64,000 nucleotides of DNA from Bryum argenteum (lineage: Eukaryota > Streptophyta > Bryopsida > Bryales > Bryaceae). Under the pieces are notes generated by a model. The model saw only the letters and a program-made list of their open reading frames with translations. It did no database searches and had not been told where the DNA came from. Both the position numbers and the translations under genes were made by a program. The stretch is from positions 2,129,501-2,193,500 of the forward strand of contig CM073331.1 in NCBI GenBank assembly GCA_037043015.1. Reading direction: 5' to 3'. Position 1 is the stretch's first letter. Each line of letters opens with the position of its first letter. Shown here piece by piece: positions 1-64,000 of the stretch.

Positions 1-1298
1 AGAAGGACCTTGGTGCAAGACTACTCACCCCTTTCGGGATTAGACACTATAGTAGCCAGAAGAAACAAAAGTAACCCTAGAATAGTCAACAGAACACTGC
101 TTAGGTTTGTGTAAGGTTTTATCGATCAGAAGCAATCTAACAACGACAGAGGAATATCTGGAGTGTACGAATGGTAAGTACAGATGCCCTGGTTTGTGTA
201 AGTGAATATCCAGAATCCATCAACAGCAAAACATGACGATAATGGAGTGAGTGAGTCAGTCGGACAACAAAATGTTGGCTTGAATCATACGCGGGACATA
301 GTCCATAGCCTTGGAAACATCCAAAAATCACTTCGCCTACTCCCAAACGGCGTCCATGGGGATTCGAACCCTCGTCTATCTGGCTCATTTCGGAGTTTGA
401 TGGTGCGTCCTATTCTTAGATTTTTGTTGGTCTTTTGATGGAACCCTTTTGGGGACTTGCTTTGAGTTTGTTCGAGGAACTTCAATGTTGATTACATTGG
501 CCAAGTTATGGGAGTTTTTCTTGTTTTTTAAATATTTTATGAACCAAATAATGTTAATAATACATCAAGAAGGTTATGGGAGTTCTTGTGTAGAAAGGTT
601 GATTTTCATCTATTTAGAAGACGATACTCTTATGTCACTATTTTACTAACATTATTGAGTTTGTATTCAGTGTTGCAAGTTAAGATTTGTTCAATATTTG
701 TAAGAGTTTGAGTATGAAAGTGTCAATTGATGCCATGGGTTTTAAGTTTACTGTAACTTTTGGTGTAAGGTGGATTCAGGTGAAAAGTCAGTTTAGGATG
801 AAACTTATTAGAACTCCATGAAGTATGTAGCATATCTCACTCTCTATTACAAACTTGAGATTAGAGGAGATGGTGTCAAATAATAATTTTAAAATAGATT
901 TTAGGAATTCATTTGACTTAGGCCAACTATAAAATATACTGGTGAAATGTCTTGTGATGATTTTTTATATTTATGTGTTAGGTGAAATGAAGTGTACTAG
1001 GCTAATAAACCTGTAGCAGTCTTTTTAAGCAAGGTAACATTCCTAGATTTGACCATATGCAGTTATCCACGACTCTTCAACATCACTTTTATCTATAAAA
1101 TATAAATATTTCTACAAATGTTGAATCATCAACAATTATGTGGTACAAATTCATTTAAAAAGTCTGCCAATGTAAGTATGCCGCATGTTTCTATGTGATT
1201 AGCACACGACTGATTCTCATTATGTAAACTACAAGCTTTGACGTCACAACTATAAGTTCACTGCACATCCTTGCATCTGAAAAGCACCTGTACCTCAA
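1..1298. other. Intergenic DNA, no gene seen
   Basis: AT-rich sequence with only short chance reading frames. A box-B-like GGATTCGAACC at 360-370 (minus strand) is the only notable motif, and no matching box A or tRNA fold accompanies it. Nothing else can be supported. Confidence 0.5.
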
Positions 1299-1306
1299 TA
1301 TAAATA
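1299..1306 (+). promoter_or_regulatory. TATA box of the B3 gene
   Basis: TATAAATA lies 79 bp upstream of the ATG at 1378. This would place transcription start near 1330 with a 5' leader of roughly 45-50 bases, a normal plant arrangement for a compact single-exon gene. Confidence 0.6.
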
Positions 1307-1377
1307 CGCGTTGCCTGTCATATTGCAATCATGTTTTTCACCTTGTCTTCAGTTTGGAAGTAGGTTTGCAGTGCATT

Positions 1378-1755
1378 ATGGCGCCCGTTGTCGCGCCTTC
1401 CTTTACGAAGCAGTTGAGCGTCCGAGGACAACTCCATACTTCCAAGACGACAACCCAGTTTGTTATGCCCAAGACGTTTTGCGACAAATGGCTGCACCCT
1501 AGAGAGGAGGCGATCTCCATGTGCATCACGTTTTCCGGTGATCCTAGGAGGGTGTGGGAAATGAAGATTCGCAATCCTTCCGCTTGTAAAGGGAGTTGGG
1601 TTGTAGTTGAGGGATGGAAGGAATTTGCTTCAAAGTACAGTTTAAAACACGGGGATAAGGTGAAATTCTCATTGCGATCCGCACCTCCACATGCGGTGAA
1701 AGCAAAGTTTAGGGTCTCCGTTACACGAGATGGCGTTTTGCTTCGCTATCCCTAG
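1378..1755 (+). CDS. B3 DNA-binding domain protein (REM-like, small)
   Basis: Single-exon frame of 125 codons plus stop. I start at ATG 1378 because the frame further upstream has no ATG and a good TATA box sits 79 bp before it. Residues from about 27 to 115 match a plant B3 domain: an opening FVMPKTFCDKW strand-helix, a central WEMKIR strand, the VVVEGWKEFA motif and the LKHGDKVKFSL strand, which is the usual GWxxF...LxxGDxxxF signature. B3 proteins bind DNA in the nucleus as transcription factors. This one is only a single B3 domain with short tails, as in small REM-type members; no ARF, HSI or RAV domains are present. An upstream exon joined at the AG at 1351-1352 cannot be excluded. The family call is firm, the subfamily is not. 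Confidence 0.72.
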   Translation: MAPVVAPSFTKQLSVRGQLHTSKTTTQFVMPKTFCDKWLHPREEAISMCITFSGDPRRVWEMKIRNPSACKGSWVVVEGWKEFASKYSLKHGDKVKFSLRSAPPHAVKAKFRVSVTRDGVLLRYP

Positions 1756-1873
1756 GAATTTGCATCGTCCAACCTTGAGGTTGAGATTGCTTTTGGAATT
1801 AGTCCAATTTGGTTGTGTATTAGGCACTGCCTAGAAATTTGTAATGTCATTCAAATGACTTTGGATTGATTTC

Positions 1874-1879
1874 AATAAA
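1874..1879 (+). terminator. Polyadenylation signal of the B3 gene
   Basis: AATAAA 119 bp after the B3 stop codon, in an AT-rich 3' region. It fits the 3' end of a short transcript starting near 1330. Confidence 0.45.
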
Positions 1880-3910
1880 ACAAATATTTGGAAACGCTTT
1901 TGGGACTTTACTTCAATCACTTTTAGTTCTTGTGTTTTATCATCACTAGTCCTTTGATTTATTCCTTTTGCGTCCATGGTTCATGCAAACAATACAACTA
2001 TGGAATACAAACAACCTTCTGCTTAAGCCAAGGCTTCAGCAGAGTGAGGTTTCTTAGGTGTGAATGTGGGTTACCCAAATACTTGCCAATAGGTACACCT
2101 TTTTGTTGTGGGTTACCAAATATTTGCGCACATGGAAATCTTGTTGCCGATCGTCTTTGTAAATCCCTAACTCTCATATTGCCACATTTTAACCAACTTG
2201 GTCTCATTAAGAGATTTGGGGTTTGATAGAAGAAATCATGAGTGACCCCGCATCCTTACTCCTCTAAAACTGTTAAGTGTAGTCATGTACCCAATAGCCA
2301 TCACTCCAATTTTATTGGTATATAGTCGGCATTCTTGTGATTTAATTGGTCTAAAATCTAGCTTCTTCCTACAATTTGGTAGAGTAATAATCCCTTCATA
2401 TTGCCTTAGAGAAAAATCTTGCCTGATTGAGTTTGGATGCTTATACAAGGCAACAAGAAATTTTGTAATATGCAAATGAAACTAAACCCACCAAACTCCT
2501 AGAGTAAAACAAAATAAAATCCAAAACATTATGTTATAAACTCATAGGTCTTTTAGATTCTTAGTCAACCATAATATGGTTAATTGGTTTCTAGGGATAA
2601 AGTCTTAATATTAAAATAAAAAACTCTCACATTTTGCTAAAGTGAGCATGATGCGTATTGATGCAAAATGTCTAAGCAGTAGAAGAGTAAAATATCTAAA
2701 CCTAAATAGATTTGTTTGGTAAATTGAATGGCGCACACTATCCCTTGATACAATAAGGAAATCTCACCCCTTTCAAATGATTCTAAAATTATTACCCTCT
2801 TATTAAAGTTGTGTTCTCAGGTGGTAAAATTGGTTCAAAACAAAATTTTCTACATTCGGTTTAACCCACTATCTACTTGACTTTATAATATTACTCTAGA
2901 AATTCAACTTTGAACGTTCCAAAATCTTCTCAAGTACCATCTTCTTTTTAGAAATTATAGAGGAATTTGTCCCATACAAATGTAGCATGTGATTTATGAA
3001 AGTGAGGCTACAATTAAGTATTAATTCCTCAACGTCCCATTGGTCCTTTTGATACATTTTGGATGAAGAGCACATACTTTGAATAACTTCTTCTTCCATA
3101 ATATGTTTTTGACGTGATTTCTTGGGTTGGGTCCCACATCGAGTCTAGTTTGTGTTATTAAATGGAGACCCAAACATTGACATATGAATATATTGCATGA
3201 ATTTTAGTGACAATAGCTTTTGGTATGAGATTTTTAACAATGGGGAAGTTTTCCCATTGCAAGCCAATTTGAGAAATCAAAAAAAGTTTTTAATGAATAT
3301 TTTTTACATAAGTATGATTTGAAGATGATTCCTAACAAACTTCTTGTTGGAAGCTTTTTATATCCAAATAAGATTAGTACTGAATTTGCCACGATTTGTC
3401 TTCAATGGAAAAAAGTGAAAAAAATGGATGAATCTTGAGGATCTATATCTCCTCCATCCACCATTAGCTTTCAACTTTAATTTTTGGGATGAATTCTAAT
3501 TAAAGATGTTTTGTAGATAATACGTAGGTTTGAGTGCTAGAAGTGTAGTTTTAGACTACTTTCCCTTTGTAGTTTTTTTGGGCAGTTTTCACCATTTCAA
3601 GGCTACTATAGGAGCCAATGAAAGTTTGTTGAATATTTTTTTGGGAAAAGTGTGTTATTTAGATAAACGCAAACAACTTCTTTAGTTGGTGACTCTGCAG
3701 TTGCAATTCAATGGTTAGTAGATTTTACACTCTAAAGTGAAATTGATGAAATTTCAATGTTTTGTTTCAGTACAAATTTGTTATGATCTCCCAATCTATC
3801 AATGTTTCTGTTTTCAAATTTGGTCCACAAAAGATCCAAATACACTACATTTATTTTCATATAGGACACTTTTTTTGAAAGTATGTTTTTTGACTAAAAG
3901 TAGGCAGGAA
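1880..3910. other. Intergenic AT-rich DNA, possible LTR remnant
   Basis: No gene is supported. At 3128-3141 the motif GGGTCCCACATCG, common in plant LTR or TRIM ends, is followed about 95 bp later by TGGTATGAGA, a weak match to the methionine-tRNA primer-binding site. This could be an old LTR fragment, but no second LTR is visible. Confidence 0.3.
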
Positions 3911-3911
3911 C

Positions 3912-3933
3912 CTTTAGGGGTTAACCCCTAAAG
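3912..3933. repeat. Perfect 22-bp palindrome at a TTAA element junction
   Basis: The sequence reads CTTTAGGGG-TTAA-CCCCTAAAG, a perfect palindrome centred on TTAA 3921-3924. It is the end of one TTAA-type element touching the start of the next (3925-4170), sharing a single TTAA. Confidence 0.7.
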
Positions 3934-4170
3934 ATCCACGATGTTTTGGAAGCTTGGAAATCCCAACACTTACCACTATGTATTAATGGGGATACGTCCA
4001 ATATATTTTGGAATTTTTTGATCTTGAAGTAGACTACCATCGTTAGTAGTGTGAAAATTCTCAACCGTTGGATCATCACTAGATGTGAGATCATAACATT
4101 TGAAGGTGACTGCAAATATTCTTTTGGCCTTGACGGTAAAAGCTGAATCAGTGGCCGTGGTCGTTAGGGG
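3925..4170 (-). mobile_element. TTAA-bounded MITE, family A copy 1
   Basis: 246-bp element beginning CCCCTAAAGATCCACG and ending in GGGG, flanked by TTAA at 3921-3924 and 4171-4174. It is the reverse complement of the copies at 10545-10805 and 13242-13503, sharing the inner blocks around ATCCAACGGTTGAAAATTTT and the GCTCCCAAAACATC end block. Non-coding and short, so non-autonomous. Confidence 0.75.
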
Positions 4171-4260
4171 TTAAGTGTGTTCTCCAAACAGCCCTTCAAG
4201 CCATTTGGGCTCAAAGTAAACCAAACCATAGATTTGATGACCTCCACTCCCTATGTTGAA

Positions 4261-4520
4261 CACCTAAATTTCCTTGTTGCAAAAAGGTCTAAGTCACAAA
4301 ACTTGACCTTTCTTTACACCAAGCTAAAAATATCTCAATCCAAGCATTATTTGAAAGATTCAACCGTAAGATCTCAAAGTTCACTTGACATTCTTCTCAC
4401 ATACCAAATTTGAACCGTTCATTCTTCCTCATTTGTGAGATTATAATGGTCAAAGTTGGCTGAGTTTTTCTACTGCGGGAACCTCCAAAACCCGTTTCGG
4501 GTTGTAAGAAGAGTTAGGGG
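4261..4520 (-). mobile_element. TTAA-bounded MITE, family B copy 1
   Basis: 260-bp element, reverse complement of 28174-28422. Its right end GTTAGGGG abuts TTAA at 4521-4524; the left end has decayed to TGAA plus CACCTAAATTTC. Shared inner blocks include TTATAATGGTCAAAGTTGG and the AAACCCG region. Non-coding. Confidence 0.65.
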
Positions 4521-4629
4521 TTAAAGCTTCAAAAATGAAGACCAATGTGTTGGCATAATCTTATTGACTAGGCACCAACTTCGAGTGGTTGAATGGTACA
4601 CTAACAATACTTGTACAAAAGAGGTTCCG

Positions 4630-4800
4630 GAAAGGAAGGAGGAGGGAGGCAAAGTGTTTTTGTAGAGTCCCAAATGGATTGGGGAGGGAGGGGGTGCGTC
4701 GTCATGGAAAAGGATGGGGGGGGGGGGGGTGAATAGGCAGTCCCATAGTCGCGTGAGGTTAACGCTGGGCAGGGCCCACCACCCTCACCCTCCCTACAAT
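4630..4800 (+). repeat. G-rich tract with 14-G run
   Basis: Purine-rich stretch with several GGGAGGG blocks and an uninterrupted run of 14 G at 4716-4729. It could form a G-quadruplex. Length of such a run is also unreliable in most assemblies. Confidence 0.6.
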
Positions 4801-6190
4801 GGACAAACCTGACAAGTCAGCTCCAACCCCTTTGCCTCCAAGAATATTCTTTCCCATTTTACTTATCATTCTGCCCCTTTACCATTCCCTCCGAGTTTGT
4901 TCCTTCCACAAAATATTTTGCATCAAATGAATAAAGTCTAATTTTTTGTTGGTTGAATGGTTGTGCTTGTTGTATTGAGTATTTTTGAAAACCTATCATC
5001 ACTTTGTTTAGAATGAGTTGGAATTTGAATTGTTAAAAAGTGATTAAAAAAAAAAAAAAAAAAAGAGAGAGAGAAAGAAAGAAGGTGAATCAAATGAAAT
5101 GAGATATTCCATCTTTTTTAGATTAAGCCCTCGAAGAGAGAAGCCCCATTCGGGTCAATTTGATCTACAAAGATATGCAAAAACTGAAACTTTGATTGAA
5201 AAGATCTCAAGATCTGTATGGTGAAATCTGATAACTAATTGGTGGGCTGATTCATTGAGTAGTTGTGAACGAGATCCTACAGTCGGATTTTCCAAAATCG
5301 AATTATGAGGAACTTTTTTTCACGAGTTTTAGATGTGGCCACTTAGATGGAGCTTCTTCTTTAGGGGTTTGAGTCACAAAAGTTCAGCCTAGCAAGGACC
5401 ACAGTTAATATTTGAGGACATTTGAGAAAGTGCCCAAGAGTGCCTACCTTTTTGATAAACATAACAATTATTGTTTTTTGATAAACCAACTTGCGATGAG
5501 GTAAAATGCTTAATAAGTGCACAAATTTCAGCTTAAGTGATAATGGTCAAGGGATATCATGCAAATTTTGGAAAACATGCAAAGCGTGTATGATTACGCG
5601 AGCATTACCTCATCAAAAAAAAAGTGTCATAGATGAAATAAAGGTTGGTTATTTATACAATTTTGAAGTAGACTTATTATGGATCACATGGACCAAGACT
5701 TGAGTCACGAAGCCTCATTAGGACTTCTTAATCTTTTAACAAAATGGGAACCTTTGTTCATTTCCTCAAAATATTGCCCGTTTTGGATGCTAACCCTTTT
5801 TAAATCGTTTGATTTATTTGTTAGTTTTAGTCTTTTAATAACAAAAGCTAGGTGTTGTTCTTGGATAAAGTTTGTTTTTCTCTTATCATATATGATCACA
5901 AACCTTGCGAGACTTGGTAATAATCAAGGTTACTAGTCTTGATAGTCATAAAGGCTAAACGCCTTGGTAGTCGCATAAGTTAAAACTATAAATGTAGTGT
6001 CAGACAAAGACAAAGGTGTCTTTACAAGTGAGCTTTTCCAATAGCAAGCTTTTTCAATCGCTTTTTGTGATAAGGTACTTTTTCTTACATTTTTTCTTTC
6101 TTTTAGACATGTGCTTGATACAACATCAAATAGTTTATAAGGAGTTGTGATAAAAATCATGTAGTGTCGAATTAATGATATTAAGTTAAA
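4801..6190. other. Intergenic DNA with A19/GA tract
   Basis: Contains an A-run at 5046-5064 continuing as a purine GA/GAAA tract to about 5085. The remaining sequence is AT-rich with short chance frames. No gene is supported. Confidence 0.5.
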
Positions 6191-6194
6191 ATTT

Positions 6195-6268
6195 TAACTT
6201 TAGACCCAACGACATGTGCAAGTTATCACAGAGTTTTAACATTAGACACAAGGACATGTGCAAGTTAT
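6195..6268 (+). repeat. Tandem duplication, about 43-bp unit
   Basis: Two adjacent copies sharing GACATGTGCAAGTTATCACA. It lies just upstream of the longer degenerate array at 6317-6568. Confidence 0.55.
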
Positions 6269-6316
6269 CACATAGTGTTTCCAGGTGACTTTTGAGTAAC
6301 ATGCAATTATGGCGCT

Positions 6317-6568
6317 TTTTGAACTTAGAGTTTGACACGCGTAGTTGGCTTCCGATCTGGCTTCCGATCTTAAAAGTATAACTCGCATTCTTGAACTTAG
6401 GGATTGACATACACACGTATTTTACTCCTGCCCTTAAAGAGTAAACACACATTTTAAACATAGAGATTGACACGTGTATTTAGCTCCTAAACCTAAGAAT
6501 CTATTCCTTTTTGAACTTAGGAATGGACGCGTGTATTTGGCTCATGACCTCAAAAGTTTACACGCGTA
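6317..6568 (+). repeat. Degenerate tandem array, four units of about 65 bp
   Basis: Each unit contains a block like TTTTGAACTTAG followed by a GACACGCGTATTT-type block and a pyrimidine-rich spacer. Units differ by many substitutions, and the first carries an internal 12-bp repeat (GGCTTCCGATCT twice). Confidence 0.5.
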
Positions 6569-6969
6569 TCACACTGCTTTTAACTCCATAGGTTAATACA
6601 CAAATTTTGCTTTGTTTTCTACAAGTTGTTAGCACATTTGAAATCTGCAAATTAAAAAGCGAAAGAAATCTAAAATAAAATTCTACGTAAAGACAAGATC
6701 TATGGTAAAAAGAGCACCACAAGTGAAAACAAAAATCACCGAGCGAAGGGGAGGGTACTTTACCACGAAGGAGGCGACATCCACAAAGCCGGCGACCAAT
6801 TCCACAAGAGTGAGCGGGGCCAAGGCAAACAGATCGTAAGTTACTAAGTTACAAAGGCCACCCTCCATCTCTCACGCTTTGTTTGTTGTTCTCTGCTGCT
6901 TTTGCTTCCACAACTCCATTGCTCCTTTTCCACTCCGCCTTGTTCTCGCTCCTTGCTCTTCTGCCGCTC

Positions 6970-6993
6970 GCCTGCCTGCCTGCCTGCCTGCCT
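6970..6993 (+). repeat. CTGC microsatellite in UBC leader
   Basis: Five to six copies of a GCCT tetranucleotide in a CT-rich stretch about 220 bp before the UBC start codon, probably inside the 5' untranslated region. CT-rich leaders are common in highly expressed plant genes. Confidence 0.6.
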
Positions 6994-7205
6994 ACTTAGC
7001 TTGCCCCTTGCTTGCCCTTGCCCTTGCTCCTTTGCGGGTGCTGGTGCTGCTGTTGCTCTTGCGGTGGTGGCCGTTTGCTCGCGGCTCATCTCGAATTCTC
7101 ACTCTCTTGTTGGCGTTAGGGTTTCACGACGCGCGCTTGGTCAGATCGGTGCTGCGACTTTCGGTCTAAGCAGGCGCTTGAGTTTGTGGTGTTTGTGCTT
7201 GCCTG

Positions 7206-8720
<1,515 letters not shown>

Positions 8721-9533
8721 AGCCCAGGTGTTGTTACAGCAACACAGTACGGTGGGGGTTTGGCACTGGATGCCGATATGAAGATTATTTCTGCATTCAT
8801 GCTTCAACTGGGTGGGAATAGTAGGAGGTTGGCGATTAGCGGTTAACCCGAGAGGTTTTCTGTTATTGAACCATTGTCTACGTTGCAACATACATACTCT
8901 TGCAGTGTTGTTGTAACTGTGTGCTGAGAGCTTAAGTCGTTAGATAAGTGTAGAACTGTTTGGTGCACTTGTGTTCGAGGTCGTGGGAGATTATCATAGG
9001 TGCACCACTGCCTTGCTATTGCAGCTTTCATGCCTATTTATGAAAGGACTTGGCATATCCTTTTCTCTGGTGCACTTTCTGTGCTGTTTTGGGTGAAGTC
9101 AGGACCCTAAACTCTATGTTCCTTGAACAATATAAATCTGGCGAGGTTCTGTTTTCTCATTAACACTCACTTCCAGTTCGCATAATGTCCTTCGAATTGA
9201 CTTTTGTCTGTGCAGATGACGACCTTTCTTCCAGCTCGATATCCTGGGGAGTTATTCTATCCCCTTCCGCTCTTGCCATACCTCTATACCGATCGATTAC
9301 TTTCTACAGAGTTTCTGATTGTTTGCAGCGAAATCGTCTTAAGCCTCATCTGCCTTGGGACAGTGAAAGCATCCCTTCAACCTGACTTGATGAGGTAACT
9401 CAGATGCACAAGTCAAGTCAGATCGTCTATCGATAGTTGCACGGGAACACATGCTCCTTCTTAACTTTTATCAAGTATAGGGTATTCAGTAATCGTTGGG
9501 ATGTTTTGAATTTAAGACTCTCATCACAAGTCA

Positions 9534-9577
9534 GGAAGTACAGCAATTGCTGGAAGTACAGCAATTGCTGGAAGTAC
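9534..9577 (+). repeat. 18-bp tandem repeat, 2.4 copies
   Basis: Unit GGAAGTACAGCAATTGCT occurs twice perfectly followed by a partial third copy. Confidence 0.8.
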
Positions 9578-9871
9578 GTGCCGCCATTATGACCTACTCG
9601 AATGGACCTAGTGTAGCTCATCAATAATGGAAACAAGTAGATCCATAGGAGAAGGAGATCTGGAGGGGACCAAGACAATTCTTTGATCCGAACAGAAATC
9701 ACTCTCATCCCCCACCCCCAACTATTCAAGTGTCGCTAGTATATCCCACGAACTAATCTGGGACTCTCCAGTGAGGTTGTATTATTAGTAAGAAACAGAA
9801 GGAACGCATCATAGTGGCTTCATGCTTCTCAATCAATACTTGAAGCCTCGGCCTTTTACAAGCAGGCATAC

Positions 9872-9956
9872 TTGACTCCAATACTCTGTAAGAATCCACA
9901 TCTTGACGGGAGTATTGACTCCAATACTCTGTAAGAATCCATATCTTGATGGATGT
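9872..9956 (+). repeat. 43-bp tandem duplication
   Basis: Two near-identical units, each containing GACTCCAATACTCTGTAAG, differing at a few transitions. Confidence 0.75.
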
Positions 9957-10139
9957 AGAGGGTAAAAATATTGACCAACAACAATAACTTATACCATGTT
10001 TATATAAATTAGTGTATCCAACACTAATCTACCTATTTAGTGTAGTGGTTTCCAACCTGTAAATACAGGAATCATTGCATCATCCAAAGCTTATTACAGG
10101 AGTTCTTAATCCAATATCAAATAGATTGTATTCAAGTGG

Positions 10140-10529
10140 CAATAGTTTTGAAATTAATGTGTACCAAGATGTGACCATGCTTGAGAAGGCTTGGCGTAGT
10201 AGAGTGACCCCAACAACAACTTAGAATTGTTGGAGACACATTGGAATTTTCTCAATTCTTGTGGGGAATGAAATCATTCAAAAGCAACAAAAGAAAGATG
10301 TAATGGAGGTTGTTGCTGTATTGAAACAACTACGTTTGATATCCTCTAAGACCGAGACTAATGATATGGATGTTGAAAAATATTTAAACTGCAAACTTGA
10401 CTTTAATTTGAATAACCCTTGTCAACCCATTGATAAAGAAATTAATGAAATGCTTTCATCCCAACAAGGTAGTGAGCATGAACATATTGAAGATCTCGAT
10501 GAAGCTAATCCTCGCGATATGATATAAGA
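10140..10529 (+). pseudogene. Pogo/Tigger-like transposase C-terminal remnant
   Basis: One frame reads an INVYQ..TMLEKAW block, then TPTTT, an in-frame stop (TAG near 10231), then NCWRHIGI and a charged tail to 10527. The spacing of an AW helix followed by T-x-NCWRxxGI is typical of the region just after the DDE core in pogo/Tigger (CENP-B-like) transposases. The catalytic residues themselves are not seen here, and the part from 10261 has no ATG at its start. A TTAA MITE begins 15 bp after its end. Assignment is from pattern memory, so moderate. Confidence 0.42.
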
Positions 10530-10544
10530 GGTTGTGGGCTTTAA

Positions 10545-10805
10545 CCCCTAAAGGCCCACGGCCGCCGATTCGGCTTTTACGGTCAAGGCCAAAAAAAATT
10601 TACAGTCAACTTCAAATGTTATGATCTCACATCCAGTGATGATCCAACGGTTGAAAATTTTCACACTACTACCTATGGTAGTCTACTTCAAGATCCTACG
10701 GTTGAAGTTATCAAAAATTTCCAAAAATATTGGACGTACCCGCATTAGTACATAGTGGTCAGTGTTGGGATTTCAAGCTCCCAAAACATCATGGGCCTTT
10801 AGGGG
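10545..10805 (+). mobile_element. TTAA-bounded MITE, family A copy 2
   Basis: 261-bp element with ends CCCCTAAAGGCCCACGG and its near complement (ATGGGCCTTTAGGGG), flanked by TTAA at 10541-10544 and 10806-10809. DNA outside the TTAA differs on the two sides (GGGCT versus AGGTG), so the duplication is just these four bases. About 85-90 percent like 13242-13503 by eye. Confidence 0.82.
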
Positions 10806-11374
10806 TTAAAGGTGTAAGCAGTGCTCTTCAAATTGTGAATGAAGTTTTTGAAGCAAATACCCAATGACACCATGCTATCCATTAGGAATATTGAAGCATT
10901 AGGAAAAGAAGTAAAATCTTAACGTGTAGTAGAATCTTGCCAAACAACTATTGATTCATTTTTTTGACGGATTTTGATAAATAATGAATCAATGTTTTGT
11001 AATTTCATTCATTTTTTTCATAAATTTTATGTATTTACTATTTAAAATTACTCTAAGTTTTATTTTTTATAAGTGTTACAAATCATGGGTAGCATCCCCG
11101 ATAAGTGTGAATTGTTGGTGTTCCCTAAGTGTTAACAAAAAGAATGTTTTCAACTATTAACAATTATCGAGGTTTGACAGTGGAGCCCTTTATTCACTTT
11201 TCTCAATATAAGCTTGTGGGACTCTAGTGCCGAGGAAACTTAACCCCTGAAATCTCTTTGTTTTTTGTTTCTATGAGGTTTACTTCAATGTTAGATAACC
11301 CCATACAAGATAGGGCAGATTCTTCATGCTTGAGCACTTATTGGAATATTTAACCACCTCATTTGTTCATGAAT
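10806..11374. other. Intergenic DNA
   Basis: AT-rich with no gene seen. TTAACCCC at 11240-11247 looks like another left end of the same element class, but no matching right end was found. Confidence 0.4.
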
Positions 11375-11378
11375 TTAA

Positions 11379-12095
11379 CCCCTAATCATCTTGAAGATAA
11401 AGTGGCAGCTTTTACTATGGTCAAGGCTCTCTCAGTTACTAAATATAGATCATATGAAGTTGAGACATTTTGCAGATTGTAGAGTTTTTCCATATCTTTC
11501 CGAAAAGTCAACTCATGCTTCAAATTTTGAAAACACTATTTGAAATCTGCCCAAACCGACCAAGCTGTAGAATACGCTCATTTATACTCAAAATCTGCCC
11601 AAACCGGCCAAGTTGTAGAATACGCTCATTTATACTCAAAATCTGCCCAAAATCAATTACATTTGGCAACTTCAAAAATTCACCAAAAATAGTGGTTTTA
11701 CTTTTTTTTCAATTTTTGCTATTTGTGCTTGTAAAGTAGGTTCTAAGGCATATTTCCACTGCTTAGATTTTCAATCCAATAATTCTTCATATTGTGTTTT
11801 AATTGTCAAAGATTAGCCTTTGTATTTGAATTTCAGCATACCTCCATGTGAAAAATCAAGCATTTCTATAGGTATTTTTAGTTCCTACAAAGAAAATAGT
11901 GTATAGACATGATCCGAATTCATAATTCTAAGCAGAATCAAGGATATGAAGAGCCTCAATTAGATTTTACTCTTAAAATTGGTTATTTGGCTCACAAAAC
12001 ACTTCAAACCCATTGTGCAACTTGTGAAAAAAACTTGTATGTCAACTTTGAACATTATGATCTCACAAATGGTAAGGAATTGGAATCTCAAATTT
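11379..12095 (+). mobile_element. Truncated copy of the 834-bp TTAA element
   Basis: Left end TTAA (11375-11378) plus CCCCTAA; the interior matches 16974-17807 in order (GAGTTTTTCCATA, AATCTGCCCA, CACCAAAAAT, CATACCTCCATGTGAAA, TATGATCTCACAA blocks). Similarity stops near 12095, before the right TIR. An internal 49-bp tandem duplication lies at about 11547-11643. Confidence 0.65.
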
Positions 12096-12185
12096 GACCT
12101 CTTGTTCATTGTCATGCTCTTGCTCTTCCTCGTGATCTTGATCATCCTCCTTTTCTTCATCCATGTCCCCTTCTTCATCCCCTTG

Positions 12186-12605
12186 CTAATCCTCATCCTC
12201 TTGCTTGTCCTCATTATTATTACTTTTAATTTCTTTATTATCACCATTTTCACTTTCTTCATCGGTAGTATCCTCATAAGATGAATCTTCCATTGCGCTT
12301 ATATTGACGTAAAAGCCTCTAATATTTGCACATTTTGGGATTTTCTTTAAAAGCCTCATACTTGTAGACATAATCGAAATCATGATTAGATTTAGGTTCA
12401 TCATCATCATATGCATAAAATTCACAAAAAGAACTATCATCTTCCTCACTTTCTTAATTGACTTTAGTTTCTTGAAAACTTTCTTATCTTCAATACTTTC
12501 GTCACATCTTGACCTCTTTTTTGGAACATTATATGTCGGCTGATTTTTTATTACAACTCTCTTAGCTCTCTTTTGGGGAGATTTAAAACTAATTGTGTAA
12601 TCCAT
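12186..12605 (-). pseudogene. Unknown acidic-tailed protein, decayed frame
   Basis: From ATG 12605 the frame begins MDYTISFKSPQKRAKR and is rich in lysine, then becomes methionine-rich where a second frame instead reads FCEFYAYDDDEPK, pointing to a frameshift near 12,450. The C-terminal part is strongly acidic (EDTTDEESENGD) and runs on in other frames towards 12,100. I do not recognise a family. It lies between a truncated TTAA element (ending about 12,095) and the next one (from 12,669), so it may be a remnant of element coding DNA or of a host gene. Confidence 0.3.
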
Positions 12606-12668
12606 GGTAGAATAAGCTTGATTGTGACAAATGTAACGAGATTGTTCAGGATTATGATTTACTATTAA

Positions 12669-13034
12669 CCCTTAAACGCCCGAGCAAGCTCTCCGGAGGG
12701 GTTTGATTCCAACAGAATCTTCCTTGTAGCTCTCATTGTACTCAACGTTTCACTTATATTTTGATGTCAAACTGGTCACCTTCTTCTCATGCATTCAAAA
12801 AGTGAATTTTCACAATTCAAATTATAATTTGTATGAATGATTTTGTGGTTTGAAAGGATTGTGGTAGGTAGGTTGGGGTGGTACATAACCTTGTAGGAGG
12901 TTGCAAGCTCATCATTGATTGGTCCATTCATGATGCCCAAGTTCAAAAAGTGCACTATTCATGATGCCCAAGTCCAAAAGATGCTGTGATCCAATTTTGG
13001 GCTGCCCGTTTTAGACCCCAAGGGCGTTTAAGGG
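12669..13034 (+). mobile_element. TTAA-bounded MITE, CCCTTAAACG family copy 1
   Basis: 366-bp element with a perfect 13-bp terminal inverted repeat CCCTTAAACGCCC, flanked by TTAA at 12665-12668 and 13035-13038. The inner sequence is non-coding and unrelated to the CCCCTAAA families. Confidence 0.8.
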
Positions 13035-13241
13035 TTAATCACATTGGACACTTTGAACAACTTTATATCTTGGCCTTATGATCGGGTCAATCTAAGGGTG
13101 GTAAATAGAACTTGTCTAATCTGTTCAATGTGATAAGTAGTAACTTGTCTAATGTGACAACCTTGTTATGATTTGCATGCATTTGGAAGCTATGATTATG
13201 AACCAGATTTTCAAATTGAACAAAGTTTTGGCATAATTTAA

Positions 13242-13503
13242 CCCCTAGACGACCACGGCCACCGATTCGGCTTTTATTGTCAAGGCAAAAAAAAAAATTA
13301 CAGTCACCTTCAAATGTTACGATCTCACATCTAACGATGATCCAACGGTTGAAAATTTTAATATTACTACCAATGGTAGTGTACTTCAAGATCCTACGGT
13401 TGAAGTTATATAAAAATTCCAAAAATATTGTACGTACCCCCATTAGTACATAGTGGTCAGTGTTGGGATTTCAAGCTCCCAAAACATCGTGGATCTTTAG
13501 GGG
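13242..13503 (+). mobile_element. TTAA-bounded MITE, family A copy 3
   Basis: 262-bp element flanked by TTAA at 13238-13241 and 13504-13507. It shares the GCCGATTCGGCTTTTA and ATCCTACGGTTGAAGTTAT blocks with 10545-10805. The left TIR has drifted to CCCCTAGACG. Confidence 0.8.
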
Positions 13504-13886
13504 TTAAGTTCATCACTCATCATATCCTCCGTCCACTTTCTTGGTTGATTCTTTCTCTTAATACTCTTCTCCATATTTAAACACCTATACATGGGAATTT
13601 CAACAATAATATGTTGAAAAAACTTCAACAACAGTAAAAATTAAATGAACAAAAGATGTATTAGACTAGGTATTATACAAAAAGTAAAGTAAAAGACAAC
13701 CACCTTTTACATTATAATTTTAGAAGGGTAAAAGGAACTATGCACCATCCAAAGTACAAGGTGCTTGAGGGATTATGTGCTGCAAGAGATTGTGAGAAGT
13801 AAAGTGGACGAAGATGTTCACCTTTTTTGGTTCTCCGATTAAAAACATTCAAAACCTCGAGAAAACCTTGAGCATTTCCAGGTTAA

Positions 13887-14191
13887 TTCTTAAATGCCCA
13901 AGGAGGGTCTAGAGCCTGATTTTTGCAAATTGTCATAGATGAAAATGAATGCAAGCTATCTAGATCTCAACTGTAAAATCTTGTAGTATATTTGTTGTAG
14001 GTCATGTGGATCAAATTTGGAGTCATGAGGCCTCATCGATTGCAAGATCATAACATATTGGTGCTAAATTTTTTTAGAATATCCGCATTCTCACTTTGAA
14101 GTGAAAATGCTATCAACAAACATATTGGAATGAAAAATTCACCTTCTACAGAGTTGTTCAGCTTAATCAACACTATGTATAGTACAAAAAA

Positions 14192-14261
<70 letters not shown>

Positions 14262-14912
14262 TTTTAATTTTAAATCTTGGCTCAAATAATAACCTTGCAA
14301 GGGTGAAAACTGCCAAAATATCTACAAAGGAAAAAGGGTCGAAATCAACACCCATTGCAGTCAAATTCTTGACTTATTTTTAAAAATCTTCGATTGGGTC
14401 AAGGTTATATCTCTTAAACAATACTATATTTGGAACCTATCCTAAAAAATGAAGTTGAAATTCAACGGTGGATGAAGGAGATGTAACTCCTTAAAAAACA
14501 TCCACTTTTCACTTTTTTCATTGTAGAAACATCATTGATAAATCCAATACCAGAAGTATTCGGATCAGAAATCTTCTAATTACGAAGTTGTTAGATTTTA
14601 TCTCAAGATCATGATTATGTGACAAAAATCTATGAAAAAGAACCTCTGATTTCTCAAAATTGCCTTACAATGGTAAAACATGCCCCATGTACAAAAACTC
14701 AAAAAAGAAGAGCTGCCTTCACTAAAATGCACGCTATTTATTCATACTTCATTTTCTAGCCCTAAAATTTTTACTACACAAACTAGAGTTGATATGGAAC
14801 CCAACCCAAGTGACTTTGTTCAAAACAAAGTCCGCATAGAGAAGTTATGCCTTTTCAAAGTCTTTGCCCCTCATCTAAAATGTCGTTTTTCGACATCTTA
14901 GGCGTTTAAGCG
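13887..14912 (+). mobile_element. Decayed 1-kb TTAA element, CCCTTAAACG family
   Basis: Left end TTAA then TTCTTAAATGCCC; right end GGCGTTTAAGCG then TCAA. These match the CCCTTAAACGCCC TIR allowing mostly C-to-T type changes, which suggests an old methylated copy. It contains the TA microsatellite at 14194-14258. No coding capacity remains. Confidence 0.45.
14194..14258. repeat. TA dinucleotide microsatellite
   Basis: About 32 uninterrupted AT/TA repeats. Any reading frame through it is meaningless. Confidence 0.97.
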
Positions 14913-15415
14913 TCAAACTTGTTGTGAACTTTACACTGATTCTCAATACCCTATTATTCGTTTTATTATATTTTGTCCGGGGCTGCTTGAAGCTGAGGGG
15001 ACGCTAAAAAAGTTAAAGTTTGGAGGAATCTAAGAGTTAAAACTTGAGATTGTGTATAGGTGAAACCAATTTATTTATGAGAAAATTGTGTCTACACGCT
15101 TTGTTCCAAGGGGTGAAAGTCCCTTGGTCTAGACAACGCACCTTGGTCCCCCCTCCTCATCCCCTTCGACCCCAATCCCCTTTTAAATGACCAAAGGACC
15201 GTCACAAGTGGATTCTTATTTGATTATCTTTAAATAAAATTAAAAATAATTAAAAATTACGTGGATTGTTCACCTTAAATAAAACATCAATGGATTAGTT
15301 TTAATACATGTTTCACTTTCCTATCCTAGTTTTCTAAGTATGTATGTATATGGTGTCATGATATAAACATTGATAATTCAATTATAGACTAAATTTTATT
15401 ATCTACAAAATAAAA
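14913..15415. other. Intergenic DNA
   Basis: AT-rich, no gene and no clear element boundary seen. Confidence 0.4.
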
Positions 15416-15419
15416 TTAA

Positions 15420-16343
15420 CCCCTAAATTTTCTTGTGTTTTGGTAGCTTGAAACCTCAAAATTGCGACTTTATACCTCTATGGACTTCTCGGAGTATGAA
15501 ACAAAATTTTTCACTTTATTTCAACTTTCAAGCATAAGATGTTGTACCTAACTCTACTGTTAAGCATTTTCCCAAAAATTGACTGTTGGATGTTTATCAT
15601 CTCTAAGATCGTAATGTACAAAGTTGCAATAATAGGGCATTGCATGCGATGTGCGTTTTCAATGATGTAAGCAAGTTGATGATTGTTACCCAAAACATTT
15701 TGCTCATATTTTTTCCCATGTAGGTAACTAAGTTCAGTATGCACATTCAAAAAACTTAGGATTTCCGAATATTCCTAAGCCAAAAACAAAAACTGTTTCC
15801 TATAGAGAAGTCAAATTTCGCCTCAGATGTATAGAATTGGCAGACGTGAATATTGTGGGATGACAATTTTGAAATTGAAAAAAAGTAAACGGTGATTAGT
15901 TGCCTTTATGAATTTGTGATTTTCAAGCAATTATCATCATTAATTTTCAAGCTGTTGAAATCTCAAATTTTGACAAATTTTGAAAGAAATTATTCAAAAG
16001 TTACTATGAAGAGAGTCTTTGTAACTTTTGGAGGCTGCCCTTGTAAAATTAGTAATCTTTTTGACGTGGGTCACTTTCAACTGGAATTTAAGTAGTAACT
16101 CGATTCAAAAAACAAAAAAAAAAATCTAAATCCAAACTGCTCCATCTCATATCGCATCTCAAGAATTGCCATAGAAGATTCAAAAATTAAACTTTTACCT
16201 CGGGTTTTGTTGCACACACACACGTGGTAGTATGAAAAACACCCAATAAAAATCTTAGACAAAGACATTGATTTTAACCCAAAAGCCTCGACCGCCAAAA
16301 TTAGCAAAAGACCATCTCGATCTTCTTCAAGAAAAGTTAGGGG
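15420..16343 (+). mobile_element. TTAA-bounded element, 924 bp
   Basis: Flanked by TTAA at 15416-15419 and 16344-16347. The ends form a 16-bp TIR with one mismatch (CCCCTAAATTTTCTTG against the reverse complement of CAAGAAAAGTTAGGGG). Only short chance frames inside, so non-autonomous. Confidence 0.7.
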
Positions 16344-16516
16344 TTAAAATAAAAAATCATGCTCACAAAACATGGATCACCGCTTTTCACACACAAAATG
16401 AGTCAGAAACCTCCAATACATCTTTTATTTCTTTGATTATATGAGGGAAAGTAATGTGGTGAGAAACTGTTCCTTGGCTCTCAGCAGACAATCATACTTG
16501 AGTGAAGAAGAAGTCT

Positions 16517-16667
16517 ATCACCATATTCGTTTAATTGGGAATTTCTGCTAGATTGGGACTCTCTAAAATCTACAACTCGTATAGATTTTTCCACAAAATC
16601 TATGGTGGTTATAGATTTTAGAAAGTCCCAATCTCTCGAAATTTCCCAATTAAACGAATATGGTGAT
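16517..16667. repeat. Long near-perfect hairpin (foldback, miRNA-like length)
   Basis: The left arm starts ATCACCATATTCGTTTAATT and is matched by its reverse complement ending at 16667. The arms are about 65-68 bp, close to 90 percent paired, with a short loop near 16,590. Size and pairing suit either a foldback MITE or the precursor of a small RNA. No expression evidence is available. Confidence 0.75.
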
Positions 16668-16973
16668 AAGATCTTGGTTTCCGAGATTTGTGAAATGGTT
16701 CAAGGCATGAGAAGTCAGGCTGCTGGATTCTTCAACAAGTATCCCCAGTGGGATTTGCAGGGAAATCCATTGTCGCCGTGTGAACATTCACAAATGAACA
16801 GCATCTTCATTCTGTCATACGCTCAAGTACAACAACATTCGTATTTGGTGAGAACAAGTCACATTCGGGATTTATCAATCTCTACTACGTAATATTCTTT
16901 AAGATCCTTGGTGCAAAATTGCCTAGATTATAAGAAATGACCTTTTGTCTACTTCAGGCTCAAAGAAACTTAA

Positions 16974-17807
16974 CCCCTAAAGTTGAAAAGAGCCCGTTTT
17001 GGGGTCTGGTCAGCCAGCCAGGTACTTACTATGTTTAGCTCGTATGAAATTGAAAACCTTTTGCAAGTTGAAGAGTTTTTCCATAGCTTTTCGAAGAGTC
17101 ATTTCATGCTGCTAAATTCCTCATACTTTATGAGATATTTACGGTCAAAGTTTGAAAACACTATTTGAAATCTGCCCAGACTCTGGTATATGCTCGTTTA
17201 TTCTCAAAATCTGCCCAAAATAAATAAGATTGCAGGAACTTCAAAAATTCACCAAAAATTGAGATTTTACTTTTTTTCAATTTTTGTCTTCTGTACTTGG
17301 AAATGAGGTTGTAAAGCATGATTTCACCGTTTGGATCTGTCATCCGATTATTATTCACATGCCATTTTTATTATCAAAGAGGAGCCTTTGAAGTTGAATT
17401 TCAGTATACCTCCATGTGAAAGTAGTTTAAGCAGTTCATTAATTTTTATAGGTTGCATGAGGGTAAAAATTACATAGGCATGTTCTCAACTCACTTAGGA
17501 ACAAGAATTTGAAGAGCCTTATTTCAAATTTACTCTTAAAATTGGTTTTTTGGGCTCACAAAAAACTTCCGACCCATTTTGCAACAAGGGGAAAAATCTT
17601 TTTTTTTCTAACTTTGAATGTTATGATCTCACAATTTGTAAGGAATTTTAATCTAAGTTTCGGTACACACATACATGTTCAAGTTAGGTATAAGATCTTA
17701 CGGTTACATACTTGAGATTCCGTCAAAAGTTGAAAATTTTCATCTTGCATTGAAAGAGGGTGGTTTTGAGGAGTTCTGACAATTTTGGGGGCTTTCGACT
17801 TTAGGGG
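16974..17807 (+). mobile_element. TTAA-bounded element, 834 bp
   Basis: Flanked by TTAA at 16970-16973 and 17808-17811. The TIR is CCCCTAAAGTTGAAA at the left and CCCCTAAAGTCGAAAG read from the right, near 20 bp long with few mismatches. It is a longer relative of the truncated copy at 11379. No significant reading frame. Confidence 0.78.
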
Positions 17808-17811
17808 TTAA

Positions 17812-17963
17812 TCTAAGCATTACTTGAAAGAACTCAGAGTAGGATCTTCCAATCAACTTGTTTTTTTATTTGAGAATCAAATTTGGACTATTGATTCTTT
17901 TTCAATTGGAAGATTATAATGGTCAAAGTTGGTTGATTTTTGTTCCTGTGAGATATTTGGGGG
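17812..17963 (-). mobile_element. Partial family B TTAA element
   Basis: Carries the AAGCATTACTTGAAAGA and TTATAATGGTCAAAGTTGG blocks of family B (4261-4520) and ends TTTGGGGG before TTAA 17964-17967. It touches the 834-bp element directly, sharing TTAA 17808-17811. Confidence 0.5.
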
Positions 17964-18030
17964 TTAACATCACTTTGTAGAAATTGAAATGACCATAAGA
18001 TAATAAAAGAAACATATTGTTTGATGTTAA

Positions 18031-18255
18031 CCCTTAAAGGTCTAAGCGTGCCGTGGCGACCAGTAGAATACGGTGTATTTTGGTTGTATTTGGAGTGAAT
18101 GCACACCTTTAATGGGTTTGAGTTCAAAGAAGAAGTTGACATTTGAATTAATGCGGTTCTAATGAACTATTACGATTCCAATTTAGAGTTTCTTGTTGGT
18201 AGCAAATCCTAATTATACGACATCGTACATACTATCCCCAAGGGACTTTTAACGG
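18031..18255 (+). mobile_element. TTAA-bounded MITE, CCCTTAAA family copy 2
   Basis: 225 bp between TTAA 18027-18030 and 18256-18259. TIR is CCCTTAAAGGTC at the left and CCGTTAAAAGTCC read from the right, imperfect but in register. Confidence 0.6.
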
Positions 18256-18540
18256 TTAATGTTATTAATCATTGAATTTTGTGTTCTATTTCTTGTTGAA
18301 AGGTTGTGTAATCTACATTCACTCACACACAAGACCAATAGTTTGATTTGGTATGAATATCTAAGTCTATGGTACAATGATGACTTTTTGACCATTTTAA
18401 TAGTTTGATTTATTTGAGATTATGGTATTATCGAGGGATTCTTGATCACTAAACAATAGTTTTATTTCATATGAAAATTGTGAATGATAGACTATTAACT
18501 AAGGTATAGTATGGGTATTTAGTATATTGTAACTTAGGTA

Positions 18541-18665
18541 CCAAGAGCCTTAGCTTGGTGGTTAGGGCTCATGGCCCCTAATGTTTTCTATGCTACTGTG
18601 GTGCTTGCCACCATAGTTCACCCAACTATGGTAGGAGGTTCTTAAAATTTGTTGTATAGGCAGTT
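18541..18665 (+). mobile_element. tRNA-derived SINE copy 1
   Basis: TAGCTTGGTGG at 18551-18561 matches a polymerase III box A. The following block (GTGGTGCTTGCCACCATAG ... CAACTATGG ... AGGTTCTT) is shared with the copy at 20305-20425. Box B is lost or deleted here. There is no tRNA fold, so a SINE rather than a tRNA gene. Confidence 0.5.
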
Positions 18666-20304
18666 CAAAGCCGTTGGCTGGACACGAGGTCGGGTATCTC
18701 TAAGCCACTAAGAAGTAACATATTGTTCACTCCGAGAGGAGATAATAGTCCCACCACTGGTGTCATGACCTTTGGGCATGCATTCAAAGATAGAGATAGG
18801 TCAAAATACACACTCTATTTGCACGCGCCTCATATAAGGTTGAAGTTTGTCTTCTTCTTCTATCTTGTACTTTGCACCCATCACATACACCATGAAGGTA
18901 GGTTATTATATATACATCAAACACAAGCCATGGTATATAGTACATCCAATCATAGGACTTTTCATGAATAGTCAACTTACTAAATTATGCACTATATCCT
19001 ACAACTCATTTGTACAATGCATTATGTATACTAATTATCAAACTTTAAAATTTAAAAAGACCTCATTACAAACAAATCCTTTAGTTGCACCTAAATATTT
19101 GTGGATCCACTTGAGATGAAATTTGATGAAGAGAGACACATACTTCATCAATAAATGAGACTCATATTTTAATACAATAGTGTAACTAATCTACTATGAA
19201 ACATATTCTTATTCGATTAGTAGCATGTTGAATCTATTTTTTTTTTTGTTATGAATGCCAAAGTATCCTAGTCATAGTATTAAATTGATCATCTTAAGCA
19301 TAATTGTAAATTTTGTAATCTCTTTGCAAAGAAGTTTGTCTATCTTATACATCCTACATCTAAGATTATTTGCTATTCAAATTATATGTTTAAACATACA
19401 AGGTCAACTTATATGATTTGCAAATCAAATTTACTAAATTTTGGCTGGTTGTACTGTTAAAATTAAGATTCTAAAATATTTCTTAATTAAGTAATATGAC
19501 TTCTTAAAAGCTAACCAACCAATGGATTATCCTGGGACTTTTTGGGGGTGTTCCAGTATTGACCCTTTCCCTCCGGAATTAATTAATAGACTCTATAGAA
19601 GACCTAAATGTTACCCAAGTGATGCATGTGTTATAATTGAATAGTTTTTGTTCATTTGTTGAAGTTTGAAGTTTGAAGTTTCAACATTAAAATGGAAAGG
19701 TAAAGAACTCAAAAAGTGTTCAAATTTTGAGTGAAGTTTCTTTGTGGAGTAATTATGTGAATGTGATATTTGAATACTACTTCCATTAGAATTATAGCTC
19801 ACTAAAAACTCTTATATACTTGTTTAAGAAAGAGAGTCCAAATGTTTCAAACCACGGAACATATTAGAAGATGTAAGTCATGCAAGGTTAAAGATATTGT
19901 AATCGATAAAATGAAACAATATCGACTACCAAAAGTCAACATTGTAAAAACATTGAAAACTGAGTTATTAAATAGAGACTACAAAAAGTCTCCATGTAAC
20001 AACTTTGCCCTAAGAAAGTAAACCTACAATGATTCTGAAAAGCAAGCACCATGGGGGCGCATTTAAAAGTAAAGGGGCTCTCAATTATAGAGTCGTGAGA
20101 GGGTAACTTGACGGCCCCTATTAGCAATTTTTGCATAAATGGCAAATAATGAAATTCGAAATGTAGAAAGAGCCTTGTGAAGGAGCTTTTGAATGGTCCA
20201 TTTGGAGATACTTTTAGTATGACTTCTGGTCATGGAATATCGAATTCACCTTGCAAATTGGTGTTTTATATAGAAAGGTTGACCTTTCTGAGGCAACGAC
20301 AAAG
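18666..20304. other. Intergenic AT-rich DNA
   Basis: Short chance frames only. No gene, inverted-repeat element or long tandem repeat stands out. Confidence 0.45.
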
Positions 20305-20425
20305 CTTTGGCAACTTGGCTTGATGGTTGGGGCTTACACTCAAAAATGAGAAGGTTGTGGGTTCCATGCACCATGGTGCTCACCACCATGATACACTCAA
20401 CTACGGTGACAGGTTCTTGGACTTC
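20305..20425 (+). mobile_element. tRNA-derived SINE copy 2
   Basis: Box A TGGCTTGATGG at 20316-20326 and box B-like GGTTCCATGC at 20360-20369, spacing 33 bp, followed by the same CACCA-palindromic block as copy 1. This is the arrangement of a plant tRNA-related SINE head. Confidence 0.55.
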
Positions 20426-20553
20426 AAAATTGTTTATGCCAAAAATTATGAACACTAACTAAACTTTGAGGCTCAAGATATTCATAAACAAGAGTGAATG
20501 CCCCATGGATATAAACTTTAAAATTAGGGTTTGTCCAATCAACTAACTCTTAA

Positions 20554-20786
20554 CCCTTAAACGTCAGACCCAGCCCGAGGGGTTGGGTGTTTTTTTGAGA
20601 GAATCTTGCTCATAACTTACACTCCATTATACCAAATGGAATTTTTAGAATTCCAAATTGAGCACCTTAAAGAGATCTATACTTTCTTAGAATAGAGCTC
20701 AAGCAAATTAAAAATAGAATAATGCTAAAAATGGAGTTTAAAAGAGATTTGGGTGTGGTATCAGGAAAGCATATGACGTTTAAGGG
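20554..20786 (+). mobile_element. TTAA-bounded MITE, CCCTTAAACG family copy 3
   Basis: 233 bp with a perfect 12-bp TIR CCCTTAAACGTC, flanked by TTAA at 20550-20553 and 20787-20790. Non-coding. Confidence 0.8.
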
Positions 20787-20790
20787 TTAA

Positions 20791-22189
20791 CGAGACAAAA
20801 TTTAAGAACTTATCCTTGTTTGTTACACATAATTGGGCTTCCTCAAACTTTGGACTAAACAAAGTTGCACTTTTAGAGTTGCTTACCCCCCCCCCCCACA
20901 TGTCAATAAAGTCTAGAGACTCTTCAAGCAACGAAAGGGGTGCTCACCTTCTCAAAAGCTCTGCTCACTAAAGTGTACAGAGAGCACAGAGTACAGACTC
21001 CACATTCAAGTTTGGGGGTAAGCGGACTTGGTACAGTCGTTCACCGACATCAACACTGGGTATAAAGGTGGAGAAATACGGACATACATAATTATTTGCT
21101 TCGCAGGAAACTTCCATGTCAAAATACCAGAGCTCTGCCTCCGTGGGAGAGAACGATTGCATGATGAAGCAAAAGAATGGGAAAGGAGCCAAGATCACAG
21201 GCTCCCAAAAGGTGTGCAATAAAATAGTGCATGGTCGTCAAGACAGGAAGCCAACCAGTCGAGAGGGACGACCAAAATATATACATCAAAGAAGAGAAAG
21301 CAACAACGAACGCGCCAGCGCAGGCTTCGGCGCGGCCATCGCTTCCGCAGCTTCCTTCCCCCTGCCTGGCTCCCCGGATCCGAATTAGCATTTCGGCATA
21401 TCCTTGGCCGACTCCCCCCTGCCTGGCCGACTTTCAATCTGCAGGTAGCAACCGAGAAGCCATCCATGACTGACTGACCCCGCCTGGCTCTCGTTGGCTT
21501 GCAAGTGGCCTGCCTTTGTGTTCTCTCTCACTCTGTCCGCCCTTTCCGTCGTTCGCAGCAACATTCCACTCGTGATTCTGAAACTGCACGCTCTCACTGA
21601 TCCTGTTGGATATTCTCTAGTTCTCGATGAGCTTGAATCAGACATATCTCGGACCTCGCACCTCCACGGCTAGTCTTGCATTGATCATCCGAAGCTGGGT
21701 AGCCGCGATGAATCGAGGTGGGGTTCACAAACTGCACTAGCTACTGATACCACTCTTTCGATGAACTTGGACCTCGTACCACCATTGATTTGGGACGTGT
21801 GTTTATTCAGGTTGGTCACGGAGCTAGCGATCGATCGAACACTGTAGATTTTGATTGATCGATCAGAAGCAAGCAGACTGAGGAGATTTTTGAGTGTGTG
21901 TAAATATTGATGTGGGAAGGATGTAGCTGTGGTAGGGTGAGGTAGCGAAATCCAGCTTACTCACCATGTCTCCATGTTATCCACGGCTAGTTAGCTCGAA
22001 GCTGGAATTTCATGCGTTTCCCGGAGTTTGAACCGATGATTGGATTGTCGATGGTGATGTAATACTTGACTTCAAGAGGACTTCATCTCCCGCAAGTTCC
22101 AAATTCCAAGAGCTGTACAGACACGAGCAGGGATATTCAACTTGGTGGTTGGAAAATAAAGAGAAGAAAAGGGGTGATCAAGGGGATTG
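20791..22189. other. Upstream region of the USP/kinase gene
   Basis: Starts AT-rich with a C-run at 20887-20899, then GC content rises from about 21,300. The last kilobase probably holds the promoter and 5' untranslated region of the gene starting at 22190. Several frames here have no recognisable domain. Confidence 0.4.
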
Positions 22190-25100
22190 ATGCGATCGAT
22201 GGCGATGGAGGGTGCTTTCGAAGCACGATTAGGTGTGGGAGAGAAGTCGGACAGATCGACCAGTAGCGCAGAAATTACTGAAGAGATTGAAGTTGCCGGT
22301 GGTGGTGGTGGTGGTGGTAGTGGACATGACGGTGTTGTGCTAGTCGTCATTGATGTGAATGAGAAACTCAGTTTGATTGCTTTCAACTGGGCTCTTGTTC
22401 ATGTCGTTCAGCGCGGCGACACTGTGCGCCTGCTGGGTGTTCTTCATCACATCATTAACCCAAGTACGTCTCTAACTTCAATTCCGTTGAAATATTCTGA
22501 TTTTGATTCGAAGTCGCACTATCCTCCTCCCGTCCTCCGTGGTGAACATAGCTGTGTGTGTGCGTTGAGGTTCTGGCAATCTCATTGGCATTTGTGCATA
22601 CCGATTTCTGGTATCATTGAGCATGAGAATTGTTCCTATGAAGAAAGTATCTCTATTACCCCACCAAAACTTTTTGGTGAAGGAAAACTATTCGAAAGTG
22701 GTGCATTATACGTGTGGGGCTAGATTTCCAGCCATAGAATGGGAGTCGTACTCTACCAACGGAACTAGTCGGGGTCTAAGCTTTCGAGTAGCTCATGAAA
22801 TTTTCGCAGTACATAATATCCTCAGTGTATGGTAGAATTGGAGCTTGTCAGACTGAAGTAAGTCCAAAAGGCTAGTGTTATGCTCTCAAATTTTCCTTTT
22901 ATCGAACCTTGGTAATGGTGTAAAACAGTGCTACACCGAACTGATTTTGCTTATGTACAGACAGTATCCAAATATACATGATCCTTTTGTTGAGTTCTTT
23001 GGCGTTCTGTTCATACGTGAGATCGATGAAGGCTGTTGTAGGAGCTTCAAGTAATATTGAATTTTTGCAGGAGCAATATTGATGTGTGTGTGTGTGTGTG
23101 GCATATGCAGTGGGATACAAATCTCGGGCTGATGAGAAGAGCTGGAACGGAGCCAGTCGGAGGGTTCTGGAAGAACAGATAGCCACGCATGTGGCCATCT
23201 TGAAGAGCGTCCCTTCCATTTACACTGTCGTTGAGAAGAAGGGGGTACGCAACTTTCAACCTTCTTTCCCGACCAATGATCGGTAATCCCGTGCTGAAAC
23301 TGCATAACTAAGGATTACAGATTTCTCATTCTCTGGTAGACTATATCCATTGGAATAAGGCAAATGAATCACTTCCTGGCAGGAATTGCAATTACACAGA
23401 CACCTCCTCGGATTCCGTCCACTTTCTCGGTGTCTTTATTTATTAGGACTCGCAAAATTGTCTATGTGTAATTATCTTCAAATCTTGACGACCAAGAGTT
23501 GGTCATCAAGCGAAGTGCCTTGATTGATAAATATCTATGGAAGGTTCTGTTCACATGATCGGATGATTATGCTCTTACCATGCTACGGTACTTTAGGAGA
23601 ATGAGAATGCTATATATATGTGCCTTGAAGCTAGACCTCTAGTATACGTGAGAGCAGAAGGAAGGAAATTATTCTTGATCTAGATTAGGAAGATTGAGGT
23701 ACTGTTGTGATTCGACGTTGGCTTGTGAATTGCTTTGAACTTCTTAAAGGATAATATAGCTTACTTGCTCCTTTATATGATTGTGCTGGATTTTCACTGG
23801 AAATGCTTCACGAAAGATGCAGTCATGTGCAGAATGCTGACGATTCTTTTACTGGTGCAGGCTAAGCTGGATATCGATGTGCGGGCTAATCCTCATCCCA
23901 AGAACCTTGTGATAGAAGAAGCCAAACGGCACGGTGCACGCTACGTCGTCATTGATAGGTAAAGAAACATATTCCATTATCAAACCTAACTAGTACTGAT
24001 ACAATCCACATGGTTAGAATTCACAGTGATATTAAAGAAGAGGTGACCATGTGCAAGTGCAGGCACATCAAGAAAGACAAGCAGTTCTACATTAACAACC
24101 TAACATGCTACGTAACGCGAGTAAAAACAATGACAATCATCGAGCACTTGCGACACGGAGTGCCTGCTCACTGCGGGCCCGGAGAGATCGACCCTGCCGC
24201 ATCATCGCCAACGACTGAAACTGAAACATCGAGTGTACCAACTTCAGTAGAGAATTCCAACTTCGAAGTAGCTATGCAGACACCACCATTGCAGCTGCAG
24301 CAACCCACTGCTGTGCGGCCAAACACTAGGACGACGTCATATGATCCGAATATTATCTACGATAGTCCTCCGAGGCAGCCTAACGGAGTGGAGTTTTACC
24401 CTCCTCAGCTCCGGGGGTACTCTTCTTACCGAAGTCCGAGTAATGGTCAGCTAGCTGTGCATGATTGGCTTGTCAATTCGGTTCATGGAACGGACCCTGA
24501 TGTCCGGTATTCGGCACCTGAATACGGTAAGTCTCATTTTTGCCATTTTGATTTGATTGCGATTATCTTATGTCAAATCTTAACCATTTAGCTACTTAGG
24601 AAAATCAAAGTCTCTCTTGCTCAGTTCATATTCTACTCGAGAACCTACCATCCTTCATTCTTTTTTCTTAACAGATCATTCACCTACTTAATCAAGCCAT
24701 AAGTTAGAGTAATTTCTCTTATCATATAGATGAACATGGTATGCAGGTCTCATGAAGATGGGCCCGGAGGCGGCGATGCACCATCAGTATTTAGCACCAA
24801 TGAGTCCATTCACAGAAGCAGCGCTCCAGGCGAATCTCTACTACTCGAACAACAACCCATACAACAACGGGACACAGCTACGACCTCCTGTCTACTCCAC
24901 TAATCCCCCAGAGAATAATCCGCCATACAATCCCCTTCTCACTCGAACGCGAACCACTCGAACCAACAGCACGCAAGGTGAGGATGCCTCGGCGCTCGCT
25001 GAGCTTATGGAGCTTCATCAGTTAGGAGGAGGAGAGAACAATCATCAGGGCACTCGAGGTGGTCCAATCTCAGTACATGCAATACGAGCAGATCCAAACT

Positions 25101-27677
25101 ATCCCTTAGATTGGGTGCTGCAAACGCAACAACAATCACCAGTCAAGGGTGGTCATTCGTCGATGATCTCTCCTGGAACGGGGGAGGAAGACTTGTCCGA
25201 TCGAGTTTCTAGTGTGAGACGAGCTGTTTCTAGTAAGAAACTAGGCTCCGGTACTCCCCCTCTGTGCACTGTGTGTCAACAAAAGTCTCCTGTGTTTGGG
25301 AAAGTGAAGAGGTTCACGTTTGCTGAGCTCCAAGATGCAACGAATGAGTTTAGTCAAGAGAATTACCTGGCGAAAGGCGGATATGGTACTGTGTATAAAG
25401 GTCACCTTAAGAATGGCCAGTTGGTGGCTGTGAAGCAACATGCTCTCTCGAGCTCCCAAGGCGATGAGGAGTTTTGTGCCGAGGTTGAAGTTCTTAGTTG
25501 TGCACAACACCGCAACCTTGTTACCTTGATTGGTTATTGTGTGGAGCGTCACATGCGGCTCCTTGTCTATGAGTACGTCTGCAATGGATCGCTCGATATT
25601 CATCTTTCCCGTAAGTTACCATGGCCTTCATTCAACTATCATTCTTGCGTTTGTTCGATGGCGATGGAAGAGCATTGCATGATTGGTTGTGGTGTGCGAT
25701 CGTGTGTTTCAGCAAAGAGCAAGACGGATCTGCAATGGCATCACCGACACAAGATTGCCCTCGGAGCGGCGAGAGCATTGCGGTATTTGCACGAAGAATG
25801 TCGAGTGGGTTGCATCGTTCATCGTGACATGCGGCCCAATAACATTTTACTCACCCACGACTTTACACCTATGGTCAGTCTTCTACACCTAATTTTTAGA
25901 TATTTTTTACATAGTGCTGTGAGAAATGAAGAGTTTCATGACGAAGTATAAACGAATTGGATTGTTTGTTAGGTGGGAGATTTTGGATTAGCGAGACGAC
26001 AATCAAGTGGGGACTTAGCAGAGGAGACTCGAGTGCTAGGCACCATCGGCTACTTGGCGCCGGAGTACGCAGAGACGGGGCAAATCACCGACAAAGCCGA
26101 CGTGTATGCCTTCGGCGTCGTATTGTTGGAGCTTCTGTCTGGCCGGAAAGCCATCGAACACAATCGCCCCAGGAAGCAAGTGTCCCTGGTGGAGTGGGTG
26201 CGTCCCTTTCAAATTTTTCAAATCTTTTTCTTTCTGTTTGATAGATTAGGAGGCTGAGAGTGATCATGGGTTCTGTGGTGATTTTCAGGCACGACCAATG
26301 CTTGCCTCTTACGACAAAGAGAGCTTGTTGGATCCGAGACTCAAGGGGCAGTACAATGAGTATGAGTTGCAATGCATGATGCACGCAGCAACTCAATGCA
26401 TCAAGAAAGACCCCTCTAGACGACCTCGAATGAATCAGGTTTGTGTGCTGATCACGAACGTCTTGATCGTTTCTATCTCGGTCGTCACCGTCATATAAAC
26501 TAGAATGAACCTCGATTTATTTCAGTAAGTTGGTGCAAATTGGCGCTGTTTGCAAGGCAGCTCTAGTGTATTCAAGAGGGTGGATTTTAGAGTAGAATTT
26601 AAGCAAGGAAAAGGAAACTACTGGAATTCATGTAAGGTACTGAATTTGTATAAGCACTACTACAATTTTAGGGGTTTGCAACGTTTTTCTTCTCAAATGT
26701 TGCTCATGTTTAGCAACGTTTTCCAACGTTCTCAAGAAAATAAGCGACGTTATCGGATCACCAAGCAACGTCATTTATAATTTGTTTATTTTCTTGAGAA
26801 CACTGCTCAAGCAAGTTCCAAAACGTTGCTAGACTTGAGCAACGTCTACACAAAAAGCTGCATTTGTAACGTTGCAAACCCCTCTTTTCTAATAGTGAAG
26901 GTAGCATGCAAGTTCCAAAACGTTGCTAGACTTGAGCAACGTTTACACAAAAAGCTGCATTTGTAACGTTGCAAACCCCTCTTTTCTAATAGTGAAGGTA
27001 GCATGCTTGATATTGGCATAGAAAATTGAGGTGAATGTGCAAGAGGTACATAGTAGCTTTGATGGTTAATGTTCATACTCAATGTGCACATTTTAGATTG
27101 CACTATTTTGGAATACTTGAAAATCTTTCAACTTGAATGATTTGTCATGATTGAAAATCTTCAAAATCTCATGACTAATCATTAAAAGGTCAACAACAGT
27201 GATTTCAATAGGTCACATCCTCTACCTACTTTTTCTAGCCTCACAAATTGTTCATAATCATGCCGACTTCACTATGTACTTGAATGTCATGTTAAAATAT
27301 ACACCATCATTGAGCAAGTTACAGCAGTGATGGACAAGATGGAGTAACTCAATGGTTGAGATTGACAAGGAAAAACACACTTGAGAGCTCTGTCCTTCAT
27401 GACTTGGAAATGTGCCATTCCATGACACATTTTGCAGTGTATCAATAACATGGAATCTGATGAGAGTTGTATTTGTTTGCCGAATGATGATCAGGTACTA
27501 CGGATGCTGAATCCTCCGCAAGAGCGAGACTGGGCCTTCGTCGGGCCCGGAAGACCAGCGCTGCAGAAGGAAACTCCCGATCTGGGAAAGATCTCCTCCT
27601 CCGCATCGTCGTCTCGAACCAGCAGCTGCTCGCAATCGGACGTGTCCGTGGCCTCCCACTCCAAGCCCTTCGATTGA
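22190..27677 (+). CDS. USP-like domain plus RLK-type pseudokinase
   Basis: Nine GT-AG exons keep frame throughout: 22190-22463, 23111-23244, 23861-23958, 24063-24526, 24747-25610, 25713-25873, 25973-26197, 26289-26438, 27495-27677, giving about 850 codons. Residues 40-190 form an adenine-nucleotide alpha-hydrolase/USP-like domain ([21 protein letters not shown]). A Pro/Asn/Gln-rich linker follows. The kinase domain starts near residue 513 (RFTFAEL) with lysine K553 (VAVKQH) and DFG at 668-670. The catalytic loop is HRDMRPNN (648-655): the usual lysine after HRD is replaced by arginine, and the glycine loop starts AKGGYG. This matches the plant class called inactive protein kinase SELMODRAFT_444075-like (PERK-related). 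No signal peptide or membrane segment, so cytosolic. The Gly run near residue 40 comes from GGT repeats. Confidence 0.93.
23084..23101 (+). repeat. GT microsatellite before exon 2 of the kinase gene
   Basis: Eight to nine TG repeats ending 10 bp before the exon 2 acceptor (AG 23109-23110), within the usual polypyrimidine-tract position. Length changes here could alter splicing. Confidence 0.75.
26655..26897 (+). mobile_element. CACTA (En/Spm) MITE in kinase intron 8
   Basis: Begins CACTACTACAATTTTAGG and ends CTTTTCTAATAGTG, with matching TIR of about 28 bp and subterminal CAACGTT repeats in both orientations. The 3-bp target duplication AAG is at 26652-26654 and 26898-26900. It sits in the last intron of the gene, downstream of exon 8, and does not disturb coding. 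Confidence 0.85.
26898..26994 (+). repeat. Tandem duplication of the CACTA MITE 3' end
   Basis: A 97-bp direct duplicate of the right end of the adjacent MITE, including AAG plus the GCATGCAAGTTCC junction, ending again in TAATAGTG with AAG at 26995-26997. Confidence 0.85.
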
Positions 27678-28169
27678 CCCAACAAGATACAAATTTTCCC
27701 ATCCAGATTTTGAAACTGGTTTTGGCGGAGACTGTTCATAAACGCAGAGAGTGAGATAGAGTATGTAAAAATTTCTATCAATGTAGACAGTCCTAGTTAG
27801 CTGTGAAATGTAGGCTTTTGTGGAATGTACATAACGAAGCTAGAATGTGAGGATATGCAGGTGGTTCTTCCCTCCACACGAGAATGATGGATAGAGAGTA
27901 TAGGGCTGGGGAATTGGAGGTGTTTCTTTATACAGACACGAGTGATGGTATGTAAATTCATCGCAGCTCACTTGTCATCTATGAAACTTTAAAAATTATT
28001 TTTGCTGGTTTCAAATTTATTATTTTAATTCGTTTAAGGGTTTTTTTTTCTGAATTGTGTGGTGTCAAAGTGTCATCGACAGGGTTGAATAATGTGGATG
28101 AAAAGTTTCAAACTTGTTGGTCAACTTCATTTGGTTCGTTCCTTCATGAGCAGATTCCAATACTTGTGA
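27678..28169. other. 3' region of the kinase gene
   Basis: Probably the 3' untranslated region in its first few hundred bases. No canonical AATAAA was seen. No other gene. Confidence 0.4.
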
Positions 28170-28173
28170 TTAA

Positions 28174-28422
28174 CCCCTAACTTTTCCTTAAAACCCGAAA
28201 TGGGTTTTGGAGGTTCCCGCAGGAGAACTTTGACCATTATAATCTCACAAATGAGGAAGAATGAACGGTTCAAATTTGGTATGTGAGAAGAATGTCGAGT
28301 GAACTTTAAGATCTTACGTTTGAATCTCTTGAATAATGCTTAGATTGAGATTTTTTGAGCTTAATTTAAAGGAAGGTCTAATTTTGTGACTTAGACCATT
28401 TTGCAACAAAGAAATTTAGGGG
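28174..28422 (+). mobile_element. TTAA-bounded MITE, family B copy 2
   Basis: 249 bp, flanked by TTAA at 28170-28173 and 28423-28426; ends CCCCTAACTTTTCC and AAATTTAGGGG. Flanks outside TTAA differ. Its reverse complement is the element at 4261-4520. Confidence 0.82.
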
Positions 28423-28426
28423 TTAA

Positions 28427-29210
28427 CTCGGTAGAGATTGTCTAATGGTTTGGATGTCCCATAACTTCTTTAAAAATAGTTCATCAAGCATATCCATTCT
28501 TGCACAAAATATTTGAATCTTACAATTTAAAATGTATATTGATTGTTTAACAAGTCATCCACTTCTTTCTTACTTATGCTATTTCTTGTAAAAGTGTGGG
28601 AAATCTACTAAGTAGGATGGGGTTTTTGCAACAAGATTTCATGTCAAATGTTGAAGAATCGTTATAATCGTTGTTCAAGAAATATTATTAATGAAGTAAG
28701 CAATATTATTTGAAATTCCATAAATTTGAGGTTGAAAATGTTGTGGGAGGAAGTAAAACCCCTGAAAAGCTTTAAGAAGCTATAAAAGCTATAAGCCCCA
28801 AAATTATTATTTGAAAATTCTTACGTATAATCACTTTGGTTTTGCATATGTAGATGATGTCAAGAGGAAGAAAAGAATCTCAACTAGATTATTCAACCAT
28901 GTGATTATGTTGTAAGCACCTTGCAACATAAGTCAAGTTGAAAAATAAAAGTTTGAGACACTAAAGTAAGTATCAATCGAATCTATTTGCCGATTTCAAA
29001 AAACCTTATACATAAGTCTTTCTTGCACTTTTGTGAGTAATTTGGAGGAGCTACAAATGTTTAAGCAACGCCTAACATTCAATCAAATCAAGCAGATTCA
29101 ATAAGCAATGTATAGGCAAGATGTTGAAATCTCTAGGGACAGCAAAGCAATATATCTTCTCATTTGGCGGAGATAATAAACTTTGCAAGCATCCAATGTT
29201 GCTATTGATA
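28427..29210. other. Intergenic DNA
   Basis: AT-rich sequence without a gene or clear repeat. Confidence 0.4.
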
Positions 29211-29214
29211 ATAT

Positions 29215-29390
29215 GGCAACGTTATTTATAATCTAGTTGAAAACATCGCTTAATTTCTCCAAAACGTTGCTCTAGTTAGTTCCAAAACGTTACTCAACCA
29301 ATTTCCGAAATGTTACTACACTTTGAGCAACATTTACACAACAAGCAACATTTTAAAGGTTAGAAACAGCTATGCTTTTCGTACGGCACT
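29215..29390 (+). mobile_element. CACTA-related MITE, degenerate copy
   Basis: Multiple AACGTT/AACATT subterminal motifs and blocks TTATTTATAATCTAGTTG and AATTTCCGAAATGTTACT shared with 55165-55400. The right end has lost the AGTG terminus. Related to the MITE in the kinase intron through the GAGCAACNTTTACACAA block. Confidence 0.55.
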
Positions 29391-29822
29391 GCGTGCATGC
29401 GTTTTAGCAAAGATCGCCTTGGACGATCAAACGCCAAAATTATGAGGATTATAATCATGCCCCTTCCGTGTATGTATTTTTGCCGTCTATGTATGTATCT
29501 ACTCGTGATTCCGTGCTTGCTGGAGCTCAGTTGGCATGCTACAATGAAGGGAAAATTTTTCAAACCTTGTTGACGTTTTAACTTCAAGAAAGCAACTTCT
29601 CAAATTTAGCATTACATTGGTTTCTGCCCCTCTAAGAAGTATAAGATGGAGTCTTTAATGATAAGTAATGTTGATAAACAATTACAATGCTTCACTTATA
29701 ATTGCGTTTAGATAAGAATTTTAAGGCTTTGTTTACTCACATTCTGTCCAACATAATTGATTTTTTTACCTATTACACATCTGCTCTAAAACATGAACAT
29801 AATAGAGACTATTTGAATTATC

Positions 29823-29980
29823 ACTACTAGAATGTTACACTACGAACTACGCCAAAATCGTAGCTATTTGGTCTGTAAACTATCGAAGACGGCGTCCAGA
29901 AATCGTAGTAGAAGTTGTAGACAGACGTAATTAAAAATTTCACTACGTTGGGGTGTAGGTGGAGCTACGTACGGTATTTG
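29823..29980 (+). mobile_element. Left end of a second CACTA element
   Basis: CACTACTAGAA at 29823 is followed by repeated CTACG/CGTAG subterminal motifs (at least six within 130 bp). A matching TAGTAGTG right end was not found before the large element starts at 30368. Confidence 0.45.
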
Positions 29981-30356
29981 GATTGGGAACGTTATGTTCC
30001 CTTGATCAGCGCGTTCTATTGGAAGTGTTGATTTACAGTTACTGTTGCAGAAGTCCCGCGGTGGTAATCGCTTTTTATCATTGCCGTAAGAATTATTCTT
30101 ACCATAGATTAAATTGGCCAAAACTGTTATTTCTATTTTTGGAGTTCACCCTTGACAGCCATATTCCATATTTACTTTCAGTTACGAGTGCAGTAACTTT
30201 AGTATTTATTTATTACATTGGACATGAATGAGGGATGATTGGACCATGTTCCATGTTATAACATAAAATGCGTCAAATACATGCACCAAGAGAAGTCATA
30301 CTGTAGAGCAGTCTTGACCTATACATGACAAAGTGCCAATGACAAAATTGAAAATA
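29981..30356. other. Left flank of the giant element
   Basis: No gene. Joined to 52011 onward this would be the original target locus. Confidence 0.4.
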
Positions 30357-30367
30357 GTCCAGAAGAG
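30357..30367 (+). repeat. 11-bp target-site duplication, left
   Basis: GTCCAGAAGAG, identical to 52000-52010, directly outside the terminal repeat of the 21.6-kb element. MULE insertions typically duplicate 8-11 bp. Confidence 0.85.
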
Positions 30368-30378
30368 AACGTTACTTG

Positions 30379-30410
30379 GGCGTGAGCGTAGAGCGTAGAG
30401 CGTAGAGCGG
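30379..30410 (+). repeat. Left terminal inverted repeat core
   Basis: 32 bp, reverse complement of 51956-51987 without mismatch. Holds four tandem heptamers (GAGCGTA three times then GAGCGG). The outermost 11 bp (AACGTTACTTG) are only weakly matched at the other end. Confidence 0.9.
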
Positions 30411-30772
30411 AGAATTTCAGATTGGAGAGCGGTGGTGAGAACATTTTTTTGGTAAATTTTACTAAAAATATAAAAATTCTAAATTTATACAGAATATTCT
30501 AGAGAATATTCCAATATTCCTGACTTATTACCGTGGATTTGGAACCCAAACCCGTGGAAATGAGGGAAAAAGTTCTGAAATTTGGCAAACTTCAACAACA
30601 TTCAAAAGACATGGAGACACTTATGGTGTGACATTACTTAAACAATTTTGTGGACATAGATACTAATATATTTTTTTTAATGCTATATTGCAAGATTGAG
30701 TCACACGACGTGTTCACAACACGGTATAGGGTTAAGGGCGAATAGGGAATAAAGTGTGGAAAACTATGACAT

Positions 30773-33700
30773 CTAAACTATGGCGAGCTCAAGGATGCCT
30801 CTCTCCATGATCATCTTCACCTCGTTGAAACTTAGGGTAGGCGCATGGATGAAGAGGTCTACATCATCTGGTTCAAACTTGCATATCAACACAAAGACAT
30901 AGTATAGGTGCTTACAAGGTCTATACGGTTCTCTCTCCTCCCCTAATTTTGCAATTGTGCTTTTAAACACCGGACAAGTGCAATCGGTAATGCACCCACC
31001 GATAGTTGATAAATCGATTGCGAATCGACTCCATGGAAATAATGCATCCAATTCCTGGCGATGGGACCATAGTGACCTTTAGTATCTTTCGCCGCATCGC
31101 ACGCGCGGAATCAATATTCCGTGTGTCTTAGAAGTTACGTTGCGATCGTCGGAGGTTCCTTGACTTCCTTGATTTTGGGAAGACATCTGCATTCTCCGGC
31201 ACAGGAATATGTGACAGGTCCCGTGGCGCAGATGCATTGTTGAAAGTGCGGTTGAGTGGTAGTCTCTCCTTCTGAGGGAGTCGGAAACCAGCATTCTCTA
31301 ACGCCTCCATCTCCGAACGTGTCAGATTTGTCCCTATCTTCACGGGCCAGATTGTTGGGATTGGGGGTTGATCTTCAGTTCGAGAGAACGGCTCCACCCA
31401 CTTCCGACGAGTGCCCTTCACACACCTCTCAATATCGTCGGGGCAGAAATAAAACTTCTCCACCTTCTTGCGGTGACCATTTTTTGGAGGCATCCATATT
31501 CCGGTATAAGTTGGTGCAGGTGTGGACTTCCCGTTTTGCACTATACGAGACTCGCATTTCTTCTTGGTCACTGCATGCTGTGCCCAACAGGACTTAGCTG
31601 AGGGCTCCTTCAATCGAGCAATATGCCATAAGTTTTCGTTCACTTTTGTCTCTTGTACAGCTGTCACCCGATTAATAGAGGCACCAGCGGATGGGGAAGA
31701 TTCGATTGGGCGTGCTTCGTCTTCGTCGTCCTCGTGAATAGTTGTCAGACTCTCAGCACAACCCCTCGTAACCCTTCTCCCGATTCGGGGACGCGAGAAA
31801 TTCACAGTGTCAGGCCTATGGGTTTCCTCTTCCGCTCCGATTGGAACATCACGCTTACGTTTCTTCGAACCAAAAATCTCGGCACCCTCCAAGTGAGCAT
31901 CGCGAGTACAAAATATATCGACCTCGGGAACTCTATTACGGCCTTATTGAGAGCTGATGGATTGCCGGTTCTATGAGCCTTGCGTTGTGCACTGCGAAGT
32001 CGGAGTTCCTCCCTAGACGGACCATGTCCACCCGCTCCACCTTTGGTGTATTGATAGTAACCCACAACTTGAAGGAAAGCACGAACGTAATCATCAACAG
32101 CTGCCATATAGAGATCACCACCCTTATTTCCCGAAGCTTGCAACCATTTGTTATGAATGGATTCTGCAAGGTTGCAGGATGGCATCTCAGCTAGCTCTTC
32201 TGGAGATAATTTTTGTTCCTGATAGGTACATAAATAGTGATGTCAAGCTCAAAGTGTAGGAAGAGGCTATTTCGTTGACGAAATTGCCTCCTAAAAATAG
32301 ATATTTTTTTATTTTAATTTTTATTGGAAAGAAATAATAATTTACATTTATCCCGACTTAATTGTAAAATCGAAATTGCTATAACTTGAAAATTACCGTA
32401 GTAAGCATTTACTTACCAGCTCCATGAATCCACCCCACTGTCTATAGCGGTGATGCCAATACGAAAGCCATAGGCCAAGGTGGTAGAGGCCATTTTCGGA
32501 GGTGGCGTTTGAGGATGACCACCACGCCACGATTGCCAAATACGGGTCTCGGCTTCATCGGATGAACGAGCATCCTTGTATTGCTTACGAGAGGACGATG
32601 TTGATCTTGCAATTCGTGGGACGATGTACTTCTTGGTATGAGTTTCTAATGATTGCGTCCAATGAAAGTAACAAGTACGTTCTTGGTCTTCCATGGGAAT
32701 TGAAGGATCTCCAGAGCCGTAAACGATCCGCACTGCGTTCCAGTTGGCTTGAGCACTGTCAGCCATAAATCCTTGAAACTTAGGTTTGTGTACTCCGTGC
32801 CTAGCCATGACGTGGTTGAGATTCCTCCAGAAGACAAGTTGAGCTTGAGTATCTTCAGATTGAAAATCTGAACATGCAATGGTTAGAATGCGCTGGTAAT
32901 TAGGGTCGTACACATGGCACGCCATGGTAGTCCATGGCTTCACTCGTTTGACATGGTCAAACATCATCCATGCATTGGAGAGGTCGCCTCCAGGTTGCAT
33001 CCGGCGGACAAGGTCAACACCACTACCGGGTCCAACTTCTGACATCTTAAAAATGAAGACTTTATCAGAATCGTCCCCTTGGCCGGGGAACATGTTGCGT
33101 TGCACGTACGCCCAGTTGCTGAGTCCTCTTAGCTTCGTGATGCCATCAAGGATGCCAAATCTGCGCATGTACTTGAAAGAATAGATACGATTCCGCAAGC
33201 TTGGAGAGTTCAAGAGTTTACATCGATCAAAAACTGGCTCAAGTTCTTCAAGAGTTAGGTGTCCGGATTTGGGGTCATCTTCGTCGCGTAGAAGAATGTT
33301 ACCTACTACGTCCTTGCTCGTCTCCAAGACAATTTTCGAAATTGTTGCTTGGGGGTTGCGGTCAACATCTTTGTTCGATTAACTCATCTATCATTTGACG
33401 TGCGCATCTATAGTCTCCGACTTTTGTGGTGCTCGTGGGTACCGATATGCACACATGCACGCTCTTGAATATCATCTCCAAAGACGTAGAAGATTTTGGC
33501 AGGACACAAAGCAACGCAGACTGGAGGTTCTCTGCAAATCTTACAGACTAGGGTGGACGATGAGGGAGGCGGTTCACTTACTGAAAAAGGTTCTTTGGTG
33601 ATACCTTCAAACTCCACCTCATTGACTCCGTCCGCACGATCCGGCCGTTCAAGAAAGGACACTTGTCATTGTGGCATTGGAGATGACCCACGCAATTTGA

Positions 33701-34652
33701 ATATCGAAATGACAAGCCCAGGGTGTTCTTTGATGTTAGTTGTCATCGTCCTAGTCCGGACATGTCCGTCATACCGTTTGTCCATCCCTTCCATTGATCT
33801 TGCATTCTTGAGTACAGGCGGAAGGAAGTGCGGGGGAGGACATATAGGGCATCTCCATTAAAAGATGGAGGCGAGAAAGGATACAATGTGAGTAGGGATG
33901 GAATTGAAATCTAGTTTCTTGAGTATATTCTTGCTACCGGGCATGCTACCAAGTTTGCGTAGACATGGAAGAATGTTTTTGGGTTTTCTGTTTGAGAGGA
34001 TGGTGTGGGAGAGGCTAACGAAGAGGGCGTTGATTGAAAAGAGTTCGAGAAATAGAGGAGATGGATGGAAGCTTATTTGAAGGACGACGGGGTGGAACCG
34101 ATGGCTTTCGTTCGTCATCGGATGAATCTGATATATCGATACTAACACGCTTGCCTGGTTCGATCTTGACACGAGCAAAGAGGGGACCAACGTTAGAGAT
34201 CGTGGAGGAGCTACGAGGTGTTAGAAGTTGAGTGGATGCGTTCATAGCCGACTCTGTCAAACCGTATAGGCGATACTTTCCTGACTTGAGCTTCCACATG
34301 GTAGCGTTATTATCTAAGACATTTGGTTCTACAACCGTGGAGTACAGGACATGATAAGTTTGAGGATCAAGAACGTCGGTTTCTAACCACAATGTGGATA
34401 CATCATAGCCAAAGCGAATTGCAAGCCAAGAAGAGGTTACTTGGCCACACCATCGGGGCGGAGGAGGAAGACAGAGAGGGACATCGAGGCGGCGACTTAA
34501 TTTCGATCAAATCCGAGAGAAGGAGGCTCCGTGGTGGAAGCCATGACTTGGCCCCACGCCACGAGGCGAGGAGGAGGACAAGCGGGGACATCAGAGGCAA
34601 CTGACTTAATCTCGATCAAATCCGGGCAAGGTTTATGAGAGGAGGAAGCCAT
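30773..34652 (-). pseudogene. MULE-like transposase with SWIM zinc finger, frameshifted
   Basis: Reading leftward from ATG 34652 (MASSSHKPCPDLIEIK). In order: an N-terminal part with a 109-bp internal duplication; a Cys-rich block LVCKICREPP..CPAKIFYVF ending in IGTHEHH (33,662-33,408); the DDE-like core (33,376-32,417) with FDHVKRVKPWTTMACHVYD, FMADSAQANWNAVRIV and the C-x2-H motif TCYFHW; an intron 32416-32219; CNLAESIHNKWLQASGNK; a charged tail; and a SWIM-type finger (CTCP...CKHLYYV, 31,051-30,776). This resembles large MULE-like proteins known in seed-free plants. At least four single-base frameshifts are needed, near 33,423, 33,371, 32,494 (T-runs on the plus strand) and 31,930. Either decayed or affected by homopolymer errors. 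Confidence 0.75.
34440..34624 (-). repeat. 109-bp tandem duplication in transposase 5' end
   Basis: Two units with the shared block GATCAAATCCG at 34505-34515 and 34614-34624 and a shared TTGGCC...GAGGAGGA stretch. On the minus strand both encode a CPDLIEIKS...DVP..CPPP type peptide. The duplication introduces a stop between the copies. Confidence 0.6.
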
Positions 34653-35277
34653 GATTGAAGCTAGTACAAGAGAATGGACGAACGAGTGGTACAAAAGAGA
34701 TAATGAGTACCTGCGGCGATGTTTATGTACTAAAATAATGTACTCTTGTAAGTAGTAAATGTAAAAAGAGTTGCAAAATTATCTAGTGAAAGATATTCGA
34801 AGAGGTTGGATGTGAGGCTAATATTGGACGCACGAACTCCACAACGTATACGTATTTAAAACGTATCTTACAACCACTTTGTTTAAATATTGAACACGCG
34901 CATTAATTAAGCACAAGTATTAAGATGGTAAAACTAATTAAGGAATTGAGATTTGAATTCGAGACGGCGGCCGCCAGTGTCAGAGAATAAGTGCGCCAGA
35001 AAGGCTACTTGAAAATAGATTAGTATATAGTGTCAGACACGGAATCTGGGTAAAAGATTTTGTACTGCATCGGTGTGCGAAAGTGGCTATGAGTGTTAAT
35101 GGGTTACGCGTTTAGAGTAGTTAGGGTTTAGGAAGAACGGCGCATCCAAAGAGTATAAAGTCATCGGGTTACAAGAGATATTCCTCTTTGTTTCTGTTGT
35201 ATGATATAGTTGTATTCTCAGAGTCACGCTTTTGAGAATATCGTGTCTTAAGAGCGAGGAGTTTGTGATTGTTTGCA
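34653..35277. other. Divergent promoter region inside the giant element
   Basis: Lies between the start of the transposase gene (minus) and the small unknown gene (plus). Probably a shared bidirectional promoter; no single clear TATA box could be assigned. Confidence 0.35.
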
Positions 35278-36078
35278 ATGGAGGGTGATAGTAGTCAAGT
35301 CGAGAGAGGGAAGGATGGAGTACGCGGGAAGAAGAAGAGAAGAGGTGGCATAAAGTTTTCTGGATCGAAAGCATTGCGGCGGAGTGCCATGCGGAAGAAA
35401 GATGCGCGGATGTGTGTCGATGACGATCATATGCAAGACATAGATGAAACGATTGATGAGTTCCTTCCGGGAGGTTTAGAAGGAATGTAAAGATTCGAAC
35501 ATTGTACTTGGACGATGTTATGCGAGAATCTGTGGGTGAAGACGAAGAAGAACGGCTTGATTGGAACGAAGGAGTAAAGGAGGTAGATGCTAGTAAGAAA
35601 TCGCAGCGGAGTGGATCTCAAGAAATTGAACGTGATGGCGTGGATAAAGAGTTCGAAAAAGTAGTAAGTATAAATGGGAGTCAGGGTTTTGCACAATGTG
35701 TTAAAGTTGATGTGATGTACGATCTTAAATGTTTTAATGGGTTTGTTCGGTGGGATGATATGGACACATTCGTTGATGACATCTTTGGTGTTCATCCTCG
35801 GCAATTTGAAGCCGAAACACATGGAGCAAGCGGGGAATGTCAAGTGGAAGAACGGAATGCGGTGGATGGCCATGAAGAAAAAAGACGAAATGGAATTAGA
35901 CCCGGAACGTTTACCGGTACAATTCCCAAACCTTAGAGAGGAGGTAGATCTAGGATGTCGACCTGAGTTTATGATTTATGAACACCCTAATGGCTTCATT
36001 CAATGTTGGTTGATAGACAATAATGAGTTCCCCTGGGCCGACCGTGAGGACGTGGACGAAGCAGATGCTGATAGTTAA
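35278..36078 (+). pseudogene. Unknown cargo protein of the giant element, two frameshifts
   Basis: Starts at ATG 35278 (MEGDSSQVERGKDG), with a basic KKKRRGG stretch that could be a nuclear localisation signal. The frame closes at 35490 but continues one frame over (TLYLDDVMRESVGEDEEERLDW, 35502-35936), then in another (VKWKNGMRWMAMKKKDE ... NLREEVDLGCRPEFMIYEHPNGF ... ADADS, to the stop at 36078). The continuity of composition across the shifts indicates one gene of about 265 codons. I do not recognise the family. It is transcribed away from the transposase gene and sits between it and the tandem array. Confidence 0.5.
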
Positions 36079-37240
36079 CGTGCGACTAGGATATAGACCC
36101 ATTGAAGCCTTTTATTCTACATGTATTAGAACAGAAATTGGATATATTGTGGAAAAAGTCCAATTTATGTGAGACGGTCGCCCATGAATAAAGACCATAG
36201 CCCAACAATTCTTAGATGACATTTTTAGTAGAGAACATTCTAAACTCATATTCGGTGCTATATAAGAAGAAAAATAAAAATAGTGATATCTTATCTATAT
36301 TGTTATGTACGTTACCGAAACCACTCATGTCGCAGTAAATCATCATTTTATTATGTTATACGGCAAACTCCCCATCTAGCACTGTCGTCCATCTGCGTCT
36401 GCGGACGCCCGGGTAGCATAAGACGGCGGCATTGGCAGATAGTCGCATTGAAGCGACATTCACGTACCAAACTCTCTCATCATCAAAGTCATGAAGTCAT
36501 GTAGAATTAAAGGATATAAGTGCGAACAAAAAAGCTTCCATCGTGAGCTATCGAGTAAAGGTCATTTATCATTCATTATTTGGTATTATAAAGCTGCGTA
36601 TGTTTTGGACGAATAAAGTAGAAGTGAACTGATAGTAGCTTCTATGTAGAGTGTTGGCGCACAGAAGCCGTCTCTGGGATATCGGTTTGCACGTAGAAGC
36701 CAGAATTGTTTGACTTAGTAGCTAGAAGCTTATACCTTTAGCACACGGCATTCTAGCAATTCGGTGGAGGATCTGGACTGAACTGCCAGCAGAGGCCGGA
36801 TTTCATGCAGAGTCATCGGAGACGGGCACCAAAGTTACATCACCCTCCCGATCAGATCGTTGACCGCAGATAGTAGACCCCCCGCGTAGGATCGGATGTT
36901 TTGAGATCTTAAATGCCAGCGCAGCGCAGATGGCGGGTCTGCCGCATAACCAGCTGATGCCGCATAAGCGGGCTGACTCCACCGAGGTGCCTTATCTCGA
37001 AAGTGCCGATGGTGTAATATCGGGCTGGGCCTGTAGCAGAGATGAGCGTGACTTCCGTGATAAGGTTCCCAGATATCCTCGGCTGGTTGTGAGGCTCATG
37101 ATCGGAGGTCATGTTGAAAACCGAGAACTGCGAAGGAGATCTGGTTTGGTGCGGGTGGGAGAGATACATTGCTAGAACGAAGTACTATCACAGAGAGAGG
37201 AATTAAGCTTTCTTTCTTTCAGTTGCAGCGCGAATCGAAG
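36079..37240. other. Non-coding interval inside the giant element
   Basis: A frame at 36930-37175 has no recognisable domain. A pyrimidine tract with TTCAG at 37217-37222 just before 37241 could be a splice acceptor. Nothing else is supported. Confidence 0.35.
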
Positions 37241-37420
37241 ATGGCGAGCTGTGGAGGGGAGATAACGGCAATGCAGGACCCAAGCAAAGTCGTTGATGTA
37301 AGCGCCCCCTCCACGTTTTTGATCTCTGGGTGGCGAAGGATGTACTGGAAAACCACTGGGAAGTTCGAGGTCACCAAAGTTCAAACAATCGCGTCGAAGG
37401 GCATATGCTTTCCTGAGCAG
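37241..37420 (+). other. Exon-like open frame, possible captured exon
   Basis: ATG 37241 opens MASCGGEITAMQDPSK...FLISGWRRMYWKTTGKFEV...SKGICFPEQ and reaches a good donor (CAG/GTATGTG, 37418-37427). Unlike the surrounding sequence it has balanced codon use and no stops; the frame closes at 37480 if unspliced. No acceptor is obvious before the tandem array, so the downstream exon may be missing or lie beyond it. Family not recognised. Confidence 0.3.
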
Positions 37421-37519
37421 GTATGTGATGATTTTTCTTCTCAGAATGTCAGTGCATGGCCGAATTTGAAGCGTCAATGAATTTGAGCTCGACAATTGCG
37501 CCCAGTAGAAGCCGGCTGG

Positions 37520-39070
37520 TATCCTCGTTTGAATGCAGCCTCGCAGCCTCGTAGACTCATGACCTCGTAGACTCATGACCTCATGACCTCAAAGATCGGA
37601 GCCTCAGAGCCTCGTAGCCTCGCAGCCTCGTAGACTTTTTGCATGAGCATTGACATTGACGGATTTGCTCGCGAGATTGGTGTGGTTAGAACATGCTCGC
37701 GGAATCCTCGTTCTGTTTTGTGCTTAGAATGCGAATCTACTCGCTTGTAGCCATGTACAAGCTGGCTGGGAAGGTAGTTTGAAGGCATGACCGAATTCGC
37801 AGCATCTTTTTCAGCGTGAACCAGCTGCCTCGTGAATGAACCAGCTGCCTCGTGAATGTGCTCTGTTTGAGTTGTTTCGTCCGCGAAACTACCTTGCTTG
37901 AAGCCACGTAGTAGGTTCGTGGGGGGACGATGGAAAGCATGGCCGAACTCGCATGACCTCGTGCACTTCCAGCATGAGCATCGAGCTGGGCAGAATTCCC
38001 ATCCTCGTTGACAGGCTGTTGGAGATCGGTGGACCACTTCACCTCGGCACATTCGTCAACGAAACATCCTTGCTCAAGAATTTTAATACTTCAGATCGGT
38101 GTGCTTGAATTATGCTCCCCGAATCCTTGTTTTGTTCATGTGAGTAGAGTGTGCAAGATCTCGCTCAAGTCCCATCAACGCCTATTTGGAACCTCGTTTG
38201 AATGCGAAAGATGTGTTGTCATTTGAATGTGAAAGATATGCTCGGAGCCGTATAGAAGCCGGCTTAGATCCTCGTTTGAATATTAGCCCAGATTCGCAAC
38301 CTCTTTACTTTCAGCATGAGAATGGAGCGTGGGCTTGCTTTTTCGGGAACTCGCTTACCTCGAGCACTATCTACGGCGAAAGTACATGGCTCCGAGCCTA
38401 GTAGAACCTGCATGAGAGGGACGATTGAATGCTTTGCCGAATTCACGACCTCGTGGACTATCGAGAGAGCATTGTCCGGTAGTAGCGGACTCGTGAAGTC
38501 GCTCACGTCGAGACTTTCGTCAACGAAATTGCCTTGCCCCATTGTGATTTGGATGATTGAAAGATCGAGGCTTGGCGAGTTGTGTACTACGAATTTGCGG
38601 CGTCACACGACTCCGAGAGCTTGACCGTTGAGCCATGTGGAAGACGATCAATCCTCGATTGAATGCGTGCGAGAAGTTGCGGACTGGTTGCCTTGCTTGA
38701 AATCGAAACTACCTTGCCCGTAATATGCTCGTGGATCCTCGTTTGATTGCGAAGCCCGAATTCATAGTGACTAAGACCTCGAGCATGACCCTTGCGATCG
38801 TAGAAGCTCATTTGGAGCCTCGTTTAATTCATGCCGGCATTGAAGCATCGTTGCCCCGCCCGACATCGAAACTCCTTTGCTCGATTTAGGATATTCTCAT
38901 CATAGAATGTGAAAGATCTGCTCGCAGTATCCTCTCTTCGTAATTGTGATGAGAGTGTGCTAATCTAGTCGGAACCCTGTAGATGTTGGCTGGATCCTCT
39001 CGTTCGAATGCATGCCGAATTCGTAGACTTTGAGCGGGCTTTTTCTCGTGAGCTTCTTGCCTTGTGAACC
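37520..39070. repeat. Divergent flank of the tandem array
   Basis: Contains scattered, degraded pieces of the downstream monomer: CCTCGTAGACT and CCTCGCAGCCT blocks, TTCGTCxxCGAAACTACCTTG blocks and CGTTTGAATGC blocks. Internal short duplications are frequent (for example TGAACCAGCTGCCTCGTGAA twice near 37,818-37,856). Best read as older monomers pushed to the array edge. Confidence 0.65.
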
Positions 39071-42000
39071 GGCTCATGATGAGCACTCTCGTCAACGAAA
39101 CTCCCGGCTCGGAGCCTATTAGAAGTCGGGCGGGAGAGTTTTGTATTTCCATTGCGGTCGCATTCTCGTACTCTCGGCGAGCGTTTGTCGCATGTTGTAA
39201 CGGCCTCTTGAACCATCTCACCTCGAGCACCTTCGTCAACGAATGTACCTTGCTCGGAGCCCTTAATAAAGTGGCTGAGATGGACGGTATGAATGTACGT
39301 CGCAATTCGCAGCCTCGTAGACTTTTAGGGAGCGCTGTGTAGTAGCGGCCTCGTGAAGCAGGTCACCTGGAGCAGTTTCGTCAACGAAACTACCTTGCTC
39401 CGCAATTCTAATCCTTGTGATCGGTGTGCTTAGAATATGATCGTGGAAACCACGTTCTGTAATTGTGAGTAGGGTGTGCAAGATCTGCTTGGAGACTTGT
39501 AGATGTTGGCTGGACCCTCTCGTATGAATGCATGCCGAATTCGTAGACTCTGAGCGGGCGCTGTCTCTGAGCTTCCTGCCTTGTGAACCGGCTCATGATG
39601 AGCACTTTCGTCAACGAAACTCCCTGGCTCGGAGCCTATTAGAAGCTGGCTGGGAGAGTTTTGTTTTTCCTCCGCTGAATTCGCATTTTCGTACTCTCAG
39701 CGAGCGCTGTCTGCATGTTGTAACGACCTCTTGAACCATCTCACCTCGAGCACCTTCGTCAACGAATGTAACTTGCTCGGAGCCCTTAGTAAAGTGGCTG
39801 AGATGGACGGTATGAATGTACGTCGCAGTTCGCAGCCTCGTAGACTTTTGGGGAGCGCTGTGTAGTAGCGGCCTCGCGAAGCAGGTCACCTCGAGCAGTT
39901 TCGTCAACGAAACTACCTTGCTCCGCAATCCTAATCCTTGTGATCGGTGTGCTTAGAATATGTTCGAGGAAACCACGTTCGGTAATTGTGAGTAGGGTGT
40001 GCAAGATCTGCTTGGAGACTTGTAGATGTTTGCTGGATTCTCTCGTTTGAATGCATGCCAAATTCGTAGACTACGAGCGGTATTTGTCTCGTGAGCTTCT
40101 GCTTAGTGAACCGGCTCATGATGAGCACTTTCGTCAACGAAACTCCCGGCTCGGAGCCTATTAGAAGTCGGGCCGAGAGTGTTGTCTTCCCTTCCTTGGT
40201 CGCATAATCGTACTCTCGAGCTTTGTCGCATGTTGTAACGGCCTCTTGAACCATCTCACCTCGAGCACCTTCGTCAACGAATGTAACTTGCTCGGAGCCC
40301 TTACTAAAGTGGCTGAGATGGACGGTATGAATGTACGTCGCAGTTCGCAGCCTCGTAGACTTTTGGGGAGCGGCGTGTGTAGTAGCGGCCTCGCAAGCGA
40401 GTCACCTCGGCGATTTTCGTCAACGAAACTACCTTGCTCCGCAATCCTAATCCTTGTGATCGGTGTGCTTAGAATATGTTCGAGGAAACCACGTTCGGTA
40501 ATTGTGAGTAGGGTGTGCAAGATCTGCTTGGAGACTTGTAGATGTTGGCTGGATTCTCTCGTTTGAATGCATGCCAAATTCGTAGACTCTGAGCAGGCGC
40601 TGTCTCGTGAGCTTCCTGCTTAGTGAACCGGCTCATGATGAGCACTTTCGTCAACGAAACTCCCGGCTCGGAGCCTATTAGAAGTCGGGCCGGGAGAGTG
40701 TTGTCTTCCCTTCGCCGGTCGCATAATCGTACTCTCGCCGAGCGCCGTCTGCATGTTTAACGTGGCCTCTTGAACCATCTCACCTCGAGCACCTTCGTCA
40801 ACGAATGTACCTTGCTCGGAGCCCTTAGTAAAGTGGCCGAGATGGACGGTATGAATGTACGTCGCGATTCGCGCCCTCATAGACTTTTGGGAGCGTGTGT
40901 AGTAGCGGCCTCATGGCCAGTCACCTCGAGCAGTTTCGTCAACGAAACTACCTTGCTCCGCAATTCTAATCCTTGTGATCGGTGTGCTTAGAATATGTTC
41001 GAGGAAACCACGTTCGGTAATTGTGAGTAGGGTGTGCAAGATCTGCTTGGAGACTTGTAGATGTTGGCTGGATTCTCTCGTTTGAATGCATGCCAAATTC
41101 GTAGACTCTGAGCGGGCGCTGTCTCGTGAGCTTCCTGCTTAGTGAACCGGCTCATGATGAGCACTTTCGTCAACGAAACTCCCTGGCTCGGAGCCTATTA
41201 GAAGCTGGCTGGGAGAGTGTTGTATTTCCTTCGCCGAATTCGCATAATCGTACTCTCAGCGAGCGCTGTCTGCATGTTGTAACGGCCTCTTGAACCATCT
41301 CACCTCGAGCACCTTCGTCAACGAATGTACCTTGCTCGGTGCCCTCAAGAAGGTGGCTGGGATGGACGGTATGAATGTATGACGCAATTCGCAGCCTCGT
41401 AGACTTTTGGGGAGCGCTGTGTAGTAGCGGCCTCGCGAAGCAGGTCACCTCGAGCAGTTTCGTCAACGAAACTACCTTGCTCCACAATCCTAATCCTTGT
41501 GATCGGTGTGCTTAGAATATGTTCGTAGAATTCACGTTTTGTAATTGTGAGTAGGGTGTGCAAGATCTGCTTGGAGACTTGTAGATGTTTGCTGGATTCT
41601 CTCGTTTGAATGCATGCCAAATTCGTAGACTCTGAGCGGGCGCTGTCTCGTGAGCTTCCTGCTTAGTGAACCGGCTCATGATGAGCACTTTCGTCAACGA
41701 AACTCCCTGGCTCGGAGCCTATTAGAAGTCGGGCCGGGAGAGTGTTGTCTTCCTTCGCCGACGGTCGCATAATCGTACTCTCGCCGAGTTGTCTCGCATG
41801 TTGTAACGGCCTCTTGAACCATCTCACCTCGAGCACCTTCGTCAACGAATGTACCTTGCTCGGAGCCCTTAGTAAAGTGGCTGAGATGGACGGTATGAAT
41901 GTACGTCGCGATTCGCGGACCTCGTGAGACTTTTTTGGGAGCGCTGTGTAGTAGCGGCCTCGCGAAGCAGGTCACCTCGAGCAGTTTCGTCAACGAAACT

Positions 42001-45000
42001 ACCTTGCTCCGCAATTCTAATCCTTGTGATCGGTGTGCTTAGAATATGTTCGAGGAAACCACGTTCGGTAATTGTGAGTAGGGTGTGCAAGATCTGCTTG
42101 GAGACTTGTAGATGTTGGTGGATTCTCTCGTTTGAATGCATGCCAAATTCGTAGACTTCGAGCGGGCGGCTGTCTCGTGAGCTTCCTGCTTAGTGAACCG
42201 GCTCATGATGAGCACTTTCGTCAACGAAACTCCCTGGCTCGGAGCCTATTAGAAGCTGGCTGGGAGAGTGTTGTATTTCCTTCGCCGAATTCGCATAATC
42301 GTACTCTCAGCGAGCGCTGTCTGCATGTTGTAACGGCCTCTTGAACCATCTCACCTCGAGCACCTTCGTCAACGAATGTACCTTGCTCGGTGCCCTCAAG
42401 AAGGTGGCTGGGATGGACGGTATGAATGTATGACGCAATTCGCAGCCTCGTAGACTTTTGGGGAGCGCTGTGTAGTAGCGGCCTCGCGAAGCAGGTCACC
42501 TCGAGCAGTTTCGTCAACGAAACTACCTTGCTCCACAATCCTAATCCTTGTGATCGGTGTGCTTAGAATATGTTCGTAGAATTCACGTTTTGTAATTGTG
42601 AGTAGGGTGTGCAAGATCTGCTTGGAGACTTGTAGATGTTTGCTGGATTCTCTCGTTTGAATGCATGCCAAATTCGTAGACTCTGAGCGGGCGCTGTCTC
42701 GTGAGCTTCCTGCTTAGTGAACCGGCTCATGATGAGCACTTTCGTCAACGAAACTCCCTGGCTCGGAGCCTATTAGAAGCTGGCTGGGAGAGTGTTGTCT
42801 TCCCTTCGCCTTGGTCGCATAATCGTACTCTCGCCGAGCGCCGTCTCGCATGTTGTAACGGCCTCTTGAACCATCTCACCTCGAGCACCTTCGTCAACGA
42901 ATGTACCTTGCTCGGAGCCCTTAGTAAAGTGGTGAGATGGACGGTATGAATGTACGTCGCGATTCGCGGCCTCGTAGACTTTTTGGGAGCGCTGTGTAGT
43001 AGCGGCCTCGCGAAGCAGGTCACCTCGAGCAGTTTCGTCAACGAAACTACCTTGCTCCGCAATTCTAATCCTTGTGATCGGTGTGCTTAGAATATGTTCG
43101 AGGAAACCACGTTCGGTAATTGTGAGTAGGGTGTGTGCAAGATCCGCTTGGAGACTTGTAGATGTTGTGGATTCTCTCGTTTGAATGCATGCCAAATTCG
43201 TGAGACTACGAGCGGTATTTGTCTCGTGAGCTTCCCGCTTAGTGAACCGGCTCATGATGAGCACTTTCGTCAACGAAACTCCCCGGCTCGGAGCCTATTA
43301 GAAGGCGGGCCGGGAGAGTGTTGTATTTCCTTCGCCTTGGTCGCATAATCGTACTCTCGCCGAGCATGTCTCGCATGTTGTAACGGCCTCTTGAACCATC
43401 TCACCTCGAGCACCTTCGTCAACGAATGTACCTTGCTCGGTGCCCTCAAGAAGGTGGTTGGGATGGACGGTATGAATGTATGACGCATTCGCGACCTCGT
43501 AGACTTTTGGGGAGCGCTGTGTAGTAGCGGCCTCGCGAAGCAGGTCACCTCGAGCAGTTTCGTCAACGAAACTACCTTGCTCCACAATCCTAATCCTTGT
43601 GATCGGTGTGCTTAGAATATGTTCGTAGAATTCACGTTTTGTAATTGTGAGTAGGGTGTGCAAGATCTGCTTGGAGACTTGTAGATGTTTGCTGGATTCT
43701 CTCGTTTGAATGCATGCCAAATTCGTAGACTCTGAGCGGGCGCTGTCTCGTGAGCTTCCTGCTTAGTGAACCGGCTCATGATGAGCACTTTCGTCAACGA
43801 AACTCCCTGGCTCGGAGCCTATTAGAAGCTGGCTGGGAGAGTGTTGTCTTCCCTTCGCCGAATTCGCATAATCGTACTCTCAGCGAGCGCTGTCTGCATG
43901 TTGTAACGGCCTCTTGAACCATCTCACCTCGAGCACCTTCGTCAACGAATGTACCTTGCTCGGAGCCCTTAGTAAAGTGGCTGAGATGGACGGTATGAAT
44001 GTACGTCGCAGTTCGCAGCCTCGTAGACTTTTTGGGAGCGCTGTGTAGTAGCGGCCTCGCGAAGCAGGTCACCTCGAGCAGTTTCGTCAACGAAACTACC
44101 TTGCTCCGCAATTCTAATCCTTGTGATCGGTGTGCTTAGAATATGTTCGAGGAAACCACGTTCGGTAATTGTGAGTAGGGTGTGCAAGATCTGCTTGGAG
44201 ACTTGTAGATGTTGGCTGGATTCTCTCGTTTGAATGCATGCCAAATTCGTAGACTCGAGCGGTATTTGTCTCGTGAGCTTCTGCTTAGTGAACCGGCTCA
44301 TGATGAGCACTTTCGTCAACGAAACTCCCCGGCTCGGAGCCTATTAGAAGTCGGGTGGGAGAGTGTTGTATTTCCTTCGCCTTGGTCGCATAATCGTACT
44401 CTCTCAGCCGAGCGTCTCGCATGTTGTAACGGCCTCTTGAACCATCTCACCTCGAGCACCTTCGTCAACGAATGTACCTTGCTCGGTGCCCTCAAGAAGG
44501 TGGTGGGATGGACGGTATGAATGTATGACGCAATTCGCGACCTCGTAGACTTTTGGGGAGGCGTGTAGTAGCGGCCTCATGAAGCAGTCACCTCGAGCGT
44601 TTTCGTCAACGAAACTACCTTGCTCCACAATCCTAATCCTTGTGATCGGTGTGCTTAGAATATGTTCGTAGAATTCACGTTTTGTAATTGTGAGTAGGGT
44701 GTGCAAGATCTGCTTGGAGACTTGTAGATGTTTGCTGGATTCTCTCGTTTGAATGCATGCCAAATTCGTAGACTCTGAGCGGGCGCTGTCTCGTGAGCTT
44801 CCTGCTTAGTGAACCGGCTCATGATGAGCACTTTCGTCAACGAAACTCCCTGGCTCGGAGCCTATTAGAAGCTGGCTGGGAGAGTGTTGTCTTCCCTTCT
44901 TGGTCGCATAATCGTACTCTCGCCGAGCCGTCTCGCATGTTGTAACGGCCTCTTGAACCATCTCACCTCGAGCACCTTCGTCAACGAATGTACCTTGCTC

Positions 45001-45665
45001 GGAGCCCTTAGTAAAGTGGCTGAGATGGACGGTATGAATGTACGTCGCAGTTCGCAGCCTCGTAGACTTTTTGGGAGCGCTGTGTAGTAGCGGCCTCGCG
45101 AAGCAGGTCACCTCGAGCAGTTTCGTCAACGAAACTACCTTGCTCCGCAATTCTAATCCTTGTGATCGGTGTGCTTAGAATATGTTCGAGGAAACCACGT
45201 TCGGTAATTGTGAGTAGGGTGTGCAAGATCTGCTTGGAGACTTGTAGATGTTGGCTGGATTCTCTCGTTTGAATGCATGCCAAATTCGTAGACTCTGAGC
45301 GGGCGCTGTCTCGTGAGCTTCCTGCTTAGTGAACCGGCTCATGATGAGCACTTTCGTCAACGAAACTCCCTGGCTCGGAGCCTATTAGAAGCTGGCTGGG
45401 AGAGTGTTGTATTTCCTTCGCCGAATTCGCATAATCGTACTCTCAGCGAGCGCTGTCTGCATGTTGTAACGGCCTCTTGAACCATCTCACCTCGAGCACC
45501 TTCGTCAACGAATGTACCTTGCTCGGTGCCCTCAAGAAGGTGGCTGGGATGGACGGTATGAATGCATGTCGCAATTCGCAGCTTTGTAGACTTTTAGGGA
45601 GCGCTGTGTAGTAGCGGGCTCGTGAAGCAGGTCACTTGGAGCAGTTTCGTCAACGAAACTTCCTT
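39071..45665. repeat. Tandem array, 13 monomers of about 522 bp
   Basis: GGCTCATGATGAGCAC marks successive monomers at 39071, 39590, 40113, 40630, 41149, 41673, 42200, 42724, 43249, 43773, 44295, 44816 and 45336, spacing 517-527 bp. From about 40.8 kb two subtypes alternate (GTGGCTGAGATGGACGG with GTACGTCGC, and GTGGCTGGGATGGACGG with GTATGACGC), so the active unit is a dimer of about 1.05 kb; the dimer parts at 41149-41672 and 42200-42723 look identical. Each monomer carries three TTCGTCAACGAA blocks. Open frames on the minus strand drift between copies and end in stops, so I treat the array as non-coding. Confidence 0.93.
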
Positions 45666-46528
45666 GCCATCTGATTGAAATGAAAGTGATCTGCAGGCAT
45701 GGATTCTGCTCGTGGATCCTTGTTCGAATGTGTAGTCAGAATTCGCAGGGACATTGACCCTAACTACCTTATCCTCTCTCTGGTTAATATGTGGAAGATA
45801 AATATATATGCACGTATAGCGTTTGTATCCGAAAGTAGGAGAATATTAGGTGATTCATATCTACACCTCTTATCATTTCAATATTAACATTAATCTCTTT
45901 TCTCTCATCTCCTTGTGAATATACTAACGCTCGAATTTTTGTTGTGTTTGCTTTTGTAGGAGTCGATTGACATCGAGCCGGAGTTCTCTTCGTGGAATCG
46001 AGGAGCGATAGTGCTACGTCTTGCACGCGCGAACTAGAGTCTTAGATGTAGAGGTTAAACGCACGGTGGTTCGAGCACTTCCATTTGCTACTATAGATAC
46101 TAACACCGACTACGTTCAATCAACATTGATCGCTCTGTGTGCGATTGTTGTTGAAGATCAACGAGCTACTTACATGAAGTCTTTGGAGGGCGCGTCGTAG
46201 GCAAGCTCGCGCTTGGAAGCTCAAGCTCAAGCCGGACTTTGCCCACGACGTTCTAAGAGGATTGCGACCTAGTCTAGCTAAATTTGAGCAGTCTACTTTA
46301 ATTTTAGCTACTGACATCTTACATTACCATGAGACGTAAAGACCAAAGTTCATGTTGTCTTCATTTATAATTTATGTTGCTTCTCTATTTCTATTTGAGT
46401 TTTCATAATTGATTACTAAGTATCTTTGGTACTCTTGCGCATACCCCTCTCTCGATTGCCCCGCTGTCATCTGAGACCGATCCCACCAACATGGCAACAA
46501 CTGACGGTTGTGACGCGGAACAGCAGTC
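45666..46528. other. Upstream region of the ParB/methyltransferase-like gene
   Basis: Begins where the last array monomer decays. AT-rich in part, with no gene. It probably contains the promoter for the gene starting at 46529. Confidence 0.35.
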
Positions 46529-49500
46529 ATGTTTGCCACTGACTATCTCCCCAAGCCGCCAACTCACATCTCAATCTCCAATTGCGAAGACGATAGCGAT
46601 GACATTCAAGAGATTGTTCCGGGTACACAGTGTTTGCGCGACATTGATGCAGTTGACGAGATGAACACATTTACGGTAGCTGCGTCTCCAACTGCAAGAT
46701 CTGCGAGGGAATCTCCTTCTCTCCCAGATACTTTGGAGGTTGGGGTTGTTGAAATGCCAAGTCATTTGGCAGAGATGGATCCTATGTGGAGCGCTGACGA
46801 GTTACGCGCTCAACAAAAGGGAAACTCAATCAACACTATATCCAGATTTGCGTATCAAACCAGGTTGAAAAATCTCGACTTGAATTCCCCTCTGTCGCCT
46901 CTCGTGTTACCCCAAGGTACGTCCTATCATTGAAACAGATGTTTGCAAGTTGGCAAACGAGTTTGTCAAAGGATCTGAGAGAGAGGGCGTCGTGTTCTTT
47001 ATGTTTCCCCCTTCGCCAAAGAACAGTAAGCGGTTGGTAAGGGCGATGATGCCGTTTGGAATAACCCTCATTGAAAGCGGCCAATGATCGCTTCAAGTCT
47101 CATTGCAAGCCGATCCGGACCTTTGCCAATTTAGTGGCAAATACTTCTACGTCTACGAGGGGAATCATCGCGTTACTGCTTGGATGCGGTACATTGAGCA
47201 AATGCGCAGAGATGACCCTGATTGGTATTTCTTTGTCGACTGCATTGTCCTTGACGGACGTGACGAGAATACAAAAAAGTACTTATTGACGCGATGAATG
47301 ATATCAATGGTGAGTTCGATTTTGTATTATTTTTCCTTGGTCGTAGTATTTTTACACAATTTACATATATTTTGTACTAACCTCATCAACAGGTCCACAG
47401 AGCATGATCATGTTGAAGATAGCCTGCCATCGAGGTTGCAACGCATGCGCAAGTTTGGCAAGATGCCACTAGAAGAATGGAAACCCCTCATCTCTGCCGA
47501 GGACGGAAGAAATCTTATTACCGCAAAAGATAAGTCGAGGCGGACTTGGTACTTCGTTACTAAAGACGTCTTCATAAAGTTCCTCTATGCGGTGGGTCAT
47601 TTTGCATATCTTTTGTATGAATTCGTTTTAAATTGAGTTTTTACTTTATATCCAACATGAGTTCTTTGATTGTCCGGAGGCAATGTGCTAAAGTCGCCGA
47701 CGAAGCCCAAGCCCAATACTACGAGGACACTCCGTCGGCGAGAGAGGATCTGCGCAAGGAGTTTGGACGGCCATGGACGATGCTCTCAAAGGCGAGGGTT
47801 AACGAATCCGACGAGAAAGATTTCGACAAAATGCTTGCCATTGCTAATCCCGAGTTAGGAAAAGCTTTTGAGCAAGAGGTACGAATTCACTCGACCTATC
47901 TTACTTCTATCTCTCAATTTCGTTCTCCACATCCTCTGTTATATTTCTTAATCTCTTTCTTGTAATTTGATGTAGATCAATCTTCATTATAGTCGTCAAA
48001 AGGATCCCGAGATGTCTCTCGGAGCGCCTCAGGAAGGTCGCCACCACCAACGTTTGAAGGAAGTGAAAACCATGTGGCCGTTGGTGGAACAACACTCCGG
48101 CATTCCGACGGAGTGTTCGCTTCCGGACCCGGTCGAGATGAAAGACAGGTGTTGGGAGGCATGGCTTGCCCGTGTTGCCTTGTGGTCTCGGTACTACATA
48201 TGCACTCAATCACATTCGTTACACCGATATGACCATACCCATTTTTCCCGATTTTTACTAACTTCACTTGTTGTCCACGATTAGATTAGCGTATCTCGAA
48301 GGAGGAGGTGGACAAGTTCTTCAAACAAGAGAATCCCCACATCCCGAACATTGACGCCATTTTGATGCCCGAAGAGTACGTCGAAAAATGGCGTCTTCTT
48401 TTATGGGATAAGGCATTCGATGCTTATTTGGGGCCCAAAGCCAACCCTAAGTTCATTAAAGGCTCCCACATCGACAAGATTGGCGGAGGTCCTCAAACTA
48501 AGAAGCGATTGATGTTCAGGTTTGACCACGCCGTTCTGTATTGTCAATTTTCTGAATATTATATTCAGAAAAGTGTTTCTAATTGTTTTTACTCTTTGTA
48601 GGTATCTCAAACACGAGCTCGTTGCTAAGGGTGGTCTCGCTCCAGTGGGCATTCCGTCTGAATTCCAAATCCCTTGCTTGAAGAAGAAACCGAGGTCGAT
48701 TTTTTCGAATGATCAGAGGCAACGGTTCAAGATGGCTTTACTGTTGACTGGTGGTTGGTTTCTAGAGTCTCAAACCCACCATGTTCACAACGAAGAGAAG
48801 CATCTTGTACAGATAGCGGAATCGGTCGACGCTGCTCCTGTAGCACTACAAGTTGATGATGATGACGACGACTTCTACATGCTTCCAGGCGCTCCACCAC
48901 CACCCCCCCTCGCTGCACCAAAAGATAGAGGTACTGCAGGTGGCAGCCGGAAACGTCGCAGAAATGAGCCTACCCCTGAGCCAGAAGAGGAAGAACAAGA
49001 AGAGGAGGTGGAAGAGCACGAAGACAATGACGAAGACGTCGAGGGAGGGCATGGAGATGTTCCCATTCTCGATGAGCTTGCAGGTGTTGTAGATTGAAAT
49101 GTATGTATGTTACTCTAGTTGTACTTTGTTATTTATGTAACATGTGCGCTTTTGTATGCATTGCAGTTCAAAGGGAGGTTGAAATGACACAAGCTTCGCA
49201 GGGACGGTTGTCAACAACGCTCGGGTGTGGTGTAAGAGGTCTGTTGCCTCGGATAGGCGGCGATTTCGCACGAAAGGCATGGTCGAGGTGGATACAAGCC
49301 TACGAGAGGGGGGTTTCGAATGTGAGATCTACTCCTCCTTCGTCGTCGACCCCTCGTGAGTCTCCTCTGTCACATGGACCGACGCAATCTAATGGACCCA
49401 TGCGTCCCATAGTTTTTCCCAAAAATGTGGGTAGTAGTTCCTCTTCTCCTATAACGGTGACGCTCCCTATGTTCCTTGAGAAAGGAGACACAGCGGCCTT

Positions 49501-50944
49501 GGTTGAGCGATCTACAAAGGGTCTTGGTTTGGGTTGATGCTATTCGGCTATGGTTCAACACATCAAGAAGGTAAATCCTCTCTAACTATGAATCGTTTTT
49601 GTCTTGAAGTTACTCTATATCCATTTATTGGTTTTCGATTACTTTGTGTCTAATTCACAGATTGGAAAGGGTAGGGACTACCCTTGCGAAAAAGATGGAG
49701 CACAGCCCAAACATCCCGGGATTGACCTTATCTTTGCAGATGTTCCCGAGAACTTGCCCGTGCTTAATGTCTCGCCGGATGCAGTTCCTCTCTGGAACAA
49801 GCGTGCTACGTATTACTTCGAGTCCGTGTTTGTCTTTGCCTCATACCATTTGACGGACTTTGGGACTATCCTAATTATGCACCCCAAGGACGTCAAAATT
49901 GACCGCATCCTACACGATCGTGCTAGTACTTACAATTTCCGGCTTGTGCGTGAGTGGTGGGCCTATAACCCCCTTCCTTTGGTTAGACCTGGCACTAACG
50001 CAAGAGAGGTATTCTTCGAATTTCGCACTTGATTTTATCTCTCAATTCAACATTACGTTTTCTGAATATCGAATTGCTTATTGCAGACCCATAACTTTAC
50101 CATCAAGGTCTATGCTCGGAAGGACTTCGTGAAGATGTTCAACATACGACAGGGGGCGCAAGCATACGCAGGAGTCGCGATCATACCCGACGAGGATGAC
50201 ATGGTCAGTAACTTTGCTGACGCGAGTTCCATTACCTACCGCACTAACGGGAAGCCGTGGCGCGGCGCACGGAAGAAGGATCCGTCGTTTTTGCAGTGCT
50301 TCGTGGATTGCCTTACGGACGATGGGGGAATCGTGTTTGACTTCAGCGCTAGTACAGGTAAAAATTTGATTACCCATTTATAAGCTGTTGCATACTCATA
50401 TTTTCAATACTCATGTGGATTTTCAAATGTGCAGGTGCTTCAATCATCGCATGTGCACGCTCCAATCGTCACCTCATTGCTTTTGAGGCAGATGAGGAGA
50501 TCTTCGATGGGCTTTTGGCGACCTTCAAACACCCTAAACCGTTGGAAGAAGAGAGTGGGGAATCGGCCTGCGTGACGATTACGACTCCGATGAACCGTAT
50601 CTCGAAGAAACCTCGCACTTATATTGGTGTGTACTCAATTCAATTCATTGACTTTTTGTGATTTCAAAGTCGTACTACAATCGAACATTATTTGGTTATG
50701 ATTATTTAGCTATGGGCATCTCAAGACACTTGACCCAAAACGCTCATCTCATCAATAGCCCACCTCCCACACACGTGTTCTACCCTCTTATGCGGAGCAT
50801 GTAGCTCGAGCTTTCGTCGCGGCTCCAACTCCTCTGCATCGAATGCTTCACGAAGACGCTTTAGAATTTGGTGTGCTTAGATACATTGATTTAGAGGCAG
50901 ATCAGTGTGACCACCATTTTAATGGTGCTTCACCTTCATCGTAG
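46529..50944 (+). pseudogene. ParB-like plus N6/N4-type DNA methyltransferase-like protein
   Basis: Multi-exon gene. Supported exons include 46529-about 46915, about 46914-47296, 47401-47591, about 47650-47878, 47976-48190, about 48290-48519, 48602-49083, 49167-49570, 49661-50008, 50087-50357, 50435-50626 and 50710-50944. The N-terminal part is acidic. At 47.12-47.29 kb it reads FYVYEGNHRVTAW...VLDGRDENTKK, the GxHRxxA signature and following helix of ParB/sulfiredoxin-like domains. After a basic/acidic linker with a proline run, DLIFADVPENL (about 49.73 kb) resembles methyltransferase motif IV and FDFSASTG-ASIIACARSNRHLIAFEADEEIFDGL (50.33-50.5 kb) resembles motif I, in the permuted order of N6/N4 enzymes. 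The DPPY and FxGxG residues are altered, so activity is doubtful. Frameshifts (46,915; 47,275; about 50,780) and an in-frame TGA (49535) are present. Confidence 0.6.
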
Positions 50945-50975
50945 TGTGTTTATTTTTTGTTTTCTATTTCAGAGA

Positions 50976-51022
50976 TGACTATGTAGGGCCAACTCTCATG
51001 AGTTGCCTTACCCTACAAGTCA
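50976..51022 (+). terminator. Hairpin after the methyltransferase-like gene
   Basis: Imperfect inverted repeat TGACT..GTAGGG...AACTC / GAGTT...CCCTAC.AGTCA with a 4-base loop, about 30 bp after the last stop codon. It may be a 3'-end structure or the remnant of a small foldback element. Confidence 0.4.
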
Positions 51023-51239
51023 TTACTTTCATATGTTTTACATTATTTTACATATATGTGTCTTTGCCTTAAACCGTATTGAAAATTTTCAAAGTCCAAT
51101 TCTGTACTCAATCTATATGTTGGATTCACTTGTTATACCCCACTATTTTAAATGACATTTAAAATTCTAAAATGTATACCGATTCTTATAGGTCAATGCT
51201 TCCCTAAATTTGTCAATGTCTACAGGAGCTTATATTTTG

Positions 51240-51362
51240 TCCCTATTAGCTCAGGATAGCTGCCTTTTACGCTACGCGATGCTCAAACGAGCCCGATGGG
51301 GATCGAACCCGGACCTTCGCTATGCCATCGTTATGTCTAATCCATCCACTACATTAGAGTAA
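51240..51362 (-). mobile_element. tRNA-related SINE-like sequence inside the giant element
   Basis: On the minus strand a box A-like TAATGTAGTGG (51356-51346) is followed 37 bp later by a perfect box B GGTTCGATCCC (51308-51298). It does not fold as a complete tRNA, so it is probably a SINE head or a tRNA-derived polymerase III promoter. Confidence 0.4.
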
Positions 51363-51905
51363 ACGATGAAACAGTTTCTATTACTGATATTTGGATTATA
51401 TATTCCATTGCCATTTATATTTTTTCCTTTATCAGGACAGTTACCAACATGCGCAATATTCCTTGCCGGGATCGTGGGAGCAGCGCGTTACACAAGAGGC
51501 AACTATCCGAGGATGAAGTATAGATCTAGAGGGATTTCTTTGCTTTCGCCATGATGACGTCAGCCCTACTTTATTCCTAGACCGTAAATCCAAAAACAAG
51601 TTTAATAATAACCTAAATCATATGTTCAATATAACCTTTAAATCGTCATGCCTCCATTTCACACGTTCATCAATATGATGACATCAGCCCTACTTTCAAT
51701 ATATTCACATAAAATCTTCAAGATAATACAAATGAAATATTCTTGCAAGGTGGGACCCACATTTAAAGTAGACCCAACACCACAGAATTAGGGACCATAA
51801 CCCCTAAAAATAAACATTTTAAAATAGTACAGTAAAAAATTAAGTGGTAATAGGGTACTTTACTTTGAAAAAAAATTGTTAAAAAATAGTCAAAATTGTC
51901 CCGTC

Positions 51906-51987
51906 ACCGCTCTACGCTCACCGCTCACCGCTCTACGCTCACCGCTCTACGCTCACCGCTCTACGCTCTACGCTCTACGCTCACGCC
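51906..51987 (-). repeat. Right terminal inverted repeat with 11 heptamers
   Basis: Read on the minus strand this is GGCGT followed by eleven tandem heptamers of two types, GAGCGTA and GAGCGGT. The outer 32 bp (51956-51987) equal the left end exactly. The left end has only four heptamers, so the array has expanded or shrunk at one end. Confidence 0.92.
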
Positions 51988-51999
51988 TCTACATTCCCC

Positions 52000-52010
52000 G
52001 TCCAGAAGAG
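52000..52010 (+). repeat. 11-bp target-site duplication, right
   Basis: GTCCAGAAGAG, the partner of 30357-30367. Confidence 0.85.
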
Positions 52011-53680
52011 CAGTCAATAAAATGAGAAAGCCTAGTCAAAAGCGCCTCCCCTCAATAGGAGTTGTCTACCTCCTTCACGAATAAGACTGCGGTATCAGTT
52101 GTCTGCACACGCCACAACCGCTTCCCCATTCTCTATCGGTCTACTAAACAGCTCAACGTGGAAGGCTCCCTCAGTATCACTCAGCATTGCAATTAAAATA
52201 TCTCAAAAACCCTGAACCCTGCTACCAAAGAGAGATAGTCTGCCTTTCAACTTCAATTCCACCCTAAGTGTCAGCACTAACAAAGTCAGGAACAATTACT
52301 CAAGGTACTCACTCGTCTCTCTATTTCACTCTCTACTCTCAGTATTAACCAACATTGCTATCTACTTAACTCTGAAAACCATCAAGCACGCAACTGAAGT
52401 ACCGGAGGGTGCCTTTCAGCTTCGGTTCCACCCTAAGTGGGAGCAGTAACAACGGGAGCATCTATCAATCAAGGTACTAAGTCCTCTCTCTACTTCACTC
52501 TTGACTCTCAAAAAGCTATATCTAATCTAAATAAAATCTTGGAAACAAGAGCCTCAAAGCGTTGAGTATTCACTAAAGTGCGTCGGCCTTGAGTCGCTCT
52601 CACGAAAATGAACAACCCCTCAAGAACAGAATGGGCTCTGGCTCCACACTGGTGACAAACCTGCAGTAAGATAAGAAAGACAATAATTTGCACGAATAAC
52701 TCGCCCCTGAAATCGTGGAAAAGAAGGATTTAAAGACTACGTTGGCGGACTCCGCTCGCTTCCTACAAGGCGATGGACGCAGCGCAAGTGAGGTGATAGG
52801 GAAGTGGACGGGGAGGAAGACAACAAAAGATGCGCTGAGAGCAGAATTGCAGTGATAGGAAAAACTGAGAGCAACTAAGAGCAAAAGTGAGAGCAACCGA
52901 GAGCAAAAGTGAGAGCAACTGAGAGCAACTAAGACTCTAAGAGCAAAAGTGAGAGCAACTGAGAGCCAAGTGAGAGCAACTGAGAGCAAAAGTGAGAGCA
53001 GAACTGCAGAGAGAGGAAAAACGCTAACCAACACAGAACTGAGCTATCTCAGGAGACCCCTCTCAGTTGAAGGGGGTGGGCGCATCATGATTAAAGTAGT
53101 AATCATGGCGTAACATAAACATAAAAGTATTGAGCACACGATTGAGTTTCACATGCACCTTAAATCGTCGTGGTCCTCATTACTAATGATAGGACATAAT
53201 AATCATCACGTTGTTTAATTTGCTTGCATTGGCTCATGAATGTACTTGACGTTGCCAATCTAGAATGTACTTAATAAATTGGATAGTTTTTCATAGTCAC
53301 TTCTAAGTTCCCAGGAAATGATTTGCTTTTCTTTTCTGTATGTTTATTTATTTATTTCTTTACTTTATTTTGTATACTATTTTGTCCAGCACATGTCTAT
53401 ATAAATTCTGTATTCTATAGTTTAAAAATGTGATTTCTGGTTTAGTTAAAAAATTGTGAAGAAGTGTTACCTTGATTGATTTGCTCCCCAAATTAATCCC
53501 TTAAGTTTTTAGTGATATCCTCTGCATATTATTCTCGAATTTTTATAGGAATCGCACCATGCCTCGTAGACACAAGGTGGTCAATGTCGCACGTTGTACT
53601 CCAAGCAACTCCATAGATGTACCCAACGTCCCAACCTCTAGACCATCACCACCAAAATCTACAACTTAATAGATTTGAGG
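52011..53680. other. Right flank: duplications, no intact gene
   Basis: Two related blocks near 52240 and 52408 share CTGCCTTTCA.CTTC..TTCCACCCTAAGTG and CAAGGTACT, a duplication of about 170 bp. A short frame from ATG 53559 (MPRRHKVVNVAR) is too short to support. The rest is AT-rich. Confidence 0.4.
52862..53010 (+). repeat. Minisatellite of GAGAGCAAC/GAGAGCAAAAGT units
   Basis: About a dozen imperfect copies of a 10-12 bp unit starting GAGAGCAA. Frames through it on either strand are low complexity. Confidence 0.8.
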
Positions 53681-53689
53681 TTGAGAACA

Positions 53690-53806
53690 TTTCTTCTTTT
53701 CTTGAGAATGGTGCTAAAGCAAGCCCCCGTACATTGCCCAAGTTAGCAATGTTTGCACAAAAAGCAATGTTTGTAACATTGCAAACCCCCCTCTTTTCTA
53801 GTAGTG
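53690..53806 (+). mobile_element. CACTA MITE right part
   Basis: Contains AGCAATGTTTGCACAAAAAGC and ends GCAAACCCCCCTCTTTTCTAGTAGTG, the same right end as the MITE at 26655-26897. The left end is not recognisable. Confidence 0.6.
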
Positions 53807-55160
53807 ACTACTTAGGTATCGATGACCTACATAACCAAGCTACTCTCACTTTCTCCTCCTTTATCCTTTTTTTTTTTTTGCGAACCATCATTGTCCCAAT
53901 GATCCCACCAATCCTCAGTTCCGCCCACCAGTTCAGTTGGCATACCAGGGCTGGTCAATCATACATGAAGGATTTTGTTGGAAGCGGAGCCATTCATTCA
54001 GTATTTCGTTGCTCAGTGTAGATGTGTTCATTGTGGAAAAAGGAGACATGGGAAGACTTGACATTTTTTCTCCCTATAATTCGTTGGAGTTTTTTCTGTA
54101 GACTTTGAATCTTGAGAGGTCATTTTGTTTTTTTTTTTAAATAAGAATTCTCTTTTGGGGTATAGAGAATGTGTGTTGTGTACTTGAGACAAGATGAAGT
54201 TGAATGGAGGTGTACATCTTGTATCAAGTGTTTGTGTTTGACTGACAAGTATTTTTTGACATATTCTTGTGAAACTTTGCACGGAGTTGGGTAAGCTTTA
54301 GCATTTATTTTCTTTGTGTATGAATTAGGACATTTGTAGTCTCTTATTGTCACACCTCAAGTAGCATGACGTCTATATCAATGTGACATGTCAGCAGTTA
54401 GGCGTGGGACCCTAAATCTTGAAATATACTCTATATGAGAATTTATGGAATGTGACATAAAGAGGGTTTGATTGTAACTTGGTTCGTGAACTTGTTGCAT
54501 ATTAACAAAAAATTTGTTATTGGATATCAAGACTTAGAAGTTAGAAGTTAAAGTATATCATAAATGAATAAGTTATGTCATTTATCAATTAGGTTGAAGT
54601 ACACCATAGATGGACACCATATATATGTACAGAATCATCGAATAGGTAAAGCCCAAATGACTTCTAAGAGCAATAAATAGTTTGCTTCACAGCTTAATTC
54701 ACACTTGCTAGTTTGTAACATTCAAGCTAGCTATTGTAATTTTTTAGCTTTCAAATTGGGCACAATCAAGTCACAAGGCTTCATCTAGTGCCATCATCTA
54801 GTGCAAGATGAAATTTTTAAGATTTTTGACGTGTTTTGAAGTAAGTAAACATAGGGTCTAGTACCTAACTTGTACATGTACAAGTATGCCAAATCTTAGA
54901 TCCGAATTCTTGACCAATTGTGAAATCATTATGTTCAAAGTTGATCTTAAAGAATATCTATATAAAAAAATAGAAAAATAAAGAATCCCTTATGGTAGAT
55001 TGAGAAAGAAGTATTTTTTACTATTTTTAAAATGTGAATTCGACTTGGCACTCCTCAAATTCTTCTTTCTAGGTGAGGTAGGAATATCCGCACACATTTT
55101 TTACCACATAGGACCTATAAAGCCTAGAGAAAAGATTGATTCTTTACATGTGGGTATGCT
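53807..55160. other. Intergenic AT-rich DNA
   Basis: No gene or structured element found beyond T-runs and short chance frames. Confidence 0.4.
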
Positions 55161-55164
55161 GAAA

Positions 55165-55400
55165 TTCAACGTTATTTATAATCTAGTTGAAAACATTGCT
55201 TAATTTCTATGAAACGTTGCTCTAGTTAGCTCCAAAACGTTACTCAAGCAATTTCCGAAATGTTACTACACTTGAGCAACATTTACACAACAAGCAACGT
55301 TTTTAAGGTTAGAAACCCCTTTGCTTTTTTTTATGGCACTGAGAAAGAAACCTTCTCGCGGAAGAGCAAGCGCGTGCATGCATTTTAGCAAAGATCGCCT
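55165..55400 (+). mobile_element. CACTA-related MITE, degenerate copy
   Basis: Close relative of 29215-29390: shared AACGTTATTTATAATCTAG, AAACGTTGCTCTAGTTAG, AATTTCCGAAATGTTACT and the GCGTGCATGC.TTTTAGC tail. It keeps GTTAGAAACCCC in its right part, tying the pair to the AACGTT-rich CACTA MITE family. Confidence 0.6.
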
Positions 55401-56300
55401 TGCGTATTGCAGCAAGGGTGATGGTATGCTTGGCGTACCCAAAAAGGTTGTCTCATGAACAATTGCGCTCTATAGTGGTGTGTCAAACATATCCATTTTT
55501 AAACTGTAATACAATAAGACTTCATTAGATGTGGTTTTAGTTGTCTATACTTATAATGTATCAAGAAAAAAAATTAGAAATTAAAAAAAATATTTTGAAG
55601 TAATTTTATTTGATTTTTTAGTTGAAATCCATAGAATCAAGCAAATGGAATATCAACCATTTTTATTTTAATATAGTTTTTGAATATGACCTACATCTTC
55701 TTGTATAGAATACGAAATTATTTATTTAATTTAAAAAATATATAAATCATTGTGCACTATAAATCTATAATGCCTGCAAATCCCAAAATTTAGCATTTTT
55801 CCTCACATCTATGAATGGATCAAAAAAAAAAAAAAAAAAAAAATCTAAGAGAAACTCTATAGGCATATATACTATGTTTCATTGAGGTGCATGATATTTT
55901 ATTTTCCATTTTAGGGTCTTTTTACTTGATTAAAATGGACAAATTAGACAAACTTTGGAGGCTTTCAATAAAAATAACCTAATTAGTGTGTCCAAAAAAT
56001 GATACCCCAAGCTTACCATTGCCCACAAGCAAGTAGCGTCCTAGAAAAATAAAGAAGTTTGTACCTTGTGCGTATTGGTTGTCTTAGGTCCATGTTTGCA
56101 ATTGCCTTCTTGAACGAAAACTAACAACCTGCAGTCCGCTTGGTCAGAAGCAATTTCAAGGTTCGATGCTAACAACAAAAGAATCTGCAGGAGAGAGCGG
56201 AAAAAATGACCGTCACGGGCAACGTGGCTTAAGTTTGCACATTACAGGTCTGAGAAGAGGCTCAGTAGAAGGTTGGGAGTGAAGCGCTAAAATAAGAACG
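55401..56300. other. Intergenic DNA with A-run
   Basis: Includes an A-run of about 21 at 55820-55841. No gene supported. Confidence 0.4.
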
Positions 56301-56304
56301 GGAA

Positions 56305-57010
56305 ATGCTATACAGAATCCCTATATTGAACCATCTCGAGAACTTCTTACGAAGAGCCAAGCAAATTGAATTGAACTTCTTACCGAGAGCCAAATGCACA
56401 TCCGATATTGGAGTAGAACACCAAATGATTGATTTTTCTGCACCTTTTGAAGGACAAGTTTCGAATCAACTAGAGGAAGGCAACAAAAGAATTTGTGGAA
56501 AACTTCGACAAACGGTAGTACGCTTGATCACAAGCAATTGGGTCCATGCTGACCACGAGAGACTTGCGTGGTAGAGCGGTGGGTGAGCCGGAAAAAAGAA
56601 GCGAGAGGTAGAGTCTCGAGTCTGCACCTTACAAGTTCAAGTAGAGCCGGAGCTACGCAAAACAGGATACCATGCTCGGAGTGAAATGCTGAATTAAGAG
56701 CGGGATTAATGCTTGCTAGGACTAGCATTGCCAATCCATTTAGAGAACGTCTTACAAGAAGTTCCTTGTGAGCAAATTGAAAGTCGACAAAGTGCACACC
56801 CACTTGAGATTGGAGAGGGACAACAAATGATAAGTTTTCAAAATTTCTATGGTTAATGAGTCTAACGAAGAAGACGGCAAGAGAATCTACGTGCATGGCT
56901 GCTGGTGGAATGCGAGAGTTAGAGCGGATACAGAAACATGAGGGCCAGGGGACGAGTTGATCATCTATACCATTAACCTTGAAAACAATACGGACATTCT
57001 TGGTCCAATT
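56305..57010 (+). repeat. Divergent duplicated segment, possible decayed coding DNA
   Basis: Two related blocks (56,310-56,580 and 56,700-56,960) share the order GAGAAC.TCTTAC.A.GA, AGCAAATTGAA, GATATTGGAG, CAA.AAATGAT and GGCAA.A.AGAAT. The first is open for 89 codons (to 56574) without an ATG-started recognisable protein. Perhaps an old tandem gene or element duplication; no family identified. Confidence 0.35.
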
Positions 57011-57915
57011 GGAATCATCGAGGTTGTACAACGTCCTGACTGTCGAAGGTTTTGAAAATAAAAATTATATGAGAAAAATGTTAACTAAATTGGCTATCAA
57101 GTAGAAAGCCGGGGTAGATGGCAAATAGCATGTTATGGTAAAAGAGGCTCTACATAGGCTTTTGGGACGCTTATTTAAAATGCAAATAATGGCATGTGCA
57201 AATGCTCAACAAAATAGGTTACAGTGAAAATGTTGCTTAAAGCATTGGGAAAATTTACCAAGGTTTTGATTCAAAGGAGTATTGTTGTCACAAAAAGGTT
57301 TTGCAATTAAAAGTATTTCGCTAAGTCTTTAGTATGACCATGTTAAATACTTCTTAAGACATATGTTGATGTTGTTTTTGAAATCTCAAAAGTTAACAAG
57401 TAATCTTTCACTTGATTGATTTACTCACACTTTCTTGCCTCAATCGACTTCATAGTATACATTGAAACTAGGGTAAAAGCACACTAAGGTGGGTGCACTT
57501 TCGGACAACCCATAGTACCAAAAAAGTGGTAAAAGTCAACCATGTTTTGGGACGTAATTTTACGGGATACAATGGGTATGACAAATACTTTTTTAATTTT
57601 CTTGACAGGGCGGTTACTGGGTTCCTGTGCATGGTTAATGGGGACGGGCGCGGCTATCACATTCAAACTAATTGGGGTGGTAGTTCATTAATTTTTCATC
57701 CTGTGCATGGTTAATGGGCACTTTTGACAGTTGTGATGTATTAGTCACGACAGAGAAGTGATGGCTTGAGCGGTGATCTCCGGTCGTCAAAGTAAGGCGA
57801 CCGGTGATCACCGGTCACCATCGTCTCGCACCTATGGCGCGACTCTCATAGACCGCACGCGCTCATTGCAGTGTGTTGTGTTGTGGTTTTCGTTGTTGTT
57901 TTGCAAGTTTTTTAG
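57011..57915. other. Intergenic DNA
   Basis: Short frames only, with a duplicated TCCTGTGCATGGTTAATGGG motif near 57,622 and 57,699. No gene supported. Confidence 0.35.
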
Positions 57916-57919
57916 GTGT

Positions 57920-58195
57920 CCTAGTGTGCTCGGAGTTTGCCATTGCAGGCGACTTGCACGTTAGATAGTGTACAGGGAGTTTAGAGTGTTTGTACGTAGG
58001 TATTTTGATTAGGTCCATTGCGAGGCAATTTTCACTTCTCACTTCAGTGAAGAAGTTTTTGTAAAAGCGGGTGCTTGGAGTCTGCTATTGCGGGCGACTT
58101 GTGTACAGATAGTGTGCAGGGAGTTTTAAAGTTTACAAGATTTTTGATGAGGTCGATTGTGAGGCAGTTTTCACTTCGTGTGTGCATTTGTTAGG
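57920..58195 (+). repeat. Tandem duplication of about 140 bp
   Basis: Two units share GTGCTCGGAGT/GTGCTTGGAGT, GCCATTGCAGGCGACTTG, AGATAGTGT.CAGGGAGTTT and GAGGCA.TTTTCACTTC. GC-richer than its surroundings; might be leader sequence of an old gene. Confidence 0.65.
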
Positions 58196-58632
58196 GTTTA
58201 CACAACAGAGCACTTAGGGAGCTAGATTCGGGGTGTTGCTTGAGCTGAAGAAGGCGTTATAGTAGTGGTTTCATTGCAGAAGTGGATCGCGTAGGGCCGA
58301 CAGCAGCAGTGAATCAGCATCTACGCACGGTTAGTACTAAACTTTGTACTCAAGCTAATATACAATTGTAGGAGTATTAGGAGTGCTTGTAGGTCTTTTG
58401 CGGTATTTCACACCTCCTTAGTCGATCAATGCCCATAATTTTGGAGTTTGGAATTTGTGTTTTTACAAAGTTCTGCTTTTGTGGGTGTAAGGATAGATCA
58501 GAACAAATTAGGGTGCTGATTTGTGGTTTTGAGTTGCTACAGACACTCGTTTGGCGACAAGCTTTGGTGGAGAGAAGGTCAGCCGAGGGTTTATGGTTTA
58601 ACGTGAGCAATCGGTGCTCATCTCAGCAGTAA

Positions 58633-58725
58633 GTCTTCTGATCGTGTTTATTTTGACACTAGTATCAGTTTCAGCCGTTGTCTTCCGATCCTCTTTATTT
58701 TGACACCAGTATCAGTTTCGGGAGG
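58633..58725 (+). repeat. Direct duplication of about 50 bp
   Basis: TTTATTTTGACAC.AGTATCAGTTTC occurs at about 58,648 and 58,697 with matching upstream GTCTTC.GATC. Confidence 0.7.
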
Positions 58726-59324
58726 GTGTTTAAGTAGCCGACCCATGTCATTGCATAAGTTTGTTTGTAGTAATCGAATGAATGCTTGTTGTACAGGGAA
58801 GGAACATGAGATCACAGCCTCCGTGACCAGCCATTTAGGTCAAAGAGGCTGCAAGCACCTGTCTTTATGTGTAGGCTTTTGCTCAAATGTATATTTGTTT
58901 CAATTTTTGCACATGTATTTCCCTTCTTGCACAGTGTCCAGAACTGCGACCTCAATAGTAATTAGTGAATATGGTACATAAGATGGGGTGAATCATGTAG
59001 AATCATGCGAGATATTTATAGAAGATTGTATTTGATCAAATGATACAACTTAAACTCGTTGATTGATTAGAGAGGTTTCTCTGCACTTCATAAAGTGGCC
59101 GAGGGTCGACTATGTAATGTCAAAATTTCAGGGTAGCTTCACAGTTTACATTGCGTGTTCTTGTTTGCGCTACTTTCTCTCTCACTCCTCAGTGTTCTTG
59201 TTTACTTGCTCACTCCTCTTGTACATGTTCTTACTTGCTCGGTACTCTCGGTAACTTACTTCTTCTCATTCTATACTCTCGAGGTTTACTTCTTCTGATT
59301 CTGCCCAGTTCTACTTAGTGTATT
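58726..59324. other. Intergenic DNA
   Basis: Short frames and pyrimidine-rich stretches with TACTTGCTC repeats near 59,200-59,290. No gene supported. Confidence 0.35.
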
Positions 59325-60962
59325 TTGGAGATTTTTAAGCTTGTAGGTTCTGCCTTGGCGGGCGATAAGAACCCCGATGCGAGGCGAATTGGTGAGAGGT
59401 CCGTGTCGACTGCAAAGGCAAAGGAGGAAGACAAGCAGACTGATTCGGAGGAGGAGCTGAACTTGTACGATATTGACGGAACAATATCAAAGTTGAAGGA
59501 GCCCCCATGAGCCCTGCACATTGAGGACTTCGTGAATGTGTCGGGTTGGAGGGTACCGGCATCAATCCTCACCAACTCAAGAAAGGTGAAGTTCCTGATG
59601 AGATCGTGACCGAGCTCTTTGGCAGGCGATGTGGGAAAGGCGGGGTACAAATGGCAGGACTGTATCGATAAGGCGGTCTTGGCAAGAGTGAAGCACCTGC
59701 ACCCGATAGTTTATCAGCATGATTAAGAGTTCAAGACACAATGCCGAGCTTCTTGAAGATCAATTTTGTTGAAGGCATCGCCCTCGAGCACGTCAATGGG
59801 CGAGGGACAGTTAACTAGGCCACGTATGGTCAGGAGACAAACCACACGCAACGAGTGCGGTGGCAGACACATCGTGCGAAGCTTATGCTTTGCAAGGAAA
59901 TGGAGTAGATGTCAAGGACGCTTTTAAAAAAGTGAAGCTCGAGAAGGGATACAGTCCAGTGTACATGAAGGGTGGGTCGTAAAGGAGAGTAATTGTCTAG
60001 TCATTCTGTAATTGTACTTTCTGATTGCTTAGTATGCTTAAGTTACCATTTGTGGTTGCTAAGAGATGGTTGGTTGTACAGCAAGAGTCGGAAGTCTTTG
60101 CTTCGAGGATTCCAACTCAACTCAAAGAAGATATAGACTCCCGCATCTCAGAGAGAGTATCACATCTGGATGAGATGGTGAAGGTGTTAGGTGATGAGAT
60201 AAATGAAGCACGTTCAAGTCTTCAAGAGTGGAGCCCATCCAAATTGGACGAGACAAGGCCGCTCAGGAGGCAAGGAGCATCTAGCTTTTTCTGCATAGTC
60301 TTGAGGGCCAAATATTGGGTCTACAGCTGTCGGCCATGACAAATGAGGAGGAGAAGGTGCTCAACGAAACCAAACTTTCCATATTAGAAGTCATCAAGCA
60401 AGATCACAAGGTCCAGTTGGTGAGATCCAAGCGTGATGCAGAAAGACGAGAAGAGGAGGTACAACACTTGGAAGTTAGCATCACCCTCAAATAACGTCAA
60501 TTGGCCGCCTTCATCGAAGAGCAGGCCAAACTCCAGGGCGGGAGTCGCCCATCAACAATTCTACCTTGGCCCCTTTTGTATCCAGAACCAACTGGAACAC
60601 TGCTTGATAAAACTTACATATTGATCACACATTGTAGTTTGTGTGATAAGGAGTTTCCAGAGTTTGACATAGTCGTAGCTTCTTGCAAGCCCTTGTATCA
60701 CCCATGGTGTTCTTTGGTCGTATTTAGCAAGGGTATCATATGTGTCAAGCCAAAGTGTGACGAAGTTGCTAACTCCAGATGGCAGGAGAGTTTTGGATGG
60801 GGTGAGACGGTACAACAAGTAGCGGTGACTGTAGAGGAGCCACTACTGCGCATAGGAGGAACGTCTCATACAAAGAGTAAAACCGTTCTTGAAGCTGGTA
60901 AGTATTACGTTGTTGGTTTTACTCTTATGATGAAGGATGGAGGTCTATGGTATGCTGGATGA
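59325..60962 (+). pseudogene. Decayed locus: charged/coiled-coil protein with RING-like finger
   Basis: Broken plus-strand frames in order: 59325-59510 (charged, EEDKQTDSEEEL), a mid part near 59.6-59.97 kb with several stops, 60025-60339 (heptad-like ISERVSHLDEMVKVLGDEIN), 60340-60493 (NEEEKVLNETKLSILEVIKQD) and 60501-60962. The last holds HCSLCDKEFPEFDIVV.SCKPLYHPWC...CVKPKC...SFGWG, a Cys/His zinc-binding pattern (C-x2-C, C-x5-H-x2-C, C-x4-C) similar to RING-H2 fingers. I recall close HPWC-type proteins as repeated, mobile-element-like families in mosses and liverworts. Stops and shifts show it is not intact. Confidence 0.45.
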
Positions 60963-61932
60963 TAGGTGAATAGTTTGAGTACGTTTATGTGATTAGTTTG
61001 AGTACGTTTATGTGATTAGTTTGAGTACGTATGGGGAGCACTAAACATGCAATCTTATACTTATTGAAACTCTAGAAATCTAATGGTACACTCTAGTTAG
61101 ATTTGTACTCTCTTGTCACTTTGCTTTGGTAAGTGGAACAATGTAAGTAGTGCGGATGTAGTATAGGACCTATATAAGTATACGAGGTTGTGAAGTCATG
61201 TACAAAGTAGTTAGATCTGTACTCTCTTGTCCTTTTGTTGTGGTAACTGGAACAATGTAAGTAGTGCGAATGTAGTATTGGACTTGTCTAAGTATAGGAG
61301 GTTGTGAAGTTATACGCATGAGTACAAAAGGAGGTGACAGTAGTATTAATGATACAATATTGCGTACATCATTGTCTAAGATCTTGTTGAATGTACTTAT
61401 TGTGTATAATAATTGTACACATATTGGTTTTAGTAGATTTGGAAGTACTATTTTTATATACTAACAGTGCATGTGTACTTATATACTTGTACTAATATGT
61501 TTTGTGCATATTTACTGTACTAATAGTACTGTAGGTACTGTTTGACTATCTTAGGTACACATGAGGGTGATTTGATTATAGAATTTCTTAAGCCAAATTT
61601 GCTTCCTTGTATGAGCAGGGCCACCTACATTCTCATGTGCTTTGAAGAAGGTGGCAACCTCAGCAGCATTCCTCCCCCGTAAGCAATCACAAAACTAGCT
61701 TGTAGTAGGGAAGCCAACACAATTTGCAACACCACAACCACAACCACCTAGAGCGATCCAGAATTCCTCTCATCCTCAAGGCATGTCTAAGCTAGTTGTG
61801 ATAAGAAGAACCCCCTTGCTGACTCATAGTAGGATACGATGGAGAATTCATTTAGCTCTCCCTAAACTGCTACATGTTTTATTAGCCTTGTTTCTTTCAA
61901 CTAATGCCATGTTTACTAATGTGGATAACTGG
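60963..61932. other. Repeats following the decayed locus
   Basis: 60965-61031: three copies of a 22-23 bp unit containing GTTTGAGTACGTTTATGTGA. 61086-61310: two copies of a block of about 120 bp sharing GTACTCTCTTGTC, TGGAACAATGTAAGTAGTGCG and AGGTTGTGAAGT. No gene. Confidence 0.6.
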
Positions 61933-62640
61933 TGTGTGGAGTTTCAGGTCTTCTTAAAGGTATCGGACCCATCAACAACCCAAATGGTTCGAGTGGGGTG
62001 GCTATGGATCTCCTGAAGAGCACGGGGATTCTGAAGGCAAAGATTCTAATGACGGAGGACAAGGGTCTCCCTCGTTGCTGGATGCGGTTGATGCAGGGAA
62101 AGCTAAAGGTGAAGCCGCGAAGGTAGTGTACAAGTTGAAGTTCCGCATATACAACTGACACCGGTTTCCAATTGTGGCTCTGTTACACCGGCCAAATTTC
62201 CAATTTCTTTGGAAGACGTCGGTGCTACCCTCTCACCTGCTACATACTTGACACCAATATTAGGTTTGGTTGTTGTCTTTCGTGTGTGCTCTGAGCATGT
62301 ATCAGGGTCGCCAACTATTCCTGACTCGGCAGTCGAGTCTGGTGATCGATCGGTCCAACAGAAGTCAAAGACTTGATCGTGGCAATGGAAGTCACATGGA
62401 GAGCGCCACACGGATCAAATGTCTCTACCCCGTGTAGAAGCCATGGATGTGAGTGAAGGTTGCGATAGACGTCTCAATGGCGTTAGGCGATCACTACTGT
62501 AGGATGTACTAGAGGCCCTCATCATGCACGTCGACAACACAGGGCCAGAAGGCCCCAAAAAGAAGATAAAAAAGATGGAATCATTAGCACCTGCATCGAA
62601 GGCAATGGGCAAAAAAAAAAAAACTAGTAAAACAGTGACT
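61933..62640 (+). other. Exon-like plus-strand segment upstream of the pre-SET exon
   Basis: Alternating open plus-strand frames (SSGVAMDLLKSTGILKAKI; SPSLLDAVDAGKAKGEAAK; PAKFPISLEDVGATLSPATY; then a Lys-rich PEGPKKKIKKM...GKKKKTSK end to about 62,640) interrupted by stops and shifts. Composition is protein-like and could be the N-terminal region of the SUVR-like gene that follows, but no domain is recognised. Confidence 0.3.
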
Positions 62641-62848
62641 TAGCCCCCTTTGGCGATTTGTATGTGATCCTTTAGCCTAGCTTCATTTCAAGACATGTAT
62701 TAGCATAGCTGTTTAAGATGTGACATGCAGGCTAAGATTTGGATGGAGTGTCATGTAAAATAAGATCTTTCTTATCTTTTTGAGTTTATGAATATAACAT
62801 GTTCTCGACTTGTAACTTGTGTGTTTATAACCCTCTTTTCTATTTCAG

Positions 62849-63124
62849 CAGGTTCCTATGTTAAATGTGCATGATATATCTAATGGGACAGAACTTCATC
62901 CGATTCCACTAATTTGCCCCGTGGGTGGCCCTTGCCCCATGCCGGCTTTCACATATGTAACCAAGAACATTATGTTCCCACGGGTAACAATAAACCATGC
63001 CTTGGAAAGGAGTTGTACTTGTAGTGGACGGAATTGCTTGGATTCGCGAGGAGTTTGTGAGTGTGCGGCGAAGAATTGTGGCCAGTTTGCATATAGACGG
63101 GATGGACGATTGGCTCCTTTCATG
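62849..63124 (+). pseudogene. SUVR-like histone methyltransferase, pre-SET exon only
   Basis: An acceptor (TATTTCAG, ending 62848) precedes an open frame with VHDISNGTELHPIPLI, AFTYVTKNIMFPRV, SCTCSGRNCL, VCECAAKNCGQFAYRRDGRLAPF. The DIS.G.E..PIP opening, the Cys-rich zinc cluster and GxFAYxxDGRL close are the pre-SET region of plant SUVR (SUV39-class H3K9 methyltransferases), which normally precedes the SET domain. Here the frame runs straight into an LTR at 63125 and ends at 63148; no SET domain follows in the window. The gene is therefore interrupted or this is a fragment. Confidence 0.65.
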
Positions 63125-63605
63125 TGTCAGGGACACGGAAACAGATGATAAGAATATGTGGAAACTAACAAGAACTGACAGGAGCTTGAATTAACAAGAA
63201 GAGTACACGAACAACAACAAGAGAGATGAGCTAGAGCTCCAAGAGATGCGTTGTCGAGACTGAGGTTGCCCTCAGCCTCGACTCCTATATATACTAGCTA
63301 AAAAGAAGGTTCTCCAGAACCTTCCTCAACTTAGGACCTTCTAGGACCTTCCAAGAACTTCCAAGACCTTCCGAAGCTTCGGGGCCTTCCGGAAACTTCA
63401 AGGACCTTCAAAAACTTCCAGAGACTTCGGGAACTTCCAGAGTTTCGGAAGCTTCTAGAACCTTCTAGAACCTTCCTAAGTTGTCTACCTAGTACGTGGC
63501 CGTGACACAGGGAATCTTCAAGGAATCTTCGAGGAATCTTTTAGGGAATCTTCAGAGAATATTTTAGAAGAACCTTCTAGAAACTTCTTGTGTATGTCAG
63601 TGACA
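63125..63605 (-). mobile_element. LTR of a retrotransposon, heat-shock-element-rich U3
   Basis: Ends TGTCA...TGACA, 481 bp. Minus orientation is inferred from an AGAAGGGGAGGTGA polypurine tract (minus strand, 63619-63606) directly outside its 5' end, making this the 3' LTR with the body to the right, beyond the window. On the minus strand the order is: HSE array (63590-63304), TATA box (TATATATA, about 63292-63285), then leader-like sequence. The 5 bp on each side differ (TCATG, TCACC), which argues against a solo LTR. Confidence 0.6.
63304..63590 (-). promoter_or_regulatory. Dense heat-shock element array
   Basis: Dozens of GAA/TTC pentamers. The best run, 63448-63475, alternates GAA and TTC six times with exact 2-bp spacing (GAAGCTTCTAGAACCTTCTA and on), a near-ideal HSF trimer site repeated. 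It lies upstream of a TATA box on the minus strand. Confidence 0.7.
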
Positions 63606-63650
63606 TCACCTCCCCTTCTAGCTCCGAGGTCTCGAGAAACAACGTTGTTG

Positions 63651-63878
63651 TTAGTCAATACCAACGCAGAAAATGAAAATCTGCCGCATGACATCCGCAA
63701 TAAACTCCAATTGTTGTTCACGAGGCAAGTGGTTCATCGGTCCTTGAAGCCAACGATAGTGGCCGACACCTTCCACTTCCTCGAGCAAGCGTAAACACGT
63801 GTCTTCGTTATGGAATTGTCCCCGCAAACACACCTTCCTCAGCGAGACCATTGAAAGCGGGCTCGACCTCAAATACAA
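63651..63878 (-). CDS. Possible C-terminal frame of the LTR element, partial
   Basis: Minus-strand open frame reading CLRLLEEVEGVGHYRW...PREQQLEFIADVMRQIF and stopping at 63651, 32 bp before the polypurine tract. Its position suits the 3' end of the retrotransposon coding region, but no reverse transcriptase, RNase H or integrase motif is seen in the short part visible. Confidence 0.25.
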   Translation of the reverse strand: MYLRSSPLSMVSLRKVCLRGQFHNEDTCLRLLEEVEGVGHYRWLQGPMNHLPREQQLEFIADVMRQIFIFCVGID

Positions 63879-64000
63879 TCACCACCGATCGATTGCTCGG
63901 AATCCCTCCGTCGGCGCGTCGTGCGCGCAGCGGTTCTTCATCTCAGGTCGCCTTCGAGAGTTGGTTGGTTGAGATGGCATAACTGGTATGCTATCTATCT

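Follow-up and report, generated by a model that had tools for sequence, protein, structure and literature searches.

In bacterial ParB-parS systems, the parS sites are short palindromes. The ParB family also includes an anti-silencer, VirB (PMC10653881). Giant DNA transposons have been described in the brown alga Ectocarpus, one of them with a ParB-methyltransferase gene (PMC12477816). This element, Sola1-1_Ec32, is reported as a 21.5-kb Sola transposon whose accessory gene, on the strand opposite to the transposase, encodes a 1104-aa ParB-like and N4C/N6A methyltransferase-like protein (PMC12477816). MULEs are defined by target-site duplications of 8-11 bp (PMC6446971). Among them, the VANDAL elements of Arabidopsis carry accessory genes, including one for the anti-silencing protein VANC, and the motif of VANC21 is YAGTATTAY (PMC5735166); their ends are described as non-TIR or as short degenerate TIRs (PMC13317346, PMC6446971). 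Pack-MULEs carry host gene fragments (PMC6431247, PMC6446971), and none of those of Jiang et al. 2004 exceeds 7 kb (cited in PMC6431247). Our search of the open-licence literature found no land-plant MULE with a gene and array set such as that described below.

The window analysed here is a 64-kb stretch of DNA from Bryum argenteum, in whose genome LEAFY is present with a DNA-binding domain reading KPKMRDYVHCYALH, which is reportedly the moss type (Sayou 2014). A transposon of 21.6 kb with a 10-bp target duplication occupies positions 30367-51999 of the window. With moderate confidence, we regard it as a giant, probably MULE-type transposon whose ParB/methyltransferase-like protein likely binds an internal palindrome and would in this way mark the element or block its silencing. 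Its features are as follows.

30357..30366, no strand: target-site duplication, left 10-bp copy GTCCAGAAGA, present as one copy only at three empty sites
30367..30413, plus strand: left terminus, 12-bp outer end GAACGTTACTTG and GGCGTGAGCG(TAGAGCG)n inverted-repeat arm
30773..34652, minus strand: transposase gene (exon 1 ~32417-34652, intron ~32219-32416, exon 2 ~30773-32218; boundaries read by eye)
32270..32283, minus strand: one palindrome, TTTCGTTGACGAAA, within the intron of the transposase gene
35278..36078, plus strand: third gene, coding for a small basic/acidic protein, MEGDSSQ...KKKRRGGIKFSGSKALRRSA...
38051..45658, plus strand: palindrome core TTCGTCAACGAA, occurring 40 times (full 14-bp site TTTCGTCAACGAAA)
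38978..45667, plus strand: tandem array from the repeat finder, 12.8 units of 524 bp, each unit with three palindromes
46491..50944, plus strand: ParB-like / N6-N4-methyltransferase-like gene with 11 exons, as judged against the C2:34.5 Mb copy
46884..47309, plus strand: ParB-like region at the end of exon 1, IPLCRL..P.VRPI ... YVYEGNHRVTAW
49672..50517, plus strand: methyltransferase-like region, ADVPEN at the motif IV position and VFDFSASTG at the motif I position
51904..51987, plus strand: subterminal repeats of 7-bp units CGCTCTA / CGCTCAC (repeat finder and sequence)
51953..51999, minus strand: right terminus, matching inverted-repeat arm and 12-bp outer end, reading inward GGGGAATGTAGA
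52000..52009, no strand: target-site duplication, right copy

The limits of the element are defined by its flanks. The sequence GTCCAGAAGAG occurs at 30357-30367 and again at 52000-52010, an exact match over the 11 bp of the initial annotation, but the duplication itself is 10 bp long, and the 11th matching base (52010 against 30367) is a chance match. Once the duplication is taken as 10 bp and the G at 30367 as the first base of the element, the asymmetry of 11 and 12 bp between the two ends disappears. At three other places in the genome the target lies without an insertion and contains the 10-bp sequence once, with gap-free identities of 324/342, 319/344 and 266/288 to the joined flanks. 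The empty site proposed as a check thus exists three times over, which further rules out chance as the origin of these termini. Inside the duplication, a 35-nt inverted repeat pair (30379-30413 / 51953-51987) is 97% complementary, and its outer 32 bp form the perfect pair already recognized by the earlier reading. The outer 12-bp ends are imperfect inverted repeats, the left one reading GGACGTTACTTG in most other copies retrieved.

Eighteen further end pairs were found, spaced 11.7-45.7 kb apart. An exact 10-bp duplication, each with its own sequence, surrounds 12 of them, as expected by the initial annotation for other copies, and together with the empty sites these support its view that chance was very unlikely. 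Flanks match at 9/10 positions in two further pairs and are exactly exchanged between another two, which is an inversion; one pair has a shifted 10-bp match with a different right terminus, and one has flanks without a duplication. Only 2 of 306 unpaired flank combinations match at at least 9/10 positions, and both are the exchanged pairs.

The class of the element is suggested by its transposase together with these ends. Exon 1 encodes a WRKY/GCM-like head and a DDE-like core, and exon 2 a C-terminal, SWIM-like CxC...CxH. WRKY/GCM-type N-terminal zinc domains are common in the MULE superfamily. The head is present in the transposase model and the IS256/MULE-like core gives a weak match, while the SWIM-like motif was seen by eye (PF04434 E 0.79, and no match in an intact exon). 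The duplication length of 10 bp falls within the MULE range and the ends are terminal inverted repeats. Taken together, the transposase model, the duplication and the inverted ends support the assignment, and from its sequence the element is probably a MULE-type DNA transposon; the Pfam MULE models, against this, matched none of 35 transposase relatives.

Ten other full copies, of 11.7-17.9 kb, place the window copy in a family. The divergent two-gene layout recurs in two diverged subfamilies, between which the transposase core is ~83% identical and the methyltransferase-like protein ~64%. Related frames of the third gene occur in both. The window copy itself looks broken: its transposase frame carries 30 frameshift-type indels relative to reference copies, the third gene is frameshifted and the frame of the ParB-like/methyltransferase-like gene is broken. 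Its array has 12.8 units, whereas arrays of the five relatives in which the repeat finder reports them have 2.3-3.9 units each, so the 21.6-kb size of the window copy comes partly from array expansion. The array, the transposase-like ORFs and the methyltransferase-like gene previously placed inside the element are all there. Since the accessory genes and the array are common to many copies, however, what had been called cargo is the accessory set of the element itself and not captured host sequence.

The ParB-like/methyltransferase-like gene lies on the strand opposite to the transposase. Its ParB-like region has a weak match to the ParB-like family phrog_1033 (E 0.0042; matched in 5/19 relatives) and none in a Pfam search, and one Ceratodon purpureus protein is related to the ParB-like exon. 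The methyltransferase-like domain matches PF01555 at E 5.9e-4, below the curated cut-off, and phage DNA-methyltransferase families at E 2.3e-5 and 3.2e-5. Active N6/N4 DNA methyltransferases generally have [DNS]PP[YFW] at motif IV. Here the motif reads DVPE in the family and DAPS, DAPE and DVPE in the three relatives that span it, that is, D[VA]P[ES] rather than the catalytic DPPY. Judging from dN/dS values of 0.16-0.47, the gene is under purifying selection.

Between the divergent transposase and ParB/methyltransferase-like genes lies the array of the window. Its palindrome TTTCGTCAACGAAA is 14 bp long, with 6-bp arms and a 2-bp spacer, and the core is absent from the remaining ~42 kb of this stretch. 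Genome-wide there are 307 exact copies, compared with 2 of the reversed word, and most of those checked lie in or near element copies. Elsewhere in the genome the 524-bp array forms 16 more clusters, of which 15 lie no further than 15 kb from an element match and the last lies at a distance of 26 kb; the array has no match in 3 of the 10 other full copies. The same 14-bp palindrome is kept in copies whose arrays are otherwise unrelated. The intron copy is found at the same place in 9 of the 10 other full copies; none was found in the terminal repeats. The second subfamily has different palindromes, and a TTCG-4 bp-CGAA frame is kept in 2 of its 3 independent arrays.

What, then, could the accessory protein and the palindromes do? 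In the favoured model, the transposase, with its WRKY/GCM-like head, IS256/MULE-like core and SWIM-like motif, is predicted to cut and paste the element, while the accessory protein would recognise the 14-bp site between the divergent genes and load there like ParB at parS. Once loaded, it might oppose host silencing or deposit a base mark, comparable to the action of VANC on VANDAL MULEs by way of its own tandemly repeated motif. A bolder and more tentative version is that a land-plant MULE took up both halves of a bacterial-type partition system for self-recognition, namely a parS-like palindrome array and a ParB-like protein joined to a DNA methyltransferase that may be inactive; each subfamily's protein would load on its own array between the divergent genes and keep the element open against silencing, with protein and site co-diverging, convergent with VANC/VANDAL. 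Alternatively, the protein may be an active DNA methyltransferase that writes 6mA or 4mC, a bacterial-type mark, on the palindromes or close to them. Both motif I and the order of motifs typical of beta-class N6/N4 methyltransferases can be made out, the gene is under purifying selection, and the Ectocarpus authors predict such activity for a related architecture (PMC12477816), but the DPP[YFW] signature is lost; we consider this unlikely, and the altered motif IV makes binding without methylation somewhat more likely than methylation.

It is more doubtful still that the palindromes are enhancer or regulatory sites for the transposase or the third small protein, with the ParB/methyltransferase-like protein acting elsewhere. 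The intron copy, in the window and 9/10 other copies, and the natural regulatory position of the array between divergent genes would fit this, and all these proteins recur alongside arrays; yet the palindrome differs between subfamilies that share a ~83% identical transposase core, the ~64% identical methyltransferase-like protein is the faster-changing candidate, and no such site was found in the terminal repeats. That array and accessory gene are passengers, an amplified satellite and a once-captured gene with no role in transposition, is least credible and seems very improbable. Array copy number does vary from 2.3 to 12.8 units, and three full copies have no 524-bp match, but the dN/dS values, the layout shared by two diverged subfamilies and the recurrence of one short palindrome among arrays that are unrelated together indicate selection. 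If the preferred binding model is true, prokaryotic partition and modification parts would have been turned into self-recognition by a land-plant transposon, in parallel to VANC. The algal "ParB-methyltransferase" transposon proteins have been proposed to bind the element that encodes them and to modify it, and the moss family supplies a specific protein-site pair on which this idea can be tested. The family also shows that plant MULE-type elements can reach 12-22 kb with a recurring three-gene set.

Compared with known systems, the moss element shares a Mutator-type duplication length and inverted ends with Pack-MULEs and MuDR. Unlike Pack-MULEs, its full copies span 11.7-21.6 kb with their own genes; a Pack-MULE identity is ruled out by its own transposase gene and by accessory genes common to copies. 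Like VANDALs, it has accessory genes and a short motif that is repeated in tandem in noncoding DNA of the element, comes and goes from copy to copy and differs between families, but the VANC21 motif is not a palindrome of such a type, and the moss accessory protein resembles ParB and methyltransferase, its anti-silencing role being only presumed. ParB-parS and VirB likewise involve a ParB-family protein, which in VirB counters silencing, whereas the moss ParB-like homology is weak and those systems are not known to include such an array or a fused methyltransferase-like half. Sola1-1_Ec32 is similar in giant size and in a ParB/methyltransferase-like gene opposite to the transposase, but it has a Sola-1 transposase and a brown-algal host, and the passages describing it (PMC12477816) do not mention a palindrome array; the moss element differs further in its degenerate motif IV and third gene. 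With giants already known in Ectocarpus, one encoding such a protein, "a new kind of giant DNA transposon" was too strong a description, and the moss element is a variant rather than a new category.

The sequence GTCCAGAAGAG is present twice, at window positions 30357-30367 and 52000-52010, which preserves the exact 11-bp match that the initial annotation proposed at both ends of the element. The duplication itself is read here as 10 bp (30357-30366 and 52000-52009), leaving an element of 30367-51999. The perfect 32-bp inverted repeat described earlier is confirmed as the outer part of a 35-nt pair (97%), and its supposed unequal spacing of 11 and 12 bp disappears, because with a 10-bp duplication the ends are symmetrical and the terminus lies 12 bp from the repeat on both sides.

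The element belongs to a family. In the genome searched (258.8 Mb, with the window at C11:2129501-2193500), the left end has at least 45 matches (40 of 121 candidates scored) and the right end at least 40 (40 of 244 scored), numbers that are lower bounds because only part of the candidates was scored. Besides the window, 18 end pairs in the correct order and no more than 46 kb apart were chosen by coordinates and their ends fetched. Further paired-end copies with their own duplications, which the initial annotation proposed to look for, are present: 12 of the 18 have an exact 10-bp duplication, two match at 9 of 10 bases, two (both on C9) have each other's flanks exactly, one, whose right terminus differs, has a 10-bp match that is shifted, and one has no duplication. 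Among 306 unpaired end combinations, a match of at least 9/10 occurs solely in the two with exchanged flanks; under looser criteria, 15 of the 18 pairs showed 9-14-bp direct repeats. Two opposite copies, C9:6412900-6430020 and C9:6462800-6494930 (loci L019, L020, L029 and L030), carry exactly swapped 10-bp flanks, AGACGAGGGA and ACGAATCACT, the pattern expected if recombination between the two had caused an inversion.

The empty site joining both flanks, likewise suggested in the annotation, was found by querying with the window flanks and a single duplication copy:

C4:20587172-20587513: empty site, 324/342 identical, gap-free
C9:14777495-14777838: empty site, 319/344 identical, gap-free
C7:15195953-15196240: empty site, 266/288 identical, gap-free

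These uninterrupted matches indicate that the element inserted into a repeat existing unbroken elsewhere. The target (window 30224-30367 and 52011-52210) is repetitive in its own right: at least three other close copies exist in the genome. Another copy, at C4:5.45-5.46 Mb (C4:5447680-5464620), sits within the transposase gene of a further family member, its joined flanks aligning with the window transposase over the full 199 bases at 91.6% with two gap openings. A second nested copy, C2:8489330-8509940, was judged by eye from its flank to lie in another member's transposase gene.

Ten other full copies are 11.7-17.9 kb long. Six of them match the window copy across its entire left part (up to 38.9 kb) at 95-97%, another three match in the transposase part at 93-94% and diverge deeper inside, and one shares the left end alone (81%); pieces of the right part recur in other copies at 68-97%. 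Part of the extra length of the window copy comes from its array, in which the 524-bp unit is present 12.8 times, compared with 2.3-3.9 times in each array of the five relatives for which the repeat finder lists it; no array match was found in three of the ten. The unit has 102 genome matches (22 of 22 candidates scored) in 17 clusters including the window, and for 16 of these an element match is no more than 15 kb away. The other cluster, C3:6446594-6449379 (6.447 Mb), has its nearest element match 26 kb away and may be part of a larger or rearranged copy. A 487-bp stretch at window 63125-63605 is 97% identical to a piece in the array of the C4:23.7 Mb copy.

Divergent orientation of the transposase and accessory genes is a recurrent layout. 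With the best 150 of 918 methyltransferase-exon candidates and the best 150 of 1010 transposase candidates scored, 52 of the 150 exon matches have a transposase match within 30 kb, 44 divergent and 8 otherwise, against a mean of 2.0 and a maximum of 6 divergent pairs when transposase positions are shuffled. Many of the scored matches represent a second subfamily (methyltransferase exon ~64%, transposase core ~83% identical). Both subfamilies also contain frames related to a further gene:

35278-36078, plus strand: third small gene, KKKRRGG..FS..KALRRSA

In the C2:34.5 Mb copy, the accessory gene is divided into 11 exons by 10 introns, each GT-AG and 78-95 bp long, and its frame is broken in exon 6. 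Exon 1, encoding IPLCRL..P.VRPI...YVYEGNHRVTAW, has 84 relatives (19 aligned); a ParB-like domain is predicted from its match to a ParB-like phage family (E 0.0042; matched in 5 of the 19), and no ParB model matched in Pfam. The C-terminal half, for which four public relatives were found, is predicted to be methyltransferase-like from PF01555 (E 5.9e-4; 20.3 bits, below the cut-off of 26.7) and phage DNA methyltransferases (E 2.3e-5 and 3.2e-5). Motif I is VFDFSASTG. Motif IV is DVPE, and the three relatives covering it read DAPS, DAPE and DVPE, so methyltransferase activity is doubtful judging from the motif. The structure model was poor (pLDDT 40.7), and the structural matches it gave do not decide the assignment.

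Both genes are conserved. dN/dS is 0.16-0.47 for the accessory gene (19 comparisons with the C2 copy) and 0.17-0.51 for the predicted MULE-type transposase (10 comparisons with exon references from two copies), values that are non-independent because references are shared, two of the 10 being partly reference against itself. Six of the nine top-scoring loci (L083, L084, L085, L088, L089, L091), selected by score, are free of frameshifts and stops over 229-557 covered codons. A ~0.6-kb interspersed sequence at window 55416-56024 recurs at 86-87% identity in the C2:34.5 Mb and C8:8.97 Mb copies, in the latter within the methyltransferase-like gene.

The window copy is probably non-autonomous. 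Compared with reference copies, its accessory gene has 41 frameshift-type indels and one stop, and its transposase 30 and no stop. Against six own-subfamily copies, its nearest relatives, window 45851-51999 has roughly one gap, usually of a single base, for every two mismatches; the gaps may be either residual assembly error or decay, which this pattern does not separate. Outside the element lie a 199-nt inverted repeat pair (4259-4457 and 28226-28424; 91% complementary, 23.8 kb apart) and a 97-bp tandem duplication (26808-27001; 98% identical).

The arrays carry palindromes. Within the window, all 41 occurrences of the core TTCGTCAACGAA, its complement included, fall inside the element, and the remaining ~42 kb has none (shuffled mean 0.18); the counts are inflated by array amplification because tandem repeats are broken in shuffled controls. 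Nine of the ten other full copies have 4-14 cores each, and in the remaining one a single core is accompanied by 13 sites that differ from the 14-mer at no more than two bases. Across the genome, exact 14-mer matches number 307, versus 2 for the reversed word; the corresponding counts are 113 versus 10 for CTCGTCAACGAAA and 1093 versus 401 for TTCGNCANCGAA. Of the first 100 14-mer places listed, 69 have an element match no more than 15 kb away and 31 do not (random positions: mean 6.1, maximum 13). In 12 window units, 36/36 palindrome positions are invariant versus 366/488 others, weak evidence on its own since 29% of all 12-bp windows are fully invariant too. Recurrence in unrelated contexts is a stronger point than counts: the core is kept while the surrounding sequence changes between some copies.

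Four intergenic regions of the second subfamily (L092-L095) were also compared. L092 contains CTTCGGTGCCGAAG eight times; L093 and L094, apparently near-identical elements, contain TTCGGCACCGAA (six and five times), TTTCGGCAACGAAA (four and five) and TTCGGTACCGAA (three and four). TTCG-4 bp-CGAA is common to these three regions and the first subfamily's TTTCGTCAACGAAA. L095 lacks this pattern, and its palindrome, TTGCGTCGACGCAA (four times), has in common with TTTCGTCAACGAAA solely length and the 6-2-6 layout. Resampled sequences gave zero inverted-repeat words at three or more copies. As CTTCGGTGCCGAAG is found at just 13 genome places, palindrome sites differ between lineages.

The ParB-like/methyltransferase-like protein probably binds the palindromes and would counter silencing or mark the element. 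A search of open-licence full texts returned no report of such a moss MULE. The nearest architecture is Sola1-1_Ec32 (PMC12477816). The nearest working model is VANC of VANDAL21, a protein acting on a tandem-repeat motif: according to PMC5735166, VANC binds YAGTATTAY in VANDAL21 tandem repeats, with motifs varying by family, and we infer that binding in the moss element would be comparable.
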